The translations under genes were made by a program, and so were the position numbers. Source: Amyloporia xantha (lineage: Eukaryota; Basidiomycota; Agaricomycetes; Polyporales; Adustoporiaceae). From it: DNA of 64,000 bases. The stretch lies in NCBI GenBank assembly GCA_036971615.1, contig JAYKKR010000018.1, forward strand, positions 62,001-126,000, written 5' to 3'. Shown here piece by piece: positions 1-64,000 of the stretch. Each line of letters opens with the position of its first letter. Within the stretch, counting starts at the first letter, position 1. Below the pieces are notes generated by a model. The model was not told the DNA's origin and made no database searches. It saw only the letters and a list, made by a program, of their open reading frames with translations.

Positions 1-1235
1 ATGGGTTACACGAGATATATAATTGTATAAGAATTGCTCGTATGCCGGTTGCAAAGGGGTGAACATGTCGATCGGGATGTTGCCGCAGATGCGTGCGTGT
101 TTTTGGGGTGAGGCGAGCAGGGCGATATGATCGGCCAAAAAGGGTTCATGCCTCATGGATTCAATGTCCCATAAGGGGTCGTAGAGAGCTGGCAAGCCGA
201 ACTGACCAAATATTGAGACTGGGAGAAAATTAACACGCATAAGACTCACGGATTCATATAAGGTTAACATGTACTGCATGAAATACACCCGCCTGCCGAC
301 ATCGGATTCCCAGACGACAGCAAGCTCAGCGTCAACCGTAACCGGGTCGAGTGGAGGCCCTCGTGCAACAGACTTTTGGCCAATCACACGCGACTCGAAT
401 TCAGGATCCAGGGCCATAACGAGACTCTTGCGCAAGTTGCACTGCTGTTCCGCTGACAGCGCTTCGTATGCGGTTGCCCATCTAACCATGTCCATGCGCG
501 TGAGTACACGCAGGACCACACCCACACGTGCCGAACCGGAGCTGAGGCTGCAAATGTACTGCATAGAGACGACCGATGTTAATCGTTGAGCAATTGGCAA
601 TCGCATGACGCACTTCAAAATAACCAGCTATGTCGCATTCGGCGAGTTCTCCAGTGTTGTACAATGTGGACGCTTCCACTAGGCTCAAGAAGTCGTGGGG
701 TTGCAGGGACTCCGTGCGCAAGATGGCCATCTGCGGGTAGATGAGGTTAGACAACCACGGTGAATGGGGAGCACTAACCCAAGCGGGATCGTCCATATAT
801 TCAACTCCAGCTCCGACACGGTCATAAGCGGATACAAGTTTTTGCACGTATTCGCCCAAGACAGGCGACATGGTGCTATGCACAAAGGCAGAGACATCCA
901 TCGTGCCATTGAGTCCTTTCCGCTGCATGGCTTTCACGCGCGACGCTGCGCAATCGAGTTCCTGGAGGGTGTTATTAGCAACTCAGGATGATGAGACTTG
1001 AGATGCATGCCTCTTGACTGATGCCGTAGTGTGGCACCAACGACAACAAGGCTTCAAAGCGCCGCTCACGCTTGAGTTCAACGGCGAGCAACTGAGTACG
1101 CCGTTCGTTGTACACCTGTCGTACACGCTCTTCCATGAGGTCTTTGGCGGACCTCTTCGAGCGACGCGTGGATAGGAGACGTGGGCCGTTTGACGGCGCT
1201 GCAGACGAGGACAGCGCACGGCGGGAGGCAGGCAT
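1..1235 (-). CDS. Family B protein, copy B0 (runs off left edge)
   Basis: The gene is unrecognised. It is a paralogue of the 24.1-26.2 kb gene: both have the block R-V-L-T-R-(M/I)-D followed by (R/K)-W-(A/G)-T and a later F/Y-G-x-(F/L) block leading to D-P-x-W. The likely start is the ATG at 1235, opening a basic Ser/Arg-rich stretch. An exon at about 937-614 ends in a GTGCGT donor at 613; the acceptor is at 559, and the next frame is open from 558 to the window edge. The N-terminal exon junction near 975-940 is not resolved. No signal peptide or membrane segment is visible. The 3' end lies outside the window, so completeness cannot be judged. Function is unknown. Confidence 0.55.
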
Positions 1236-1559
1236 ATGTCTGACAGATAGAGGTCTAGAAGGACGCCGGTAATAGCAACAGGCATGAGCACATGCCCGAT
1301 CAATTTGCGATGCAACGTCCTGACGAGTACAACCCGAGCAGACGCTGCCAGTGGCGACCCCGATGGCCCCGCTGGTACAACCGGCAGGGCCTGGAATGAA
1401 CGTTACTCACCTGTATTAAGGCGCGAGTTCGTGCGAGTAAGAAGTATATAGCGCGCGGATAGGACTGGAACAGACAGGAAAACGAACCACGAGCACGTGA
1501 CCGTCTCGCGCCCGAGGAAAGAGCGTCTTGGTACCCCGTGATCGTCTTACGCGCGTCTT

Positions 1560-3140
1560 CCCGCGTCTGATGCACACCGTCTGATGCCCGCCTTACGCCT
1601 GTGCAGGAATGGGATCAAATACAACGCAAAACTGACTGCGGTAATCATACAGGACAAGTGCAACGTGAGAGCGGGACAGCGATAGGGATACACTTCAACG
1701 GACACAAATACACGGCGTGATGATGCAGGTGTTAGAGGACTAGAGAGAAACAGCCAAAGGATCACCGAGACGATATACACGCTGCGACTGCTTGTCCACA
1801 AACTCGAACAGCGGGATCGTGTCAAGGAGCCAAGCGATGGTAGAACTGGACACCGGATGAGATGCAATCACAAATATAAGCGGTGCGAGTCACCTTATGA
1901 GACGGGCATTCAAGCCTATGGATCCGGGACATAACGAAACCAGTTGTTCGACGACGTATTTTAGGGTGACCGTAGGCTGGGCGTCCACCGTGAGGGCGTC
2001 TTGTATGACCGCCAATACAAGCGCGGCAGGCAAGACAAACGCAACGGGCGGAGCGGAGTGGGTCGGCGGCGATGGTGTGTGCATCAGGTGTTCGACTTGA
2101 GCTTGGCGAAGCTGCAACAGGATAATACCAAATCAGCACGGGAGGGACGTAATACACGAGATCGCGCACGTTGTCAACAGATACGCGCATGTGCTGACGA
2201 TAAGTGTTGGCGGCATTGTGGTGGAACGTGTGCGAGGGTGCATCGAGTGGCAGGCCGTAGGCCAGCAGCGTCACACTCGTGGCATATAGACACTTGCGGT
2301 GCTTGGGAGAGAAGTAAACCATCGAGTCCAAATACAGGGCACCGACGAGTTCTACCGTGGCACCAGCGCTGTGTATGTTAAAAAAGGTCAACGCCCATGG
2401 CGCATACATGCGCATACACGAACGAGAACTCACTGCAGGCGTTGCGGGCCACCAGAATGGGCATAGAGAACTCGAATGGCTCCAGTGGGATCCAAAACTT
2501 GGCCTTCACCTGGGCGAATAACATCCCAGGAGATGACCTGCGCCACCAGTTTCACCTGCGGGGAGGCGTTGTCGTAACATAAAAACACGGCGACGCGAAG
2601 CTTACCTCGACCAACCGTGCCCCTCTGAGCCACCATGCTATACCGCTGTGATCCCGACCAAACGGCTGAGCAGATAACAAATCACCCACGACGACCGGCA
2701 CCGGGCGAGATTTTGTCTAAACACTGGACATGAACAGACGTCGAGGGGCATACGCCAAGGTCATACCTGTGCGGCCGACGGGTGGTTGCTTGCCGGGCGG
2801 TCGAGAAGAGGCAACGGGACAGGAGGCAAAATGGGGGCATATGGGACTTGCATATTACCGTGCAAGTCGTGAGGCGCTCGAAAAACAGGAGGGGCCGGAG
2901 GGGGGTAACGAGCGCGATCGCGAGGGTCCAACATGGGCGTGTTCGACCGCTGGGGATGAGCAGCAGGGCCGGAGCGGCGGCGAGAGTGGTATGCCTGGGA
3001 GAGGAACATGGTGGGGAAAGGCAAAGACGTGGGCGACTCGAGCGGCGGGTGGCGGCAAGTGACAAGGATGTGACAGCGCGGCATGAATCGCCGTGCGACA
3101 GATATACCAAAGCAGCGGACATCGTGAACTCTGTGTAGCG
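1560..3140 (-). CDS. Possible diverged family C gene, C0
   Basis: This is a weak call. Minus-strand open segments at about 3084-2761 (Pro-rich), 2636-2430, 2433-2130 and 2117-1890 could be exons of one gene. The segment near 2380-2250 (F-N-I-H-S, then E-L-V-G-A-L-Y-L) resembles the family C block F-D-I-V-S followed by V-L-V-E-A-Y-L at about 20.9 kb. It also sits between a B and an A gene, much as C5 neighbours B1 and A2. Exon boundaries were not resolved, and part of the open sequence may be chance. No function can be proposed. Confidence 0.28.
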
Positions 3141-3419
3141 GGATGCGCGGGGCACACGAGAGGACGAAATAGGAAGGAGACTGACCTAATTAGGCAAATT
3201 GACGCGCGTAATAGTCAATGAAACGGCACGCAGGACCTTGACTCTCCACACGGGACCGAGCGAAGCATAGAGATAAAAATTAATGATATTTGTACCGAGG
3301 GTGGATACACGCATCGCGCTATTAGAGACGAGCAGACATAATATATGCTACTCGCGAACGAGAACCCCGCGGGAAACTAGAAAGCCTTCAAAAAGACTAC
3401 ACGCGGATGACGATCCCAC

Positions 3420-6400
3420 TTAGGACATACGACGGATGAGCTCGGCGGACGCACTCTCGCAGGGGTTAAGGAGCTTTGGCGTAAGGGTACGGGCAAACTT
3501 GATAACCCCCTGCCATGTACGACGATCGAATGGCTGGCCCGAGCCCGACAAAATAGCCGCGAGGCGATTCTGGTACCATTGCTCGTGTGCTTCGCTCCAG
3601 TAACCAATCGAACCTATGCCACTGCTGGTCCACACGTCAGCAGGGGGCCACCAGGAGACCAGTTTCGTGTTGTTGCCGGCTGAAGAGCGAGCATGCGCAA
3701 CGCGGACGTGAGTGCAGGGAGATACACGGGATACAATGCATAGACTCACGCGTAGCGATATGGTAGCGTCCGATAATGATGTCCTCCTCCAACTCACTCA
3801 AGCTGTCCTCGAACAAGTCGCGCTGCCAATCGACGTGGATACAACTAAAGTGGACCTCTTCCGAAGGGCCATATACGGCCGTCTCGCGTGAAGTGAAATG
3901 GTCACGACAGAGACGCCACAAAATACCTCCTTTCAAGACAGCAGCTCGGATGTGAGGACGTTGCATGAGCTGCTGGCGACGGTGGAGATATACATTGTAC
4001 TCGGGTACACTCGCACGCCATCCTTCCAAGCGGCGTCGGGTATCGTACACCGGCTCCGGGCGGTACCAAGGACGAGCGGGCAAGGCTTCTTTGCGACATG
4101 GTGTATAGAAAGTCATCCCGCGCACGACTAGATCGTGGACGAGATCTTCCAATGAAGGGCCCCACTGGGAGCGCCACGCGTGTGCCACGTCGAGTGCCGA
4201 GACGAGTACTACGATCCACGGACGCACATAGCGAGGCTCTCGAGGTCGAAGATAATACACATAAGGTCGGCGCTTGCGTTCTGCCACGATAGGATTGGCC
4301 TCGGGAGAGACGGTAAACGCGAACGGTGTGTTACCCAGAAAACTAGGTGACTCAGGGGTGAGGTCCCACAAGCGAGGGGGCGGAGTGCACCCATCCAAGA
4401 AAGCAGAGACGAAGAGGTAGAAATTGTCTTCATGCGCCGAATCGACGATCGCGTAGGCGCACATCACGGCACGGCGACATTGGAGGCGAGCTCTGGGATC
4501 AGTGGAAGAGAATTGGGCATATGGCACGGTGTCTGGAATGAACCCGAACCGGGCGCGAAGATTGGCCACTGGATCGTCGATAGCAGGAGTCTCGTCAGGT
4601 ATGAGTGGATAGATGTGAGAGTCTGCGACGTCCCCAAACGGATTAGCGGGGCGACTATCCGCATCGACCAGTGGGCCGCTGTGAAGCTGGCCCTCCTCAG
4701 GACGTGCCGACGCAGGTTGCGCACACGTCGATTCAATGACTGTACCATCACGCTGGAGGATATCTGTTGCACGAACTGAAGCAACCCGAAGACTTAGGGT
4801 ATTTTGGTAATGCACAGGCGATACAGTGGCAGCGCCACCACCATCAACCTCCTGACTGGTGTAGACTTCAGTGTCAGCCACCGCGACATCACTCGCAGTC
4901 GTGCCTGCGAGGCCATCGGGTGGAACATCAACGGCTATCGCTGTTTGCTTCTCGAATGGGCAGTCGTCGGCATCAAGTGGGGGTTCAGGATAGTAGTCAT
5001 CAGGAATATAGGGGCAGCCAGGTTCGACGCCGTGAGCTAATCGCCAGTCTCTCGGTTTAGCGGGATCTTCAGGGTCGTGGTGATCCTCATCCGGGTCGAA
5101 TTCCGAACACACATCCCATTCGTGGTCGATCTCGTTGTATATCCAAAGAGGAGGGGGATAAAAAAGGCGTAAAGTTGTGACAGACGTGGGTTCGAGGTGC
5201 ACACGCACTCTGGTTCCACCCACGGGTAGCCAGCGGAAATAGCGAGGGAAGCCAACGGGTCCGTATTTCCCCCGCACGGCGTGGAGTTGACGACATTGCC
5301 AGCGACTGCGTTGTCGAGGAGAGGCAGACATCCGGATCTCCAGTTGAGCCTTGTAACGGCGTAGCATGAACGCGCGCCACGTCTCGCCTTTCCTCTGGCC
5401 GCTACCGGGCTGAGGATCAACAATATGGCCAGGTCTGGCACTACGAGATGGCAGGTTCGCAGCGTAGCGGGCAATGGTGGCATCGACCTCACTCTTCGGC
5501 GGATGCATTTCCTTAATTCTCTGATTCCACGAGGGACGCGGGGCCACGGGACAGTCTCGGGTGCCAAAGTCATAATACACCGGGACGACAGTGTCGATGA
5601 AGCTGATGGTCCGCCGTAGGTGATGAATTGCATGATCCTCGACCGTGTATATGAGACCAACGCGCCGTCCGAAACCACATCCGTGTAGGCACGCCATGAC
5701 AGCATCCGTCTGAGAATGGCTCATCTTGCACGCGATTCTCAACCGAGTTTCCAGATGGTCACGCAAGGCGGCATGGTTTGTTTGAGGACGATTGGTATAT
5801 AGTTCGTATTCCATCTGGGCATGCGAAACCAGGATCATGAGCGCCGTGCGTGAATGCTCCGCTGCCTTATACGCCGCTTCTGGCGAGCGAAATACACGCA
5901 TATAGCCAAAACTGCGTGGATACGGAAACATGTTGTGTACAAATGGAATGCCTGGGTCATCAGAGGTAACGCCAATCAACCGCGGAATAATGTAAACCCA
6001 GGCCCTCTCGATCCAATCCCAAGCCCTAATCAAATCACCTTGCAATTGAAAACCAGTCGGGACGCGGGTGATGATAATGTCCCGAAGTGGCGAGAGCATG
6101 GCCGGATAAGTGGTCATCATGGTGGGGGCGAATGCAAGATAGGGGTACTTGCGCAGATCGCGACGCGGGACTAGTGCAAGATCAATCTCGGGCTCGTCTG
6201 GCATATCCGGATAGATGGCCAACGGTGGGTGCCTACTGCGCGAGGTAAGTATGTGATCGTCACATAGATACGCTGTGCGCGGGCCAATATCATCCTGGGT
6301 TGCAGGTTGAGACTGGATATAACTCGAAACAAGACGTGACGTACCCAGGGAGCGTACATGTAGACGGAGACACGGCGACAATAGGCCCGAAACGCGTCTG

Positions 6401-6450
6401 GTTTAACCTGACTCGTAACCGAGGCGGCAGGGTAGATAAAAGCGGGCCAA
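3420..6450 (-). CDS. Family A protein, copy A1 (about 1000 aa)
   Basis: This is a large unrecognised protein with an uninterrupted central exon (6318-3750, open to about 6381). An intron of GTGAGT...TTCAG (3749-3680) leads to a last exon 3679-3420 ending in TAA. The C-terminal block G-Y-W-S-E-x-x-x-x-W-Y-Q-x-R-L matches copy A2 at 27.6 kb. Other shared blocks are L-A-F-A-P-T near the N-terminus, E-T-W-R-(A/E)-F-M in the middle, and a D/E-rich stretch after W-D-(V/I)-C-(S/T)-E-F. A short first exon ending in M-Y-A-P-W with a GTACGT donor (about 6318) is probable, but its start codon is unclear. The protein looks soluble, with no signal peptide. I know similar agaricomycete proteins only as unannotated families. 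Confidence 0.65.
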
Positions 6451-6459
6451 TGAGTCTAG

Positions 6460-7750
6460 GTTAACCGGACTCGTATGGTGGAGAGGGTACACGAAGTGGC
6501 TCACATGATCTGTGTAGAAGCACTGTTTGGCGTTGTGTCACCAGCGCCATCGTGGATCTGCGTCTGACGCGCGTCTGATGAATGTCCGCGTGGCCGTCTG
6601 ATGGCCGTCTTATGACCGTCTGATGAACGCCCACGTGCCCGTCTCACACCCAGTCGTCTCAAAGGCAACGCACATGGGCCGCAACGACTATCCTATCGTT
6701 GTGCGGGACTATACAGTGCGTGTTGGACACGCTGCTGTAGGCTTCTTTCTACACACACGAAACTGGACTTGTCGCGCCATCGCCGAAGATCTGGGCAGCG
6801 ATGGGTGATGATACGAGGTGAAAGGCGACCATACGCAGGCTGGAGAGGAGAGGACATATCACTGACAGATCAGGTACGTCTCACAACACACACCACTAAC
6901 ACTAGTGGTACACAACGGCGGACACTGAGTATTGAAGCCGCGGGTGCTGGGCGTGTGCGGACAGCACCCGCAAGAAAGTGTCTGTGTGAAGGCGGGTGTA
7001 GCACGCTGCAGCATAGGTAAGCCCTTATTATGGCTGTGTAATATTACTCAGGGTGTCGCGCTGGCTCATGTGTGTCAATCAAGGCGGACTGTTTGCATGA
7101 GGCACATGCACTGGGTCGAGGAGTCCCGGTGCAAATGCGTACGCGTGATCATAACGCTCGTGCCCGTGTGCGAGGAGGGCTGGACGAGGGAAGGGTTACC
7201 GGCAGGCGTATGTTCACGGCCTGCTCAGTGGCCACGGGGGCCGATACGAAACATTGATAGCGAGCATTGTACTGAATACAAAATGCTGTTACGAATGTGG
7301 AGGGATACAGAGTGACCTCAGCAACATCCAATTGTTCGACTATGGAATATGGACAGGAATATCATATACATTGCAATAGCAACCGGCGACCACACGCACG
7401 GACGATGCAATCACAAGACGACAGCGGAGCCACATGCTAACTACGTAGTACAATCAAGTAACGGACGGAACAGGACAGGTGCCAAGACTGTGAGTACAGC
7501 GGGCCCAGCCAGCCTACGACTCTTCGGAACGACGCGAGCGCCTGGCTCGTTTCGGCAAAGCCTACACGCACTGCGAATGAGAGAAAGGACAGGAAAACGG
7601 CGCGACACTCACCTGCTCAACATCACTGTCACTGTAATGGATGACGATGGGAGAAGAGGGCCGGTGGCGAGGCGACGAGTCGGGGCTGCTATCCACCCGA
7701 TCGGGTCCGACGCAGTGCCGATGGGGGCGTTCATATAGGACGGCCTGGAC
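6460..7750. other. Intergenic stretch without a supported gene
   Basis: About 1.3 kb between A1 and C1. Near A1 there are two variants of the motif GGTTAACC-x-GACTCGTA (6400-6480) and a run of degenerate CGTCTGATG units (6555-6640). The open frames here are short, lack recognisable blocks, and no splice-linked set of exons was found. Confidence 0.4.
6555..6645. repeat. Degenerate CGTCTGAYG units
   Basis: Loosely tandem 8-12 bp units related to CGTCTGACGC and CGTCTGATGG. The same unit recurs at 1545-1590, 18930-19245 and 19490-19612. All lie outside the coding parts I can support. Confidence 0.6.
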
Positions 7751-7759
7751 GGCGCTGTC

Positions 7760-8451
7760 ATGCGAGCAGGGCGCGGTGCGCGTCTGCGGACAGGGGGCTG
7801 GCTCGCAAGGATCGGCGAAGAAGGCGCAGCGGAAGAGGTGCGCGCAGGAGTTGGCGACGGACGAGAGGGATCAGGAGCGTTAGTGGGCGCGCGCGCTCAT
7901 AGGACGCGGGAGACGGTGCTGGATCGTCACTCTCGGCGTGGAGCGCAGCAAGGACCGCGTCGTCGGAGGATGTATCGGAAGCCTCTGCGTGAGCAGGGTT
8001 GGATTGGCCTGCCTCGCGCTCGGTATCCATAGCCCCGCCGACACGACCCGACGAGCCTGCATCGCGCTCGGTATCCATAGCCCCGCCGACACGACCCGAC
8101 GAGCCTTCCTCGCGCTCACCATCCATAGCCCCACGGACACGACCCGACGGGCCTGCTGCTCTCTCATGGCTGGATACACCCGACGGGGGCTGACGGGTGG
8201 AGGAGAGCTGTTGGAAGCATTCACTAGCAATGGTATTATAAATTGCTTACATTGCCGCTCACAATCGGACGCCCCAGCAATGCCTCCACTTCGTCAACCC
8301 ACACATCCACCGCCCCGGTGGCAACCGTCAAGCCAATGTCCCACTGTCTGTATTGAATCTGATGCACTTGGTCCAGCGCTGCGAGACCGCGCTGCAGGGA
8401 TTGACGCGCCATGTTGATGGCGACCTGGGCAGCCACTGGGATGGCGGACAT
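7760..8451 (-). CDS. Family C protein, copy C1 (probably truncated)
   Basis: The start chosen is the ATG at 8451. Exon 1 (8451-8251) encodes the family C N-terminal module, a helical block aligning with C2 (R-Q-S-L-Q-R-G-L against R-E-T-L-L-Q-T-L). A GTAAGC donor and a CAACAG acceptor lead to exon 2 at 8207, which begins Ser/Arg-rich and contains three 16-residue repeats of the type G-S-S-G-R-V-G-G-A-M-D. After an Asp/Ser-rich segment the frame becomes basic and uninformative. The C-terminal domain shared by C2-C4 was not found downstream, so the copy looks shortened. Two upstream boxes are shared with C2 and C3. Function is unknown. Confidence 0.42.
8008..8152 (-). repeat. 48-bp coding minisatellite, three copies
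   Basis: Three near-identical 48-bp units in exon 2 of C1, each encoding 16 residues (core S-S-G-R-V-G-G-A-M-D-x-E-R). The third unit has diverged most. The length is a multiple of three, so copy-number change keeps frame. Confidence 0.75.
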
Positions 8452-8559
8452 GAGAGGCGACCGACGATGGGATAAAGTCGAGAGACAATGATTGTGGGAG
8501 GTCGCAATATAGACGCGACGAGCAGAGGTTATCATATAGCAGGCAAGCAGAGCGGGTGC

Positions 8560-8658
8560 GCGCGGAGTGCGAACGAAAACCCACGTGTGCCAGAGCGGGG
8601 TAGGCTTGGTGGTCATTGACATAAGATCATCTAGATAACATAGAGGACGATCTGATCT
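8560..8658 (-). promoter_or_regulatory. Paired upstream boxes of C1
   Basis: Box 1 (GCGGAGTGCGAA, plus-strand sense) lies at about 8562. Box 2 (AGAGGACGATCTGATC) lies at about 8642, roughly 190 bp before the C1 start. Both boxes recur upstream of C2 and C3 in the same order and at similar spacing, which suggests a shared promoter element or recent duplication. Confidence 0.45.
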
Positions 8659-9199
8659 TGTAGTCCAAGCAGACGTAATGACCGGAATTGAGTCGGGTCC
8701 GCCCGCGCGAGTGGCCGAGTACATGAGTCACCCTAAGAGCGCGCAGGCGCACGTCGATTTGCACACAGCATCGCCTAGCGCAGCGCAAACTGATATATTT
8801 TATGCACGAAGTGTGGTAGCAGCCAAGGCCGAAAATCAGAACCGCAGTCATCACGAGGCAAAAGAGGGGCAAAGTGGGACTTGTATACTTTTGGCGATCG
8901 CAGTGCGGCGGCGATGCGTGCACTTATGCACGGGAAGGAGCGGGGCCAGCAACGGTATGAGGATGGCAAGCGCGTGCGCGTATTATATACATGACGAGAA
9001 CGGCTACATAAAGGCTCCGAGGATACGACATTTGCACAACGTACACAAAAGAATGGGGAGTACAACATTCGAGTTGCAGACCTGGGCGAAATGGCTGCGT
9101 CAACAGGCCCTAAGACGCAGAGGTGGACGCCCCGTTGGAGCGAGCTTTGCGAGTCCTGTATATGTATAAGGACACGGCGGACATGACAAAGGGAGAGAT

Positions 9200-11295
9200 T
9201 TACCGCTTGGGCCTTGGGAGAAACCCCACGGCGAGCGAGCGTTCGATGGCTGCCCGGACAGTCGTGTCGACGTCGGCAAAGAACGCGCGCCACAGATGAA
9301 CACGCGCCTCAAACGACATGTCGACCACATTTTTAGGGATCTCGAAGGGATCATCGTTGTACGATTCATGCCGCTCGATATGACCTTGCGGTTGACCAGA
9401 TGCATCGGGGCGATAGGGCATGCTGATAAGGAGGGCGAACATCAACTCCATCAGGCCATTCCTGCCGCGCTTGAGGAGCACGGAAAGATCCACGCCTTCA
9501 AGGTCCTTGAGGAGGGTATTGTCACGCACGCGATCGCGCGGACTAACGTCAAGATAGTCCCGCAATACAGCATGTAATGCTTGAATCGGCTCGGGAGGCT
9601 TAGAAACATGCCGCCGGAAGCCGCTGTCTTTGAACATGCCCATGCTCGGGTGACGATATGGACGAGAAGAGGAATTGGAGCTGCGCGAATGGAGGCGTTC
9701 CTGAAGGCCGATGAGCGCACAGAGATTTAGAGTTACCGAGGTGAGACTTGCCATAGCATGAGGGACTTCTTGGCTCCAGCTCCATACAAAGTCGACGATA
9801 TCGCGGAGGGCGTGAAATTCAAAGGTATATGCCCAAGACCGCCCATGCGCCTGAAGGTGATCGAGTAAGATGATGAGGTTGTCATAAGCATGACCTGTAA
9901 AAATGATCAGGGACCAGGGACGAAACCCAAGGGTATCGACTTGCGATTGTGCTCGGCCTCCTTCTGCTCGCGCGTGAGACCAGGGGCACGAGCCGCGGCA
10001 CTATGCTGCCCATGTTTCGCAACCCTGCGCTGGTCGTCGTCATTGTCGAACTCGTCGTGCTCATCCTCCGAGCCGTCAGGCGCATGATCGCCTTCGGACT
10101 CGCGCACAGCGTCATCGGCCTCGTGTTCTGACTCTACCCGCACACGCGCAGCGGCTTTGCGCTTGGCGGAGAGCGGAGGCTCCTCATCCGAACTGTCTTC
10201 GCGTAACGCAATGGATACAGGGGTGGTAGACACAGAAGCAGGAACTCGACGTCGAGCGACGCGGGGAGTAGACGGCACAGGCGGAACAACCGCAGAGAGG
10301 AATCGCGAGCCAGATCTGCGTCGAGCGGAAGGGGCAGGACGGGTGCGTTTGGTGCGTTTCGGGGGAGGCTGAGCAAGGTGATACTCAGGGACGACAGCGC
10401 GGAGAGTGACGTCGTACTTACCTGCACAATCTCGCTGTCGGAGCGCTGCTCGGCATCCGGAGGGGCGCGCTTCCGACGAGGAACACTCACGCGGCCGCTG
10501 TCCGTGCGGGGCACACTCACGCGGCTGCTATCCGAGCGGGCAACACTCGGGCGGCCGCTCGCCGAGAGGGGCGGGGCCGGACCAGCGCGGGTAGGTGCAG
10601 GAGAGGCGTCGTGGGTCGGAACCGCGTGGCGACCCCCGCTGCGAGTGGAGGCCAGAATATCGAGGGGCGAAGGAAAGCGAGAAGACGCGCGAGACGACGC
10701 GGGAGACGATTGGACATGAGATGTAGCCGAACGGCGAGGCGACGGCGTGTGATCGAGTGCATCGTCTGGATCAGGTTCAATGGCGTCGTCGAGAGCCGCA
10801 GCGATAGGAGGGTCGACAGCACCGGGCGAAGCAGGTCGACTATCCCCACTAGTCTCACCAGCGGGGATAGACTTGCGGAGAGGATGCAAGTTGTCCTCGG
10901 GGGCCCCGCTGGATGCAACCGGCAGGGCCCCGTCGGACGAGGATTGCGCTTGAACGGGCTGGGTGAATAATTAAAAGGATCGACACACGGAATATAAGCC
11001 GCGGGGCACTCACAACAGCTGCATGCGTGACAGACTCCGCCGAGAGTGCGGATGATGCTCGACGGTTCCAGTAATCAGCCGCAGAGACGACAACATCCAG
11101 ACCGATACTCAACTCTCCATGGCGCACGGCATGCAAGTCTCTCATAAGATGCAATGTCTGCAGCAGCGTCTCGCGAGGGTTGGATTCGGCCGACAATAGA
11201 GGCTGCACGAGAGGAACCGGGGGCGATGGGCGCGGATTGGAAAGACGACGGCTGGGAGTCGAGCGAGAGAGCGTGCGAGGTCGGGATGTGGACAT
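9200..11295 (-). CDS. Family C protein, copy C2
   Basis: Start at ATG 11295. Exon 1 (11295-11014) has a Ser/Pro/Arg-rich head and the shared N-terminal helical module (core R-E-T-L-L-Q-T-L, then A-D-Y-W-N), ending in a GTGAGT donor. The middle part (about 10890-9910) is a long Ser/Pro/Asp-rich low-complexity region with basic clusters such as P-R-R-K-R-A-P and K-R-K-A-A-A-R, which are plausible nuclear signals. The C-terminal part (9890-9200) is compact: a segment H-A-Y-D-N-L-I-I-L-L-D-H-L, then a conserved-looking domain ending F-L-P-R-P-K-R before the stop. Intron positions inside 10430-9890 are only approximate. Function is unknown. Confidence 0.52.
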
Positions 11296-11360
11296 GGTGG
11301 TTGAAGACCAAGTTCAACATGCTACACATGAAAGAAGAGATGCGCGAAACGCGGGGCAGC

Positions 11361-11460
11361 GCGGAGTGCGAATGCATGGCCACGAGACCGCAAAATGAAC
11401 ATGGCTACGATGCCAAATGGAGCAGGTGTCCATAGATAGGTCAAAGGACGATCAGATCTA
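11361..11460 (-). promoter_or_regulatory. Paired upstream boxes of C2
   Basis: GCGGAGTGCGAA at 11361 and AAAGGACGATCAGATC at 11443, about 65 and 150 bp before the C2 start. They match the boxes before C1 and C3. Confidence 0.45.
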
Positions 11461-11699
11461 CCCCATATGGCGTGCACATGGTCCCCGAGCGCCTCAGCGG
11501 CTGAGGCCTGAGCACAGGTAAGACTCTGAGATTCGGCGAGCGCTCGCGTCGAGGTCGAGGATAGCACACGAGCAAAGCATATATTTTTGGGTACGTGCAT
11601 TAGCGAGAAACGACAACCGAACTACTCGATAGGTACAAACAAAACAAGCGCGTGGAGACCCCGATCCCCGCGATCAATCGGCGTGCATATACCGATCTA

Positions 11700-13371
11700 C
11701 TACGTGCGACGGCGCTGCTCAGGATGATCGGCGTCACGATCAGCGTGGTGAGACGAGCTGGACACGTCCCGCGGGCTACAAGGAACATTAGAATAAGCAT
11801 GCGATGAAGCAGGGATCACGCACCGCTTGCCGTGCGGCTCTGGACGCTGGTGGGGGAAATAAACTTGTTCGATGGCGTCTATGCAGGAACAAAGCTGGCG
11901 AAACAAGCGATTCCACGCGTGCGCACGTTGTTCGAAAGAGTCGCCGATCCAGTACGCCGGATGGGCCCTTGTGATTGGGGTACCTTTCGGTGGCCGCCAT
12001 TCGTCCGGATACGGATTGCCGTAGTCGCGGTCATCGACGGGTGCGATCCAGGTGATCTGCAAGAACTGGCTATATATGCCACGCAGACCGCCTAAAGCAA
12101 GGGCTTCAAGCCTTGCACCGTCGACGGGAAGAGGGTCATACACGTCGTGGCGAGTCACGTCGTAGAAATCCATGGCCACGCCGAGCGCGACGAGGTCCTC
12201 TTCTTCAAGCGGGAGGCGGTGCGCCTTGACACGGGGGCAGCCACCGTGGTGGAACATGGCAGGGCGAAACGGCCGTTTGACGTACTTGGTTGGGTCGGAC
12301 GCCGAGCGGACGCATGCCTGTGACGCGTTTTAGAGAACAGTTTTGCATCGTGTTGGACACGTACCGGTTCACAGAGTCGCAACTGGGCGATGTGGATGGC
12401 TTTGGTATGATATTGGAGCACCTTGGCCATGATCGCAGGCGTGACCCACTTGCGGTGCCTGCGGAAACGGGCTATATGTTTGTCTAGCGCCTCGAAGGTG
12501 CGCACAGCCACTGGGACGGATCAGTGAGTATAGACGACACGGGAAGAAGGACACTCACCCGCGCGTAGGCGGTCATGGTTCCGCTTTGGAGAATGAGAAC
12601 ACGGGAGAAAAATGTTCGGATCGAGACGCCGAGCAGGAGGGGAGACCGCGCCCGGGGATGGAGTGCTCGCACAAGACAGAGGGGATGGTGGAGGTCGGAA
12701 GTGGAACCGGCCACCAACGGCGACGGACGCTGACTGAGCAGCGTCGTCGGTTGAGGAGTCGGGGCCGGAGCCGAGGAAGGCGTCGAGGTCAAAGTCCGCG
12801 TGTCCATCATTGGGGTCGTAGTCCGAGTATTCTGCCCCATCGAGGTCCAAGTCCGAGTAATCTGACCCGTCGAGGTCCGTGTGACTGTCTTCTGCTTGGT
12901 CGTCGACAATGACATCTTCTCCGTCTGCTGTGTTTGAGCCAATGTCCACGTACATCGCGTCGTCATTGTCGTCATCACTGCCGGACAGGTCCACGGGTAG
13001 GACTGGCTGGCCTGCATGATCGCCGCCAACACCACCGGGACCAGCAGGGCCTCCGGAGGCATCAGCGAGGCTGAGGTCAAGGGCCCCCTGCTGGGACGAG
13101 GCTCAGCGACGATGACAATAGAGCGCAGGCGCCAGAACTCACACGACGCCTGAATGCTATGCCAGGCACAACGAGCTCCCATGAATGGTTCCATCGCTCC
13201 AGTGCGCGCATTGTGTCGACGATGCCGGGAGCCCACTGGTCAGCAGGGAAGGCGTGGAGGCTGTCGATGATGGCGAGAGCGAGGCGGAGAGTAGCCTGGT
13301 ACGAGTTGGCAGGCGCTGGGGCCGATGCAGAGGAGCGAGGAGCAGAGGTGGAACTGGGGGTTAGACGACAT
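11700..13371 (-). CDS. Family C protein, copy C3
   Basis: The N-terminal exon (to 13143, GTGAGT donor) has the block W-A-P-G-I-V-D-T-M-R-A-L-E-R-W-N, matching W-V-P-G-I-A-P-T-M-R-A-L-Q-Q-W-N of C4. A second exon (about 13099-12558) is acidic and Ser/Asp-rich. A third (about 12512-12372, GTACGT donor) is a basic helical block. The last exon (to 11700) holds the C-terminal domain: K-Y-V-K-R-P-F-R-P-A-M-F, then D-F-Y-D-V and P-A-Y-W-I-G-D-S-F. C4 shares these blocks closely; C5 shares the H-P-A-x-W-x-G-x-S part. The first in-frame start is uncertain: the ATG at 13371 is one base out of frame with the conserved block. The protein is probably soluble; role unknown. Confidence 0.55.
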
Positions 13372-13440
13372 GATGGTCAGTGCGCTGGTTGACGACGCGC
13401 ATGGGAGCCCTTGATATATAGCAGAAGAGAGCGGGGACAG

Positions 13441-13558
13441 TGCGGAGTTCTAATATGCGGGCACGAGACATAGGAAGAATATCACTGGTTACCATTATGC
13501 GACATTGACATAATGTCCTCTAGATGTCCTTAAGATAAAACAGAGGACGATCAGATCG
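13441..13558 (-). promoter_or_regulatory. Paired upstream boxes of C3
   Basis: TGCGGAGTTC at 13441 and AGAGGACGATCAGATC at 13542, the second about 170 bp before the presumed C3 start. They match the C1 and C2 boxes. Confidence 0.45.
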
Positions 13559-13561
13559 CAC

Positions 13562-14009
13562 CCCAGATGTACGGGCCACGTGGGGACCGGCGGTGCCGCG
13601 GGGCATGCTTCTAGCGGCTAGCCAAGACGCCGATCAAAACTGGGCGCCAATCGGACCCTAGCGCAGGGTTATGGTGAGTGTGGGGTTGGATGGCCATCTG
13701 AAGAAAGACTTTGGATTGGCAAGGACAGCCAAGGACAATCGGATTACTGCGGAAAACGGGCAAATAATCAGCAATATCATAGCGGAATGTCACAGGAATG
13801 AAAAATGACTGACCGCCAGGCGAGGATACATCCTCCCAAAAGCGAGGTTTTTCGTGCGCGCACCTGCCCCGTACACATCATAAGTCAAGTACGGAAATCG
13901 TCAACAATAGAACCCCACCTCCGCAGCAGCGTCAGCCGACGAGCGGCAGGCCCGCCCCTTGGATAAGCAATGAGCACCCCCCTGATGTTACATATTAGTT
14001 CACTATATA
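13562..14009. other. Intergenic stretch, nothing supported
   Basis: About 450 bp between the C3 upstream boxes and the end of the next gene. Only short shadow frames are present, and no repeat or RNA gene was recognised. Confidence 0.4.
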
Positions 14010-14614
14010 CTACAAGTCTTCCGCCAGCACAAACGTCGACTGGTCCCACGCGAACTTTTCCTTTAACTTCGCCTCTATACTGAGAAAGGGTCAGCGCATA
14101 CGAGACAGCGATCAGATAAAGGTACATACGTCCTAATCTTATCCCGAATCAACTTCTGCCCATCCCGCCCGGTGCCGTGGTTCTGAGCCACCGAGTGAAT
14201 AACGGAACAGGTTAGCAAACACGAACACTTACCTTGTCGATCACAAAAGAGTGAGCGAGGTACTTGTCCGTCGAAAAGCGGACCCGCGACCCCTGCGCCG
14301 CCTCATCCACATCCCACCCGATCGCCCGCATCGCCTACCCGGTTGCGTCAAGATACAGCAGCAAGATAGCAAACAGAGCCTACCTTGATGAACGCTGGCC
14401 ATGTCAGCTTCACGCGTTCAGTCGGATCATGGTTGAAGATCGTCGTGAACGTCTGAACTTGCGGTTAGACGAAAGTTCGACGGCGAGAAAGATATCTTAC
14501 CTGCAGGGTCGCCGCATCCACGGCGAATGTCGTCGGTACTGGAGGGAGAGGTGGCGGAGGAGGCGGTGTGGGCGGTGGTGCAGCGCGGCGAGAGGAGCGG
14601 TGGTTGCGAGCCAT
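14010..14614 (-). CDS. Small protein, possible HicA/YcfA-like fold (135 aa)
   Basis: There are five exons: 14614-14501, 14452-14384, 14334-14233, 14182-14130 and 14079-14010, with GT-AG introns of about 47-50 nt. They join in frame to 135 residues. A Pro-rich head (eight or more Pro in a row with Pro/Leu) precedes a compact domain: F-T-T-I-F, then W-P-A-F-I-K-A-M-R-A-I-G-W, then G-S-R-V-R-F, and finally E-K-F-A-W-D-Q-S-T-F-V-L. The order helix, glycine turn, Gly-Ser-x-V-x-F strand resembles HicA/YcfA-type double-stranded-RNA-binding folds, and similar small agaricomycete proteins exist. The usual catalytic His after Gly-Ser is not evident. The fold is my inference; the exon structure is well supported. 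Confidence 0.62.
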
Positions 14615-15077
14615 GGTAGAGGTGGAAGTGGGAAGGATGAGCGGTCGCAGTGGATGGAAATGGTAAGTGCAGTGAGCGCCGGTGTAGGGTTAGGATCATT
14701 AGAGCGCCGAAAGCGCCTAATGCGCTGCGGCTGTGGGATGTCATAATTGAGAGGTTTCGCTCGTCGAGCAGAATTATTGCCGACGGCGGCGCGCCTGATG
14801 CGCCCCAGGGCGGTGATCGACGAGGCGGGTCAGCGCTTAGATCAGAAATGGAGCACACAACGAGATTAGATATCGGGTCACGTGACACATGCACAGAATA
14901 TATTACAAGTCGAGGCCGGTTTATGCCCTGACGCCGTTTGTGTGCACTATATTACAATTATACGGGTGAGCACGCCGCCGCAAGGTATCAAGTACAATTA
15001 GACAATTTTTTCCTCTATCATTAATCAAAACAACGTAAACGACGAAAAAGAAACCAACGACTCCGCACCCTCGGTAG
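14615..15077. other. Intergenic stretch, nothing supported
   Basis: About 460 bp between the JmjC gene end and the start of the small gene. It is AT-richer near 14930-15050. No convincing frame or repeat was seen. Confidence 0.4.
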
Positions 15078-18000
15078 CTATGCGCGCCTGCGCGCAGGGA
15101 TGCGCAACTTGAGCCCACTCGAGGCCGCGCGTGCACTCCCCGATCGGCTGCTTGACGTAGATGGGCTACGAGGCCGTTCCGAGGCGGCGCGAGGATGATC
15201 TTGGTACTCGCCGAGTGTCTTGATTTTCTTCGTGGGGCGAGTCGACACATCGGCTGATGCATCCTCCCGCGGGCGTTTCGTGCGACCGGATGAGGGAGTG
15301 GGCTGAGATGGTGGCTAGCAGAGCGGGGTCAGCGACGGCGCCGCCACAGGAGTAGGGTAAATAGACCTACCGAGTACCCAGTTTGTGAAGCGGATCGCGG
15401 CGCAGGGGGTATGACCGCAAACCGAGCGAGAGAGTCTGCGAGGTCCACGACGGGACCAGGGTCATAACGATCACCCGTGCGCAGTTCGGCACACGCAGAT
15501 TTGTAAGTCAAGCCGAAATGACGGAGGACTGCGTTGGCGATGTTCCTGGCAGCCTGTTTGTGGGACGCATGAATGGTGCGCGGCCTTTGGTTCTTGGCGT
15601 CTTGCTCATACTCAAACGGCTTGAGGACCATGACGAGGAGCGCGATGAGAGAGCGTCGGTGAAGGACTGCAATGTGATAAGCGACGGGAGAAGAGTATAC
15701 ACGCCGACCACTTACCGATGTATGGATCGAGACGCGGGAGAGCTAGCACCATGCGGATGAGTGTGTCGAGCGCATGATAGTGTTCCTGGTTTGTTGTGAT
15801 CTTGCCAAACGAAGCGTCGATTTCCCGAGCCTCTTCCGCGAGATGCATGGTGTCGTAGGAATAGAAATGGCCTCCGATAGCGACGCAGGCGAGCGGCGTG
15901 TAGACAGCATGAAGCATGCCGCCTGGCTGGAACCTACCTGCAGGTCAGACGCATAGTAATGGAGCGGCGTGGCACTCACAGCATATCTCCTGGGCGCAAT
16001 ACTACTACCTCTATATCACAAACCTCAGAGAGCGTGAGGTGTAGCTCCGGATGAGTGTCGGAGCTTGCGTCGTCGTCGTCGTCGTCGTCGTCGCTGGGAT
16101 CCTCCGGGAATAAGAGACCCGGGGCTTCATACGTACAGATACGCTCCACGAGCTTGGCGAAACTACGCCTGTCCAACGCGCGAAACGCCGGCTTGGGGAT
16201 GATGAGGCACCAGAGCTTGATGCCGTACATGACAGAGACCCAAGTGTTCTCCCCATCAGCGTCGTGATGAGGATAGGTCACGACGGCCGCCTGGTGTACA
16301 AGAGACCAACCTCCGACAGACCAATTGTCGGGATGGATGGTGGTGTCTGCTAGGTTGTAATCAACCGTGGTCTGATTCCAGCCTTGTACGATACCATCGT
16401 TCAGGAGGCTGGAGAGTATGTTAACAATAGCGAGCACAGGACCACGGTGAGAACCACTCACGATAGATGCCGGGGTAAGCCGCGCTGGCCTTGGAAACAC
16501 GCGAGAATATACTGGATGCGAGTGGGCACATAGATACCCTCCATGACGTCCGCAAGAGTGCCGCTTACATACGGATTCGAAAGTCTCGAGCACGATGTCC
16601 TACGTCTGCCAACGGATGAGCACGGGGAGGGGCAAGGGAAGTTAATAAACAGTACCATGAATGTCGACACGCATGCGAGATGAGGCCCCGAATTCCTGCC
16701 GTAACCCCTGCAGCGTCATCTGGAAACCCTCTGCATCCTTATAATATGCGCGCAAGACGGCCGGCCTGCCTTCGGACATGGCGTGCCGAATAGACTCTTC
16801 AATCTCGGTGGGGGCGGCGGTAGGATCAGGAAAGTCGGCGAGGTGTGAACCCGGGACACATTCGGGGAATTGAGCGAGGAATTGAACCATGAGCACATCG
16901 GAAGTGGCATAGTTGGTGCCATTATCGTCGAGGACAGCAGGAAGTACAGTCCTGTACCCCGCGGCCCAGTCAATGGTGCCAGCAGTGGCGGGTACCTGCA
17001 CACCGAGTAAGCCTTCGCTAAGGTCGGTCAAGGGTGGAGGCACCGGGAGGGCTCCAGGAGACGGTGGCTCAGGAGTGAGGTCACTCATGGGGGACCAGGG
17101 ACGGGCCGACTCGGCTGACGGCAATACAGGAGATGGCACGCATGGCACGCAAGGAGACGGTACGCAAGGAGTATCATCGCGAGCCGGAGGGGGGTCCGAA
17201 GATTGAGAGACCTGCAATGGAGAAAAGTTACGAAGAGGAGGGAGACGCCATGAATCGGGTTGGTCACCCCGTGGGTCAGGATCCGGAAAAGGGCCGGATT
17301 CAGTGTGGCAGGCAATGGCAGAAGTGCTCGCGTCTTGAAGCGGGAGTCGCGACACGACGGGACTGATTTGCATACTAACGTGGCGTTCAAACTCGAGCGC
17401 TAGGGTGTGTACGGTGGCGGACGAAGGCTGGGGCGAGACAGTTGCCGTGTGTGTCGCGCCATCGGAGGAGTCTGGAAATACTCGAACTAACGACGGGAGA
17501 CTGAAGGCTCGTGCAGACGAGTCAAACTCGGGGCGCTGCGAAGGTATCCGATGTGTGGTTTCTGTGTGCACCAGTGGCGAGTATTGTACGCCACGATCTG
17601 TTCGCTCCGGCGAGTGCATGATGGGTGTGCGTGCCCTCCCCGGCGGCGTGGGTGCGAACAGGTCGAAATCGACCTCTGGCGGCGAGTATTGTATAGCACG
17701 ATCTGCTCGCTCTGGCGAGTACATGATGGGTGTGCGGGTAGTCCCCGGCGGCGTGGGTGCGAACAGGTCAAACTCGCCCTCTCCACGCGGGGAAGCGGCC
17801 GGCGTGGGTTCAGCGTGAGGGGTGCAGGCGGACCTAGCAACGACTGCATTTGGGGAGCCGTGTATATGACGCCCTTCCGGTAGCTGACCAACGCCGTCGG
17901 GAAACAACAGGGATGGCTGGACGCTGATAGGTGAACGAAAAGCTGATCCCTCAAGCCCAGGTGGGGATCGACGCGCAGAGGGGCGTTGGGACGGCAAAGA

Positions 18001-18628
18001 ACCAAATACGAATAGACTAGGGTCGATAGGAGAATCTGATGTCAGACGAGCCGATTCGGGAAAGGTGGATGACGGCGGGAGGATCAATGCAGGCGCAATG
18101 GGTACCTGACCAGAGTCCGCGACTAGCGGGGGATGAACAGACGAGAGCGCGGACAACGCTGAAGGACCAGCAGGGGGAAGTTCTTCGGCAGACGCGGGAG
18201 TGGTCGTTGTGTGCGGAGGCTCGCCGGAGAGATCCTGGTCCGACTGCGTGTCGGGCTCGTGGTTTGGGCCCCCGGACTGGCGTTGTTGCGCTCTGCAATG
18301 CATTTCAGCACAGACTTAGATCACCAATTGCACAACGACTCACTTGCGACGCCGCTTGTACAGCCTATTCGACTCTGCTCGCTTGCGAAAAGCTTCCGCC
18401 ACCAGGGGATTGGTCCTAGTGGTGCAAGTGAATAGACATCGAGCACCAGAGGAAAGCGTACTGACTCTTTTTCAGCAAGGCGCTTGGCGTGGTATCGCTT
18501 GTTGCGAGCGCTCCGCAACTCTTGGTCATGCACCCGCCGCTGGGGAACAAGAGTGTAAGTCAAGCGAGGCTAAAGTCACCTCCGTGCAGGCATACTTCTT
18601 CCTCTGTCATTTCCAAACGCTTCCCCAT
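15078..18628 (-). CDS. JmjC-domain (cupin, Fe(II)/2-oxoglutarate type) protein
   Basis: Nine exons fit by eye: 18628-18596, 18539-18466, 18415-18344, 18292-16656, 16605-16462, 16408-15980, 15933-15716, 15666-15371 and 15314-15078. An N-terminal basic block (R-R-V-H-D-Q-E-L-R-S-A-R-N-K-R-Y, later K-R-R-R-K) precedes about 400 Ser/Pro-rich residues with repeats of F-D-L-F-A-P-T-P-P-G. The JmjC part follows: G-R-P-A-V-L-R, V-T-Y-P-H-H-D-A-D-G with the H-x-D metal pair, G-I-K-L-W, then L-R-P-G-D-M-L-F-Q-P-G-G-M-L-H-A-V-Y with the distal His, and G-G-H-F-Y-S-Y-D-T-M-H. The basic tail T-K-R-P-R-E-D and T-K-K-I-K is a likely nuclear signal. The family hydroxylates or demethylates nuclear targets; the substrate here is unknown. 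At 16566-16567 two bases (TA) break the frame inside one exon. Confidence 0.78.
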
Positions 18629-18929
18629 CGTGAGCTTGTTGCCTAGACGTTCAGAAAGTGGCGTGAACCGGGAGAGAGAGTAGCCAAGTCGCGTCAAATG
18701 GAAGGTGGGCAAGTCCGGCCTTCGCTGCAAGTACAACCTGCGGCGAGCCTGAGTAGCGTAGAGCGAAGATAGAAACGCGGCTGTCGAGTTTACCCGACGG
18801 CCAGCAGAACACAGAGCAGCAAGAGAGAACTGGAGTGTGGATACAAGAGACCAAAGAGGAAGCGTGAAGTAGAAAGCAAGACACTGTACAGTACGGGAGA
18901 GACGCGGTGTGGACACGTGACCGAACTTC

Positions 18930-19245
18930 CGCTGTAGTGTCTGATGAATATCTGACTCCCGTGCGATGACCGTCTTGCCCCCGTGTGATGCCCGTCTGAC
19001 CCCCATCTGACGCCAATGTTGACACCATCACGTGCGAGAACCGTCATATGAATATCCGACGCTCGTCCGACGCCCGCCTGACGAAGGTCTGACGCCTATA
19101 GTATGCCTTGCACGCCTGACGCTTGTCTGATGAGAGTCCGACGCTCGTCTGATGGCCGTCTTGTGCGCATATGAGGTTGGCAGCGCGTGAATACCAGCTT
19201 GCGCCTGTCTTACGGACGCCTGAAGCGCGTCTTGCACTGCGGGCA
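18930..19245. repeat. Degenerate CGTCTGAYG repeat run
   Basis: About 300 bp of imperfect 10-13 bp units (CGTCTGACGCC, CGTCTGATGG, CGCCTGACG) directly upstream of the JmjC gene. Units vary and drift in register, so this is a decayed minisatellite. Confidence 0.65.
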
Positions 19246-19489
19246 ATGGCCGATAGCCTACGGCGTCAAATGTAACCATGGTGGACAACAGTGATTGAGG
19301 ACAGCAAATCGTGAATCCAGATTAGGTAATCCATGAGGCCATCTGAATTATTTTCGCGTTTGGGATTCTGTGTGCACTTGCTTATCATTTGGGTCCATGC
19401 AAGGAATACCTCATTTTTCTCGTGTTGCATATGTATGTCTGATATTAACGTTGAACGAAGCTGACTGTTTTCATCTCAATCCGTACTCA

Positions 19490-19612
19490 TCGTGCGCCCG
19501 TGCTGAGCACCGTCTGAGTCCCACCTGACGCCCACCTGACGCCCGCCTGACGCCCGCCCGTCTGACGCCTGTCTTATGCCGGTCTGACGCCTGTCTTATG
19601 CATGTCCGCTGC
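19490..19612. repeat. Second run of CGTCTGAYG-type units
   Basis: About ten units of CCACCTGACGC / CCGTCTGACGC / CTGTCTTATGC. It is the cleanest of the runs in this window. Confidence 0.7.
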
Positions 19613-20016
19613 CCGCTAGAACGTGGGCTTGCGTGCGGCGGTACTGCCCGGGCGGGGCGTGAACATCGCAGAGATACACGCGACGGACTGGCAGTGCGCA
19701 CCAACGCAAAAATCACCAAAAGTGGGACTTAGTATCTCGGCCTACACTCGACTCGGGCTACATGAACCACCGCAGCAGTGACCAAGCACACATCGTGCAC
19801 ACACTCCTATCGATACGAGTGCACTCGAAGGGCTCACTCGGTATTGAGGACCGTGTGGGCCGTAACACTGTGCAATTAAGCGAGGATGGGCTATATTTAG
19901 TTCTCAATAGACTCGCTCAAGGACGCATTGGTAGACATCGACGGATACAACTGGATTGCTTTGATACACGATTGTCGTACACGCGTACTGCGATACACAT
20001 ATTTCGTACATGGCAC

Positions 20017-21680
20017 CTAGGAGAGCGACATTACACGGGCGCACACGACACGGGACACACCCTGACATACGATACACCTACTCGTGGCGAGCCTTTTTGT
20101 GCGGACCCGGGAAAGACTGGGGCCCAGGCAGCGGCATGTCCTTGCTGTGGATGGGTTAGAACATACACGCGACAAAGGCGAAGCGACGTACGCCCTGATG
20201 GGTGGATCCTCCTGCGCGCACACGAATTTGATACAGGATATCAACTCGTACATCAAGCGCTTCCACGCTGCGACACGTCCTGCGAAACTGTTACCTATCC
20301 ATATGTGAGGAGGGTCTTCGCAGGAAGGAAAGTGGGCGGGTCTCTCCCAGCGCCCGTCCAGGAACGGGTTGCGGTACGGGAAATCGTCCTGAGGGGCGAG
20401 CCATATGGCCTGGACAAACTGTGCATAAAGGCCCTCAAGACCGGCGCGGGCCAGTGTGACGAGAGTGGTGTTGTAGACCTCGCCCCATGGCCTACGGTCC
20501 GTCATGGTCGGCCGGGCCACGTCGTAAAAATCGAGAACCACACCCATAAAGGCGAGATCCTGGTCGACTTGGTCCAAACCAAGGGCTAGGGCACCGGGCG
20601 GCTTGCGGGTGGTGAACATGTCAGGTCGGAAGGGGCGGTTGACCCACGCTCCTCCATGATAATGCGACGGGACGCGTAGCTAAAAACAGATTAGTACCGT
20701 GGCGTGTGAGAGGCGACTGCTGCTTACGGAGCCGTTGGGGTAACGCAAGACCAACCGGATGAGCTTCTGGTGGGTCGTCCTTAGACTAAGCACGACGCCG
20801 GGCATAGTGGCCGGCAACCATACACGACCCGCGCTGAGTCGGGTGAGATAGGCTTCGACAAGGACGAACATGGTGTGGGCGTCTGAGACAATATCAAAGG
20901 ATATCACTGCACGCCAGCGTCAAGACGACTCACCTCGTACCGCCTGAGTGGATGAATGGGCACACGTAGCGTCTCGAACGAATCGTAGCTGAGAGAGGCG
21001 GGTAGAGATACGCGCGACAGGAAGGGGGCTGAGGGATCGAGCGGGAGCACGTCCACGCCCAGACGGTCTGGCACCAGCACCGACATGAGCACGACGGACG
21101 GCGATCTGGCGGCCACGGTCGTCATCTTCCTGCGGATGGTGTTCGCGATCGTCATCCGTGTCGGTGTGACGTCCAGCCCAAGTATCGGCGCTGGACAGGC
21201 CGTCTTCATCGCCGCCGTCATAGGCCTCGAGGTCGTGTTCATCGCCGGTGTCGCTGCTTCGATCGTCGCCTTCATCGGCGAGGTCTTCTGCAGGGTCATA
21301 GGGACGAGAAGCAACCTGGGTGGTATCAGTTGCCAGTCACATCGCCGTGGAGACGAGCTGCTTACTCCGCCCGACCGCCCAATGCCGGGACTTGCGACCC
21401 GCCAAGACGTGTTCCATTGCTGTAGAGCGCGCATGGTGGGCGCAATGCCTGGGACCCATTGATCAGGCGGGTGCGCAGCGAGGTCTTCCACGATGGCCAT
21501 AGCGAGGCGCAAGCTGGACAAGTACGTGCGTGTGGGTTCATCTGAGGCGCGTGTGCGACGGGTAAAGACGACGCGACCGGCGGCGAGGAGGAACCACTCT
21601 CCATCTGAGAGAACGTGCGGCGGCGAGACATAGAGGACAGGATGGGCATGCGCGAGTGATTGGGGGCCATGGGGGCTCAC
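20017..21680 (-). CDS. Family C protein, copy C4
   Basis: Start taken at ATG 21680. The N-terminal module T-Y-L-S-S-L-R-L-A-M-A-I-V-E and W-V-P-G-I-A-P-T-M-R-A-L matches C3. An acidic linker, partly read in another frame around 21330-21090, follows, so one or two introns or a frame change lie there. Then come F-E-T-L-R-V-P-I-H-P-L, a helical exon (about 20907-20735, F-D-I-V-S then L-V-E-A-Y-L), and the C-terminal domain with N-R-P-F-R-P-D-M-F, D-F-Y-D-V, A-P-Q-D-D and H-I-W-I-G-N-S-F. The tail after residue block W-K-R-L-M is basic and weakly coding. Upstream, at 21850-21915, TAGAGGACA occurs three times, echoing the C1-C3 upstream box. Function is unknown. Confidence 0.52.
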
Positions 21681-21844
21681 AATAAGAATGGAGGTGTACG
21701 CTGCCGATGTGCGATGCCCGCGCTGAAAAAGGGGTGGTCAGGAGGACGGAGGGAAGTAACCAAACAGAGGCGGATGACTCCCGTGGGATTGAGCCAAGTG
21801 TACGGGATGATGAGAATATATTGTTCAGGGATGACAGCATTCTA

Positions 21845-21920
21845 GCCCGGAGTGATAGAGGACACTAAGGACAAGGGAGCCTTCTAGCCGGGATGATAGA
21901 GGACATAGAGGACAGTGGTG
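21845..21920. promoter_or_regulatory. Repeated TAGAGGACA upstream of C4
   Basis: Three TAGAGGACA/TAGAGGACAGT units in about 70 bp, 165-240 bp before the C4 start. They share the TAGAGGAC core with the C1-C3 boxes, but the GATCAGATC half is missing. Confidence 0.35.
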
Positions 21921-22301
21921 ATGCTAGAATACACGAGGCGACTCCCGCATACACAGCCGCATGTCGAGTATGGAATGGAGACGACAGCTGAGCCGACAGC
22001 TGGGCCGACAGCTGAATACATCCCGTGTGCGTGAATAACGCTCACAAGAAGACCGATGTGCAGTGAGCAGTATGGGTTCGGCGCAGAGCGAGGTGGTGGC
22101 AGTGACCCGATCGCCGCAAGCGCCTCGCGGAGATCTGTGATCGCAGCGGCGATCTGAAAGACGCTTCGAAATATATGACTGGGGAACACGTGGGATTTCA
22201 TTATGTATGCTGTACGGGTGCATGATGTAAATGGGTGGCGGTATAGAAGCCAAACCACGGGCACGATGCGATATACTCAAAAAAAAGCGAGCCTTTGTGA
22301 A

Positions 22302-23440
22302 CTACTGACTACGGTAAGCGATACAATGGTCAACGACAAATGCCATATCCTGCATCCACTTGCGCCATGCTGCGATGCGCGTGGCGAGAGAACCGCCGAC
22401 CCAATGGGCGGGATGGTTAGGGCCCAATGTCTCTCCTGCGAGGGGTCGCCATTGGTATGTCGGGAACGGGTCGTCGATGACGGATGAATCCCACGGCATC
22501 ACTAGGATACCGAGGAACACAAAGTCGTATAAGCCGTATACACCGCGGCGAGCGACGAGTGACCAGTCCTGGATGTCCACCTGCTGGAGCCAACCTCGCC
22601 CATCGTGCCGGGTTTTCGGGTTGACATAAACCCAGTCGCATAGCAGGCACAGGAACATACGGTCGATACCCCGCGCATTGCGAGGCGAGGGCATCGCGCG
22701 GGACGCATGAGCGTTGGACCTGGCCTGGTTGATATCCCGGCCCCGATAAGGACGCGCTATAGACGGGGAGCCATTGCGACCGACAAAGAATCTTTGCTGA
22801 AGGAAATGTGAGTGTGCCAATGGTGCAGCGAGGAGCAACTTACGTCGACTCCAGGTTCTTGTTCACACCAGGTTGTGGTCATCTCGTGGAGGTTGCGCAG
22901 GAGCGCGATGTCCGCTGGGGTCAGCCAAGCCCGGCCGATGGTTATGGTCGCGAGGGTACTCTCGACGAGCTCGAATTGCCAAGGGGTGGGCACGGATGGC
23001 GGAGATACACCGGGCGTGCTGGGTGACGCAGGATGGTACTGGATGAATGCGATGCGACCGCCGTCCGACATCTCGCGGGGTGTCGATGTATGTCTCGGTG
23101 ACAGTGGTGTAGTACATACGAAATACGCCGGAGCCCCATTGACATAGTCGCAGGGCTGTGGGTAGATGTGCAGCGAATCGAGCCTTGGTGCAGGAACATA
23201 TGAGATGCGGTGTTGCAAGGCGTGCAGGACGACTCGGTCAGCGTGTGCGATGATATCTGCGGGAGTGAATGGAACCGGGTGACTGAAAAGACCTGGCGGC
23301 GAGGCGAGGCACACGTTGGGTGGCAGCTGAAGATCGGCGGGGTTGACGGTGAGTGGAATATCAGACATGACTTGCAACAAGCGCAGAGGAGGCTGGGAGT
23401 AGACCAGAGCAAAGAGACGGACCCAGTCAAATAAATCCAT
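22302..23440 (-). CDS. Family C protein, copy C5 (two exons)
   Basis: Exon 1 runs from about 23440 (or the internal ATG opening M-S-D-I-P-L) to 22844, and a GTAAGT...TTCAG intron leads to exon 2, 22796-22302. Exon 1 has P-G-V-S-P-P and a conserved-looking helical block E-L-V-E-S-T-L-A-T-I-T-I-G. Exon 2 holds the C-terminal family C domain in diverged form: a Cys pair in F-L-C-L-L-C-D-W-V, then H-P-A-H-W-V-G-G-S-L-A-T-R-I-A-A-W matching H-P-A-Y-W-I-G-D-S-F of C3. It lacks the acidic linker of C2-C4. The two-exon structure is clean and the frame is intact. Function is unknown. Confidence 0.57.
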
Positions 23441-24114
23441 GTCTCACCTGTACGCCTACCTTCGCGTACGTTTGATAATAGATGAGCGCTAGAGTACGGG
23501 CGGATGATCGGGGAAGATCCATGTGAGATGCTTCTGGTCTGCGCGTTTCGCGCTAACCTGAAATGGATTGAGTTTATTGAGACACCGTCGAGTCATCACG
23601 GAAAAAATGCTGGATGACTCGATTCGACAAGCGAGCCATAGTGTCGGTGATGACGCACAAGCGGGGCAATGAGGTGGGAGAGAAGCCGCTGTATGTGCGG
23701 GCATCGGACGCGAGCGCCACCGCGCCCGGGGTACCGCTGGATGAGATGTTGTGATGGCCGGATGCAAGAAACTCAAGTCAGGCAGCACGAGGGGGTCGAC
23801 ATAGGAGCGAAGCTTGAGGATGATGTGACGTGTGCGGGACGAAGGGCTGTATGTGCAAAAGTACACACAATGGTGTGTATTGCTTGCATTGCATCGAGAA
23901 CATACAAAGGCTGGGATCGACATGAACGAATGGGAGAAGAGCGGTGGCACAGGATGAAGAGTCTACAAATTGAGGATCAACACGCACGAGGGACATGAAC
24001 GGGCGCTCGCTGTGAGAGCTAAAAGTACACGGTTCGAGGAGACAGAGGCTGCTAGTAGTACACGGACATCAAGAAACATACCATTCTCTGACCAAACTCA
24101 CCTTGGGGCCGCAA
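23441..24114. other. Intergenic stretch, no supported gene
   Basis: About 670 bp between C5 and B1. A minus-strand open frame at 23950-23489 has no recognisable blocks and ordinary shadow composition, so I leave it out. Confidence 0.35.
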
Positions 24115-26241
24115 TTACTCCTGCACATGAAAGCCAGGCCATTTGGGGAATAGCATCTGGTCGTCCTGGTCCCGCAGAAACTTGTACACATATCGAGCGA
24201 CATTGGCACCGGCGATCGTCTCCACAACGCAGAGCAGCATATGCTCAAACGCAGGCTGCAAGTGTGACACACCGTGGTACCGTTTGCCTTCGTGCTCTTG
24301 AATGCCCAACTGCGTCCACGCAACGTGCAGGGCGTGCAAAGGGATCGCCCGAGAGTGATCACGCAGGTGGGCTTCAGTCCACACCGGGTCGATGAGAATC
24401 AGGGAGCCGTACTATAAGGAAGTGAGACGGCGGATGAGTGGTGAACATTATGGCCACTGACGAGGTGGAATAGTTTGCTGAGCCTGTTCTGCATCGTGAC
24501 CGCGTGTCTGTGCGTGGCCTGCCACATGTCAAACTGAGGCCGTACGATTTGCCAGACTTCGCGTTCAGAGAGCTGCGCGTGCGATTCAAAGAGCCGCGGA
24601 TGCAGCCTGCGGAACAGTTTCTTGGCGAACTCGCCCTTCGCGCTCTTGGCCAGTTGGGAATAGTCGGTACCCCATTTGATATGGTCGATGCGAGTGAGCA
24701 CACGACACACAATCTGCGCGCCGAGTGATTGCTGCGTAGTCTGATCGAGGAGCTGCACGAGATGAGCCAGGAGCAAGTACGTAGGTGAGCGTACTCACAA
24801 CGGCCCTTTGCATCAGGCGTTCCTGGGTGTCTTTCTCTTGGTCGCACTTCAAAGACTGTGTGGACTGGTTGACAGCTTCGTACGGGGCTTGGGTGGCCAG
24901 GTCTCGGAAGATGTCTTGCTACAAGAAGACATGTCAGTTATGGTACACGAATGCGGGGCGATACTGACCCAAACCGCCGATGGGAGCCATACAACACCAG
25001 CGATCAGCCGCACAAATGCGAGCTCTTCCAGTTTGTTGCGCGACGCGACGGGTAAGGTGGTGAGGTACTCCTTCACGGTCGCACCGTCGACGTACCGCTT
25101 GCGCTTGAGATGGATCAACACCATGGCACGTGCTTCAGCCTTGTGCTGGAACTGGCGGTAGACTGTCAATGGCGTATATGCGTGCAAGAGGATACGGAAT
25201 CACCGATGCAGCAGGGGGGGTGGGTGCTGGCCCGCGACTGTCACCACGCGCAGCATCGCCATCGCCCTCGCCGTCTCCTTCACCTGCGTCCTCGCCCTCG
25301 CCGTCTCCTTCACCTGCGCCCTCGCCCTCGCCCTCGCCGTCTCCTTCACCTGCGTCCTCGCCCTCGCCGTCTCCTTCACCTGCGTCCTCGCCATCGCCGT
25401 CTCCTTCACCTGCGTCCTCGCCCTCGCCGTCTCCTGCGCCTGCGCCCTCGCCCTCGCCTTCGTGGTCATCGTCATTGCGACCCTGGGACTGACTGTTCAA
25501 GCCTTGCGAGGGCGTACGCCGCGGCGGCCTGCCACCAGTAGAGATCCGTGCAGTCTGGCGTTTCTTGCGGGTCGTGGGCATGGGTTGGGAAGATGCAGGT
25601 ATGTTCTGGTTGGCAGCCTGGGACTGACTGCAATTGACACTCGGAGGGCGCGTGTCGCCTGAAGGTGTACGGGGCGTGGGTGCATCGGGTGCAGAAGACC
25701 GCGAATCCTGCGGGCGAGGAACGGGTTTGACAGGTCTAAGGGGTTTTGTGAGATCGATTTTGCCAGGCGGGGGGGCATGCTTGCGTTCGCGAGCGCGCTG
25801 CTCGGCGACAGCGGCTATATGCGCGTTATCTTCCTCATCTTCTTCTTCATCATCGGAGGGAATCTGCGACGTATCTTTGCGGCGTTTGTGGCTGGGGACG
25901 GAAGGCGGGTGCACACGATGGTGTCGGGCGTATGTGTTGATCGCTTTGATGGCATCGCGCACGCCGTGCGCCAAATTTATGTCCGGACTTGAGCGAGACT
26001 CAGGGATGTCCCTGGGAACTTGATGGAAGGCTTGTTGCGTGACTTGCAGGGAATCCAGGACTTTGCGGAGACGGGCTCTGTATTCAAGCCGCGCGCGCTG
26101 TGGGCCATTGGGATCGTCGTTAGGAGATCGCTCATGAGACGGCTCAGGATCGGGCTCTGGCGTGTGCTCGGAAGATTGGTATGGAGAGCCCTCGGGGGAG
26201 GGCTCGGGAGATTGGTCTGGAGAGCCCTCGGGGGAGGACAT
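24115..26241 (-). CDS. Family B protein, copy B1
   Basis: Start taken at ATG 26241, opening M-S-S-P-E-G-S-P-D-Q-S. Exon 1 is Ser/Pro-rich, then basic (K-R-R-K-D, R-K-K-R-Q), then a Gly-Glu-Asp repeat tract coded by the minisatellite at 25255-25465. Later exons read through E-A-R-A-M-V-L-I-H-L-K-R, a GTCAGT...TTGTAG intron, Q-D-I-F-R-D-L-A-T, a GTGAGT intron, then R-V-L-T-R-I-D-H-I-K-W-G. A GTCAGT...TTATAG intron leads to the last exon, which ends near F-H-V-Q-E and the stop at 24115. Only the first exon junction (about 25190) is unresolved. The paralogue is B0 at the left edge. The domain is unrecognised; basic clusters suggest a nuclear protein. Confidence 0.6.
25255..25465 (-). repeat. Coding minisatellite, Gly-Glu-Asp repeats
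   Basis: Imperfect tandem units built from TCGCCCTCGCCGTCTCC and TTCACCTGCGTCC (plus-strand sense). They encode repeats such as G-E-G-E-D-A-G-E-G-D on the minus strand. The open frame on the plus strand in this stretch is a by-product. Confidence 0.8.
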
Positions 26242-26494
26242 GGTGGACAATAAGGAACCAAGAAATTGGGGCTGTTTTTTGCATGGAGACTCTAAATATC
26301 GCAGGACGCGATCACGTGAGGACGTCAGAGAACCACGACGCGTACAATGATCGACAGGTATGGCGTCATAGAGGCCCAGTGGCGTCACGATCACCTGACG
26401 CATGTAACAAGGCCAGACGATGCATATACAGACACAGGGCGCATATACGCACTAAAAACATCTTCGACCTGTACCACCACTACGCACTCCCACC

Positions 26495-27164
26495 ATGTCC
26501 GAGCTCGACCACTTCATCCTCAGCCAGACCATACCCGATGATCCGACCGAGAGCCGCCAGTACTACTGGAGCAAGAAACTGCTCGAAGAGAAACGTAACG
26601 AGGAAAAGTTACCGAAGTAGACCAACTCTTACGCCGCTGTGAGAGACACTGACCGTTCTGCAGCGACAAGGTCAAGGTCTTCATAGACGAGTGGCGTTAC
26701 GCGCACGGTAGAAAACCGAGCTTGTCCCGCACGCATATACTGACCACGGACAGTGCTCTCGAGCGACATCCCCGGTCTCACCGTCTGGAAGGAGCGGTGC
26801 CCGGACGTCATTCCCAAAAATTGGATCCTCGTCAACAGAGAGGAGTACATCATGTGGAAGGAGGGTATCGACCCCAATGACACGGGGAACGTGCTCGTGC
26901 CCAGTACTCCCGCAGACACACCCGGGACCCCGACGGGTAGGATCAGGATCCGGGCGAGCGACAGGACAGTGCCTATCAACCCAAACACGCCGGAGAAGAA
27001 GAAGAAAAAGAGGCCCCCCCCGAAGAAGAGGGTGGAGACGACCGTGAGTGTGTCGACTGCATTTGCTCACTGAAGCTGAGTTGCCACAGTCCAAGCGTCA
27101 ACGCGAGAATGCGAGCCCCGGACCGTCTACTAGCAAGGGGACCAAACGTGTCAGACGTACTTGA
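26495..27164 (+). CDS. Small four-exon protein with basic C-terminus (176 aa)
   Basis: This is one of only two supported plus-strand genes. Four exons join in frame: 26495-26616, 26664-26707, 26754-27043 and 27090-27164, with GT-AG introns of 46-47 nt. The protein opens M-S-E-L-D-H-F, has W-S-K-K-L-L-E-E-K, then V-F-I-D-E-W-R-Y-A, then a compact block I-P-G-L-T-V-W-K-E-R-C-P and N-W-I-L-V-N-R-E-E-Y. A disordered Pro/Thr segment and a strongly basic run (five Lys, then R-P-P-P-K-K-R) follow, and it ends K-R-V-R-R-T. The basic tails suggest nuclear location or nucleic-acid binding. It is divergent from B1, whose start is about 250 bp away, so the two could share a promoter. No family recognised. 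Confidence 0.6.
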
Positions 27165-27456
27165 ATGAGACTCACAGGGTTTAATATCGAACAGAAATGG
27201 GAACGGGCTCGGGAAGTGTCGTGATACGTGTACTATTAGTTTTATTGTGGTCTGACCACCGTGTACAAAAGCAATCAGGAGCATGAAGGTTCGCAGGACT
27301 CGCACGCGGTTGCTAACTCGCGATGCAGAAAGGACACCACGCTTTGGGTGCGAGCGCTCAGCAGTGCGCGGTACTCGCGACAATGACAATGCATATACGA
27401 CAATATTACTGTGACTGACACACTCGACTCGTGTGCTGATACACCCGCATAAGTGG

Positions 27457-30408
27457 CTACATACTCGCAGGAGGCCTCGCGTGCTCCTGCAGGTACTGCG
27501 CAGACGCGAGCTGGCAAGAGGCGATGAATGGGGATGACAGCGCCTTGTTGTATCTCATACGTGATGACCAAGCCTTGCGATTTGCAAGGATAGTGTCTGG
27601 AGAGAATTGATTCAACTGGATGAGGGTCAACCTGCGCTGATACCAATCCTCCGCTTCAGCAGACCAATAACCCATGTCCAAGCCAGACGTGCGCCAGTCA
27701 TGCTGCGAGGGCCACCAAGACATTTTCCCCGTCAAGTTTCCTGACAATGGACGGCATGAAGAGGTTTGCTAGTACAGAGAGACACGACTCACCTTTGCTG
27801 TCGACAAAGGAGTATACACCGAGTAGGATGTCGTGCTCGTACTCGGTTATAACGTCGTCGAAGAGACGCTCTTCACGGGCAACCTCTTGCGCCGTGTACA
27901 CCGCCTCCTCGGATAGCGTAAAGAAGGCGTGTTCTTTTCCCAAAAAGGCCGCATGGGACACACGCCAGAGTATACCACCGGCCATGACAGCAGCGCGCAT
28001 GTGAGGTCGTTGCAGCAGCACGCGGCGGTTGTGTAGGTACGTGTAGAAGTCGTCGAGGCCGGGGAGCCAACCTTGTGGACGTTGCATGTCGATCCTGGGA
28101 GCGAGGGGGCGATACCATGGCATGGGGGGGATGTGCGTCTGAGACGTGAGAGTTAGAAACGGAATGCCGCGATTAGCGAGGAACATGACCATGTCCTCGA
28201 GTTGAGGGACAATATGGAGGCGGATCATATGCGTGACGTCAATCGCGCTGAACACCGCCAATCGACAAATGGCAGGGTGCGTGTCAGCGAGAGGTTCCAA
28301 GATGTACACAGTCTTCTCGACGGGGCGTGTGGGCGTGGGTTTGTGCTCTATGCGTTGAATGTGAGGATTTTCTACGTTGAGAAGACCAATCCTAACGGGC
28401 CATTGGAAGTCCGCGAGATACAGGGAATGGCGCACATCGAGATCCCACAACAGGCCTGGCCATCGAGCATCATACGAGGCATCTTGTTGTACGAGCAAGG
28501 TGACAAAAACACGAAATGCCTCGCTGGACCTATCATCTGGAAACGTGCCATTGCGGTACATAACGGTCTCCAAGGCCTTGCGCGCGGGTAGCTTGTCGAA
28601 CGGACACGGAGGATGACGGTCGTCGACCGTGAAGCCGTATCGTTCATGCATGTGTTGCAGCAGAGGAGTGATCTCATGCCGGGATTCGTCGGGGAGATCG
28701 TGACCAGGCTCTCTGAGCCCAAGAGACGAGTGGGATCGACAGGGTGCTCGGCAATATCACCTTGCACGAGACCCGTGTCACACGGTTCATCCACGTGCAT
28801 GGGGGCAGGTGGTGAGGCCGTTGTGGATGGCGCACTAGGCGTAGACCCAGCGGCTGACGCTTTCAGACGGTCCAGTGCCTGGCTCACCTGCGTAGGCACA
28901 ACTGACGTCAATGGAGAAGGCTCGGCGTGCACGTGCCACTGGGGATGCAGACTTGGGACATATGGCTGGCCTATGCCCATAGTCTTACTGAAATCCGTGG
29001 GGTCGAATCCAGGGAGGTACAGTTCATCCTCGGCGTCCCCGTCGTCCTCAACCCCGGCTTCCTCTGGTGTATCTCCAAATTCGGTACATATGTCCCACTG
29101 ATTGTCGATGTCATTGAAGATGCGTTGTGTATACAGGTAACCCGTGTAAAAAGTCAGGTCGGACTTGTCGAGGAGAGTGCGGATGCGATGGCCACTGTAA
29201 TTCTCCCAGTAGTAGTACTCTGGCCGATTGTGGCGGTAACGCTCGCGAGCCGCCTGCTGGCACCGTTTGGTCCACAACGCCCGCTTTGAGCTGCTCGCCG
29301 TGGCGCGTAGTGGCTCCTGCACCTCCCAGCGACGAGTCATAAACTCTCGCCAGGTCTCCCTGGCATCTGGCCACTCAACGGTTGCGGCTCTGGGACATAC
29401 TGGCCTTCGGGCGGTAAATCAGCATCGGGGATCGAGGGTTGTTTCGATTGAAGCCTGAGGCGGTCCAGTGCGGCCCGAACGACAGACGTCTTGGGAGTGA
29501 TAGTGCTGATGATGTGGGGCATGACTCTGGTGTTCTCTTGGTGAACAACGCCATCGGGTCCCCAATATAGCCACACAGGGATGCCACACGAAAGGATTCG
29601 TTTCATGTAGCGGATCCAGGTCCATTCGCGCGTTAAATCAATGACGACGCCTACAGCGTGCTCGGTGTCCACGATCAGCTCGAGGATAGCGTTGAGCTGC
29701 GCGCCAGTCATGGATGCGGTTTCGGGTGACCGCTGGGCGTAGAATTCGATATGATCACGTCCAGAGAGGAAGGCGAACATGCGAAGGTAGCCTATCAAAG
29801 GCTTGAACGCTTCGCGCGAGTTGCTAGCACACTTGAGGGCAATGGCATGTGTGCGATGGACCCGGGTGTATCCAAATCGAGCAGGGAATGGGAAGCGATA
29901 GCTCGAGTACTTTAACGACGCGAGGAATTCGACCGTCTTTGAGAATATCTGCGTGTTGTACAATAACAAGTCTTCCAACATGATCCACGACTTTTGAATC
30001 GCGGGATCGAGCTGCCAGGTATTGCCGGCACCTTTGATAACCATGACGGATAGTGGCTTGAGGAGGAGGTGGTTGTAGTCGAGATAGGTGGGTGCGAACG
30101 CGAGATGGAGGTACCGGTCTAGTGTCCATCGCGGCAGGGCGGACTGCGACGCCTGCACTTCATCGCTAACCAAGTCGGGGTATATCCGGGAAGGTATGGC
30201 ATGGCGGTTGGTAGAATACACATGGCCTTGATGAACTATGACATTGTTGACGGGGTGATATTCCCGTGACCAAAGGTGATATGTGTCCTGGCCGAGGGCG
30301 AAATGAGTGACGGCCTGTGTGAGTGATGAGCGTGCTTACATGAGTCTTCCAACCGCGGATATAAGGACAACACTCCTGTATTACGACTTCGGTTCCAGAA
30401 AGCGCCAT
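27457..30408 (-). CDS. Family A protein, copy A2 (frame interrupted)
   Basis: Exon 1 (30408-30340, 23 codons from ATG) is followed by a 52-nt GTAAGC...GGCCAG intron. Exon 2 starts at 30287 with the family block L-A-F-A-P-T. The last intron, GTGAGT...TGTCAG (27792-27741), leads to the terminal exon 27740-27457 with G-Y-W-S-A-E-A-E-D-W-Y-Q-R-R-L, matching A1. Between them the reading frame changes twice where A1 is continuous: near 29345, before A-R-E-T-W-R-E-F-M, and near 28720, before R-E-P-G-H-D-L-P-D-E. The second could be a short intron (GTGCAA...CTCAG, wrong phase); the first has no plausible intron. A2 is either decaying or carries sequence errors. Function is unknown. Confidence 0.58.
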
Positions 30409-31348
30409 GAGGAACCGTGGCCAGAACAAGAGGCACAGCGGGCACTTGCAGTTTGGTTGCCAGTAATGGGGAGAGCTGCGCGACGAGCGGCGGTGTAACA
30501 CTCTGCGCAGGATGAATAACCCGCACGAGCGTCGTGGTCGAAGTTGAGCGAGACTCAGTACGGGTAAATGACCTGTACGAGCGATGTTGGAGTGGCCAGT
30601 GAGCAAGGCCTCAGCGCGCAATGGCGTGGATGACACTCTGTGCAGGATGAATAACCCGCACGAGTGCAGTGGATCGTAGACTTGACGCGAGGAGTCGAGC
30701 AATGGGCGCAAACGCGTCAGGTGAATGTTGGAAACACGTGACGGGACATGGACGCGTTGAGGATGGCGGTTGTGTGTGCGTGTACCTCGATCGAACTGTG
30801 CTAGGATTTCGCTAATTTCAGCGGATGTCCTGTGGTCTGGCTGGTATATCCACACGCTGGGCTGAGGTCGGATGGAATACGCGTCATTCACGCGTATTCA
30901 CCATCGAAAGTATCGACACATGGCAACTTCATCGACTGTCAACTGGCTGTCAACTGCATTGCGATGGGACAAGGCCGATGACGGCAAGACACCCGAGCAG
31001 AATGGCCAACAACAGCTCGCTTCTGCTCGTGCGCGCGGTGAATGGCGTTACTATCAAACGCGGGGCGTGTTGAGCGCATGGCGCGCGAGCTGGCGACGGG
31101 ACTGCGTGGGCGCGGGCGGGTCGAGGGGACGTGAATGGAAGCAGGGCAGTCGAGCGACACATCGATGGGTCTGTCTCTGGGGATGCCAAAAAATAGAAGC
31201 ACAGGCGCGGGCTCTGCGCCGACGTACCGGCCTCAAAATGCGCTGGTCTGCTTGTAACCGCCCCACCCCCATCCTCTCCCTGGTCTGCTTGAAACCGCCA
31301 CCCTGCTCTTCTCCCTTTGGAACTGCTGTACCTCGACAACCCGCCACG
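30409..31348. other. Divergent intergenic region between A2 and the zinc-finger gene
   Basis: About 940 bp between the minus-strand start of A2 and the plus-strand zinc-finger gene. It carries a two-copy direct repeat (entered separately) and several long but featureless shadow frames. Confidence 0.4.
30498..30668. repeat. Two-copy direct repeat, about 127-bp period
   Basis: ACACTCTGCGCAGGATGAAT, then AACCCGCACGAG, at 30501 recurs at 30630 with one change in the first part. The flanking bases are also related. Confidence 0.65.
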
Positions 31349-32947
31349 ATGCCTCGTATTTGCCCGTATTGCGCGACGAAAGTGGACGGCGAGATGGACG
31401 CCCAGCGTCATATGGGCACTCACAACGCGGACCGCAGTCTCGCAATGACAACCTTTGGTACGTGTGTCGACCCTCCGATGGGTTGTCGTGTGCTGACCCA
31501 CTGCAGAGCAACTTCACGTTCTCGAATGGACACGGCGCGGATACACATGCCCCTTCGAGGACTGCGACATGGAGCTTTTGCCGTACGACCTGTCCAAGCA
31601 TGTACGCGACCATCTCAACGGCGCCATCGAAGCGGAAGATGTCGAGAGCGACACACAGATGCGCGTGACTAAGCGCGCCGCCGAGGACGAGACACAAGAG
31701 CGCGAGCGCGCGACGCGTAGGGCGCGAGTGCAGACTGGGTCTAACGGCGAATCCAATGCCCCTAGCGGCGAAACGGAAGACGAGCACGAGTTCATCCAGG
31801 AGCTCAGCGCATCTGAAGAACTGGGGCGTTTGTCGTCGCGTGCGGTAGCAAAGGCGCCGGCGCGTATGGCACCCGCGCATACATCCACGCATACATCCAC
31901 GCATACATCCACGCATACATCCACTCAACCCCTAGCGAAATATGCGGCCACGCCGAAAAGTCCTTGCCCCGGGCCACGCAAAGCCCGCAGCGGACCTCTG
32001 CAATCGCTGCAGGCACGTCGCAGCAAGCTCACAGGCACCGAGACTGGACCAAGAGACGGCCTGTTCGGCGAGCCCGAAGCCATAGACCGTCTGAGCTTCG
32101 TCATGACCGCGATAGGGCCACTGCGAGGTCTGTGCTCGTATCACTACGTTACAGGCATCGCCCATGATCCCAGTATACCGCATATTGGTGTATACGAATG
32201 CCCTAATGCGGGCATGGGACGAGGGTCGGATTACGTCGAGAAGTTCCGCAAGGCCTTCAGAGTTAATACGGCAGGATGCAAGTGTTGGAGCTGCGGCGCG
32301 CCGGCCGGTTATATCCCGTTAAACCACGCGTTCGCCACGGAGAAGACGCAAGGTGCGAACGCCAAAGGATGCAGGGACGACGCACTGCAGAACTGGTTCC
32401 TAGGTCTGGCTTACATTGTGTACGAGCGCAAGGAACTTCGTAGAAGCATATTCCGTTATTTTCCCGACGTGGATCCGAACATGGGGGTTGAGGCGTACGC
32501 ATTATGGGCAGCAGAGTTGTCGAAGATGACGCAGTCCACCAACCAGTACGTAACGAACCTCGTGGACGTCGTGTACGTATATTTCAAGACGCACGATGGC
32601 ATGAAACCAAAGAGCAAACAGCCCAACAGTAAGTTGCATATCAATGCTAGGAAGCACCCGCTGACATAGGCTATGCGATCAGGAAAGTAGGGTATGAACG
32701 GGGCCGAACGCTCGCCATGCTCGTCGCTCATACCATCCATGCCTCATACCCGCCCGTCGCTGTACCAAACACACAATTGCCGATCGTGACTGTATCAAAC
32801 TCCATGTCTCTCGTCAAACTCTTTTCTTCACTGTATCAGCTCGTTCCCAACAATGCTCACTGCTGCCGTGTCGTCCCGCTCGCCGCTGTATTAAATTGGA
32901 AGCACTCTCGTCAAAAGCTCTCGATACCATACGCCAACCCTCGATAA
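31349..32947 (+). CDS. C2H2 zinc-finger protein
   Basis: Exon 1 (31349-31457) encodes M-P-R-I-C-P-Y-C followed by H-M-G-T-H, a C-x2-C...H-x3-H finger. A 49-nt intron GTACGT...CTGCAG leads to exon 2 at 31507 with a second finger C-P-F-E-D-C...H-V-R-D-H. A basic and Ser/Thr-rich linker follows, including a four-unit H-T-S-T repeat, and then a globular part: G-L-C-S-Y-H-Y-V, K-C-W-S-C-G-A-P-A-G-Y and N-W-F-L-G-L-A-Y-I-V-Y. Exon 2 ends at 32628; a short 41-nt intron could join exon 3 (32670-32947), but that exon overlaps a tandem repeat, so the true end may be the stop just before 32670. It converges with the RecQ-type gene. It probably binds nucleic acid; the role is unknown. Confidence 0.62.
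31877..31926 (+). repeat. 12-bp coding repeat
   Basis: Four units of GCATACATCCAC inside the zinc-finger gene, each coding H-T-S-T. Confidence 0.85.
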
Positions 32948-33098
32948 CGTTGCCCGTCTGCTAAGATGACCATGTACAGTATCCCCTCACTCGCACTGAA
33001 TCAAATCGGAAGCACTCGTCAATAACCATGGCTACCATACGCCAACCTTCGATAATCTTGTCCCCCTGCTACGATCATCCATGTCCAGTATCGTCTCT
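32877..33098. repeat. Imperfect tandem duplication, about 108-bp period
   Basis: The first unit (about 32877-32985) contains GGAAGCACTCTCGTCAAAAG, ACCATACGCCAACCCTCGAT and ACCATGTACAGTATC. The second (about 32990-33095) contains the same blocks with scattered changes. It overlaps the doubtful last exon of the zinc-finger gene. Confidence 0.6.
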
Positions 33099-34112
33099 CT
33101 CGCACTGTATCATATGATTCCAGCCTGCACTCTCCGTATCCTAATCGCCCAAATGCAGTCATGTGCAACGGCAGTATAGCCGTCACCGTACTCGTCTCTT
33201 CCCCCGTTCGCTGCTCGTGACATAGCCGCGTAAATCGTTCGTATACCAACGCTATCTGGACCGCTCCATCATCGTAAACATCCCGAAAGTACAAATAATC
33301 CGAATACCACGAGGTATGCTCTTGAACCGTCGCCGATGATACGATTGTACAGTGCACCGATGTAATAGCTTAAACCACAATACAAACTTAATGTTACATA
33401 AGCGAGTGCGTCTGAGATGCGGCACAAAAATCTCGAAATGTTGGACTTAGTATCCTGGCATCGATACACCCCGGTCGGGGCGTATGGGGCAAATGTCAGC
33501 TATGGGGTGTGTGTGTTCTTATGACGATATGCATGCTGAAAAGAGCTTGGTAATGTGGGTGGATGCTTTCCCGAGGCTGAATCAGGGCGAGAATGCACGC
33601 CGGGCACAGTCTTCTCTGTGCCCCCAAAACGAGCAAAGTGGTCGACAGCCTTGCGGACGTCCATGCGACGATTGTATATGAGCCTTTACGCGTCTCACGA
33701 GTATCGCTTACACCTGGTCTTATTGCGACACATGTCTGCATGACAGTAATGGGTACCTCGCATCGAGAGCTCAAAGCGAACGTGCTGTGGTAGTATACCT
33801 CGGCGCCCGTGGGCACGCAAGGCCCGGCACAAAAATCGCGAAATGTCTGGCTTAGTATCCTGGCATCGACGCGGCCCGGCCGGAGTGTGGGCACGACACT
33901 AGCCGACTCGCGCTCCCAGGGGTAGGGCTCACAACTGAAAATGGTCGAAATGTTGGACTTAGAATCACAGCCTTGGTGGTATCTGAAGCTGAACGGGGGC
34001 GATACAACTGGTTGATATGGGAATGATATGCGATACAGTTGGCAACCGATAGCAATGTTACTACTAATACATACAACAATAGCGACTAGATAATACATGA
34101 TGTGTGACGTTC
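32948..34112. other. Convergent intergenic region with repeats
   Basis: About 1.1 kb between the tails of the zinc-finger gene and the RecQ-type gene. It contains the tandem unit above and a dispersed direct repeat (33421/33826/33939). No gene is supported. Confidence 0.45.
33421..33975. repeat. Dispersed direct repeats near the RecQ-type gene end
   Basis: A 46-bp segment (GGCACAAAAATC then GAAATGT, CTTAGTATCCTGGCATCGA) occurs at 33421-33467 and 33826-33872 with a few mismatches. A shorter piece (GTCGAAATGTTGGACTTAG) lies at 33948, and a diverged copy at about 19705. Function is unknown; these could be remnants of element ends. Confidence 0.6.
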
Positions 34113-37100
34113 CTACTGGTCCATGTCCATGAGACGGAATAACTTATAATAAGTAAGTATAATAGCCAGTGAGTTCGGGAGATGAGCGGGAGATTCGACA
34201 GGCTGTTGGGCCCAACGGCTTAGCAAGGGTAATTCCGATAGGTGTCTCAGAGGGATGCCCAGTTCCTGTGCAATGCGAGGCATATATGGCTCACCGTCTG
34301 CATCTCGCCCAATAAAGATCTCGGCGAGCAGGCGGGGGCCGATCTGTGGAATGGTGCCGTGGTAGGGACAGTCCGAGACGTCGATAGGGGAACCCTTCGC
34401 TATAGGAGTGTGATGCGTGGGCGAGCGGAAGGGGACCCAGCACATGAAACAATACGGCCAATAGAGGACATCCACACGGCGTTGAGCACAGAGTGCAGAG
34501 ATGGTGCCGTCGACGAGAGGATCGCTGCGATGGGCATGGGGTAACGAAGAGGAATCGTGCTCGCCTTGGACCCAGCAGTGTACGCATCCTACACTTACAA
34601 CGCGATCGAAAACACCCTTGACTTCGACCATCTGCGCGGTGCCAGCATTGTACCTGTCATCAATCGCAGCACCCGTGCTTGCAACAGATATAGCACCCCG
34701 GCGGCAGCACCTTGCGCTTGCGATCCAGGCGCGGGGTCTCTGAGCGGTAATGTGAAATTGGAAGACTGCGCGATGTTGACAGTGTTGTCCTAATGGAACA
34801 TGGGTGAGAAGCAAACAGACCATACACGGATGTTGCTTACCTTGGCTGCAGCTTCGCAATTATCGCACAGCTGCCCGCCTACATACGCCGCGCACGAATG
34901 TATATCTGGATCCACTGTATGAAAGGCCAGACGACGACAAGATGTTGTCGTCAGGAAGTTCTGTATCTCGGGGAGACCCCTTATCGCATCCTTCTCTGGC
35001 GCGTTTATGTCGGGCCACGGCATCTTCCACCAGACGCAGAATGCCAATGCGGGTTGTCCCGCGCGTCCACTTCGACCGGACTGCTGTTGATAATCGAGTA
35101 GATACCTCACTCCGATGTGGATCACGATGATGACGTTGGGCTCGTCCAACCCTTCCCCAAAACACATCGTGGCGACGACCCAGCGGTGATTAGGCTCAGT
35201 AGCATTGCGCCATTGGTTCACGATCTCCGCCTTTCGACGGGCATTTTCTTCCGGATCCTCGTCCACTTTACTGGTATAGTATGGAATATTGAAAACCGCC
35301 GCGACAGCCTGGACTTCCGCGATAGTGGTGCAATAGATGAGACCGCGCTGGTGCGGTTTCATAATCTTCTGGTACTCATCGAATTTGGCCTTGCCGGCAG
35401 CTAACAGCGGCAGTGTCGTCTTTCACTCGGTGGACTTCGTACTTGATGTTAGGGCGGACGGTCGACGTACGAATCTCTCGCATTAGCGCGGGGTCAATCT
35501 GCAACGACCGACAGATTGAAGGTACGGCGATAGGGTAAATACTCGCTGATAATAAAGTGATCGGCTTTTGAGTCGAGTGAACAGATGGAAGAGGTCAAAG
35601 CAAGGCCGGTAGTCATTCGATGTGTTCAAATGGTGAGCCTCTTCCACGAACACTCTCCGAATGCGATGTGAGTACGTGATTGCCCAGTCGTAAGCAGCTT
35701 GGGTGCCTGCGTGGTGGGCGGGCATGAGCACAAGCTGAGCCTTGAAGTAGTCCAGGCGCATTCACAGATGAAGGCCATCTGCCTCCGTATATTGTAGTGG
35801 CCGCGATGCGTCGCTCGATGTCATCCAGCAGCGCCGTGAGCGGGACTAGTACGAGGAACATGTCGTCGGGACAAAGCGCGGCCGCTCCGAGGTAAGCCAT
35901 ACTCTTCCCGGCCCCTGTGGCGAGGACGCCGAGAGTGTGTTCGGAACCCAAGGAAGACTGTACCAACTCCGCCTGGTGAACATCACTCCACTGAGGATTA
36001 CTGCGGGCTGGGACACACACGAGTAGAGCCTGTTTGGTCTTAGGGTGGATTTGGAGCGGCGCACGGCGTTTCCATATTGCAGCCGCGACGGAATGTGACA
36101 GAGGCGCAAAGTAATGCGAGACCCTGCTCACAATCTCAGACGCATTGTCCTGCAGCCCAGTGAGTATCGCGTTTTGAAACGGTCCGAAGACCTGAGACAT
36201 ATGTTGGTTAAACACAGTCGTGAAGCTGTTCGTGAAAGCGGGCAACGCGGCAGCGAGTAACCCTTCTCCTGCGGATTGCGTCTGCAAAGCGGGTTTCATA
36301 CCAGGGTGCAGCATACCGATGGCATCGTGGAATCGCAAACAGACACGTTGAGAAGATGCAACACCGGTCTGTGAGAGGTGAGGCAGCGCGTCAGAAATCT
36401 GTAGCGCGTAATGTGCGTTCGCTGCGTCCTTGCCATGAGCATACGAGCGATGTATCTCCAGCAGGTCGGCGTCATCTTCATCAGGTAATCCAAAGTCCGT
36501 CCGCGCGATGTTGACCATGATGCAGCACATCAACTGACGCCAATCCCGTATGCCCATTGGTAAACGTAAGAACAGATCAGAGTATACTTCAATCGTCTTG
36601 GACAATTGACGAGAACCCATCACCCGACCGCTGCGCACAAATACATACGAGGAGTAATTGGTAGCGAGGCCTGTAGGCATGATGTACGTCGCCAAATGCG
36701 CTGCAGCAGGGAATATAACCGCATACAAGAGGAGTAGGTGCGGAGCGGCGTCGTGTGCAGGAGCACGCACACATAGCCGGTTGCTGCCACGGATGTGAGA
36801 CGGTTTGTCGTAGTCGAAACTGAACGTCAACATTCCGTTCAAGATGAATAGATTGCGCGACCCGGTGCCGTCTATTTTGTATTTCAACTGATCACATTCG
36901 GTGCCACGCGCTCCGCCTCCCCAGGTCGTCAGACATACAAAAGCTGCGAGGCCGACCAACTCGTCCAGTTGCGCAAACCATTCGCGCAAATTGCCTGCGA
37001 AAAGAGTGTCAAACGGCGATATGTCAAGCTGATCAGACAGACTTACCAATGTGAGGGAATACCCGCCCGTCGACGGCATTGAAGTAGTGCTCTTGACGCG

Positions 37101-39710
37101 ACATGTGCTCCAGCAAGACATCCTGGTACGGAATGAATCCGTTGGATGGCTGAGAGAATATTGACGTGCCCTGTCTTTCCTGGCGGGGATTGTCTCGAAA
37201 CCAGTTTTCCGAGATCGACGGGTCCATGTGAGACTCAATGTGCTTGTATATCGCGGTCAGATCGAGCGCACCACAGACTCGGTGTATCAACTTGGTCATT
37301 TTATCGATGCATATATGCAGTGACTGGCGGAGCTTAGACAACGACACCGCGTGACCGTCGATAGACACGGTACTCATGGAAAGGTCCCAGTTGAATCGTG
37401 GAATACCTGACTCGGCGTAGGACAACGCCGAAGTGAGGCTCATGTTCTGTCTCAACATGGTAAACAGGGTTTGTTGGCCATCCACGATGTAGTTTTCGAG
37501 ACTCTCGTAGACTCTGTAAGCGGTCGGTAAGCACGGTAAACACCTCATGTAAAGACAAAAATACTGACTTGAAGTCGTTCATGCCGAATCGCGGCTTGAG
37601 CATGATAATCTCAAGCGCAACACTGGCACGAAAGCACCACTGAGCTTTGGAAATGTTGGGCGGGATACGGGACACACGCTGCATGTTGCCCGAAGAATCC
37701 GCCAGGTGGTAAGTTACCAAGAACATGGTGAACAAGTCGCGCCATTCGACCTGGAGAAACCCTTCGCTGGCGTGGATAAGCAGCACCATGACCAGCCTGT
37801 GAACGGCTTGCGCGCATGCCAATTCAGTCGAGCGTTCGTCAATCAGAACCGCCCATAATTCGCCAAGGGCGTGCGTGTGCGCGGGGGCAAAATATAGCCG
37901 AACGCTAGCCAGCGGTTGTAAATGATGGCGGAGGAGGAACATTAAAAAGCGAGAAATGAAGTCCGCATATCGATTGATTGTGTCGTCTTCCTGTGGACGA
38001 CGAAACGGAGACTTCTCCACTTCCGACGTCTTACTGGGCGACGCGAGACGGCGCAGGGTGATCGTCGACAGCTCCGATATGCGTGGTGCAATGGAATGGT
38101 AATAGGCGCGAACCATCGCCTCCATCCGCACAAACGGAGCTTCAGTCTCGGTATTGGCACCCAAACCGGTGGGTAGCAGCTCAGCGAGGTCAGCATCGAT
38201 GATGCAGTTTTGCCACTTTGTGTGTCTCAGCGCACTACTGCTGAGACGTGCGCTCGGCGCCTTGTACACAGTAGTACGAACATGAAGCCCGGCTTGTTCT
38301 GAATGCGCACGTATCGCCTGTAGGCAGAGATTGTCGGCGACCGGAGGGGGACACGAACCTCAACAAACTGTCGATACTGACGCTCCTGGCTAAGGGCGTG
38401 GGCTTTGACTGAAGTGGTCTTTCGCTCAGAAACGGGAATTTGTGGGTGGTCCTTTGCATAATGCTCGAGGACACGCTTCCTGTTACTGTACACCAATCCA
38501 CATCCTGGCATGTCGCACCTACACGCATCGACGACAGTGATACCGGGAATGCGGTCAACAGGCCCGGGAAGAGGAGATCGAGGCTCGTGAGCGGACATGA
38601 TCTCTAGCATAGACATGAGTATTGGCTTGGAAGGGAGCCGTTGCGCAGCCAGGTGGACGGGAGTTTTCCCTCGATGATCGACGCGGTGACGGTACATGTA
38701 AGTGTGTCTGACAGGACTGCCACAGTCCAGGCAGATGGCAAGGTGGTACTGAGGGTCAACTCGAATACCCAAGTCGGCGAGACGGTCGTTCTGTTCAGTG
38801 AATGTCAAGGAAACGAACGTGTCCAAGTGGTGGTGCTCCACCGCAGGGTCCCCATCGGGTTGGGCCTCGTCGACTGCATCTTGGTCCCCTTCGTCGTCAG
38901 ATGGGTCCTCCATAGACATACCAAAGAGCTGACCAGCGACGTCGTCGTCCGAATCACCATTAGAGGTGGCGTCGTCGTTGTGGTCGTCGTCGTCGTCGTG
39001 GTGGTCGTCGTCGTCCTCTGAGTCCAACTCTACAACAGGCGCATGTTCCGGCTCCTCTTTGGGATCCTGCTGCATGACATCGGCCATGTTGACATCTTCG
39101 TCGACGTCGTCGTGAACAGGCAAAGCGTAGTGATGTTCGTCTTCATAAGGTGGTGGCGGGTCCGCCGGATCATCCACCGGCATCGGTTCATCACCAGCGG
39201 ACGCGAGGACGGTTGTGGCTTGTGTATGCGAGGACGACGCTGAAGCTGACGTCAAGACGGCGAGCGCAGACGACGTGACGGTGTCGCGGGCGGAACCCAG
39301 TCCTGGACGTCGGCAGCCGGTGGGTCCGGGGACTTGTCATCGTCGGTGGGATGTTTGGTCGAGCGAGAGGGAGAGGAGTTGGTAATACGAGAGTCTCGCG
39401 TGTCCCGGCCGCCCACAGGGACAGGGGAACATACGAGTGGTGGGATCCCGTGAAACCCTATAGCTGTCGCCTAGGTGAACGACGAAAATGAGCGGTTGCA
39501 GCAAAGAGAAACAACATGCACTAACCATCGTACTTGAGGGTGCATTCCGCATTGTGAAAATCGCGGGTGTGGTGATTGTCGTTCGTGTTGGCGGGTATAT
39601 GCGGGCGGGGGCAGTCGGCCTGTGTGCACCTGTAAGACTTGTTAGATGCGCATATATGCGTGGGTAAAGCAGCATACATGCGGGCAGGACGTTGTTTAGG
39701 CATGGTTAGA
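34113..39710 (-). pseudogene. Zinc-finger (OrsD-type) / tyrosine-recombinase-like / RecQ helicase gene, frame-disrupted
   Basis: A likely first exon (39710-39530) and a second (to about 39340) carry Cys/His-rich segments. Next come a long acidic region and two finger-like motifs, C-L-D-C...H-R-V-D-H and C-D-M-P-G-C...H-Y-A-K-D-H, in the arrangement of OrsD-domain proteins. The middle part has A-R-G-T-E-C-D-Q-L (36906), R-D-W-R (36537), A-H-G (36435) and a Tyr nine residues on in A-H-Y-A (36408), matching the tyrosine-recombinase R/R/H/Y pattern. The helicase part has A-T-G-A-G-K-S (35901-35921), V-F-V-E-E-A-H-H (35630), L-L-S-A-S, and Q-Q-S-G-R-S-G-R-A-G. A Cys-rich tail ends at 34113. Frame changes at about 35752, 35567 and 35415 lack intron signals, so the copy is probably dead or the assembly has errors. 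Confidence 0.68.
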
Positions 39711-40640
39711 CGTTGAAAAAAGGGGAAGGGTCGGTTTTGCGGGGCTCGGGGGGGAGAGAAAAAGTTGGCAATGGTTTGCCGAGCGTGGTATGCAATGAAA
39801 TTATCGCATCCACGCGTGACTTGATGCCGATGTAGCAAACGGTATGCGATTAAATTATCACATCCGCATGGGACAGTACCGGGGGATGTGGTGGTAGTGG
39901 AGAGAAAGACGGAGGGGGAAAAAGAAGGTGCAGACCTGTACTTTGACGGGGCAGCGACACGGTCACATGATCAAGGGCAAACGCGTCCGGGTTCGATGAG
40001 GACTTGGCAGCAGTCGGGCGGGGTGAGTGTGGGATCACGTGCAAGCCTGTCAAACTTAGCACGCGATACGTACGGGTTATATGCTGTTGGATGTTAGTGG
40101 GCAATGGCCTGGTAGAACGGGAATGGCGAGTGTATGGGACATGTACTCGGCGATGTCCCAACAGCGTACATGCCGTGCGACCAGCAGCATAGCGCCGCTT
40201 GTGGCCTTATACAAGGTTGGACAACGCGATTGTATTGAAAACGACCGATACAACGAATGTACATCCAATGCTACCCCAACAACCATTTTACAAGGTAGAG
40301 GGACGGAGTGCATAGAAGATGTTTCCCATGCGGGATTGCCTCCGGATGTCATATCAGATACAGGAGAAATAATGAGGATAATGAGGAATAAGGCGAGGGA
40401 GATGGTACGATATGCGGGATGCGGCTGCGGCAGAGACGCTAGTACGAGACAAAAAGTGGCAGGCAGAAGGGCAATATCGAACTAAGAGAGCAAGGTTCAC
40501 AGATCGCAACGTAGTACACGATAATACGCAGTACAGCGTTGCAACAGACAAAGTGGCTACCGAGGCTCTGCCTTAGTCGCCAAGTGTATAGCAGCGGTCA
40601 TAATGCTGTGCTCAAATAAAAGAGATAACGGACACAAAAG
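39711..40640. other. Intergenic stretch upstream of the RecQ-type gene
   Basis: It holds a two-copy repeat of GGTATGC(A/G)AT(G/T)AAATTATC at 39788 and 39841 (about 53 bp apart). Beyond that only shadow frames are present. Confidence 0.4.
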
Positions 40641-40650
40641 TGCGCACACT

Positions 40651-41503
40651 GGCCGTGTAAATACACGGCGCAGCTTGTCAGAGAGGTTCGGCGGCGTAGA
40701 GTAATGAGTGACATAGTATCAAACGAACAGGCGGTCTGCAGGATAAAGCGAGTGAAGGCAACTTAGATTAGCAGGCGGCGGGGTGTGTGTGCAACGTGCT
40801 GGCTGTGTGAATACACGGCGCAGCGGCAGGAGTGTGGCGAAAGCTACGCTGGCTGTGTAAATACATTGCGCAGCGGGAGGATTGTGGCGGGAGCGACCAC
40901 CCGGCTGTGTAAGCAACACAGCACAGCGGTGAGATTGTAGCGGAACAGCATCAAGAGGGCAGTAGTACGGTGAGCATAGTGACTGCCTGCTGGGGCCAGT
41001 ACAGTCACGGAAAGAGGCAGTGGAAGACAGCGCGACTGGCTATGTGAATACACGGCGCAGCGCAGGAGGGCGTCACTGCCAGTGAGTGCTGCCGAAGAGA
41101 GAGCCGGTGGTGCAGCGAAAGTGTCCAGTACGCAAGTCGCAGGTTTGCCGTAGTGGGTATATAGATGGAGGTAGCTGGAAGAGGCTCGCTGGCTGTGTAA
41201 ATACACGGCGCAACGCAGGAGGCCGTGACTGAGTGCTGCAGGAGAGAGAGCCGGTGGTGCGGCGAAAGTGTCGAGTACCCAAGTCACGGGTTTGCCGTAC
41301 ATAGCCAATGGCTGTATATCCGTATTGAAAGAGCTGGAAATGACTCGCTGCCTGTGTGAATACACTGCGCAGCGGCAGGAGGGTCGAGATGTAGCAGGGG
41401 CGAGCGCGTCCAGTCCAGGGTTAGTCGCACAGAACAAGTGGGTATATGCACTTCGAAAGAACCGGAAAAGGCTCACGGCCCATGTAAATACACGGTGCAG
41501 TGG
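40651..41503 (+). repeat. Interspersed GTGTAAATACACGGCGCAGC repeats, eight copies
   Basis: Copies start at about 40651, 40801, 40851, 40903, 41038, 41191, 41350 and 41478, all in the same orientation. Each carries a small palindrome GTGTAAATACAC or a variant and is usually followed by GG(C/G)(A/G)GGAGG. The copies at 41038 and 41191 extend into a longer duplication of about 150 bp. The 292-codon minus-strand frame across this region is a product of the repeats. Confidence 0.75.
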
Positions 41504-41599
41504 CGGGAGGGTGGCGGTAGTGCAGAAGGAGTGTGGAAACCGCATTGGGAAGGGGAGGTGGCACGGGCGCTTAGCGTACTCGACGAAGATTGCTAACCT

Positions 41600-41934
41600 G
41601 TGAAACAACCACGCAACCGTTCGGGTCGTGCGGGGCTTAAAATGACCGTAAGGATCAGTATAATGCGGCGCAACATCGGCGCAAGTCGGCGGTTGCGCGG
41701 GGTTGCACGAGAAAGCCATCACTGACCTTACCGCGCGTGTGAGAAAGTCTCCCTTTCTCCCGGCCTACCGGCGTCCAACCGCGGACCCAATCATCAACGC
41801 CGGAAAACCGCCGTATAGATTCGAGGTCGGCGGTCATTTTGAGATAGTCGCGGGGACCGGCGGTGCGGAACTGATCGTGGCGCAAATCGATCTTTCCGGA
41901 TTTGCCGTTAGTAAGAACCGGCGGTCGGCCTATG
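41600..41934. other. Foreign sequence abutting the cut-off D1 gene
   Basis: At about 41935 homology of D1 to D2 stops abruptly after the codons for A-P-L-L-N-L. The sequence to the left is unrelated to D2 and contains CGGCGGT four times in about 240 bp (near 41690, 41830, 41860 and 41920). I cannot name it; it may be an inserted element or a rearrangement joint. Confidence 0.45.
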
Positions 41935-43752
41935 AGTAGGTTTCGAGATTGAGGAGGGGGGCGCAAGGCAAGGCGTCGCTATCGACAGCGGCTTGGAAAC
42001 GAGGGATGCGACGGCCCGATGGATTAAAGATATGAATTGGATTGCCCTGCTCGTCTTCGTAAGGCAGGCGATGAAGTTCGCGAACGCGCTGACGAGTGTC
42101 TGGATTGGGCGAATCGTAGATGACGGGGTTCTTGTTGACGATATCGATAAGGGATCTTTTTTCCCACTCTCGAACCTCATGACAGCTGAAGAATATATTA
42201 GTGTGTGGGAAGTGAGATAGAAAACGGACAGGAAAGACTCACGAGATATGGGATGCGAGGGCGATAGAATAGAACTGGATCTTATGATACTTGCGGGACC
42301 TCTTCCACACGTCGAGCTCAGCGTTGAATTGATCACGGACGGCGACGGGTTGGTTTTGGCCATATCGAACCGAGATGAATATAGGTTCGCTCTTCATTAA
42401 GAACCCGTCCTCCTTCCACTCAGCCGGAGCCTGAGCGAGCCACGGCTCCCACTGGTCACAGATTTGATCACTGAGCTTCACAGTATCGACCAGGCGCATC
42501 TCGAGCGCGTTGAAATCCCTGTTAAATTTTGAAGAACGCCAAGGGTGGAGAATGGTGGAATAGCGTCCCAGGACGGTATTCCGTGAAACGCAAGAGGTGA
42601 ATATCGTAGGAATAGCGTCCCGGGACGATATTCCACGGAAACGCAGCATGAAGGTCGGATAAAAGGAGGTTTTCGTCAGTATATATCATGCAATAGATTA
42701 ACGGGATACGCACAGGATATTGGTGCACTGAGACAGCGTGAGCTTTTTCGGGTCCTTCTCCCCGGGAGACCCGTAGGGCCGAGTGACGGCGATGGGCTGG
42801 GTGGGGATCAAGCTGACGCAGTGGGCGAGGAACAAGCGCAACATCTCGATGTGATGAGGCAGCATACGAGAATCACCCGTTTCTCGAGCGGCGTACGACA
42901 TATCACCCAACTGCTCTTGCGCCATCCTTTCGGCATCGGCGGCGCGCCAGTTGTGGGGCGCATAGCGAGCCAGACCTCCGACAACGCGCAGCGGCCGACG
43001 TACATCATACGACGCTCGGTGGAAAACCCTCGACGACCGAACTTGGCTTTGAAGATACGGTAAGGCTTGTGGACGTCGAGCACGAAGCTGTAGGTCGGAT
43101 CGACCACAGCGTTCGGCAGGATAGCGTCGAGGCCGGTCTCGCGAGGGACGACCTCCTCGTAGTCGATGAAATGCTCGCGGAGCTCCCAGACGAGATCGTC
43201 ACTGTCAGAAGGGATCACGTACTTGGGGTCGATCTGGAGCTTGACCTTCTTGCGAAGAAGGTTGATGGCGCTCGTCTGGTCGTGACGCCTGAAGTTGCGC
43301 TCGAAGGCGGAGAGAGGAACGGTGATGGTGGGCTGCTGGTCCCAGTTGACAGGAGGGTTCCTGCTGTCCGCGTCGTACAGGAGACAGCGTTGCACCTCCT
43401 CTTGACCGAGGGCGTCGTGCGCGAGGATCCCGTTGGGGACATCGTCGATGTCGAACGGGCCCAGAGCGCCGGCAAGAGTGAGCTGGAAATCGCTCGTCTC
43501 TTCGGCCCTGGAGAACAAACACGATGGTGAGCCTCGTATCTCCTGCGCAGAACGAGTAACACTTACGCATCTTCTCAGTGACGAAGTTCGCGAGAACTTC
43601 GTGTGCCGGAGGAGGCGCATTTCCTTCGTCCGCACTGTCGCTGCTGAACACCAAGACAAAGAGGTCAGCAAATCACTCATAAATACAGAGTAGCGGGTTC
43701 CGACTTACACGTCGAAACGAGCAGCGATATCGTCCACGTCCATGGGGTCCAT
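41935..43752 (-). pseudogene. Gene D copy D1, frame-shifted and 3'-truncated
   Basis: Start ATG 43752, with exon 1 to 43709 (M-D-P-M-D-V-D-D-I-A-A, against M-D-G-A-L-D-I-N-D-I-A-A in D2). The exon order then follows D2: the large exon with D-I-D-D-V-P-N-G-I, the exon with S-V-R-Y-G-Q-N-Q-P-V-A-V-R, and the start of the exon with N-P-V-I-Y-D-S-P-N-P-D-T-R. Compared with D2, one base is missing at the end of exon 2 (about 43570) and one in the large exon (about 42950, after L-A-M-R-P). The gene stops at 41935, losing about 1,150 C-terminal residues. The intron at 42524-42715 keeps two palindromes, as in D2. It is almost certainly non-functional. Confidence 0.72.
42557..42634. repeat. Palindromes in the D1 intron, two copies
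   Basis: Two 26-bp elements about 52 bp apart (42558 and 42609). Their left arms read GGAATAGCGTCC but the right arms read GGACGGTATTCC and GGACGATATTCC, so each has mispaired positions. The same intron of D2 carries three copies. Confidence 0.85.
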
Positions 43753-44538
43753 GAAGGGCAGCAGAGTCGAAGGATTTTGGAAAGCGAGTAGAGATAGATG
43801 TAGAGAAAGCGGGAGAGCGATGTTCGAAGACAAAGGACGCTATGCTTGTCTGAGGACAGGCTCTGCAGAGCATGGAGAGGATGAGGCTGGCTTTTATACA
43901 CCAACTGTTTGTTTGGATATCGCCTTCGGCCGTACGACCTGGTCGGGCCACTCGCAAATTTGGAATAATTTGAAACATTTCGGTCTCAATTTTTCTTTCG
44001 TTGACACCCGACGGAGCGTGACCCGACCCTGAAGCCGTCGTTCGTCGGCAAGCTTAACAGGGAATGGAATCGGAAAGGCGAGATCGCGCTGAACGCGCGA
44101 TCTAACCAAAAGCGGATTCGACGCGTTAACTCAAAGGTGGGATCATCGGTAGTCCCGCATTAGGGACGCAGCGGGGATCTCGCATGGATGAACGCTGCTG
44201 CGGCACATACCATTAAGGGAAATGAGATCTGTGTTTCAGATATACTTCCGGGTACTACTCCGCGCCGGACGGGGCGAAGTCGCTAACTTCGCAGGCATCG
44301 GATGCAATAGTAGTGCGCTTGACACGCAGCCTGCCTCCGAGGCCAGTGCGCTCGAGACAGATTCCACTGGTATACACGCTCCAGAGTGCATAAATGATAA
44401 CTATTGCCATTGCAAAGGTACTGCTATTTAAGTAAAGGACATGAAGCAGGGTGAAGATATTAGTAGCAGGAAAAGGCGCAACGTTGCGCCGATAGATAAA
44501 CGAAAATGACATAAGCTGCATGACAACGAAATGTGCGA
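43753..44538. other. D1-E1 intergenic spacer, homologous to the D2-E2 spacer
   Basis: Segments such as GAGATCTGTGTTTCAGATAT at 44224 and GGGATCATCGGTA at 44140 recur in the D2-E2 spacer at 60828 and 60731 in the same order. The unit duplicated was therefore E, spacer and D together. No gene is seen here. Confidence 0.6.
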
Positions 44539-47500
44539 CTAGACGTCCGACACGACAAATCTCGACTGCGAGGACGACGACCCCTGAGCGCCAGACTTCT
44601 GCGAATTGGACGGTTCCATGGGCGCTGCGGATCCAGATCGAGAGCGCGAGCCACCACGCTGTTTCTTGCCGGTGCCAGGATACGAAACCCAACCCGAGCG
44701 AGGAGGCTGGCCTTGCGCTGTGAGTTCGTCGCGGCGCTGCTCCATGTTAGCCACCGTTAAGGACTCGCGCACAGCAGCAGCCATTGAGCTTGCGCGAGTT
44801 ATCCGAGGAGTGAACACAGGACGCGGCGCGGAGATCGAAGCGAGGGGCTGAGGCACATTGCCGGATGTGCCGGTGTGTGCCTGCGCGTGACCACTGTCGG
44901 ACCGTTCGTCCTGGCGCATTTTCTTGTCAGGACCTAAGCAGATGCAAAAGGAAGTCAGATTGAGGGAAGGACAAGATGAGAGACAAAAACATACGTTGCT
45001 CGTGCCCCGCGCTATTTGAGCGATCTCGTTTTGCTCCGAGCGCGACAGCGGAGGAATTGTCTTGCCGTTGCCCGAGCGAATCCGTATGAAAGCCAGAGTC
45101 GACACTGGAGTGCATTTCAAGTCTTCCTGGGATGACAACGGCGCAGAATCGTTGAACTGACTCTGGGTGAAGTCTAATCCAGCGTTGCGCTCACGCTCCT
45201 CTTCCGCTTCCTGCATCTCGATCTCGAGTTGCTCTATGTCATCCGCATACTTCTCGAAATCTTGAGAGTCTGTGAACTGCAAGGGAGCTTGGTGAGGCCG
45301 ATGCGCTGGCTGACGAGCGAGATGATCCGATGTCTCTGGAACGGGGGCAGGGCGAATTGCCTCTGGTAGGCTGCTGGGCCGCTGGGCCGCTGCCTGTGTT
45401 CCTGAGGGAAATAATTGGGCTGGCGAGACGTACCAGCGCGACGAATGGGAGACGTGTACTGCGATGGAGGATACGGAGAATTAGATGCGAAAGAGGCATC
45501 AGAATCCGAGCTGGCAGGAGCAGGGGTGGGGGGCATCGGCGGTGGAGTCGAAGATGGCTCCGCAGGGATCGTGGCTTCTTTTGTAGCCCTGACTTCCTCT
45601 TCGTGTTTCTTGATGAGAGCGTCCAGACCGAACTTCTGTAGATCCTCCGGAGACATGTACTTCTCTATCTTCCTGATCACGTCTGGAGCGAACGACGCAA
45701 GGCCCTCGTTCTTGATAACGCGAATGGCAGCGTTCATCTTCTTCAAACGATGGCTAGTGAGCGGAAGCACAGTCTCTGCAAACAAACGAAACATCATTAA
45801 TGTCTCAGTCATGTGCGAGGTTAGGCTAGACGAAGCACTCACGATTCTGCCCAGGCAATTTAATGAAGAAATTGATATCCCTGTTCACCACGACATCCCG
45901 ATTGAATTTGTGCCGAGGAGGGATAGGAGAGTTCCAATCTATGGTAGCTTTGGGAGTCCTCTCCATCCTCGTCTTCCTTCTCTTGGGCGCGTCCGGAATG
46001 TCATCAACATTGATAACCGATACTTGAGAGGACGATGCTGTACTGGAATCAGCACCTATCATAGCGATGTGAGTTGTCACATAATCACACAAAGGATGTG
46101 ATAGGAAACTCAGGAATAGCGTCCTGGGACGCTATTCCACGAAACATCGAGCACGCATACGCACGGAATAGCGTCCCAGGACGCTATTCCACGAAACACC
46201 AAGCACATGCAAACTATGGAATAGCGTCCCAGGACGCTATTCCACGAAACACCAAGCACGTGTAAACCATGGAATAGCGTCCCAGGACGCTATTCCTGGT
46301 TTACGAACGTGAGAAGAAGAGAAAACTTACCTCCTCTGGGTGGTGCAGATCCGTCTGCGGTTTGTTCAGCCATGGGCTCGTCCTCGTCGTGAACGAATAT
46401 TGCGTTCTCTATGGGTCCCTGTCCAATCATCAGATGCTTCAACATGTCCAGGTCCTCAGACGCGGCGCTCGACTCCCGCATGAATTTCTCCAGCCGATCG
46501 GATTCCTGCTCCAACATGTCGCAGATGTGGTCTCGGTCACTGTCGATCCAGTACTGCTCATCGTCGTCCGCAGATGCGCCTTCGTTAGCCTGGCTCGCAT
46601 CGGTGTCCATAGGAACGTCTTGGCTCGCCGCAGGGGTATCCAAGGTCGTGGCGAGACTCGACGGTGGAGCACTCGCCTGCGTTTCGGTCAACAAGTCGTC
46701 CTCAGACTGGCTCGCTGTAGCAGCCAGCGCAGCCGCGGCGGTCTGGGCATCCTCCTCCATTATTGCCAGCCGCCATTGAGGTATCTTTGGAGCCGCTGCG
46801 CTTGGCGCTTCGATCCCGCCCTTCTTCGCCATCTGTTCCCTTCGCCAGCGAGGTAGTATGGTCACCTTCTTGGGAGGTTGGCTCGGCGCTGCTGCCTTGG
46901 GCAGCTCTTCAACGTCTTCCTCTTCCAGATCCATCGGCGATGACCTCCCCGATGTGTTCAAGTCCTCCGCCTCAGCTGGGGTGATGTCTTTCGTCTCCCC
47001 TTCCATCGCCCCATCCGTCGCGGTGGATACCTCTCCGCCCGTGCTGTCGACTTCCATCGCTCCAGGCTCCTCGACTGGCTGATCCCCGTGCTCCGACTCC
47101 ATCTCGGTTTCCGGAGGTGCCCCCTCCTCTTCTTCCGAACGCTCCCCTTCCTCTTCGTCAGAAGGTTCCCCCTCCTCCTCGTCAGAAGGTTCCCCCTCCT
47201 CCTCTTCTTCCACAGGTTCCGTCGGCTCTCCAATCTCGGACTCTCCCTCGTTGCCCTCGGACGCACCCTCCGACGGTTCCACGTCCGACAAGTCGTCGTC
47301 GCTCGGAATATGCCCTTTTGCAACCTTCTTCGTGGCCTTCCGCTTGCCTTTCCCGTAAGCCGCCTTGTCATGCTTCGTCCCTCCCTCTTCGCTCTCTTCG
47401 CCGCTGTCACTCTCGCCCCCCTCGTCGCCTGTGGGCTCCTTTTTGACCACCAGCGTGATGTTTTGCTTGGGAGGCGCCGTTTCCCGCCTGGTGTTGCTGT

Positions 47501-50500
47501 ATACGCTCGTCATCGCTTTCAGCAGCTGTTCACCATAGTTAGAATTTTAGAATATTGTGTAATACATGTGCATGTCCTCACATTCGACTCGCCAGCCATC
47601 CCTTCAGAATATGTCGAATGGTTGCTGTGGACATATCGTCCGTATTCAACGTCCTGCAAGTCGAACTGCGGCTTGTCGCCTTCGAAGTCGTATTGGTCCC
47701 ACACATTACGATTGGCGTTGATGTCGAGCACCTGCCGTCGTTCGAAGTCAGCATACCTCCCCATCGCGTCTCACAACCATTTCGCTTACCTTCGCCAGCA
47801 GTCTCGTCGCGATGTACACCTCTCGCGCAACAGCTGGCTGTTCACGCTTCTTCGCAACAGCTCCAGGTTCGTCCGAGACCACAATCCGGTTGTGGTTGGC
47901 AGGTGGAAGTCGTGCAACAGACATCCGTTCAATCGAACGGATGATCGACTGCACCTCCTGGCGATAATGCGCCGTCGACTTGATTCGATCCAGCGCCCTC
48001 AACCCCTCTAACCCCCCTTCACTCCCGTAGGCCACTCACGAGCGATCGGCCTCGTTCTTACCTGTCGTCTGTTCCAGGAGCTGTCTCGTCCCAGAAGTGG
48101 AACTTCGCCGTCGGCATGTTGCACATCCGGTTCTCTTCCTCGTTCCACTCCCTCTGCGGCTCGATGCTGCTCTCGATCGCAGTTCGCAGAGCCTCCCGCA
48201 GATCCAACGTGTCCGCGTGCATCGTCTTGTGACGGTAGCTGGTCACCGTGTCCTCTTCCACGATCATCGCAGCGCAAAGCCATTTCGGCGGATGGCTGCG
48301 GATCAGCAGCCCTGCGATGCGTGGGTGCGATGTCAGTCCCAGACGACCCCCAGGAGGTGGACGGAATCCCGCTTTTCTTTCCGTCAGCATCTTCGCCCTC
48401 GCCGCGCGGTCCGTCTCGTTCCTCTTCAGGTGCGGCAGCAGCCACTCATGACAGTTGTCAATGTCAGACTGGTTCCTGTCGGACATCCATGGCTCCTTTT
48501 TGTAAATCGTCCAGAGTGTACTGTCTGCGTCTTCGGCTTGCACCATCTGCTCCACCTTCGTCTTGTCTGTAATTCGCGGAATAGCGAGTTCGATCAGATC
48601 GCACTCCAGGCGCGTCATCGATCGAGGGCAAAAGTCGATGAGGACCTGCGCGATCTGCGAGCCCATGCACATGTCAGCACAAATGTACTTAATGCTAATC
48701 ATAATCGTATCCACGCACCTTATGATACGCTTCGCGAGCGCGGATGTGCGGAACCGAGCGGACAGCGTTGTAAATGCATGTCGAGCCGTCGTTCATGATC
48801 TGATCCCGCGAGTTCTTGCCACGGTAATACCACCACAAGCCTTCGAAGTACCCACATACCTACAGAAGCGCCCATCAGTGGAACACATTAGGGAAAAGAG
48901 CAAACAAACTCACCTCCTGCTGTGCCAGCGGGGTCCGCAGGAACATCTGGTTGATGGCTGCCATCATCGACGCGCAGAGCAGTGGCAGCGGAGGCGAACG
49001 ATGGATATCGCTCTGCCTCGACAGTAAAACGAACGTCCGCGCGAGCACTCGATCGGCGTGTGCTTCGCTGACCTCACCTTTCTTGACCATAATCTCCAGC
49101 CGCTCATCGAGCCAACTGATGACCCTGGTGCGATATCCCTCGAGTTTCTTGATGTATGTCCCCTCTTTCACACCGATCCAAGGGAGGGAAGGTCCAAAGA
49201 ACATGTTGAATACCGTGTCTAGGCCATCCAGCGTGTCCCTGTCCTTGAAGATCTGGAGCTCTCCCACCTTGCCTCCTTTGATGTCTTGAAGCCACTTCTT
49301 GGCCGTCTCGACTTCAGGGAGCTTGGCGTACTCAGCGGAAGATAGCGTTTCTTGCGCCTTCTCCAGATTCTTGATGAGCGTCGAGACCTCTTCGAGCGAT
49401 GGGAAATTCTCGCTCGCCGATTCGATGCATGACAGCTCCAGGTGCTTCATGTCGAAAATGACGGCGAAATGCTGTGTGGAATGATTGAGTGAGAATAAAA
49501 GAAATTATATGACAAGACAAACGTACCGCAGCGTGAATGTTCACCAGCGAACACAAGAACTTCATGGTGAAGGTCTCCTGTCGACGCCAGTATGAACCCA
49601 TCTTGTTCATATGGGACAACATGCGCACAATGTGGAAGTTCGAGAGGATGCGATTGGTGCGCGAGTTCAGCTTGTCGTCCTTCAGACCCCTGACCTTGTT
49701 CTCGAAAAACGTCTCTCCCTGCTTGAGGTACTCCTCCAGCACAGCGAGCCTCGACACGAGCAGCTCCTCGTGTGTCTCGCCATAACGATGCTTGACCTCG
49801 TTGCGCGAGAGATGCTTCGAGAGACTGCGGTTGTTCTCGAGAGCGCCTGCAAAAAATGAAATCGTCAGCGCCGATAAATTATATTATTAAGTCGAGACGA
49901 AGAGGGGCCGTCGCGGAATAGCGTCCCAGGACGCTATTCCCGCTATTCCGCGACGCACGCACATACACGCGGTGCGGAATAGCGTCCCGAGACGCTATTC
50001 CATGTTATATCGACCAGCGTGAGGATGAGGAATAGCGTCCTGGGACGCTATTCCGCACCACGTGTATGTGCGTGCGTCGCGGAATAGCGTCCTGGGACGC
50101 TATTCCGCAATATCGATGGAGCGGCGTTATACGGAATAGCGATCCAGGACGCTATTCCGCATACCGTCGAATAAAATAAAAATAAAAATACGCGTATACT
50201 TACGACGGTCGTAGAGCTTCACGCCCCACCAACGAAGCTCCTCGATCTTCTTCTCGGTGTCGGCGATGTTGTTCGCGATCCGCTGGTCCTTCGCCTGCGC
50301 ATTCGCATTCCCCGCCTCGAGCTTCTTCTCGAGCTTGTTGCGGTCCTTCTCGTACACCTCGATCTTCTTGCGCAGCTTCTCGACCATGTGGTTCACAGCG
50401 GCGTGACGATGCTGCCCACCGCACGCCATGATCTGGTACCCGCTCGTCTTGAATTTGAGCTTCGGAAGGTTGATGCCGCCCAACTCGTCTTGACTCGGCT

Positions 50501-51004
50501 CCATGTCCAGGTCCTCCGGATACACCGCCAGGGGAAGCTGCGAGTCGCTCGCATAGCTGTGCACTCCGTTAACATTGAGGTTCTCCTCCAGGCCGTCCCG
50601 CTGCTTGACCACCATAGGACGAAGATTTTCCCCGCCGAAAACAGGCGAGTACGCCTCCGTCTCCAGCATGTCGATTCGCGCGAACCCGAGCCGGTGCTGC
50701 GTCGCGAGACGGTCGAGCTCGAGCGTTTCCTCAGGTACCGGCTCGAATTTCATGACCTGCGCCCCTCATCTATTAGCGAATTCGTTCCCTCCCAAGAAAT
50801 TCCCTAACTCACCTCGACTTCCTCCTCCTGATCCTCCTCCTCGTCCTTGCGCTTCTTAGCAGGTTTCTTCTTCCCCTTTGCCCCCGCCGCCGCTCCCGAC
50901 CCCTCCGCGCTGGCGCCCTCAACGGCCTTGCCCGCTTTCCGCCCTGCAGGCTTCGCCTTCGCGGCGCTCGGCCCCGCCGTCGCAGCGTTCGATTTCGGAG
51001 GCAT
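44539..51004 (-). CDS. Gene E copy E1, large protein with ParB-like G-G-Q-H-R segment (about 1760 aa)
   Basis: Exons by eye: 51004-50813, 50756-50204, 49846-49527, 49472-48914, 48859-48719, 48654-48062, about 48030-47790, 47731-47582, 47526-46331, 46055-45843, 45775-45434, 45401-44995 (internal junction unresolved) and 44933-44539. A Lys/Ala-rich head is followed by V-N-G-V-H-S-Y...L-P-L-A-V and A-C-G-G-Q-H-R-H-A-A-V, which resembles the G-x-H-R region of ParB/DGQHR-type proteins, and then by a coiled coil. The middle is helical; exon 47526-46331 is very acidic (S-D-E-E-E-G-E-P repeats). The C-terminal part has L-T-S-H-R-L-K-K-M-N and ends F-V-V-S-D-V. Palindrome arrays lie in two introns. 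The paralogue is E2. It is probably nuclear; activity is unknown and the ParB link is an inference from one motif. Confidence 0.6.
46112..46296. repeat. Palindrome array in an E1 intron, four copies
   Basis: Four 26-bp elements at about 46112, 46163, 46216 and 46270 (51-54 bp spacing), arms GGAATAGCGTCC and GGACGCTATTCC around a 2-nt centre. Spacers are related to each other (CACGAAACACCAAGCAC core). They lie in the intron 46056-46330. Confidence 0.92.
49914..50160. repeat. Palindrome array in a second E1 intron, five copies
   Basis: Elements at about 49915, 49976, 50029, 50081 and 50133, inside the intron 49847-50203. One has GATCC replacing GTCCC in the left arm. The spacers at 49948-49977 and 50053-50082 are inverted copies of each other with one mismatch. 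Confidence 0.9.
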
Positions 51005-51510
51005 CTTGGACTCAAGAGTTTCGATTTTAGAATGGAAGCAGTGAGCGAATGGATTTAGTATGTGGATGTGTAGACCAACAGCGCGAACACCAATTCGGGA
51101 AGGCCGCTCAGCGCCGGCGCGCGCGGCTGCGCCCAATATAGTCATTCTTTCCCACACTCTTGGCTCGATCACTTCGGCGCATCTTCTCTCACCATCTCTC
51201 ACTTCTCATCCTTCTCCGTACTTCTCGGACTCCCATATTCCCTCCCTCTATCACATACATCTACATAGTCACCTTTCAATATATTTTTCCCTCATCCGAC
51301 TTGTATCATACACATGCTACCGGTTCACCGACATGTTCTCCTTCCCAACCATTTATAATGTCCGGTAGCATCATGTCGTCCATTTCCTTTTCAACCAAAC
51401 AATGTCAGATTGCACCCAGCTGCTCGGCTCCTCCACTACAGTAGACACATGCTGCGCATAGTACATCAAACGCACACTCTACGACTCCACTATTCCATAC
51501 CAGTACATTC
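51005..51510. other. Upstream region of E1
   Basis: About 500 bp between E1 and F1, strongly pyrimidine-rich on the plus strand from 51170 to 51300 (purine-rich on the E1 sense strand). No gene or palindrome is seen. Confidence 0.4.
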
Positions 51511-51922
51511 TCACAGCTTCGACCCCTTCTTCACCGATTCCAACATCCTCAGCTGTCCCGGAAGCACAGCAGGACTCATCGACTTGATGTCATGCGCTAA
51601 CGAGATGATCTCCCTGTATTTCCCGATCGGAATCCCGTCCGCATCGCGCGCACCATATATACCAGAAAGCACCGCCATTCCAAATCGTGCCATATCCTGT
51701 CAATTCCATGTAAGTCCATAGCCTTCAAACACCTCTCTATGGACTTACTGCACACCACAAGACACGTTCCGCCCACTCCAACCACATCGCAGAGAACACG
51801 AACGGCTGCGCCATAGGTCGTTGCTTCCATTCCAACTCGAGGCCGTCAAAACCTTTCGTGACCATACCACACACTCCAACGAGCGTGTTCGCAGGAGGCG
51901 GGAACGGATTGTTGCCTGTCAT
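51511..51922 (-). CDS. Family F protein, copy F1 (about 119 aa)
   Basis: Two exons: 51922-51749 from ATG, opening M-T-G-N-N-P-F, and 51696-51511, ending K-K-G-S-K-L and TGA. The intron GTAAGT...TTGACAG is 52 nt and joins in phase 0. The block W-L-E-W-A-E-R-V-L-W matches W-Y-E-W-A-Q-R-V-L-W of F2 at the same distance before the same intron. A second half I-P-I-G-K-Y-R-E-I-I-S-L-A follows. No domain is recognised and there is no signal peptide. Its small size and place between E1 and D2 suggest an accessory of that unit, which is inference only. Confidence 0.58.
51710..51748 (-). other. Stem-loop at the 5' splice site of the F1 intron
   Basis: The first 12 bases of the intron, GTAAGTCCATAG, are repeated in perfect inverted form, CTATGGACTTAC, 15 bases downstream. 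The stem would bury the donor site in the transcript. Confidence 0.75.
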
Positions 51923-52353
51923 GGTGGATATGATGAGGACAAAAAGACTGAAAGTACGTCTTCCGACCCACCGCTGGCTTTCATATACGTCTCCTTTTAG
52001 CGCCCATGCCTTTCCATCACCGAATTGAACACACGGCTGTTTGACAGAAGCTTGATGCAACATCACACGTGCATCCGCATACAGGCAAAAATGAGGCCGT
52101 TCGCGACCATCAACATGGTTCGTGTCCACAACGCTCTGCACGTACATAATTTAGACACAATTCACTTCATGTTGTAAATAATGAATGTTTAATGTCCCCC
52201 GAAATACGCAACGAGAGAGGCTATCTGCATCCCTCAATATATTTCTATGTGAAGACGGCATACTAAAAAAAAACCCACAATAAATCATGTCCTGTTGTGC
52301 GCTCCGATCACCCGTTCATATCTCGATCGATTGGCCGATCGAGCGATAGAATG

Positions 52354-52485
52354 ACGGAATAGCGTCCTGGGACGCTATTCCTGATATCTTCGATATAGAG
52401 ATTACACGGAATAGCGTCCTGGGACGCTATTCCTCGGGTATCCAACGTCGAGATGTTACGGAATAGCGATCGTGATCGCTATTCC
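52354..52485. repeat. Intergenic palindromes between F1 and F2, three copies
   Basis: Elements at about 52355, 52409 and 52460. The third differs on both arms, with GCGATC on the left and GATCGC on the right, so pairing is kept. Confidence 0.9.
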
Positions 52486-52637
52486 GCGCTGTCACACTTT
52501 TCATTCCATACTAAACTATTAAATATAGTCTTTTCTGTGCATGACACATGCACATTTTACCCTTCTACACAAATGCTACGGTGATCCTACTAATAATTAT
52601 TCATACATTCATACATCTAATAAACTGTTGCTTACCA

Positions 52638-53011
52638 TCAGTCAGCTTGGACGTCCTCCATCCTTGCTTCATTCTCCATGTCTTGAACAATCTCCGCCGC
52701 AAGTTCAACCAACGGACGGTAGATCCCAAGCACCTGGTAGATGATCATCCCTGGGTTATGCGACCTCAGCGTACCCATTAGCACCATGTACTGCCCAAGT
52801 AATATAGGTCAGCTTTCACATAACTGTTGTTGACACAATCACTCACACCGTACCATAGGACTCGTTGAGCCCACTCGTACCACACCTCCGCCGGATGTTC
52901 CGTCCCTCTGCTCGCAACTCCCCACTCCCACTCCACTCGCAGCCCCGCATACCCTAGGCATGCCACATGGTACATGTGCTCATTGTATTCCTCCTCAGAG
53001 ATCGTCGCCAT
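52638..53011 (-). CDS. Family F protein, copy F2 (about 105 aa)
   Basis: Exon 1 (53011-52847) opens M-A-T-I-S-E-E-E-Y-N and reaches W-Y-E-W-A-Q-R-V-L-W-Y-G. A GTGAGT...GGGCAG intron joins in phase 0 to exon 2 (52790-52638), which has G-M-I-I-Y-Q-V-L-G-I-Y-R-P-L-V-E-L-A and ends D-V-Q-A-D and TGA. It is a paralogue of F1. No family recognised; probably a soluble helical protein. Confidence 0.58.
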
Positions 53012-53566
53012 CGGGATACGGGGATAGGTATTCTTTTCGCATTTCGTCTCCTCTTCCCCTCTCTCTTATAACACTATTCCTCTATCTTACGTTTCAGAAG
53101 CCCTCGCCTACATCTCAATATATTCAAGCTCTTCCCAGACTATTTTTCAGATCCTCAGATCCCCAGATTCATTCAATTCTATCTCGCTTCTTCTCCTGTT
53201 CTCTCCTTGATGCGCCCTGTCACACGCATCATCTTCTCATCTATATATGTCATCCTCCGCGCATCACATCATTTAGTTTTGACATGGGAATAGCGTCTCT
53301 GCATCCCCATCACCACATGGCCCGCCTCACCCAGTACACAAGGTCTCCTTATCATAGGCCTTCCATTGGCTAATTATCCATATCCCCGATCAAATACACA
53401 TATTCTACAACATCCATCTTTCTCCATATTCCCTTCGCTTTCTTGTCTGCCTTCCTGGCGCCTAATTATTAAAACATGTCTTGTCTCAGCCAAAGTATTT
53501 TATTTGACAACCATGTGAGTATGTTCATGTATGTACTTTTGAACGTCACTGATCCCTATAATCGAT
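53012..53566. other. Intergenic stretch upstream of F2
   Basis: AT-rich and pyrimidine-rich on the plus strand. A plus-strand frame at 52960-53373 has no recognisable blocks. The palindrome array starts at 53567. Confidence 0.4.
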
Positions 53567-54620
53567 GGAATAGCGACACGGACGCTATTCCACATATTCC
53601 CCCGTCGCATTCCGTGGAATAGCGTCCCTGAACGCTATTCCACGAGTTCAGTATGTCTTTATTTTTATCAGACAGAGGCGCATAATCATGGAATAGCGTC
53701 CTAGGACGTTATTCCATAGTTTCCACTTTATTATTTTTGTATAAATCAACGGTGCGTATTCATGGAATAGCGTTCCAGGACGCTATTCCTTGAACACGCA
53801 CATTTAATTTATATAAAAACAATAAAGTAGCAATCATGGAATAGCGTCCCAGGACGCTATTCCACGGATCTGTCATGTCTTCGTTGGCATCAGTCAAAGA
53901 CACATAATCACTGAATAAGGGTTCTGCTCCTTCAATGATATTGTCTTTATGTGAATCCAAAATGTGTGTTCATGGAATAGCGTCCAGGGACGCTATTCCA
54001 TGATTGCTACTTTATTGTTTTTATATAAATTAAATGTGCGTGTTCATGGAATAGCGTCCTGGAACGCTATTCCATCATTTCCACTGGGTTGTTTTTATAT
54101 AAACCAAAGATGCGTATTTATGGAATAGCGTTCAAGGACGCTATTCCACAGCTTGACTCGTATTTATTATTGCCCTCCAGGGACACTACCCATGGAATAG
54201 CGTCCCAGGACGCTATTCCGCGACTTCATCATATCTTCTTTGTCATCAATCAAAGACAAATTATCCCTGAATAGGGTTCCTGTTCCTTGGGTTTTGCTGT
54301 CTTTATGTAAATTAGTGGTGCGTGTTCATGGAATAGCGTCCTTGAATGCTATTCCATGGTTTCCACTCATCTTTGTTATCACCACTCAATGGTTCATAAC
54401 CATGGAATAGCGTCCGTGAACGCTATTCCACCATTTCATCATGTCTTTGTCTTCGCCTGTCAATGCCATTACATCACGGAATAACGTTCAAGGACGCTAT
54501 TCCGTGGTTTCTGCTCTCTTTGCCTATGTACATTTAAGGTCCGCAACTTTTTGTCACTTGTCAATTCATGTCAGTTGAGGGTGCATATTTATGGAATAGC
54601 GTTTCTGGTCGCTATTCCAT
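53567..54620. repeat. Large intergenic palindrome array, thirteen copies
   Basis: Elements start at about 53568, 53612, 53691, 53763, 53837, 53975, 54046, 54120, 54193, 54329, 54403, 54477 and 54593. Most lie 71-79 bp apart. Two gaps of about 137 bp each hold a decayed unit (CTGAATAAGGG at 53912, CTGAATAGGG at 54271). Spacers fall into related groups, and one 46-bp spacer is present in both orientations. Confidence 0.9.
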
Positions 54621-54639
54621 GGTTCACCACTTAAGATCC

Positions 54640-57600
54640 CTAGGAAAACCCTAGATTTACCCCAACCCATTTAGAAAAACTCCCTATAATGTCGAGGATG
54701 GAGGTGAACGGCTGCTTCCCTTTCCCTTTCCCACTGATGTTGTCGCTCGCTGTTGGGTTCTTGTTGGACTCGCGACGGGCCAATGAAGAGGAGACAGCGG
54801 TTGAGGAGCCCTCGACGAACATGTCTTCTGGGACGACGGAGGCGAGGCGAGGGCGTTTGGAAGGAGGCGGGACGGGGGACTGATCCTGTTCACGAGTCTC
54901 ATTGTTGAGGACGCGATCGATCCAACTCGGAGTAGACGACTGGCTGCGGGTGCGTTTCTGCTGACGTGCAGCGGAAGACGAGTGAGTGCCAGCAAGTTGA
55001 CAGGGAGGGATATCTACGTCGAGATCGAAGTCAGGGTAGTCAGCAGGGACAGGATGGGGAGCCATGGGGTAATGCGGATCGATGACCGGAGCGTCGAGCG
55101 TAGGAGGGGTAAAGACAGTGCGTGCGATGCACTGGCCGCGGTGCTGAGCGAGCTCGAGGGCCATTGGGGCGCCGAAGAGCAGGACGCAGGCGTCGAATGG
55201 GCCGTACGGAAGGTTCGTCAGCATTGACTTGAGCTTGACGTAGAGATCTGTGAGAACTTCCTCCGAATAGAATCCCCAGTCGCGTTGGAAGATGGCTGCC
55301 TTCCAGACCTTCGAGCCAGAGGCCCATGCCAGACCGAGACGTACCATGTTCAAGTGGCCGATGCCCTTGGCGGAGTGCTTCTTGGTCCAAGGCTGTCCCA
55401 AGGAACGAGTGCGCGCAAAATAGCGACGGACGGGGCTCTCGGGGTCGCACATGGCGATGATGTAGACGACGATCATGAAGATATAGCGGGCTTGGTCCTT
55501 CGTCCCCTTGCGCGTAGGATGGGGCTCCCATGGGAGCTGGCGGATTGCGTGAACTGTGGTTTCTTGGGTCGCTCCCAGAGGAACGACGTGTTTGCTGGCG
55601 TCGTCGTAGAACATGTTCGGGACGACCTTGGAAGTGCAGAATCCGACGATTAAGGCGAGATGGTGGACGGGGTAGGCGAAGTTGAAGTGCTGGATGACAT
55701 ACCTATACGTGTCTAACACGTATCTCGCTTCCTCGGGGCTCATGTTGGAATCGACGAGGCTGAGTTGTTCGAGGGGCATGTTGAACTCCTCTGGGGGAAC
55801 CTGTCGATTGAGAACGGTGTAGAGGTCCTGGATGGACAGCTCAGAGGCGGTCCAGGGAGCGCGAGTGTTTTGCGCGGCGGCCCGTCGACTGGAGGAGCTG
55901 GCGATCATCTGATGGGTGACCGAAGGATTCTGCGTCATGGCGAGCTGCATGGTACGCATTTGCTCGTACTCTGCGCCATTGAGCTTCTTGCCGATGTCGA
56001 TCCAGAAGCGTGGTGACGCGAGCCTGGAGGGACGCCCTCTGTTGCCAGTGTGGGGGGGTTTGTCAGGGACGAAGCTGATGAAAAGGCTGTCGGAAGCCAT
56101 GACGAACGCTTGACAGACCCAACGGTCGAGACATTCCTTTCTGCGATTCGAAAGGACCGGGCTGACGGTCGGCGTTTTGAAGTCCTTGGGTGCGCAGGAG
56201 GCGATGTAGCTGACAGCGATTTTGATGACCGTGTTCATGGCGCCACCGCTGAGTAGAGGAGCCTGGATAGGACCAGAGTCGCTCTTTCCCATCGCACAGA
56301 GGAGGCGAGCGAACTGGAGGACGGTGATCTTCGACTTTTTCGGATTGGGAAGGCCGAGATACAAGTCCTCTGGATTTGCGGTGATCGCACGCAGCAGAGC
56401 GTCGTATGCGCCGTCCTTGTATGACAAAGGGTGGGGGGACTTGATCCATTTATCGAGGGCACGCTTGCGCTCGTCGTGGTGCTGCTGGGTGATGATATCG
56501 GGCGCCGCTGCAAAGCCGGAGCTCGTGGGCGATGGCTCGAGCATCTTCTTCAGGTCGTCTTGGACGACTTTGCAGACGCTCGACTTGACATCTGAAATGT
56601 AGACTTCAAGTGCGACCTCGGCGACCATGGCTGCATGCCTGACTGAAGGCGCATAGGAACTGTATTTTTGAGGAGGCATGTGGTAAAAGATCATTGCTAT
56701 GCGAAGATCGGTGAAATATGCCTGTGGTATATGGAGCACAGTGAGCGATGATAACTCAGACAGTGAAAACGAGGGGAAGGCAATATCAATGTGTGAATAG
56801 AAAAAGACTTACCAGAAAGTGAACGGAGCCGTAAGTGAGTTCTTGAGCACGACGAGATGCCACTGCAGGGAGCTTGTTGGGACCGACGGTGGGGTAGTCC
56901 TGCGGATTCATTTGGAACGACGTGGTGACGGTGGGACTGATGCGAACGACCGGGGAGAGAGTGGGCATGCCGAGGGTAAGGAGACTTCGCACAAGCCACA
57001 AAGGGCCCATGGACTGAGTGGACAACACCTTTGCATTTCCTGTATGCGCGTAGGCGAGGATACGCTCTAAGATGGCGCATATTTCGACATCGATGGTTGC
57101 TGGTCTGAGAGTCAAATCGAGGTTCGGTCCGATCGACAAGACGATCTTCTCGATGTTGTCCTTGTGATTGTCGAAGATTCGCTCGATGAGAGATGTGACA
57201 CCATATGTTGTCCATTTGACGAGAGCAGGGAAAGCCTGTGAGAGACATTGTTCAGTCAGCATAAAACAAGAAGAAACAAGAGAAATGAGATGAGGACGTC
57301 GCTACTCACGTCAGCACGGAAGACGACGATGTGCCTCTTGAGATCGTCAAATACATGGGGGTGGCTCCAGGCGGCGGTTAGCTTGAGTATGATGCCCTTG
57401 TATACCTCCCTAAAATAAATAATGAAATATGATAGTGTTGATGAGTGAAAGGGAAATGCGAAAGAGAGGGAGTAGGAGTACTTACGTTCCATGCCTCTGA
57501 GCCTCAGGGATGTTGTCAAAGTCGATCTGATAGACGTTCTCCATGCGCAAAGCGCGTGGAACGTCGGGGAGGTCGATGCGCTTGTCGAAACGTTGATGAG

Positions 57601-58288
57601 GGAGATTGAGAGAACACTTGCGCCAGATATGACGATGGATTCTCCTGGCCTCAGGGGTTCGAGCGTACGCGCCGGCGAGGGTCATGCCAACTGAGCCCTG
57701 GCAGACCTCGTGCATACCTGAGCTGGGACGAACACGATGCGAGATGCTATTATATCCCTGAAAGCAAACCGGGGTGACGACGGGCGCGGTTGTGAAGAGC
57801 TCATCGAGCACAGCGTCCTCCTCGTCATCTGTGTCGACGACGGTGGCACGTCGAGATTGAGTGCGCTGGGTCGACGAGCGGACAGGGCCTCGTCGTCGGC
57901 CATAGGATCGACCATCGCCACCAAGGAAATCGTCGTCGTCGTTGTCATCGTCATGGTTGTTGTCTTCGTCATCTTCGTCCTCATCGTCAGCATCAGATTC
58001 GACGGCGTGCGCTCTCTGAGCGGCAGCATTGGCGTTCCGCCGTTTTGCGTGTCGCTTCCGGGAGGCATCGTAGTGGTCGTTGATGTTGTCGATGAAGGGG
58101 AGGACGGCGGTGGGAATTGCATTTGCTTGACAGTTGCCGATGCTGCGCAAGAGGGCTTGAGGATACAGGCGAACATTGGTGGCGGAGCGATGGTCATGTT
58201 TTCGACCCTCAGGCATGTAAGGAAACTGAGAAGAAGAACTCTTCTTGGGGCGATCAGACGGTCTCGTCCAACGAAGACGCTCCTCCTC

Positions 58289-58325
<37 letters not shown>

Positions 58326-60334
58326 TCGTCATCCGAGTCTGTTACAGAAACGAGATCGGGAATCTCGTCGTCGGTATCGGTGCGCTGATCATCATCGGGA
58401 GGGACGGACTGAGGCATGACAGCTGGCTCGAACATGTCAGCACAAGTGGAGAGATTGAGGAGGGGAGCGCAAGGCAGAGCGTCGTTGTCGAGAGCTGCAG
58501 CGTAGCGGGGAATGCGACGGCCTGAGGGATTGAAGATGTGAATAGGGTTTCCCTGCTCGTCTTCATATGGAACGAGATGAAGATCTCGAATACGCCGACG
58601 AGTGTCCGGGTTGGGAGAATCGTATATAACCGGATTCTTCTGAGTGATTTCCACGAGTGATCGCTTGGTCCACTCCCGGACCTCATGGCATCTACGGACC
58701 GGATGTGTCAGTGAATGAAGATTAACTTGCGAGAAAAGATGTTCTTACGAAATATGAGAGGCGAGAGCGACGGAGTAGAACTGAATCTTCGAGTACTTGC
58801 GAGATCGCTTCCATACGTCAAGCTCGGCATTGAACTGGTCCCTGACGGCGACGGGCTGATTCTGACCGTAGCGCACCGAAATGAAGATGGGATCATTCTT
58901 CAAGAGGAAGCCATCCTTGCGCCACTCAGCGGGAGCCTTAGATACCCAAGGTGACCATTCCGCAGCGAGAGTCTCACTGAGTTTGACGCTGTCGACGAGG
59001 CGCATCTCCAACGACGGGAAATCACTATGACCATTGCGATCGGCATGCAATGCGAATGATGGAATATCGTCCCGGGACGATGTTCCGGAGAAAGTCAGGG
59101 ATCGGATACCATGGAAGATCGTCCCAGGACGGTGTTCCGCGGAATAAGACATAGCGGTGAATCGCGGAATATCGGTCGAGGACGATATTCCGCACAAGTG
59201 GACATGTGAATGAATAAAAATATGAGGACATGGTCAGCTATGGTTCCCCGTCACGTAATAAAGTGTACGTACAGGATGTTCGTGCACTGAGATAGGACGA
59301 GGTTCTTCGGATCGGTATCGCGGGGGGATCCATACGCTTGATGGATGGCGATGGGCTGGGTGGGGATCATGCTGACGCAGTGGGCGATGAACAGGCGCAT
59401 TTGCTCGATGTGATGGGGCAACATGCGCGAATCGCCCCCCTCACGATCGGATTGGGAGACCTCTCCCAATTGCTCTCGTGTCTTCTTGTCTGCGTCGAGA
59501 GCACGCCAATCACGAGGGCGCATAGCGAGCCACACCTCCGACAAGCCGCACCGGCCGACGTACATCATACGCCGCTCGGTATTGAATCCTCGGCGACCAT
59601 ACTTTGCCTTGAAGACACGGTATGGCTTGTGCACGTCGAGAACGAAGCTGAACGTCGGATCGACGACAGCGTTGGGTAAGATGGCGTCAAGACCCCGCTC
59701 ACGAGGAACGACCTCTTCATAGTCGATGAAGTGTTCCCGAAGCTCCCAGACAAGACGGTCGCTTTCGGAGGGAATGACGTACTTGGGATCAATCTCCAGC
59801 TGGACCTTCTTCCTCAATAGGTTGATGGCGCTGGCCTTGTCGGATCGCCGGTAGTTGCGCTCAAGGGCTGAAAGAGGAACCTTGATGGTAGGCTGTTGAT
59901 CCCAATTGACAGGCATTCTCTTCGTGTCGTTGTCATAGAAGAGGAGCCTTTGGACTTCGTCTTGCCCGACACCATCGTCAGCGATGATCCCGTTCGGGAC
60001 ATCGTCGATGTCGAACGGTCCCAGCGCACCGGCGAGATCGAGCTGGAAGTCGCTCGTCTCATCGGCCCTGCGGAATAGCAGCGTGTGTGAGACATGCTCC
60101 TGCTCTCGCCCATGTACGACGTTAGAGTAAGTAACACTCACGCATTTTCCTCACTAACGAAGTTCATGAGAACTTCGTGCGCAGGAGGCGGCGCGTTTTG
60201 TTCGTCGGCAGCATCACCGCTGGAGCACGGAGCGTGAGCAACAGGTGAAAGGAAACAAAAAAACTAAAGGAGCATGATTCGACTCACACTTCGAAAGGAG
60301 CAGCAATATCATTGATATCCAAGGCGCCGTCCAT
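54640..60334 (-). CDS. Gene D copy D2, intact large protein (1668 aa)
   Basis: Eight exons join in frame: 60334-60288, 60219-60142, 60067-59273, 59024-58749, 58691-57486, 57409-57310, 57235-56813 and 56721-54640. It opens M-D-G-A-L-D-I-N-D-I-A-A. A first globular region has D-I-D-D-V-P-N-G-I, N-W-D-Q-Q-P-T and R-R-M-M-Y-V-G-R-C. The next part includes S-V-R-Y-G-Q-N-Q-P-V-A-V-R and N-P-V-I-Y-D-S-P. A disordered linker carries fourteen Asp in a row and basic runs such as R-K-R-H-A-K-R-R. A long helical C-terminal region follows, then Ser-rich sequence with S-K-R-P-R-L, a likely nuclear signal, and the end W-V-G-V-N-L-G-F-S. No known domain recognised. It lies downstream of E2 on the same strand, as D1 does of E1. 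Confidence 0.7.
59060..59190. repeat. Palindromes in the D2 intron, three copies
   Basis: Elements at about 59062, 59111 and 59164 in the intron 59025-59272. They are of the ATCGTC/GACGAT type and less regular than those of E2. This is the same intron that carries palindromes in D1. Confidence 0.85.
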
Positions 60335-61152
60335 TGGTATCGAAAGAGTAGAGCAGTTTTGAAAGCGAGTAGAGATGGCGAGTGAGCGAGAGAGAAAGGA
60401 CAACGCTAGGAGACGACGTCTGTAGTGCTTGTCTGAGGGACAGGCTCTGCAGACAATGCAGGGGAAGAGGGCAGCATTTATAGACGGATTGTTTGTTTGC
60501 ATCGTGCGTTCGGCCGTACGACCTCATCGGACAGCGTACGGATTCGGACCAGTCTGAAACATGTTTGTCTGAATTGTCCCTTTGCTGCCGAAGCATCCAT
60601 GGCTCAGCGGCTCAGCCCTTGGACCGTCAAAGCATCGGCATGCATGAGCCGAGCATTGAATCTAGAAGGTCAGATCGCGAAGAATGTCGAGTCTAGCCAA
60701 AAGTGGATCGGACGCATCGAAACAACTGCGGGATCATCGGTAATTCCGCGTTGAGGACGCAGGGCGCAGAATAGACTTTCACATGAGAAAGTGGCGCTGC
60801 TGCGGCGGCTCCCATGAATGGAAAAATGAGATCTGTGTTTCAGATATACTTCCGGGGACTCCGGTCGAGACGTCGCGAAGCGCTGAAGATAGCGTCTCCC
60901 TATGAAACAAGGCTACACTTGGACTCAGCAGATTCCGTGAATGGGAGCTGAGGGCCAGGCGCATTCATGAGCACGCAATGTACACTATTAGATTGTGATA
61001 TTGCTGTGTGTAAACGACCATGAAGCGTAGCGTAGATATGGAACGACATTAAAAAGGTAACCTCTTTAGCGAACCGGACGATTGGCACGAAAATATCGTA
61101 AGCGAAAAAACACGAGAACCGACGTTATCGGCGGGAGACGTGAGAACTACTA
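60335..61152. other. D2-E2 intergenic spacer
   Basis: Homologous in order to the D1-E1 spacer (shared GAGATCTGTGTTTCAGATAT at 60828 and GGGATCATCGGTA at 60731). No gene is seen. Confidence 0.6.
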
Positions 61153-64000
61153 CTATACGTCGGAAACGAAGAATTTCACATCTGCAGAGGATGCCCTGGT
61201 GTTCGAGCGAGTGTTGTGAGTAGTGTTCTGTGCCACAGAGCCACGTCGGGAGCCTCGAGAACCTCCTCCTCGATATCCTCCGCCGCGAGCACGGCTGCCA
61301 TATGTGTAAGGGTTTCTGAGAATGTCATTAACCTGCTGTCCGACGCCAGCCGAGGAAGTCATTCCAGGCTCAACCGGCGAATGAGACTCAGGGACGGGGT
61401 AACGGCGCACGTCACTAGACGTGCCGGCTTGTGTATCCGTGAACTCGTCTTGACGCAATTTCTTATCGGCAGCTACATGTCGAACAAAGTCAGTTGCAGA
61501 CCGAAACCTAGATACCAGCAGAGAGAACATACGTTGTCCATTTGCTGTACTGTTGGAACGATCGCGCTTGCCCGCCGTAGGGGCAACACCCTGGGAGAAA
61601 GCCTGTGTAGAGTCATCTGTGTGACGCTTGCGGAGGCGCTGCTTCAACTGCCATTCATAGTCAGACGGGTTCATTGCCTGTGAAGAACTGCCTTGAGATG
61701 ATCCGCCCATTGGCTGTGATTGATCAACGACGGTAGGAATGGAGACAGCATCAACCGCTGCAAGGACTTCACGACGACTCTTCATTAGAGCCTCCAGGCT
61801 GCAAGTCTTCAAGACATCTGGGGACATATACTTCTCGAGCTTCTTGATTACCTCAGGAGCGAATGCGTCCAGACCCTTCTTTTGAATCGCGCGGACGGCA
61901 AAATTCATCTTCTTCAAGTGATGACTTGTAAGTGGCAGCACTGTCTCTGCACGCAGAAAGAAACATGCGATGTGATGTCAGTCACAATACCACGTGCAGG
62001 GTTAGGTTAGACATTAGACTCACGAGTTTGCCCGGGCAATTTGACGAAGAAATTGACGTCCTTGTTCTTCGTGACATCGCGATTGAACTTGTGACGCTTG
62101 GGGATAGGAGATCGCCAGTATAACGTCTCCTTCGGAGTCATCTCCATTTTCGTCTTTCGCCTGGGAGGAGGATCGGGGATAGCATCGACATCGATGGCCG
62201 GAACCTGAGTGAAAGGAGGCTGCGAGGCATCGACTCCTGTGAAAGAGGACGTCCATAAGCATCCGACGAAAGTGACACGCATAGCTGTGGATGTGTGGAA
62301 TATCGTTCTAGGACGATATTCCAGTGATATCCGCATAGGTAAGTACGTAGGAATACCGTCCTGGGACGATATTCCAGTGATATCCGGATGGGCAAATACT
62401 TAGGAATACCGTCCTAGGACGATATTCCAGTGATACCTGGATATGCAAGTACTTAGGAATATCGTCCTAGGACGATATTCCTCGAGGTGCCATGTATGGT
62501 CACAGTTAGGAATATCGTCCCAGGACGGTATTCCCGACTCCGTGAAGTAGAAATGAATGTGCACTTACCAGCTGAGGTAGAGGCTATGTCGACATCGTCT
62601 CCAATGAGCGATATTGTCATGTCCGTCTCTTCGAAACGACCACTACCAATGATCATGTCCTTGAACATGCCCATGTCGTCCGACGCTGCGCTCGATTCCC
62701 GCATGAAGTTCTCGAGCAACTCCGAGTTCTGTTCCAGAACGTCAAACAGGTCGTCCATACCGGGGTCGATCCAGTAACCGGCCTCTTCCTGATCCACTGC
62801 CATGCGGTCGACGGGTGGGCATGGATCTATGTGCATTTCCTCCATCTGGCTACCACCAAAGTAGTCCGTGCTTGCACCTATGCTCGACGGTGGACCACTT
62901 GCAGGCGGCTCGTCCGTAGCAATACTCCCGGGCTGGCTGCTATCGATCTGCAATCGGGGAGCCTCTGCGTCAGTTCGCTGCGAGTCTGACGGTATGTAAT
63001 CCGATATAGACATGTTGGAGGATGCTCTAGACCTTCCGCCCATCTGCTTGTGTTCAGACACAGGGACCTCCTTCGCTGGGTCGGCGGGTTCCTGTCCCTC
63101 TTCCAGAGTCTCCTCCTCAAATTCGGTTTCTGGGGGCGCTTCTACCTCTGTGTCCGTCTCCATCGGTCGTTCGTTGTCGTCCGGCTTGTAATTCTCCATA
63201 TCCAACGACGGAGGGAGCGGTGCCAACTCTTCATCCGACTCGGGCTCGTCGTATAAGGTCTTCAAGTCGATCTTCCTCCGCACACCCTTCCCTTTGACAT
63301 CCTTCTTCCCATACGCTTCCTTGTCGTGCGTTGTGCCACCCTCCTCGCTCTCGGCGCTGCTGAGGATATCATCCTCGTCGTCGTCATCCTCCTCCTCCTC
63401 CTCCTCCTCATCCTCCTCCTCATCCTCCTCCTTCTTGACGATTGCTGGAATGTCCATCGATGGAGGTGCGGTCTCCTTCTTAGTCTGAGAATGTGTCTGG
63501 GACATCATCTTCAAAAGCTGTCCGTACAATATTAGCAAATCAGATCATCTTCAATGAATAGTTCCTCTCTTACCTTCGATTCTCCCTCCATGCCATCTAT
63601 ATACCTTGTATGCGTGCCATGCGTATACCGTCCGTATTCGACTGTTCCCACGTCGAACACGGCATGTTCGCCCTCATAGTCGCAGTGATCCCAAAGGTTA
63701 CGACTGGCGTTGATGTCAAGAACCTGTTTCAAAATGGATGCATCAAAAGGTCAGCGTCTGAGGCATGTATGTAAAACGATGTGCATACCTTCGCTAAGAG
63801 TTTTGTCGCAATGTGAACCTCGTGCGCAACAGCCGGGCGCGGAGCACGTTTCTTCTCAGTCCCCACATCGAGAGCTGGCAGTCGTGCGACGGATGTCCGT
63901 TCGATTGAGCGGATGATCGTTTGAATCTCCTGCCGATAGTGCGCCTGCATCCGGATGCGTGACAAAGACTTGAGACCCTCCTTTGCCCCTTCCACTCCCG
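61153..64000 (-). CDS. Gene E copy E2 (5' part beyond the window)
   Basis: Exons visible: beyond 64000 to 63789, 63723-63574, 63517-62569, 62236-62024, 61946-61533 and 61472-61153. The order and splice phases follow E1 exons 7 to the end, and shared blocks include I-I-R-S-I-E-R-(T/M)-S-V-A-R-L-P, Y-G-R-Y, M-R-E-S-S-A-A-S and L-P-L-T-S-H-x-L-K-K-M-N; it ends F-F-V-S-D-V. The acidic exon has runs of Glu and Asp. The intron 62237-62568, homologous to the E1 intron 46056-46330, carries five palindromes. The frame is intact where seen. The ParB-like part would lie outside the window. Confidence 0.65.
62295..62534. repeat. Palindrome array in an E2 intron, five copies
   Basis: Elements at about 62297, 62351, 62404, 62456 and 62509 (52-54 bp spacing), mostly of the type GGAATATCGTCC / GGACGATATTCC. 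Spacers are related (CAGTGATATCC then GTA(A/C)TTAGG-type blocks). Confidence 0.92.

Follow-up and report, generated by a model that had tools for sequence, protein, structure and literature searches.

What holds a palindrome symmetrical while its copies diverge? The question is raised by a 64,000-nucleotide stretch of the genome of the fungus Amyloporia xantha (the window, C10:62001-126000), for which about 35 copies of a 26-bp palindrome had been predicted between 42.5 and 62.5 kb, each change in the left arm being matched by the complementary change in the right. A pairing constraint (DNA cruciform, RNA hairpin or dimeric protein site) or copying through a hairpin had been offered in explanation. 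We extended the search to the whole 46.8-Mb, 60-contig assembly. From the sequence alone, we infer with a probability of about 0.7 that the arrays are packed sites for a putative dimeric, family-specific DNA-binding protein, carried on a mobile element of chromosome ends.

Palindrome arrays and the longer site around them

The predicted number was borne out: 35 palindromes were counted at 42557-62534. They form seven arrays and comprise 27 copies of E1 type and eight of E2 type, after the two sister element families described below. Within the window, the 12-mer arm has 74 matches at up to two mismatches; 100 dinucleotide shuffles gave a mean of 4.92 (sd 2.29) and at most 12. The palindrome reads GGAATAGCGTCC-NN-GGACGCTATTCC, with a T variant, and both forms are far above chance. 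Genome-wide, the 24-base E1 pattern was found in 159 copies and the E2 (T variant) pattern in 157, two overlapping counts in which the same copies are partly counted twice; each was searched at up to three mismatches, and the reversed-pattern control gave 0. After removal of one overlapping false match (C17:15628) from 203, the catalogue comprised 202 palindrome copies, among them 150 of the 159 that match the E1 pattern and 155 of the 157 that match the E2 pattern. The gap between the arms is 2 bases in 190 of these 202, and the palindrome is a two-fold symmetric, sequence-specific site with a fixed half-site distance. The pattern had 0 matches in viral contigs, and the window contained no Rfam match at the gathering threshold. 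The seven arrays, to which no strand applies, are as follows.

42557..42634, no strand: array A of E1, a pair of sites with a spacing of 52 bp, in a gap between gene A coding segments (probably an intron)
46113..46296, no strand: array B2 of E1, 4 sites 52-53 bp apart, in a probable gene B intron (putative GT/AG)
49915..50158, no strand: array B1 of E1, five sites at successive distances of 61, 53, 52 and 52 bp, within the gene B intron at 49847-50203 (357 bp)
52356..52485, no strand: array C of E1, three sites at intervals of 52 bp, between two small genes
53567..54618, no strand: right-end array of E1, 13 sites at a usual distance of 74 bp (others being 49, 72, 115 and 136), adjoining the fixed end
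59061..59191, no strand: array A of E2, three sites at intervals of 52 and 53 bp
62297..62534, no strand: array B2 of E2, 5 sites 53 bp apart

Except for array B1, placement in introns or gene gaps was deduced from conserved coding segments.

A longer dyad site surrounds the 26-mer, which forms its core. The flanking sequences seem random and unlike between families, yet they share a degenerate motif; the half-site reads approximately TGnnRWWnYRY before GGAATAKCGTCC, the flank motif preceding GGAATA. Across 82 deduplicated half-site flanks, chi-square values were 78 at position -3, 42 at -2, 37 at -10, 36 at -1, 29 at -5, and 25 at -6. Cross-validation after stricter deduplication (43 E1 and 26 E2 flanks) gave z=6.4 for the E1 matrix on E2 and z=8.0 for the E2 matrix on E1; a wrong-way control was far lower, and nearby background 13-mers scored like shuffles. 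The motif is also present on flanks that face outward from the arrays (E1, n=10, z=5.3; E2, n=9, z=2.8) and is weakest in the 74-bp spacers of E1 (n=7, z=1.8). Three E2 sites with five mismatches were excluded from the flank tests, and two of these also from the spacing table.

Spacing is equally regular. In arrays of the 52-bp type, 25 of 26 spacers measure 25-27 nt, and the exception contains part of an extra palindrome. The spacers themselves are close to shuffled identity between matching E1 and E2 arrays (10 E1 spacers, best 0.48-0.70 versus 0.48-0.58). Because two flanks of 11-13 bp and the 26-bp core add up to 48-52 bp, the 52-bp arrays amount to sites of about 50 bp laid edge to edge. 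The spacing classes 52, 74, 115 and 136, few in number and chosen by hand, fit a period of 10.25-10.5 bp (R 0.94-0.96); with the 61-bp class included, the hand-chosen classes give R = 0.88 at 10.5 (P=0.011). Some 136-bp intervals contain a degenerate site. Palindromic repeats with dissimilar spacers of equal length recall CRISPR arrays, but here each spacer stays in position from copy to copy, and the flank motif common to the spacers argues against a CRISPR array. One spacer, searched with a CRISPR-like origin in mind, was found at three places, all of them E2 copies.

Carrier elements at chromosome ends

The arrays lie in two abutting element copies.

41938..54690, minus strand: E1 element copy, with its fixed right end at 54690, its far (left) end cut at 41938, and its genes directed toward the contig start
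54691..64000, minus strand: E2 element copy, cut within gene A where the E1 right end abuts, and continuing past the window

The E2 copy has its own fixed end at C10:131806, beyond the window (69806 in window numbering). The E1 stretch is also found in C17 (99.4%) and C23 (97.9%), and partially in C55, C19, C22 and C34. At the right end of E1, seven copies stop at the same base with differing flanks, and a similar fixed end is present in six copies of E2; the right-end flanks of two C34 copies were read over just 7-14 bases. A third similar end (E3) survives as a stub of about 160 bp at C17:108-268 and C34:2030932-2031092. Among ten far ends, four join short CCTAA runs (C55, C57, C19, C22), three abut the right end of another element (E2 in C10 by E1; those in C17 and C34 by E3), and three have neither (E1 in C10, C35, C59). 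TTAGG arrays terminate C10, C17, C19, C22, C35, C55 and the right end of C34, and are absent at the ends read of C23, C36, C57, C59 and at the left end of C34; TTAGGG telomere repeats had 0 matches, the repeat here being TTAGG. Of the 13 copies, 11 point to a contig end no more than about 132 kb away, and the other two, on C34, are internal. Near-end copies, a single orientation, one fixed end and eroded far ends characterize telomere-attached elements, and all are found here. This pattern fits the addition of elements at chromosome ends, followed by erosion and healing. The original prediction had missed the constant spacing of 52-53 and 72-76 bp, the flank motif and the chromosome-end carrier alike.

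Telomeric retrotransposons (HeT-A/TART, rotifer Terminons, Coprina) are similar in having one fixed end on arbitrary DNA, eroded far ends and head-to-tail stacks at chromosome ends. They differ in that the present elements carry packed palindromic sites and genes directed from the fixed end to the telomere, and we rejected this class because none of 150 scored RVT_1 reverse transcriptase matches fell inside a copy, whose eroded far end may have lost a part. Yeast Y' elements and telomere-linked helicases are likewise multi-copy and subtelomeric, as the present elements are near TTAGG ends, and an OrsD/DEAD-helicase-like gene, below the cut-off, is present nearby in the window. Here, in contrast, that gene lies outside the E1 copy, and genes A and B encode other proteins.

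The elements carry two long multi-exon genes (A and B) and two small related genes, with GT-AG introns; matching coding segments of E1 and E2 are about 41-86% identical.

44539..51004, minus strand: gene B of E1, with many exons, exons 1-4 at 50813-51004, 50204-50756, 49527-49846 and 48914-49471
51737..52147, minus strand: small gene C1 of E1, a reading frame with a related second small gene to its right
54691..60360, minus strand: gene A of E2, its far end cut off, its last reading frame (54640-56739) crossing the E1/E2 joint

Gene A has three database relatives, one of them from Suillus lakei, which together with the GT-AG introns fits a basidiomycete host. For residues 60-920 of gene B, no homologue appeared among 7992 candidates scored. 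Exon pieces and spliced parts of both genes gave nothing above the cut-off against Pfam, NCBIfam and PDB sequences, and the gene pieces searched in Pfam yielded no candidate with a recognised DNA-binding domain.

The fixed end of E1 has the densest array, of 13 sites, 72-1124 bp away, and the sites are specific to the family, as might be expected if the arrays were bound by the element's own mobility enzyme, in the manner of the subterminal repeats of large DNA transposons. We consider this possible but rather unlikely: in C17 internal arrays occur as much as about 17 kb away from the fixed end, no transposase family was found in the pieces of the element genes that were searched, and neither a second terminal end nor a target duplication is visible, the far ends being eroded. 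CACTA-type elements also have repeated short sites near an end, whereas here arrays with a set spacing are distributed along the entire element, and no terminal inverted repeats are seen where only the right end is known.

A further reading concerns gene B, whose exons 2 and 3 include GGQHRHAA (in exon 2) and ALENNRSLSKHLSRNE, a motif pair that, by eye, we take to resemble ParB boxes. Gene B would then be a diverged ParB-fold protein, and the dyad sites would be parS-like loading arrays that tether, segregate or protect ends. Were this true, a fungal chromosome-end element would possess its own partition- or capping-like system at ends that are repeatedly eroded and rebuilt, and the family switch at arm position 7 (see below) would reflect protein-site co-evolution between two competing element families. 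Pfam and PDB sequence searches for a ParB fold in gene B were negative, ParB_N (PF02195) had 0 matches in the fungus's own genome, and tblastn of the gene B N-terminus against plasmids and phages gave best E values of 3 and 1. DUF3723 also had 0 matches in the genome, a result of little information given that 0 of 14 controls matched either. AlphaFold models were unusable (last exon of E2 gene A, pLDDT 40; exon 2 of gene B, pLDDT 48, good only in a coiled coil). The ParB-like motif is only a lead, and a ParB function for gene B seems unlikely.

Recombination and arm matching at the sites

The palindrome sites recombine. In one array (C17 3382), spacers 1 and 3 are exact reverse complements, another inverted spacer pair is 77% alike, and an inversion joint in C34 lies inside palindromes. 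Copies of an array differ in site number (4 vs 5, 3 vs 4), and array B2 contains directly repeated spacers. Each of these observations would be expected if template switching and inversion homogenised or multiplied the palindromes as a by-product of DNA copying, with no bound protein needed. Copying at the palindromes, as originally proposed, does take place, and so does flipping, as the inverted spacers and the joint show, but neither explains constant spacing together with an oriented flank motif. Most spacers are unrelated yet equal in length, sharing that motif, which is also found outside the arrays; one-sided changes persist and are not transferred to the other arm; and matching gene gaps hold arrays in both families. 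Copying as the sole origin of the arrays is therefore improbable.

The expectation that every left-arm change is matched in the right arm did not hold, identical arms being found in just 14 of the 35 window copies (13/27 E1, 1/8 E2). The copies at 62350 and 62403 read C/T at position 7 and that at 59113 reads G/C at position 5, while the E1 copies of gene A at 42557 and 42609 read G/C and G/T, both at position 7. The copy at 52460 is GCGATC/GATCGC, exactly as described. Covariation was assessed in one element copy per family (E1 from C17, 31 sites; E2 from C10, all 22 sites retained), with 5000 shuffles each. Arms were identical in 19/31 E1 and 1/22 E2 sites. Departures from the family consensus in one arm only numbered 17 (E1) and 32 (E2), and matched double departures 2 and 6, as against 0.99 and 5.36 with the right arms shuffled. 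Within families, arm covariation did not exceed that of shuffles (E1, P=0.256, n=31; E2, P=0.170, n=22), so the permutation test for an excess of paired changes, proposed with the original prediction, finds the arms changing independently, the outcome that the prediction itself had named as its refutation.

When both families were pooled, the observed arm matching exceeded all 5000 shuffles. The chief source was position 7 (43 matches vs 24.3), with a minor contribution from position 11 (P=0.04). Position 7 is G in 59/62 E1 arms and T in 37/44 E2 arms; the pooled matching therefore arises mainly from one fixed family difference. The matched arm changes are a difference between two sister families, not base pairing. 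Pooling two families with one fixed difference is a trap for covariation tests, yielding a strong false pairing signal. Recent copies agree: grouping by flanks gave 61 groups, 44 of them multi-copy and eight variable in the arms (one of the eight merges two neighbouring sites), and the same position never differs in both arms. Several arm differences are C-to-T or G-to-A changes at the CG of positions 8-9, especially in the rearranged internal copy C34:2378k. Read on the transcript strand, the mismatches of 24 intron copies comprise 6 G-U, 7 A-C and 7 others, and there is no RNA-wobble bias since G-U is not in excess over A-C. RNA hairpins in introns or DNA cruciforms with stems kept by compensatory changes, although suggested by long, mostly complementary arms, by the pooled matching and by two positions altered in both arms at 52460, are thus very improbable, as within-family covariation is lacking, the outer arm sequence is itself constant, the same sites also occur between genes, and a loop of 2 nt leaves too little room for an RNA hairpin to close, unless its top pair is open. 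The dimeric protein site is the best supported of the options first listed, but the covariation argument advanced for it fails.

Arm positions 1-4 and 6 are invariant in 106 arms of 53 non-redundant sites, a constancy that is partly built in because site finding favours intact arms; one site, C23:2575451, has one arm badly changed. Outside position 7, E1 and E2 half-sites are 89-99% alike. Among C10, C17 and C23, variable columns are fewer in arms (3/644) than in array spacers (23/985, P=0.002), but the difference between arms and the remainder of the element (94/10629) is not significant (P=0.38). In the right-end array, compared across five copies, the rates are close to one another (arms 4/308, spacers 13/715, other 8/394). 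Recent copies thus provide modest evidence that the arms may be constrained.

Proposed nucleoprotein arrays and their significance

Starting from what is directly observed, namely the sites, their spacing, the flank motif, the family difference and the location near chromosome ends, we infer that a sequence-specific protein would bind the long (about 48-50 bp) two-fold symmetric site as a dimer or multimer. In introns and gene gaps the sites follow one another edge to edge, every 52-53 bp (five helical turns); beside the element's fixed end the distance is 72-76 bp, or about seven turns. Proteins bound at adjacent sites would therefore all be on one face of the double helix. The carrier is a multi-gene mobile element of fungal chromosome ends with two sister families, and the position-7 difference, seen in nearly all sites, is as expected if the binding protein of each family shifted its preference. 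The element itself may encode this protein, in gene B or the small genes, and the arrays may assemble into a nucleoprotein complex by which the element is regulated, silenced or maintained at the chromosome end. Candidate roles for the protein are silencing, end protection, segregation and transposition.

Arrays of dimer sites are known from selfish replicons, including the EBNA1 family of repeats at EBV oriP, plasmid parS and iteron arrays. These resemble the present arrays in that many symmetric sites recur at a constant, helically regular distance and the DNA carrying them maintains itself. They differ in that the element here belongs to nuclear fungal chromosome ends, its sites of about 50 bp are spread across introns and gene gaps, and its binding protein is putative. 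A full-text search of the open-access literature found no fungal chromosome-end element family with a long, packed, family-specific site. The evidence points to such a family, with a putative binding site of this kind, and its two branches could serve as a natural experiment on joint changes of specificity in a selfish element and the protein that binds its DNA.

Altered and apparently decayed palindrome sites

Copies of the 26-bp palindrome are altered in an internal remnant of E1, one of two sister families of chromosome-end elements, and in the mostly 74-bp-spaced array at the right end of E1:
C34:2378300-2378986, internal E1 remnant
about 53912 and 54266 in the window, degenerate sites in spacers of the right-end array

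The remnant on contig C34 carries an inversion between two palindromes, and its sites show additional C-to-T/G-to-A changes at CG. Within the right-end array, the 136-bp intervals contain a degenerate site (TGAATA.GGGTTC...) in the 74-bp register; judged by sequence, these two look as if they were decayed sites.

Coding content of E1 and a duplicated stretch on C10

C17:948-1742 (L056), + strand, SET-like gene in the far part of an E1 copy
window 34114-40755 and C10:41819-48464, duplicated 6.65-kb stretch

The long multi-exon gene B of E1 loses its frame in both the C10 (window about 48000-48130) and C17 readings; because these losses lie at different places, neither copy may be intact, although assembly error may also account for them. 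The SET-like gene, assigned to E1 on the basis of a single E1 copy, encodes a SET-like half domain (19.4 bits, under the cut-off of 22.4) followed by a cysteine cluster. The duplicated stretch, its length being that seen within the locus compared, is 99.7% identical between copies and contains OrsD-like and DEAD-helicase-like reading frames, both slightly under the Pfam cut-off.

Telomere repeats and a second repeat

The telomere repeat of this basidiomycete is the five-base TTAGG, present at the ends of C10, C17, C19, C22, C34, C35 and C55; a search for TTAGGG runs as the telomere repeat found none.

Copies of a second repeat, ~330 bp:
C10:131803-132132
C55:7527-7856
C57:49832-50156
C19:16800-17112

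These copies are 98-99% alike, and their terminus, CGCTCCACCAC, adjoins CCTAA repeats, as if this were another element seated within telomere repeats.
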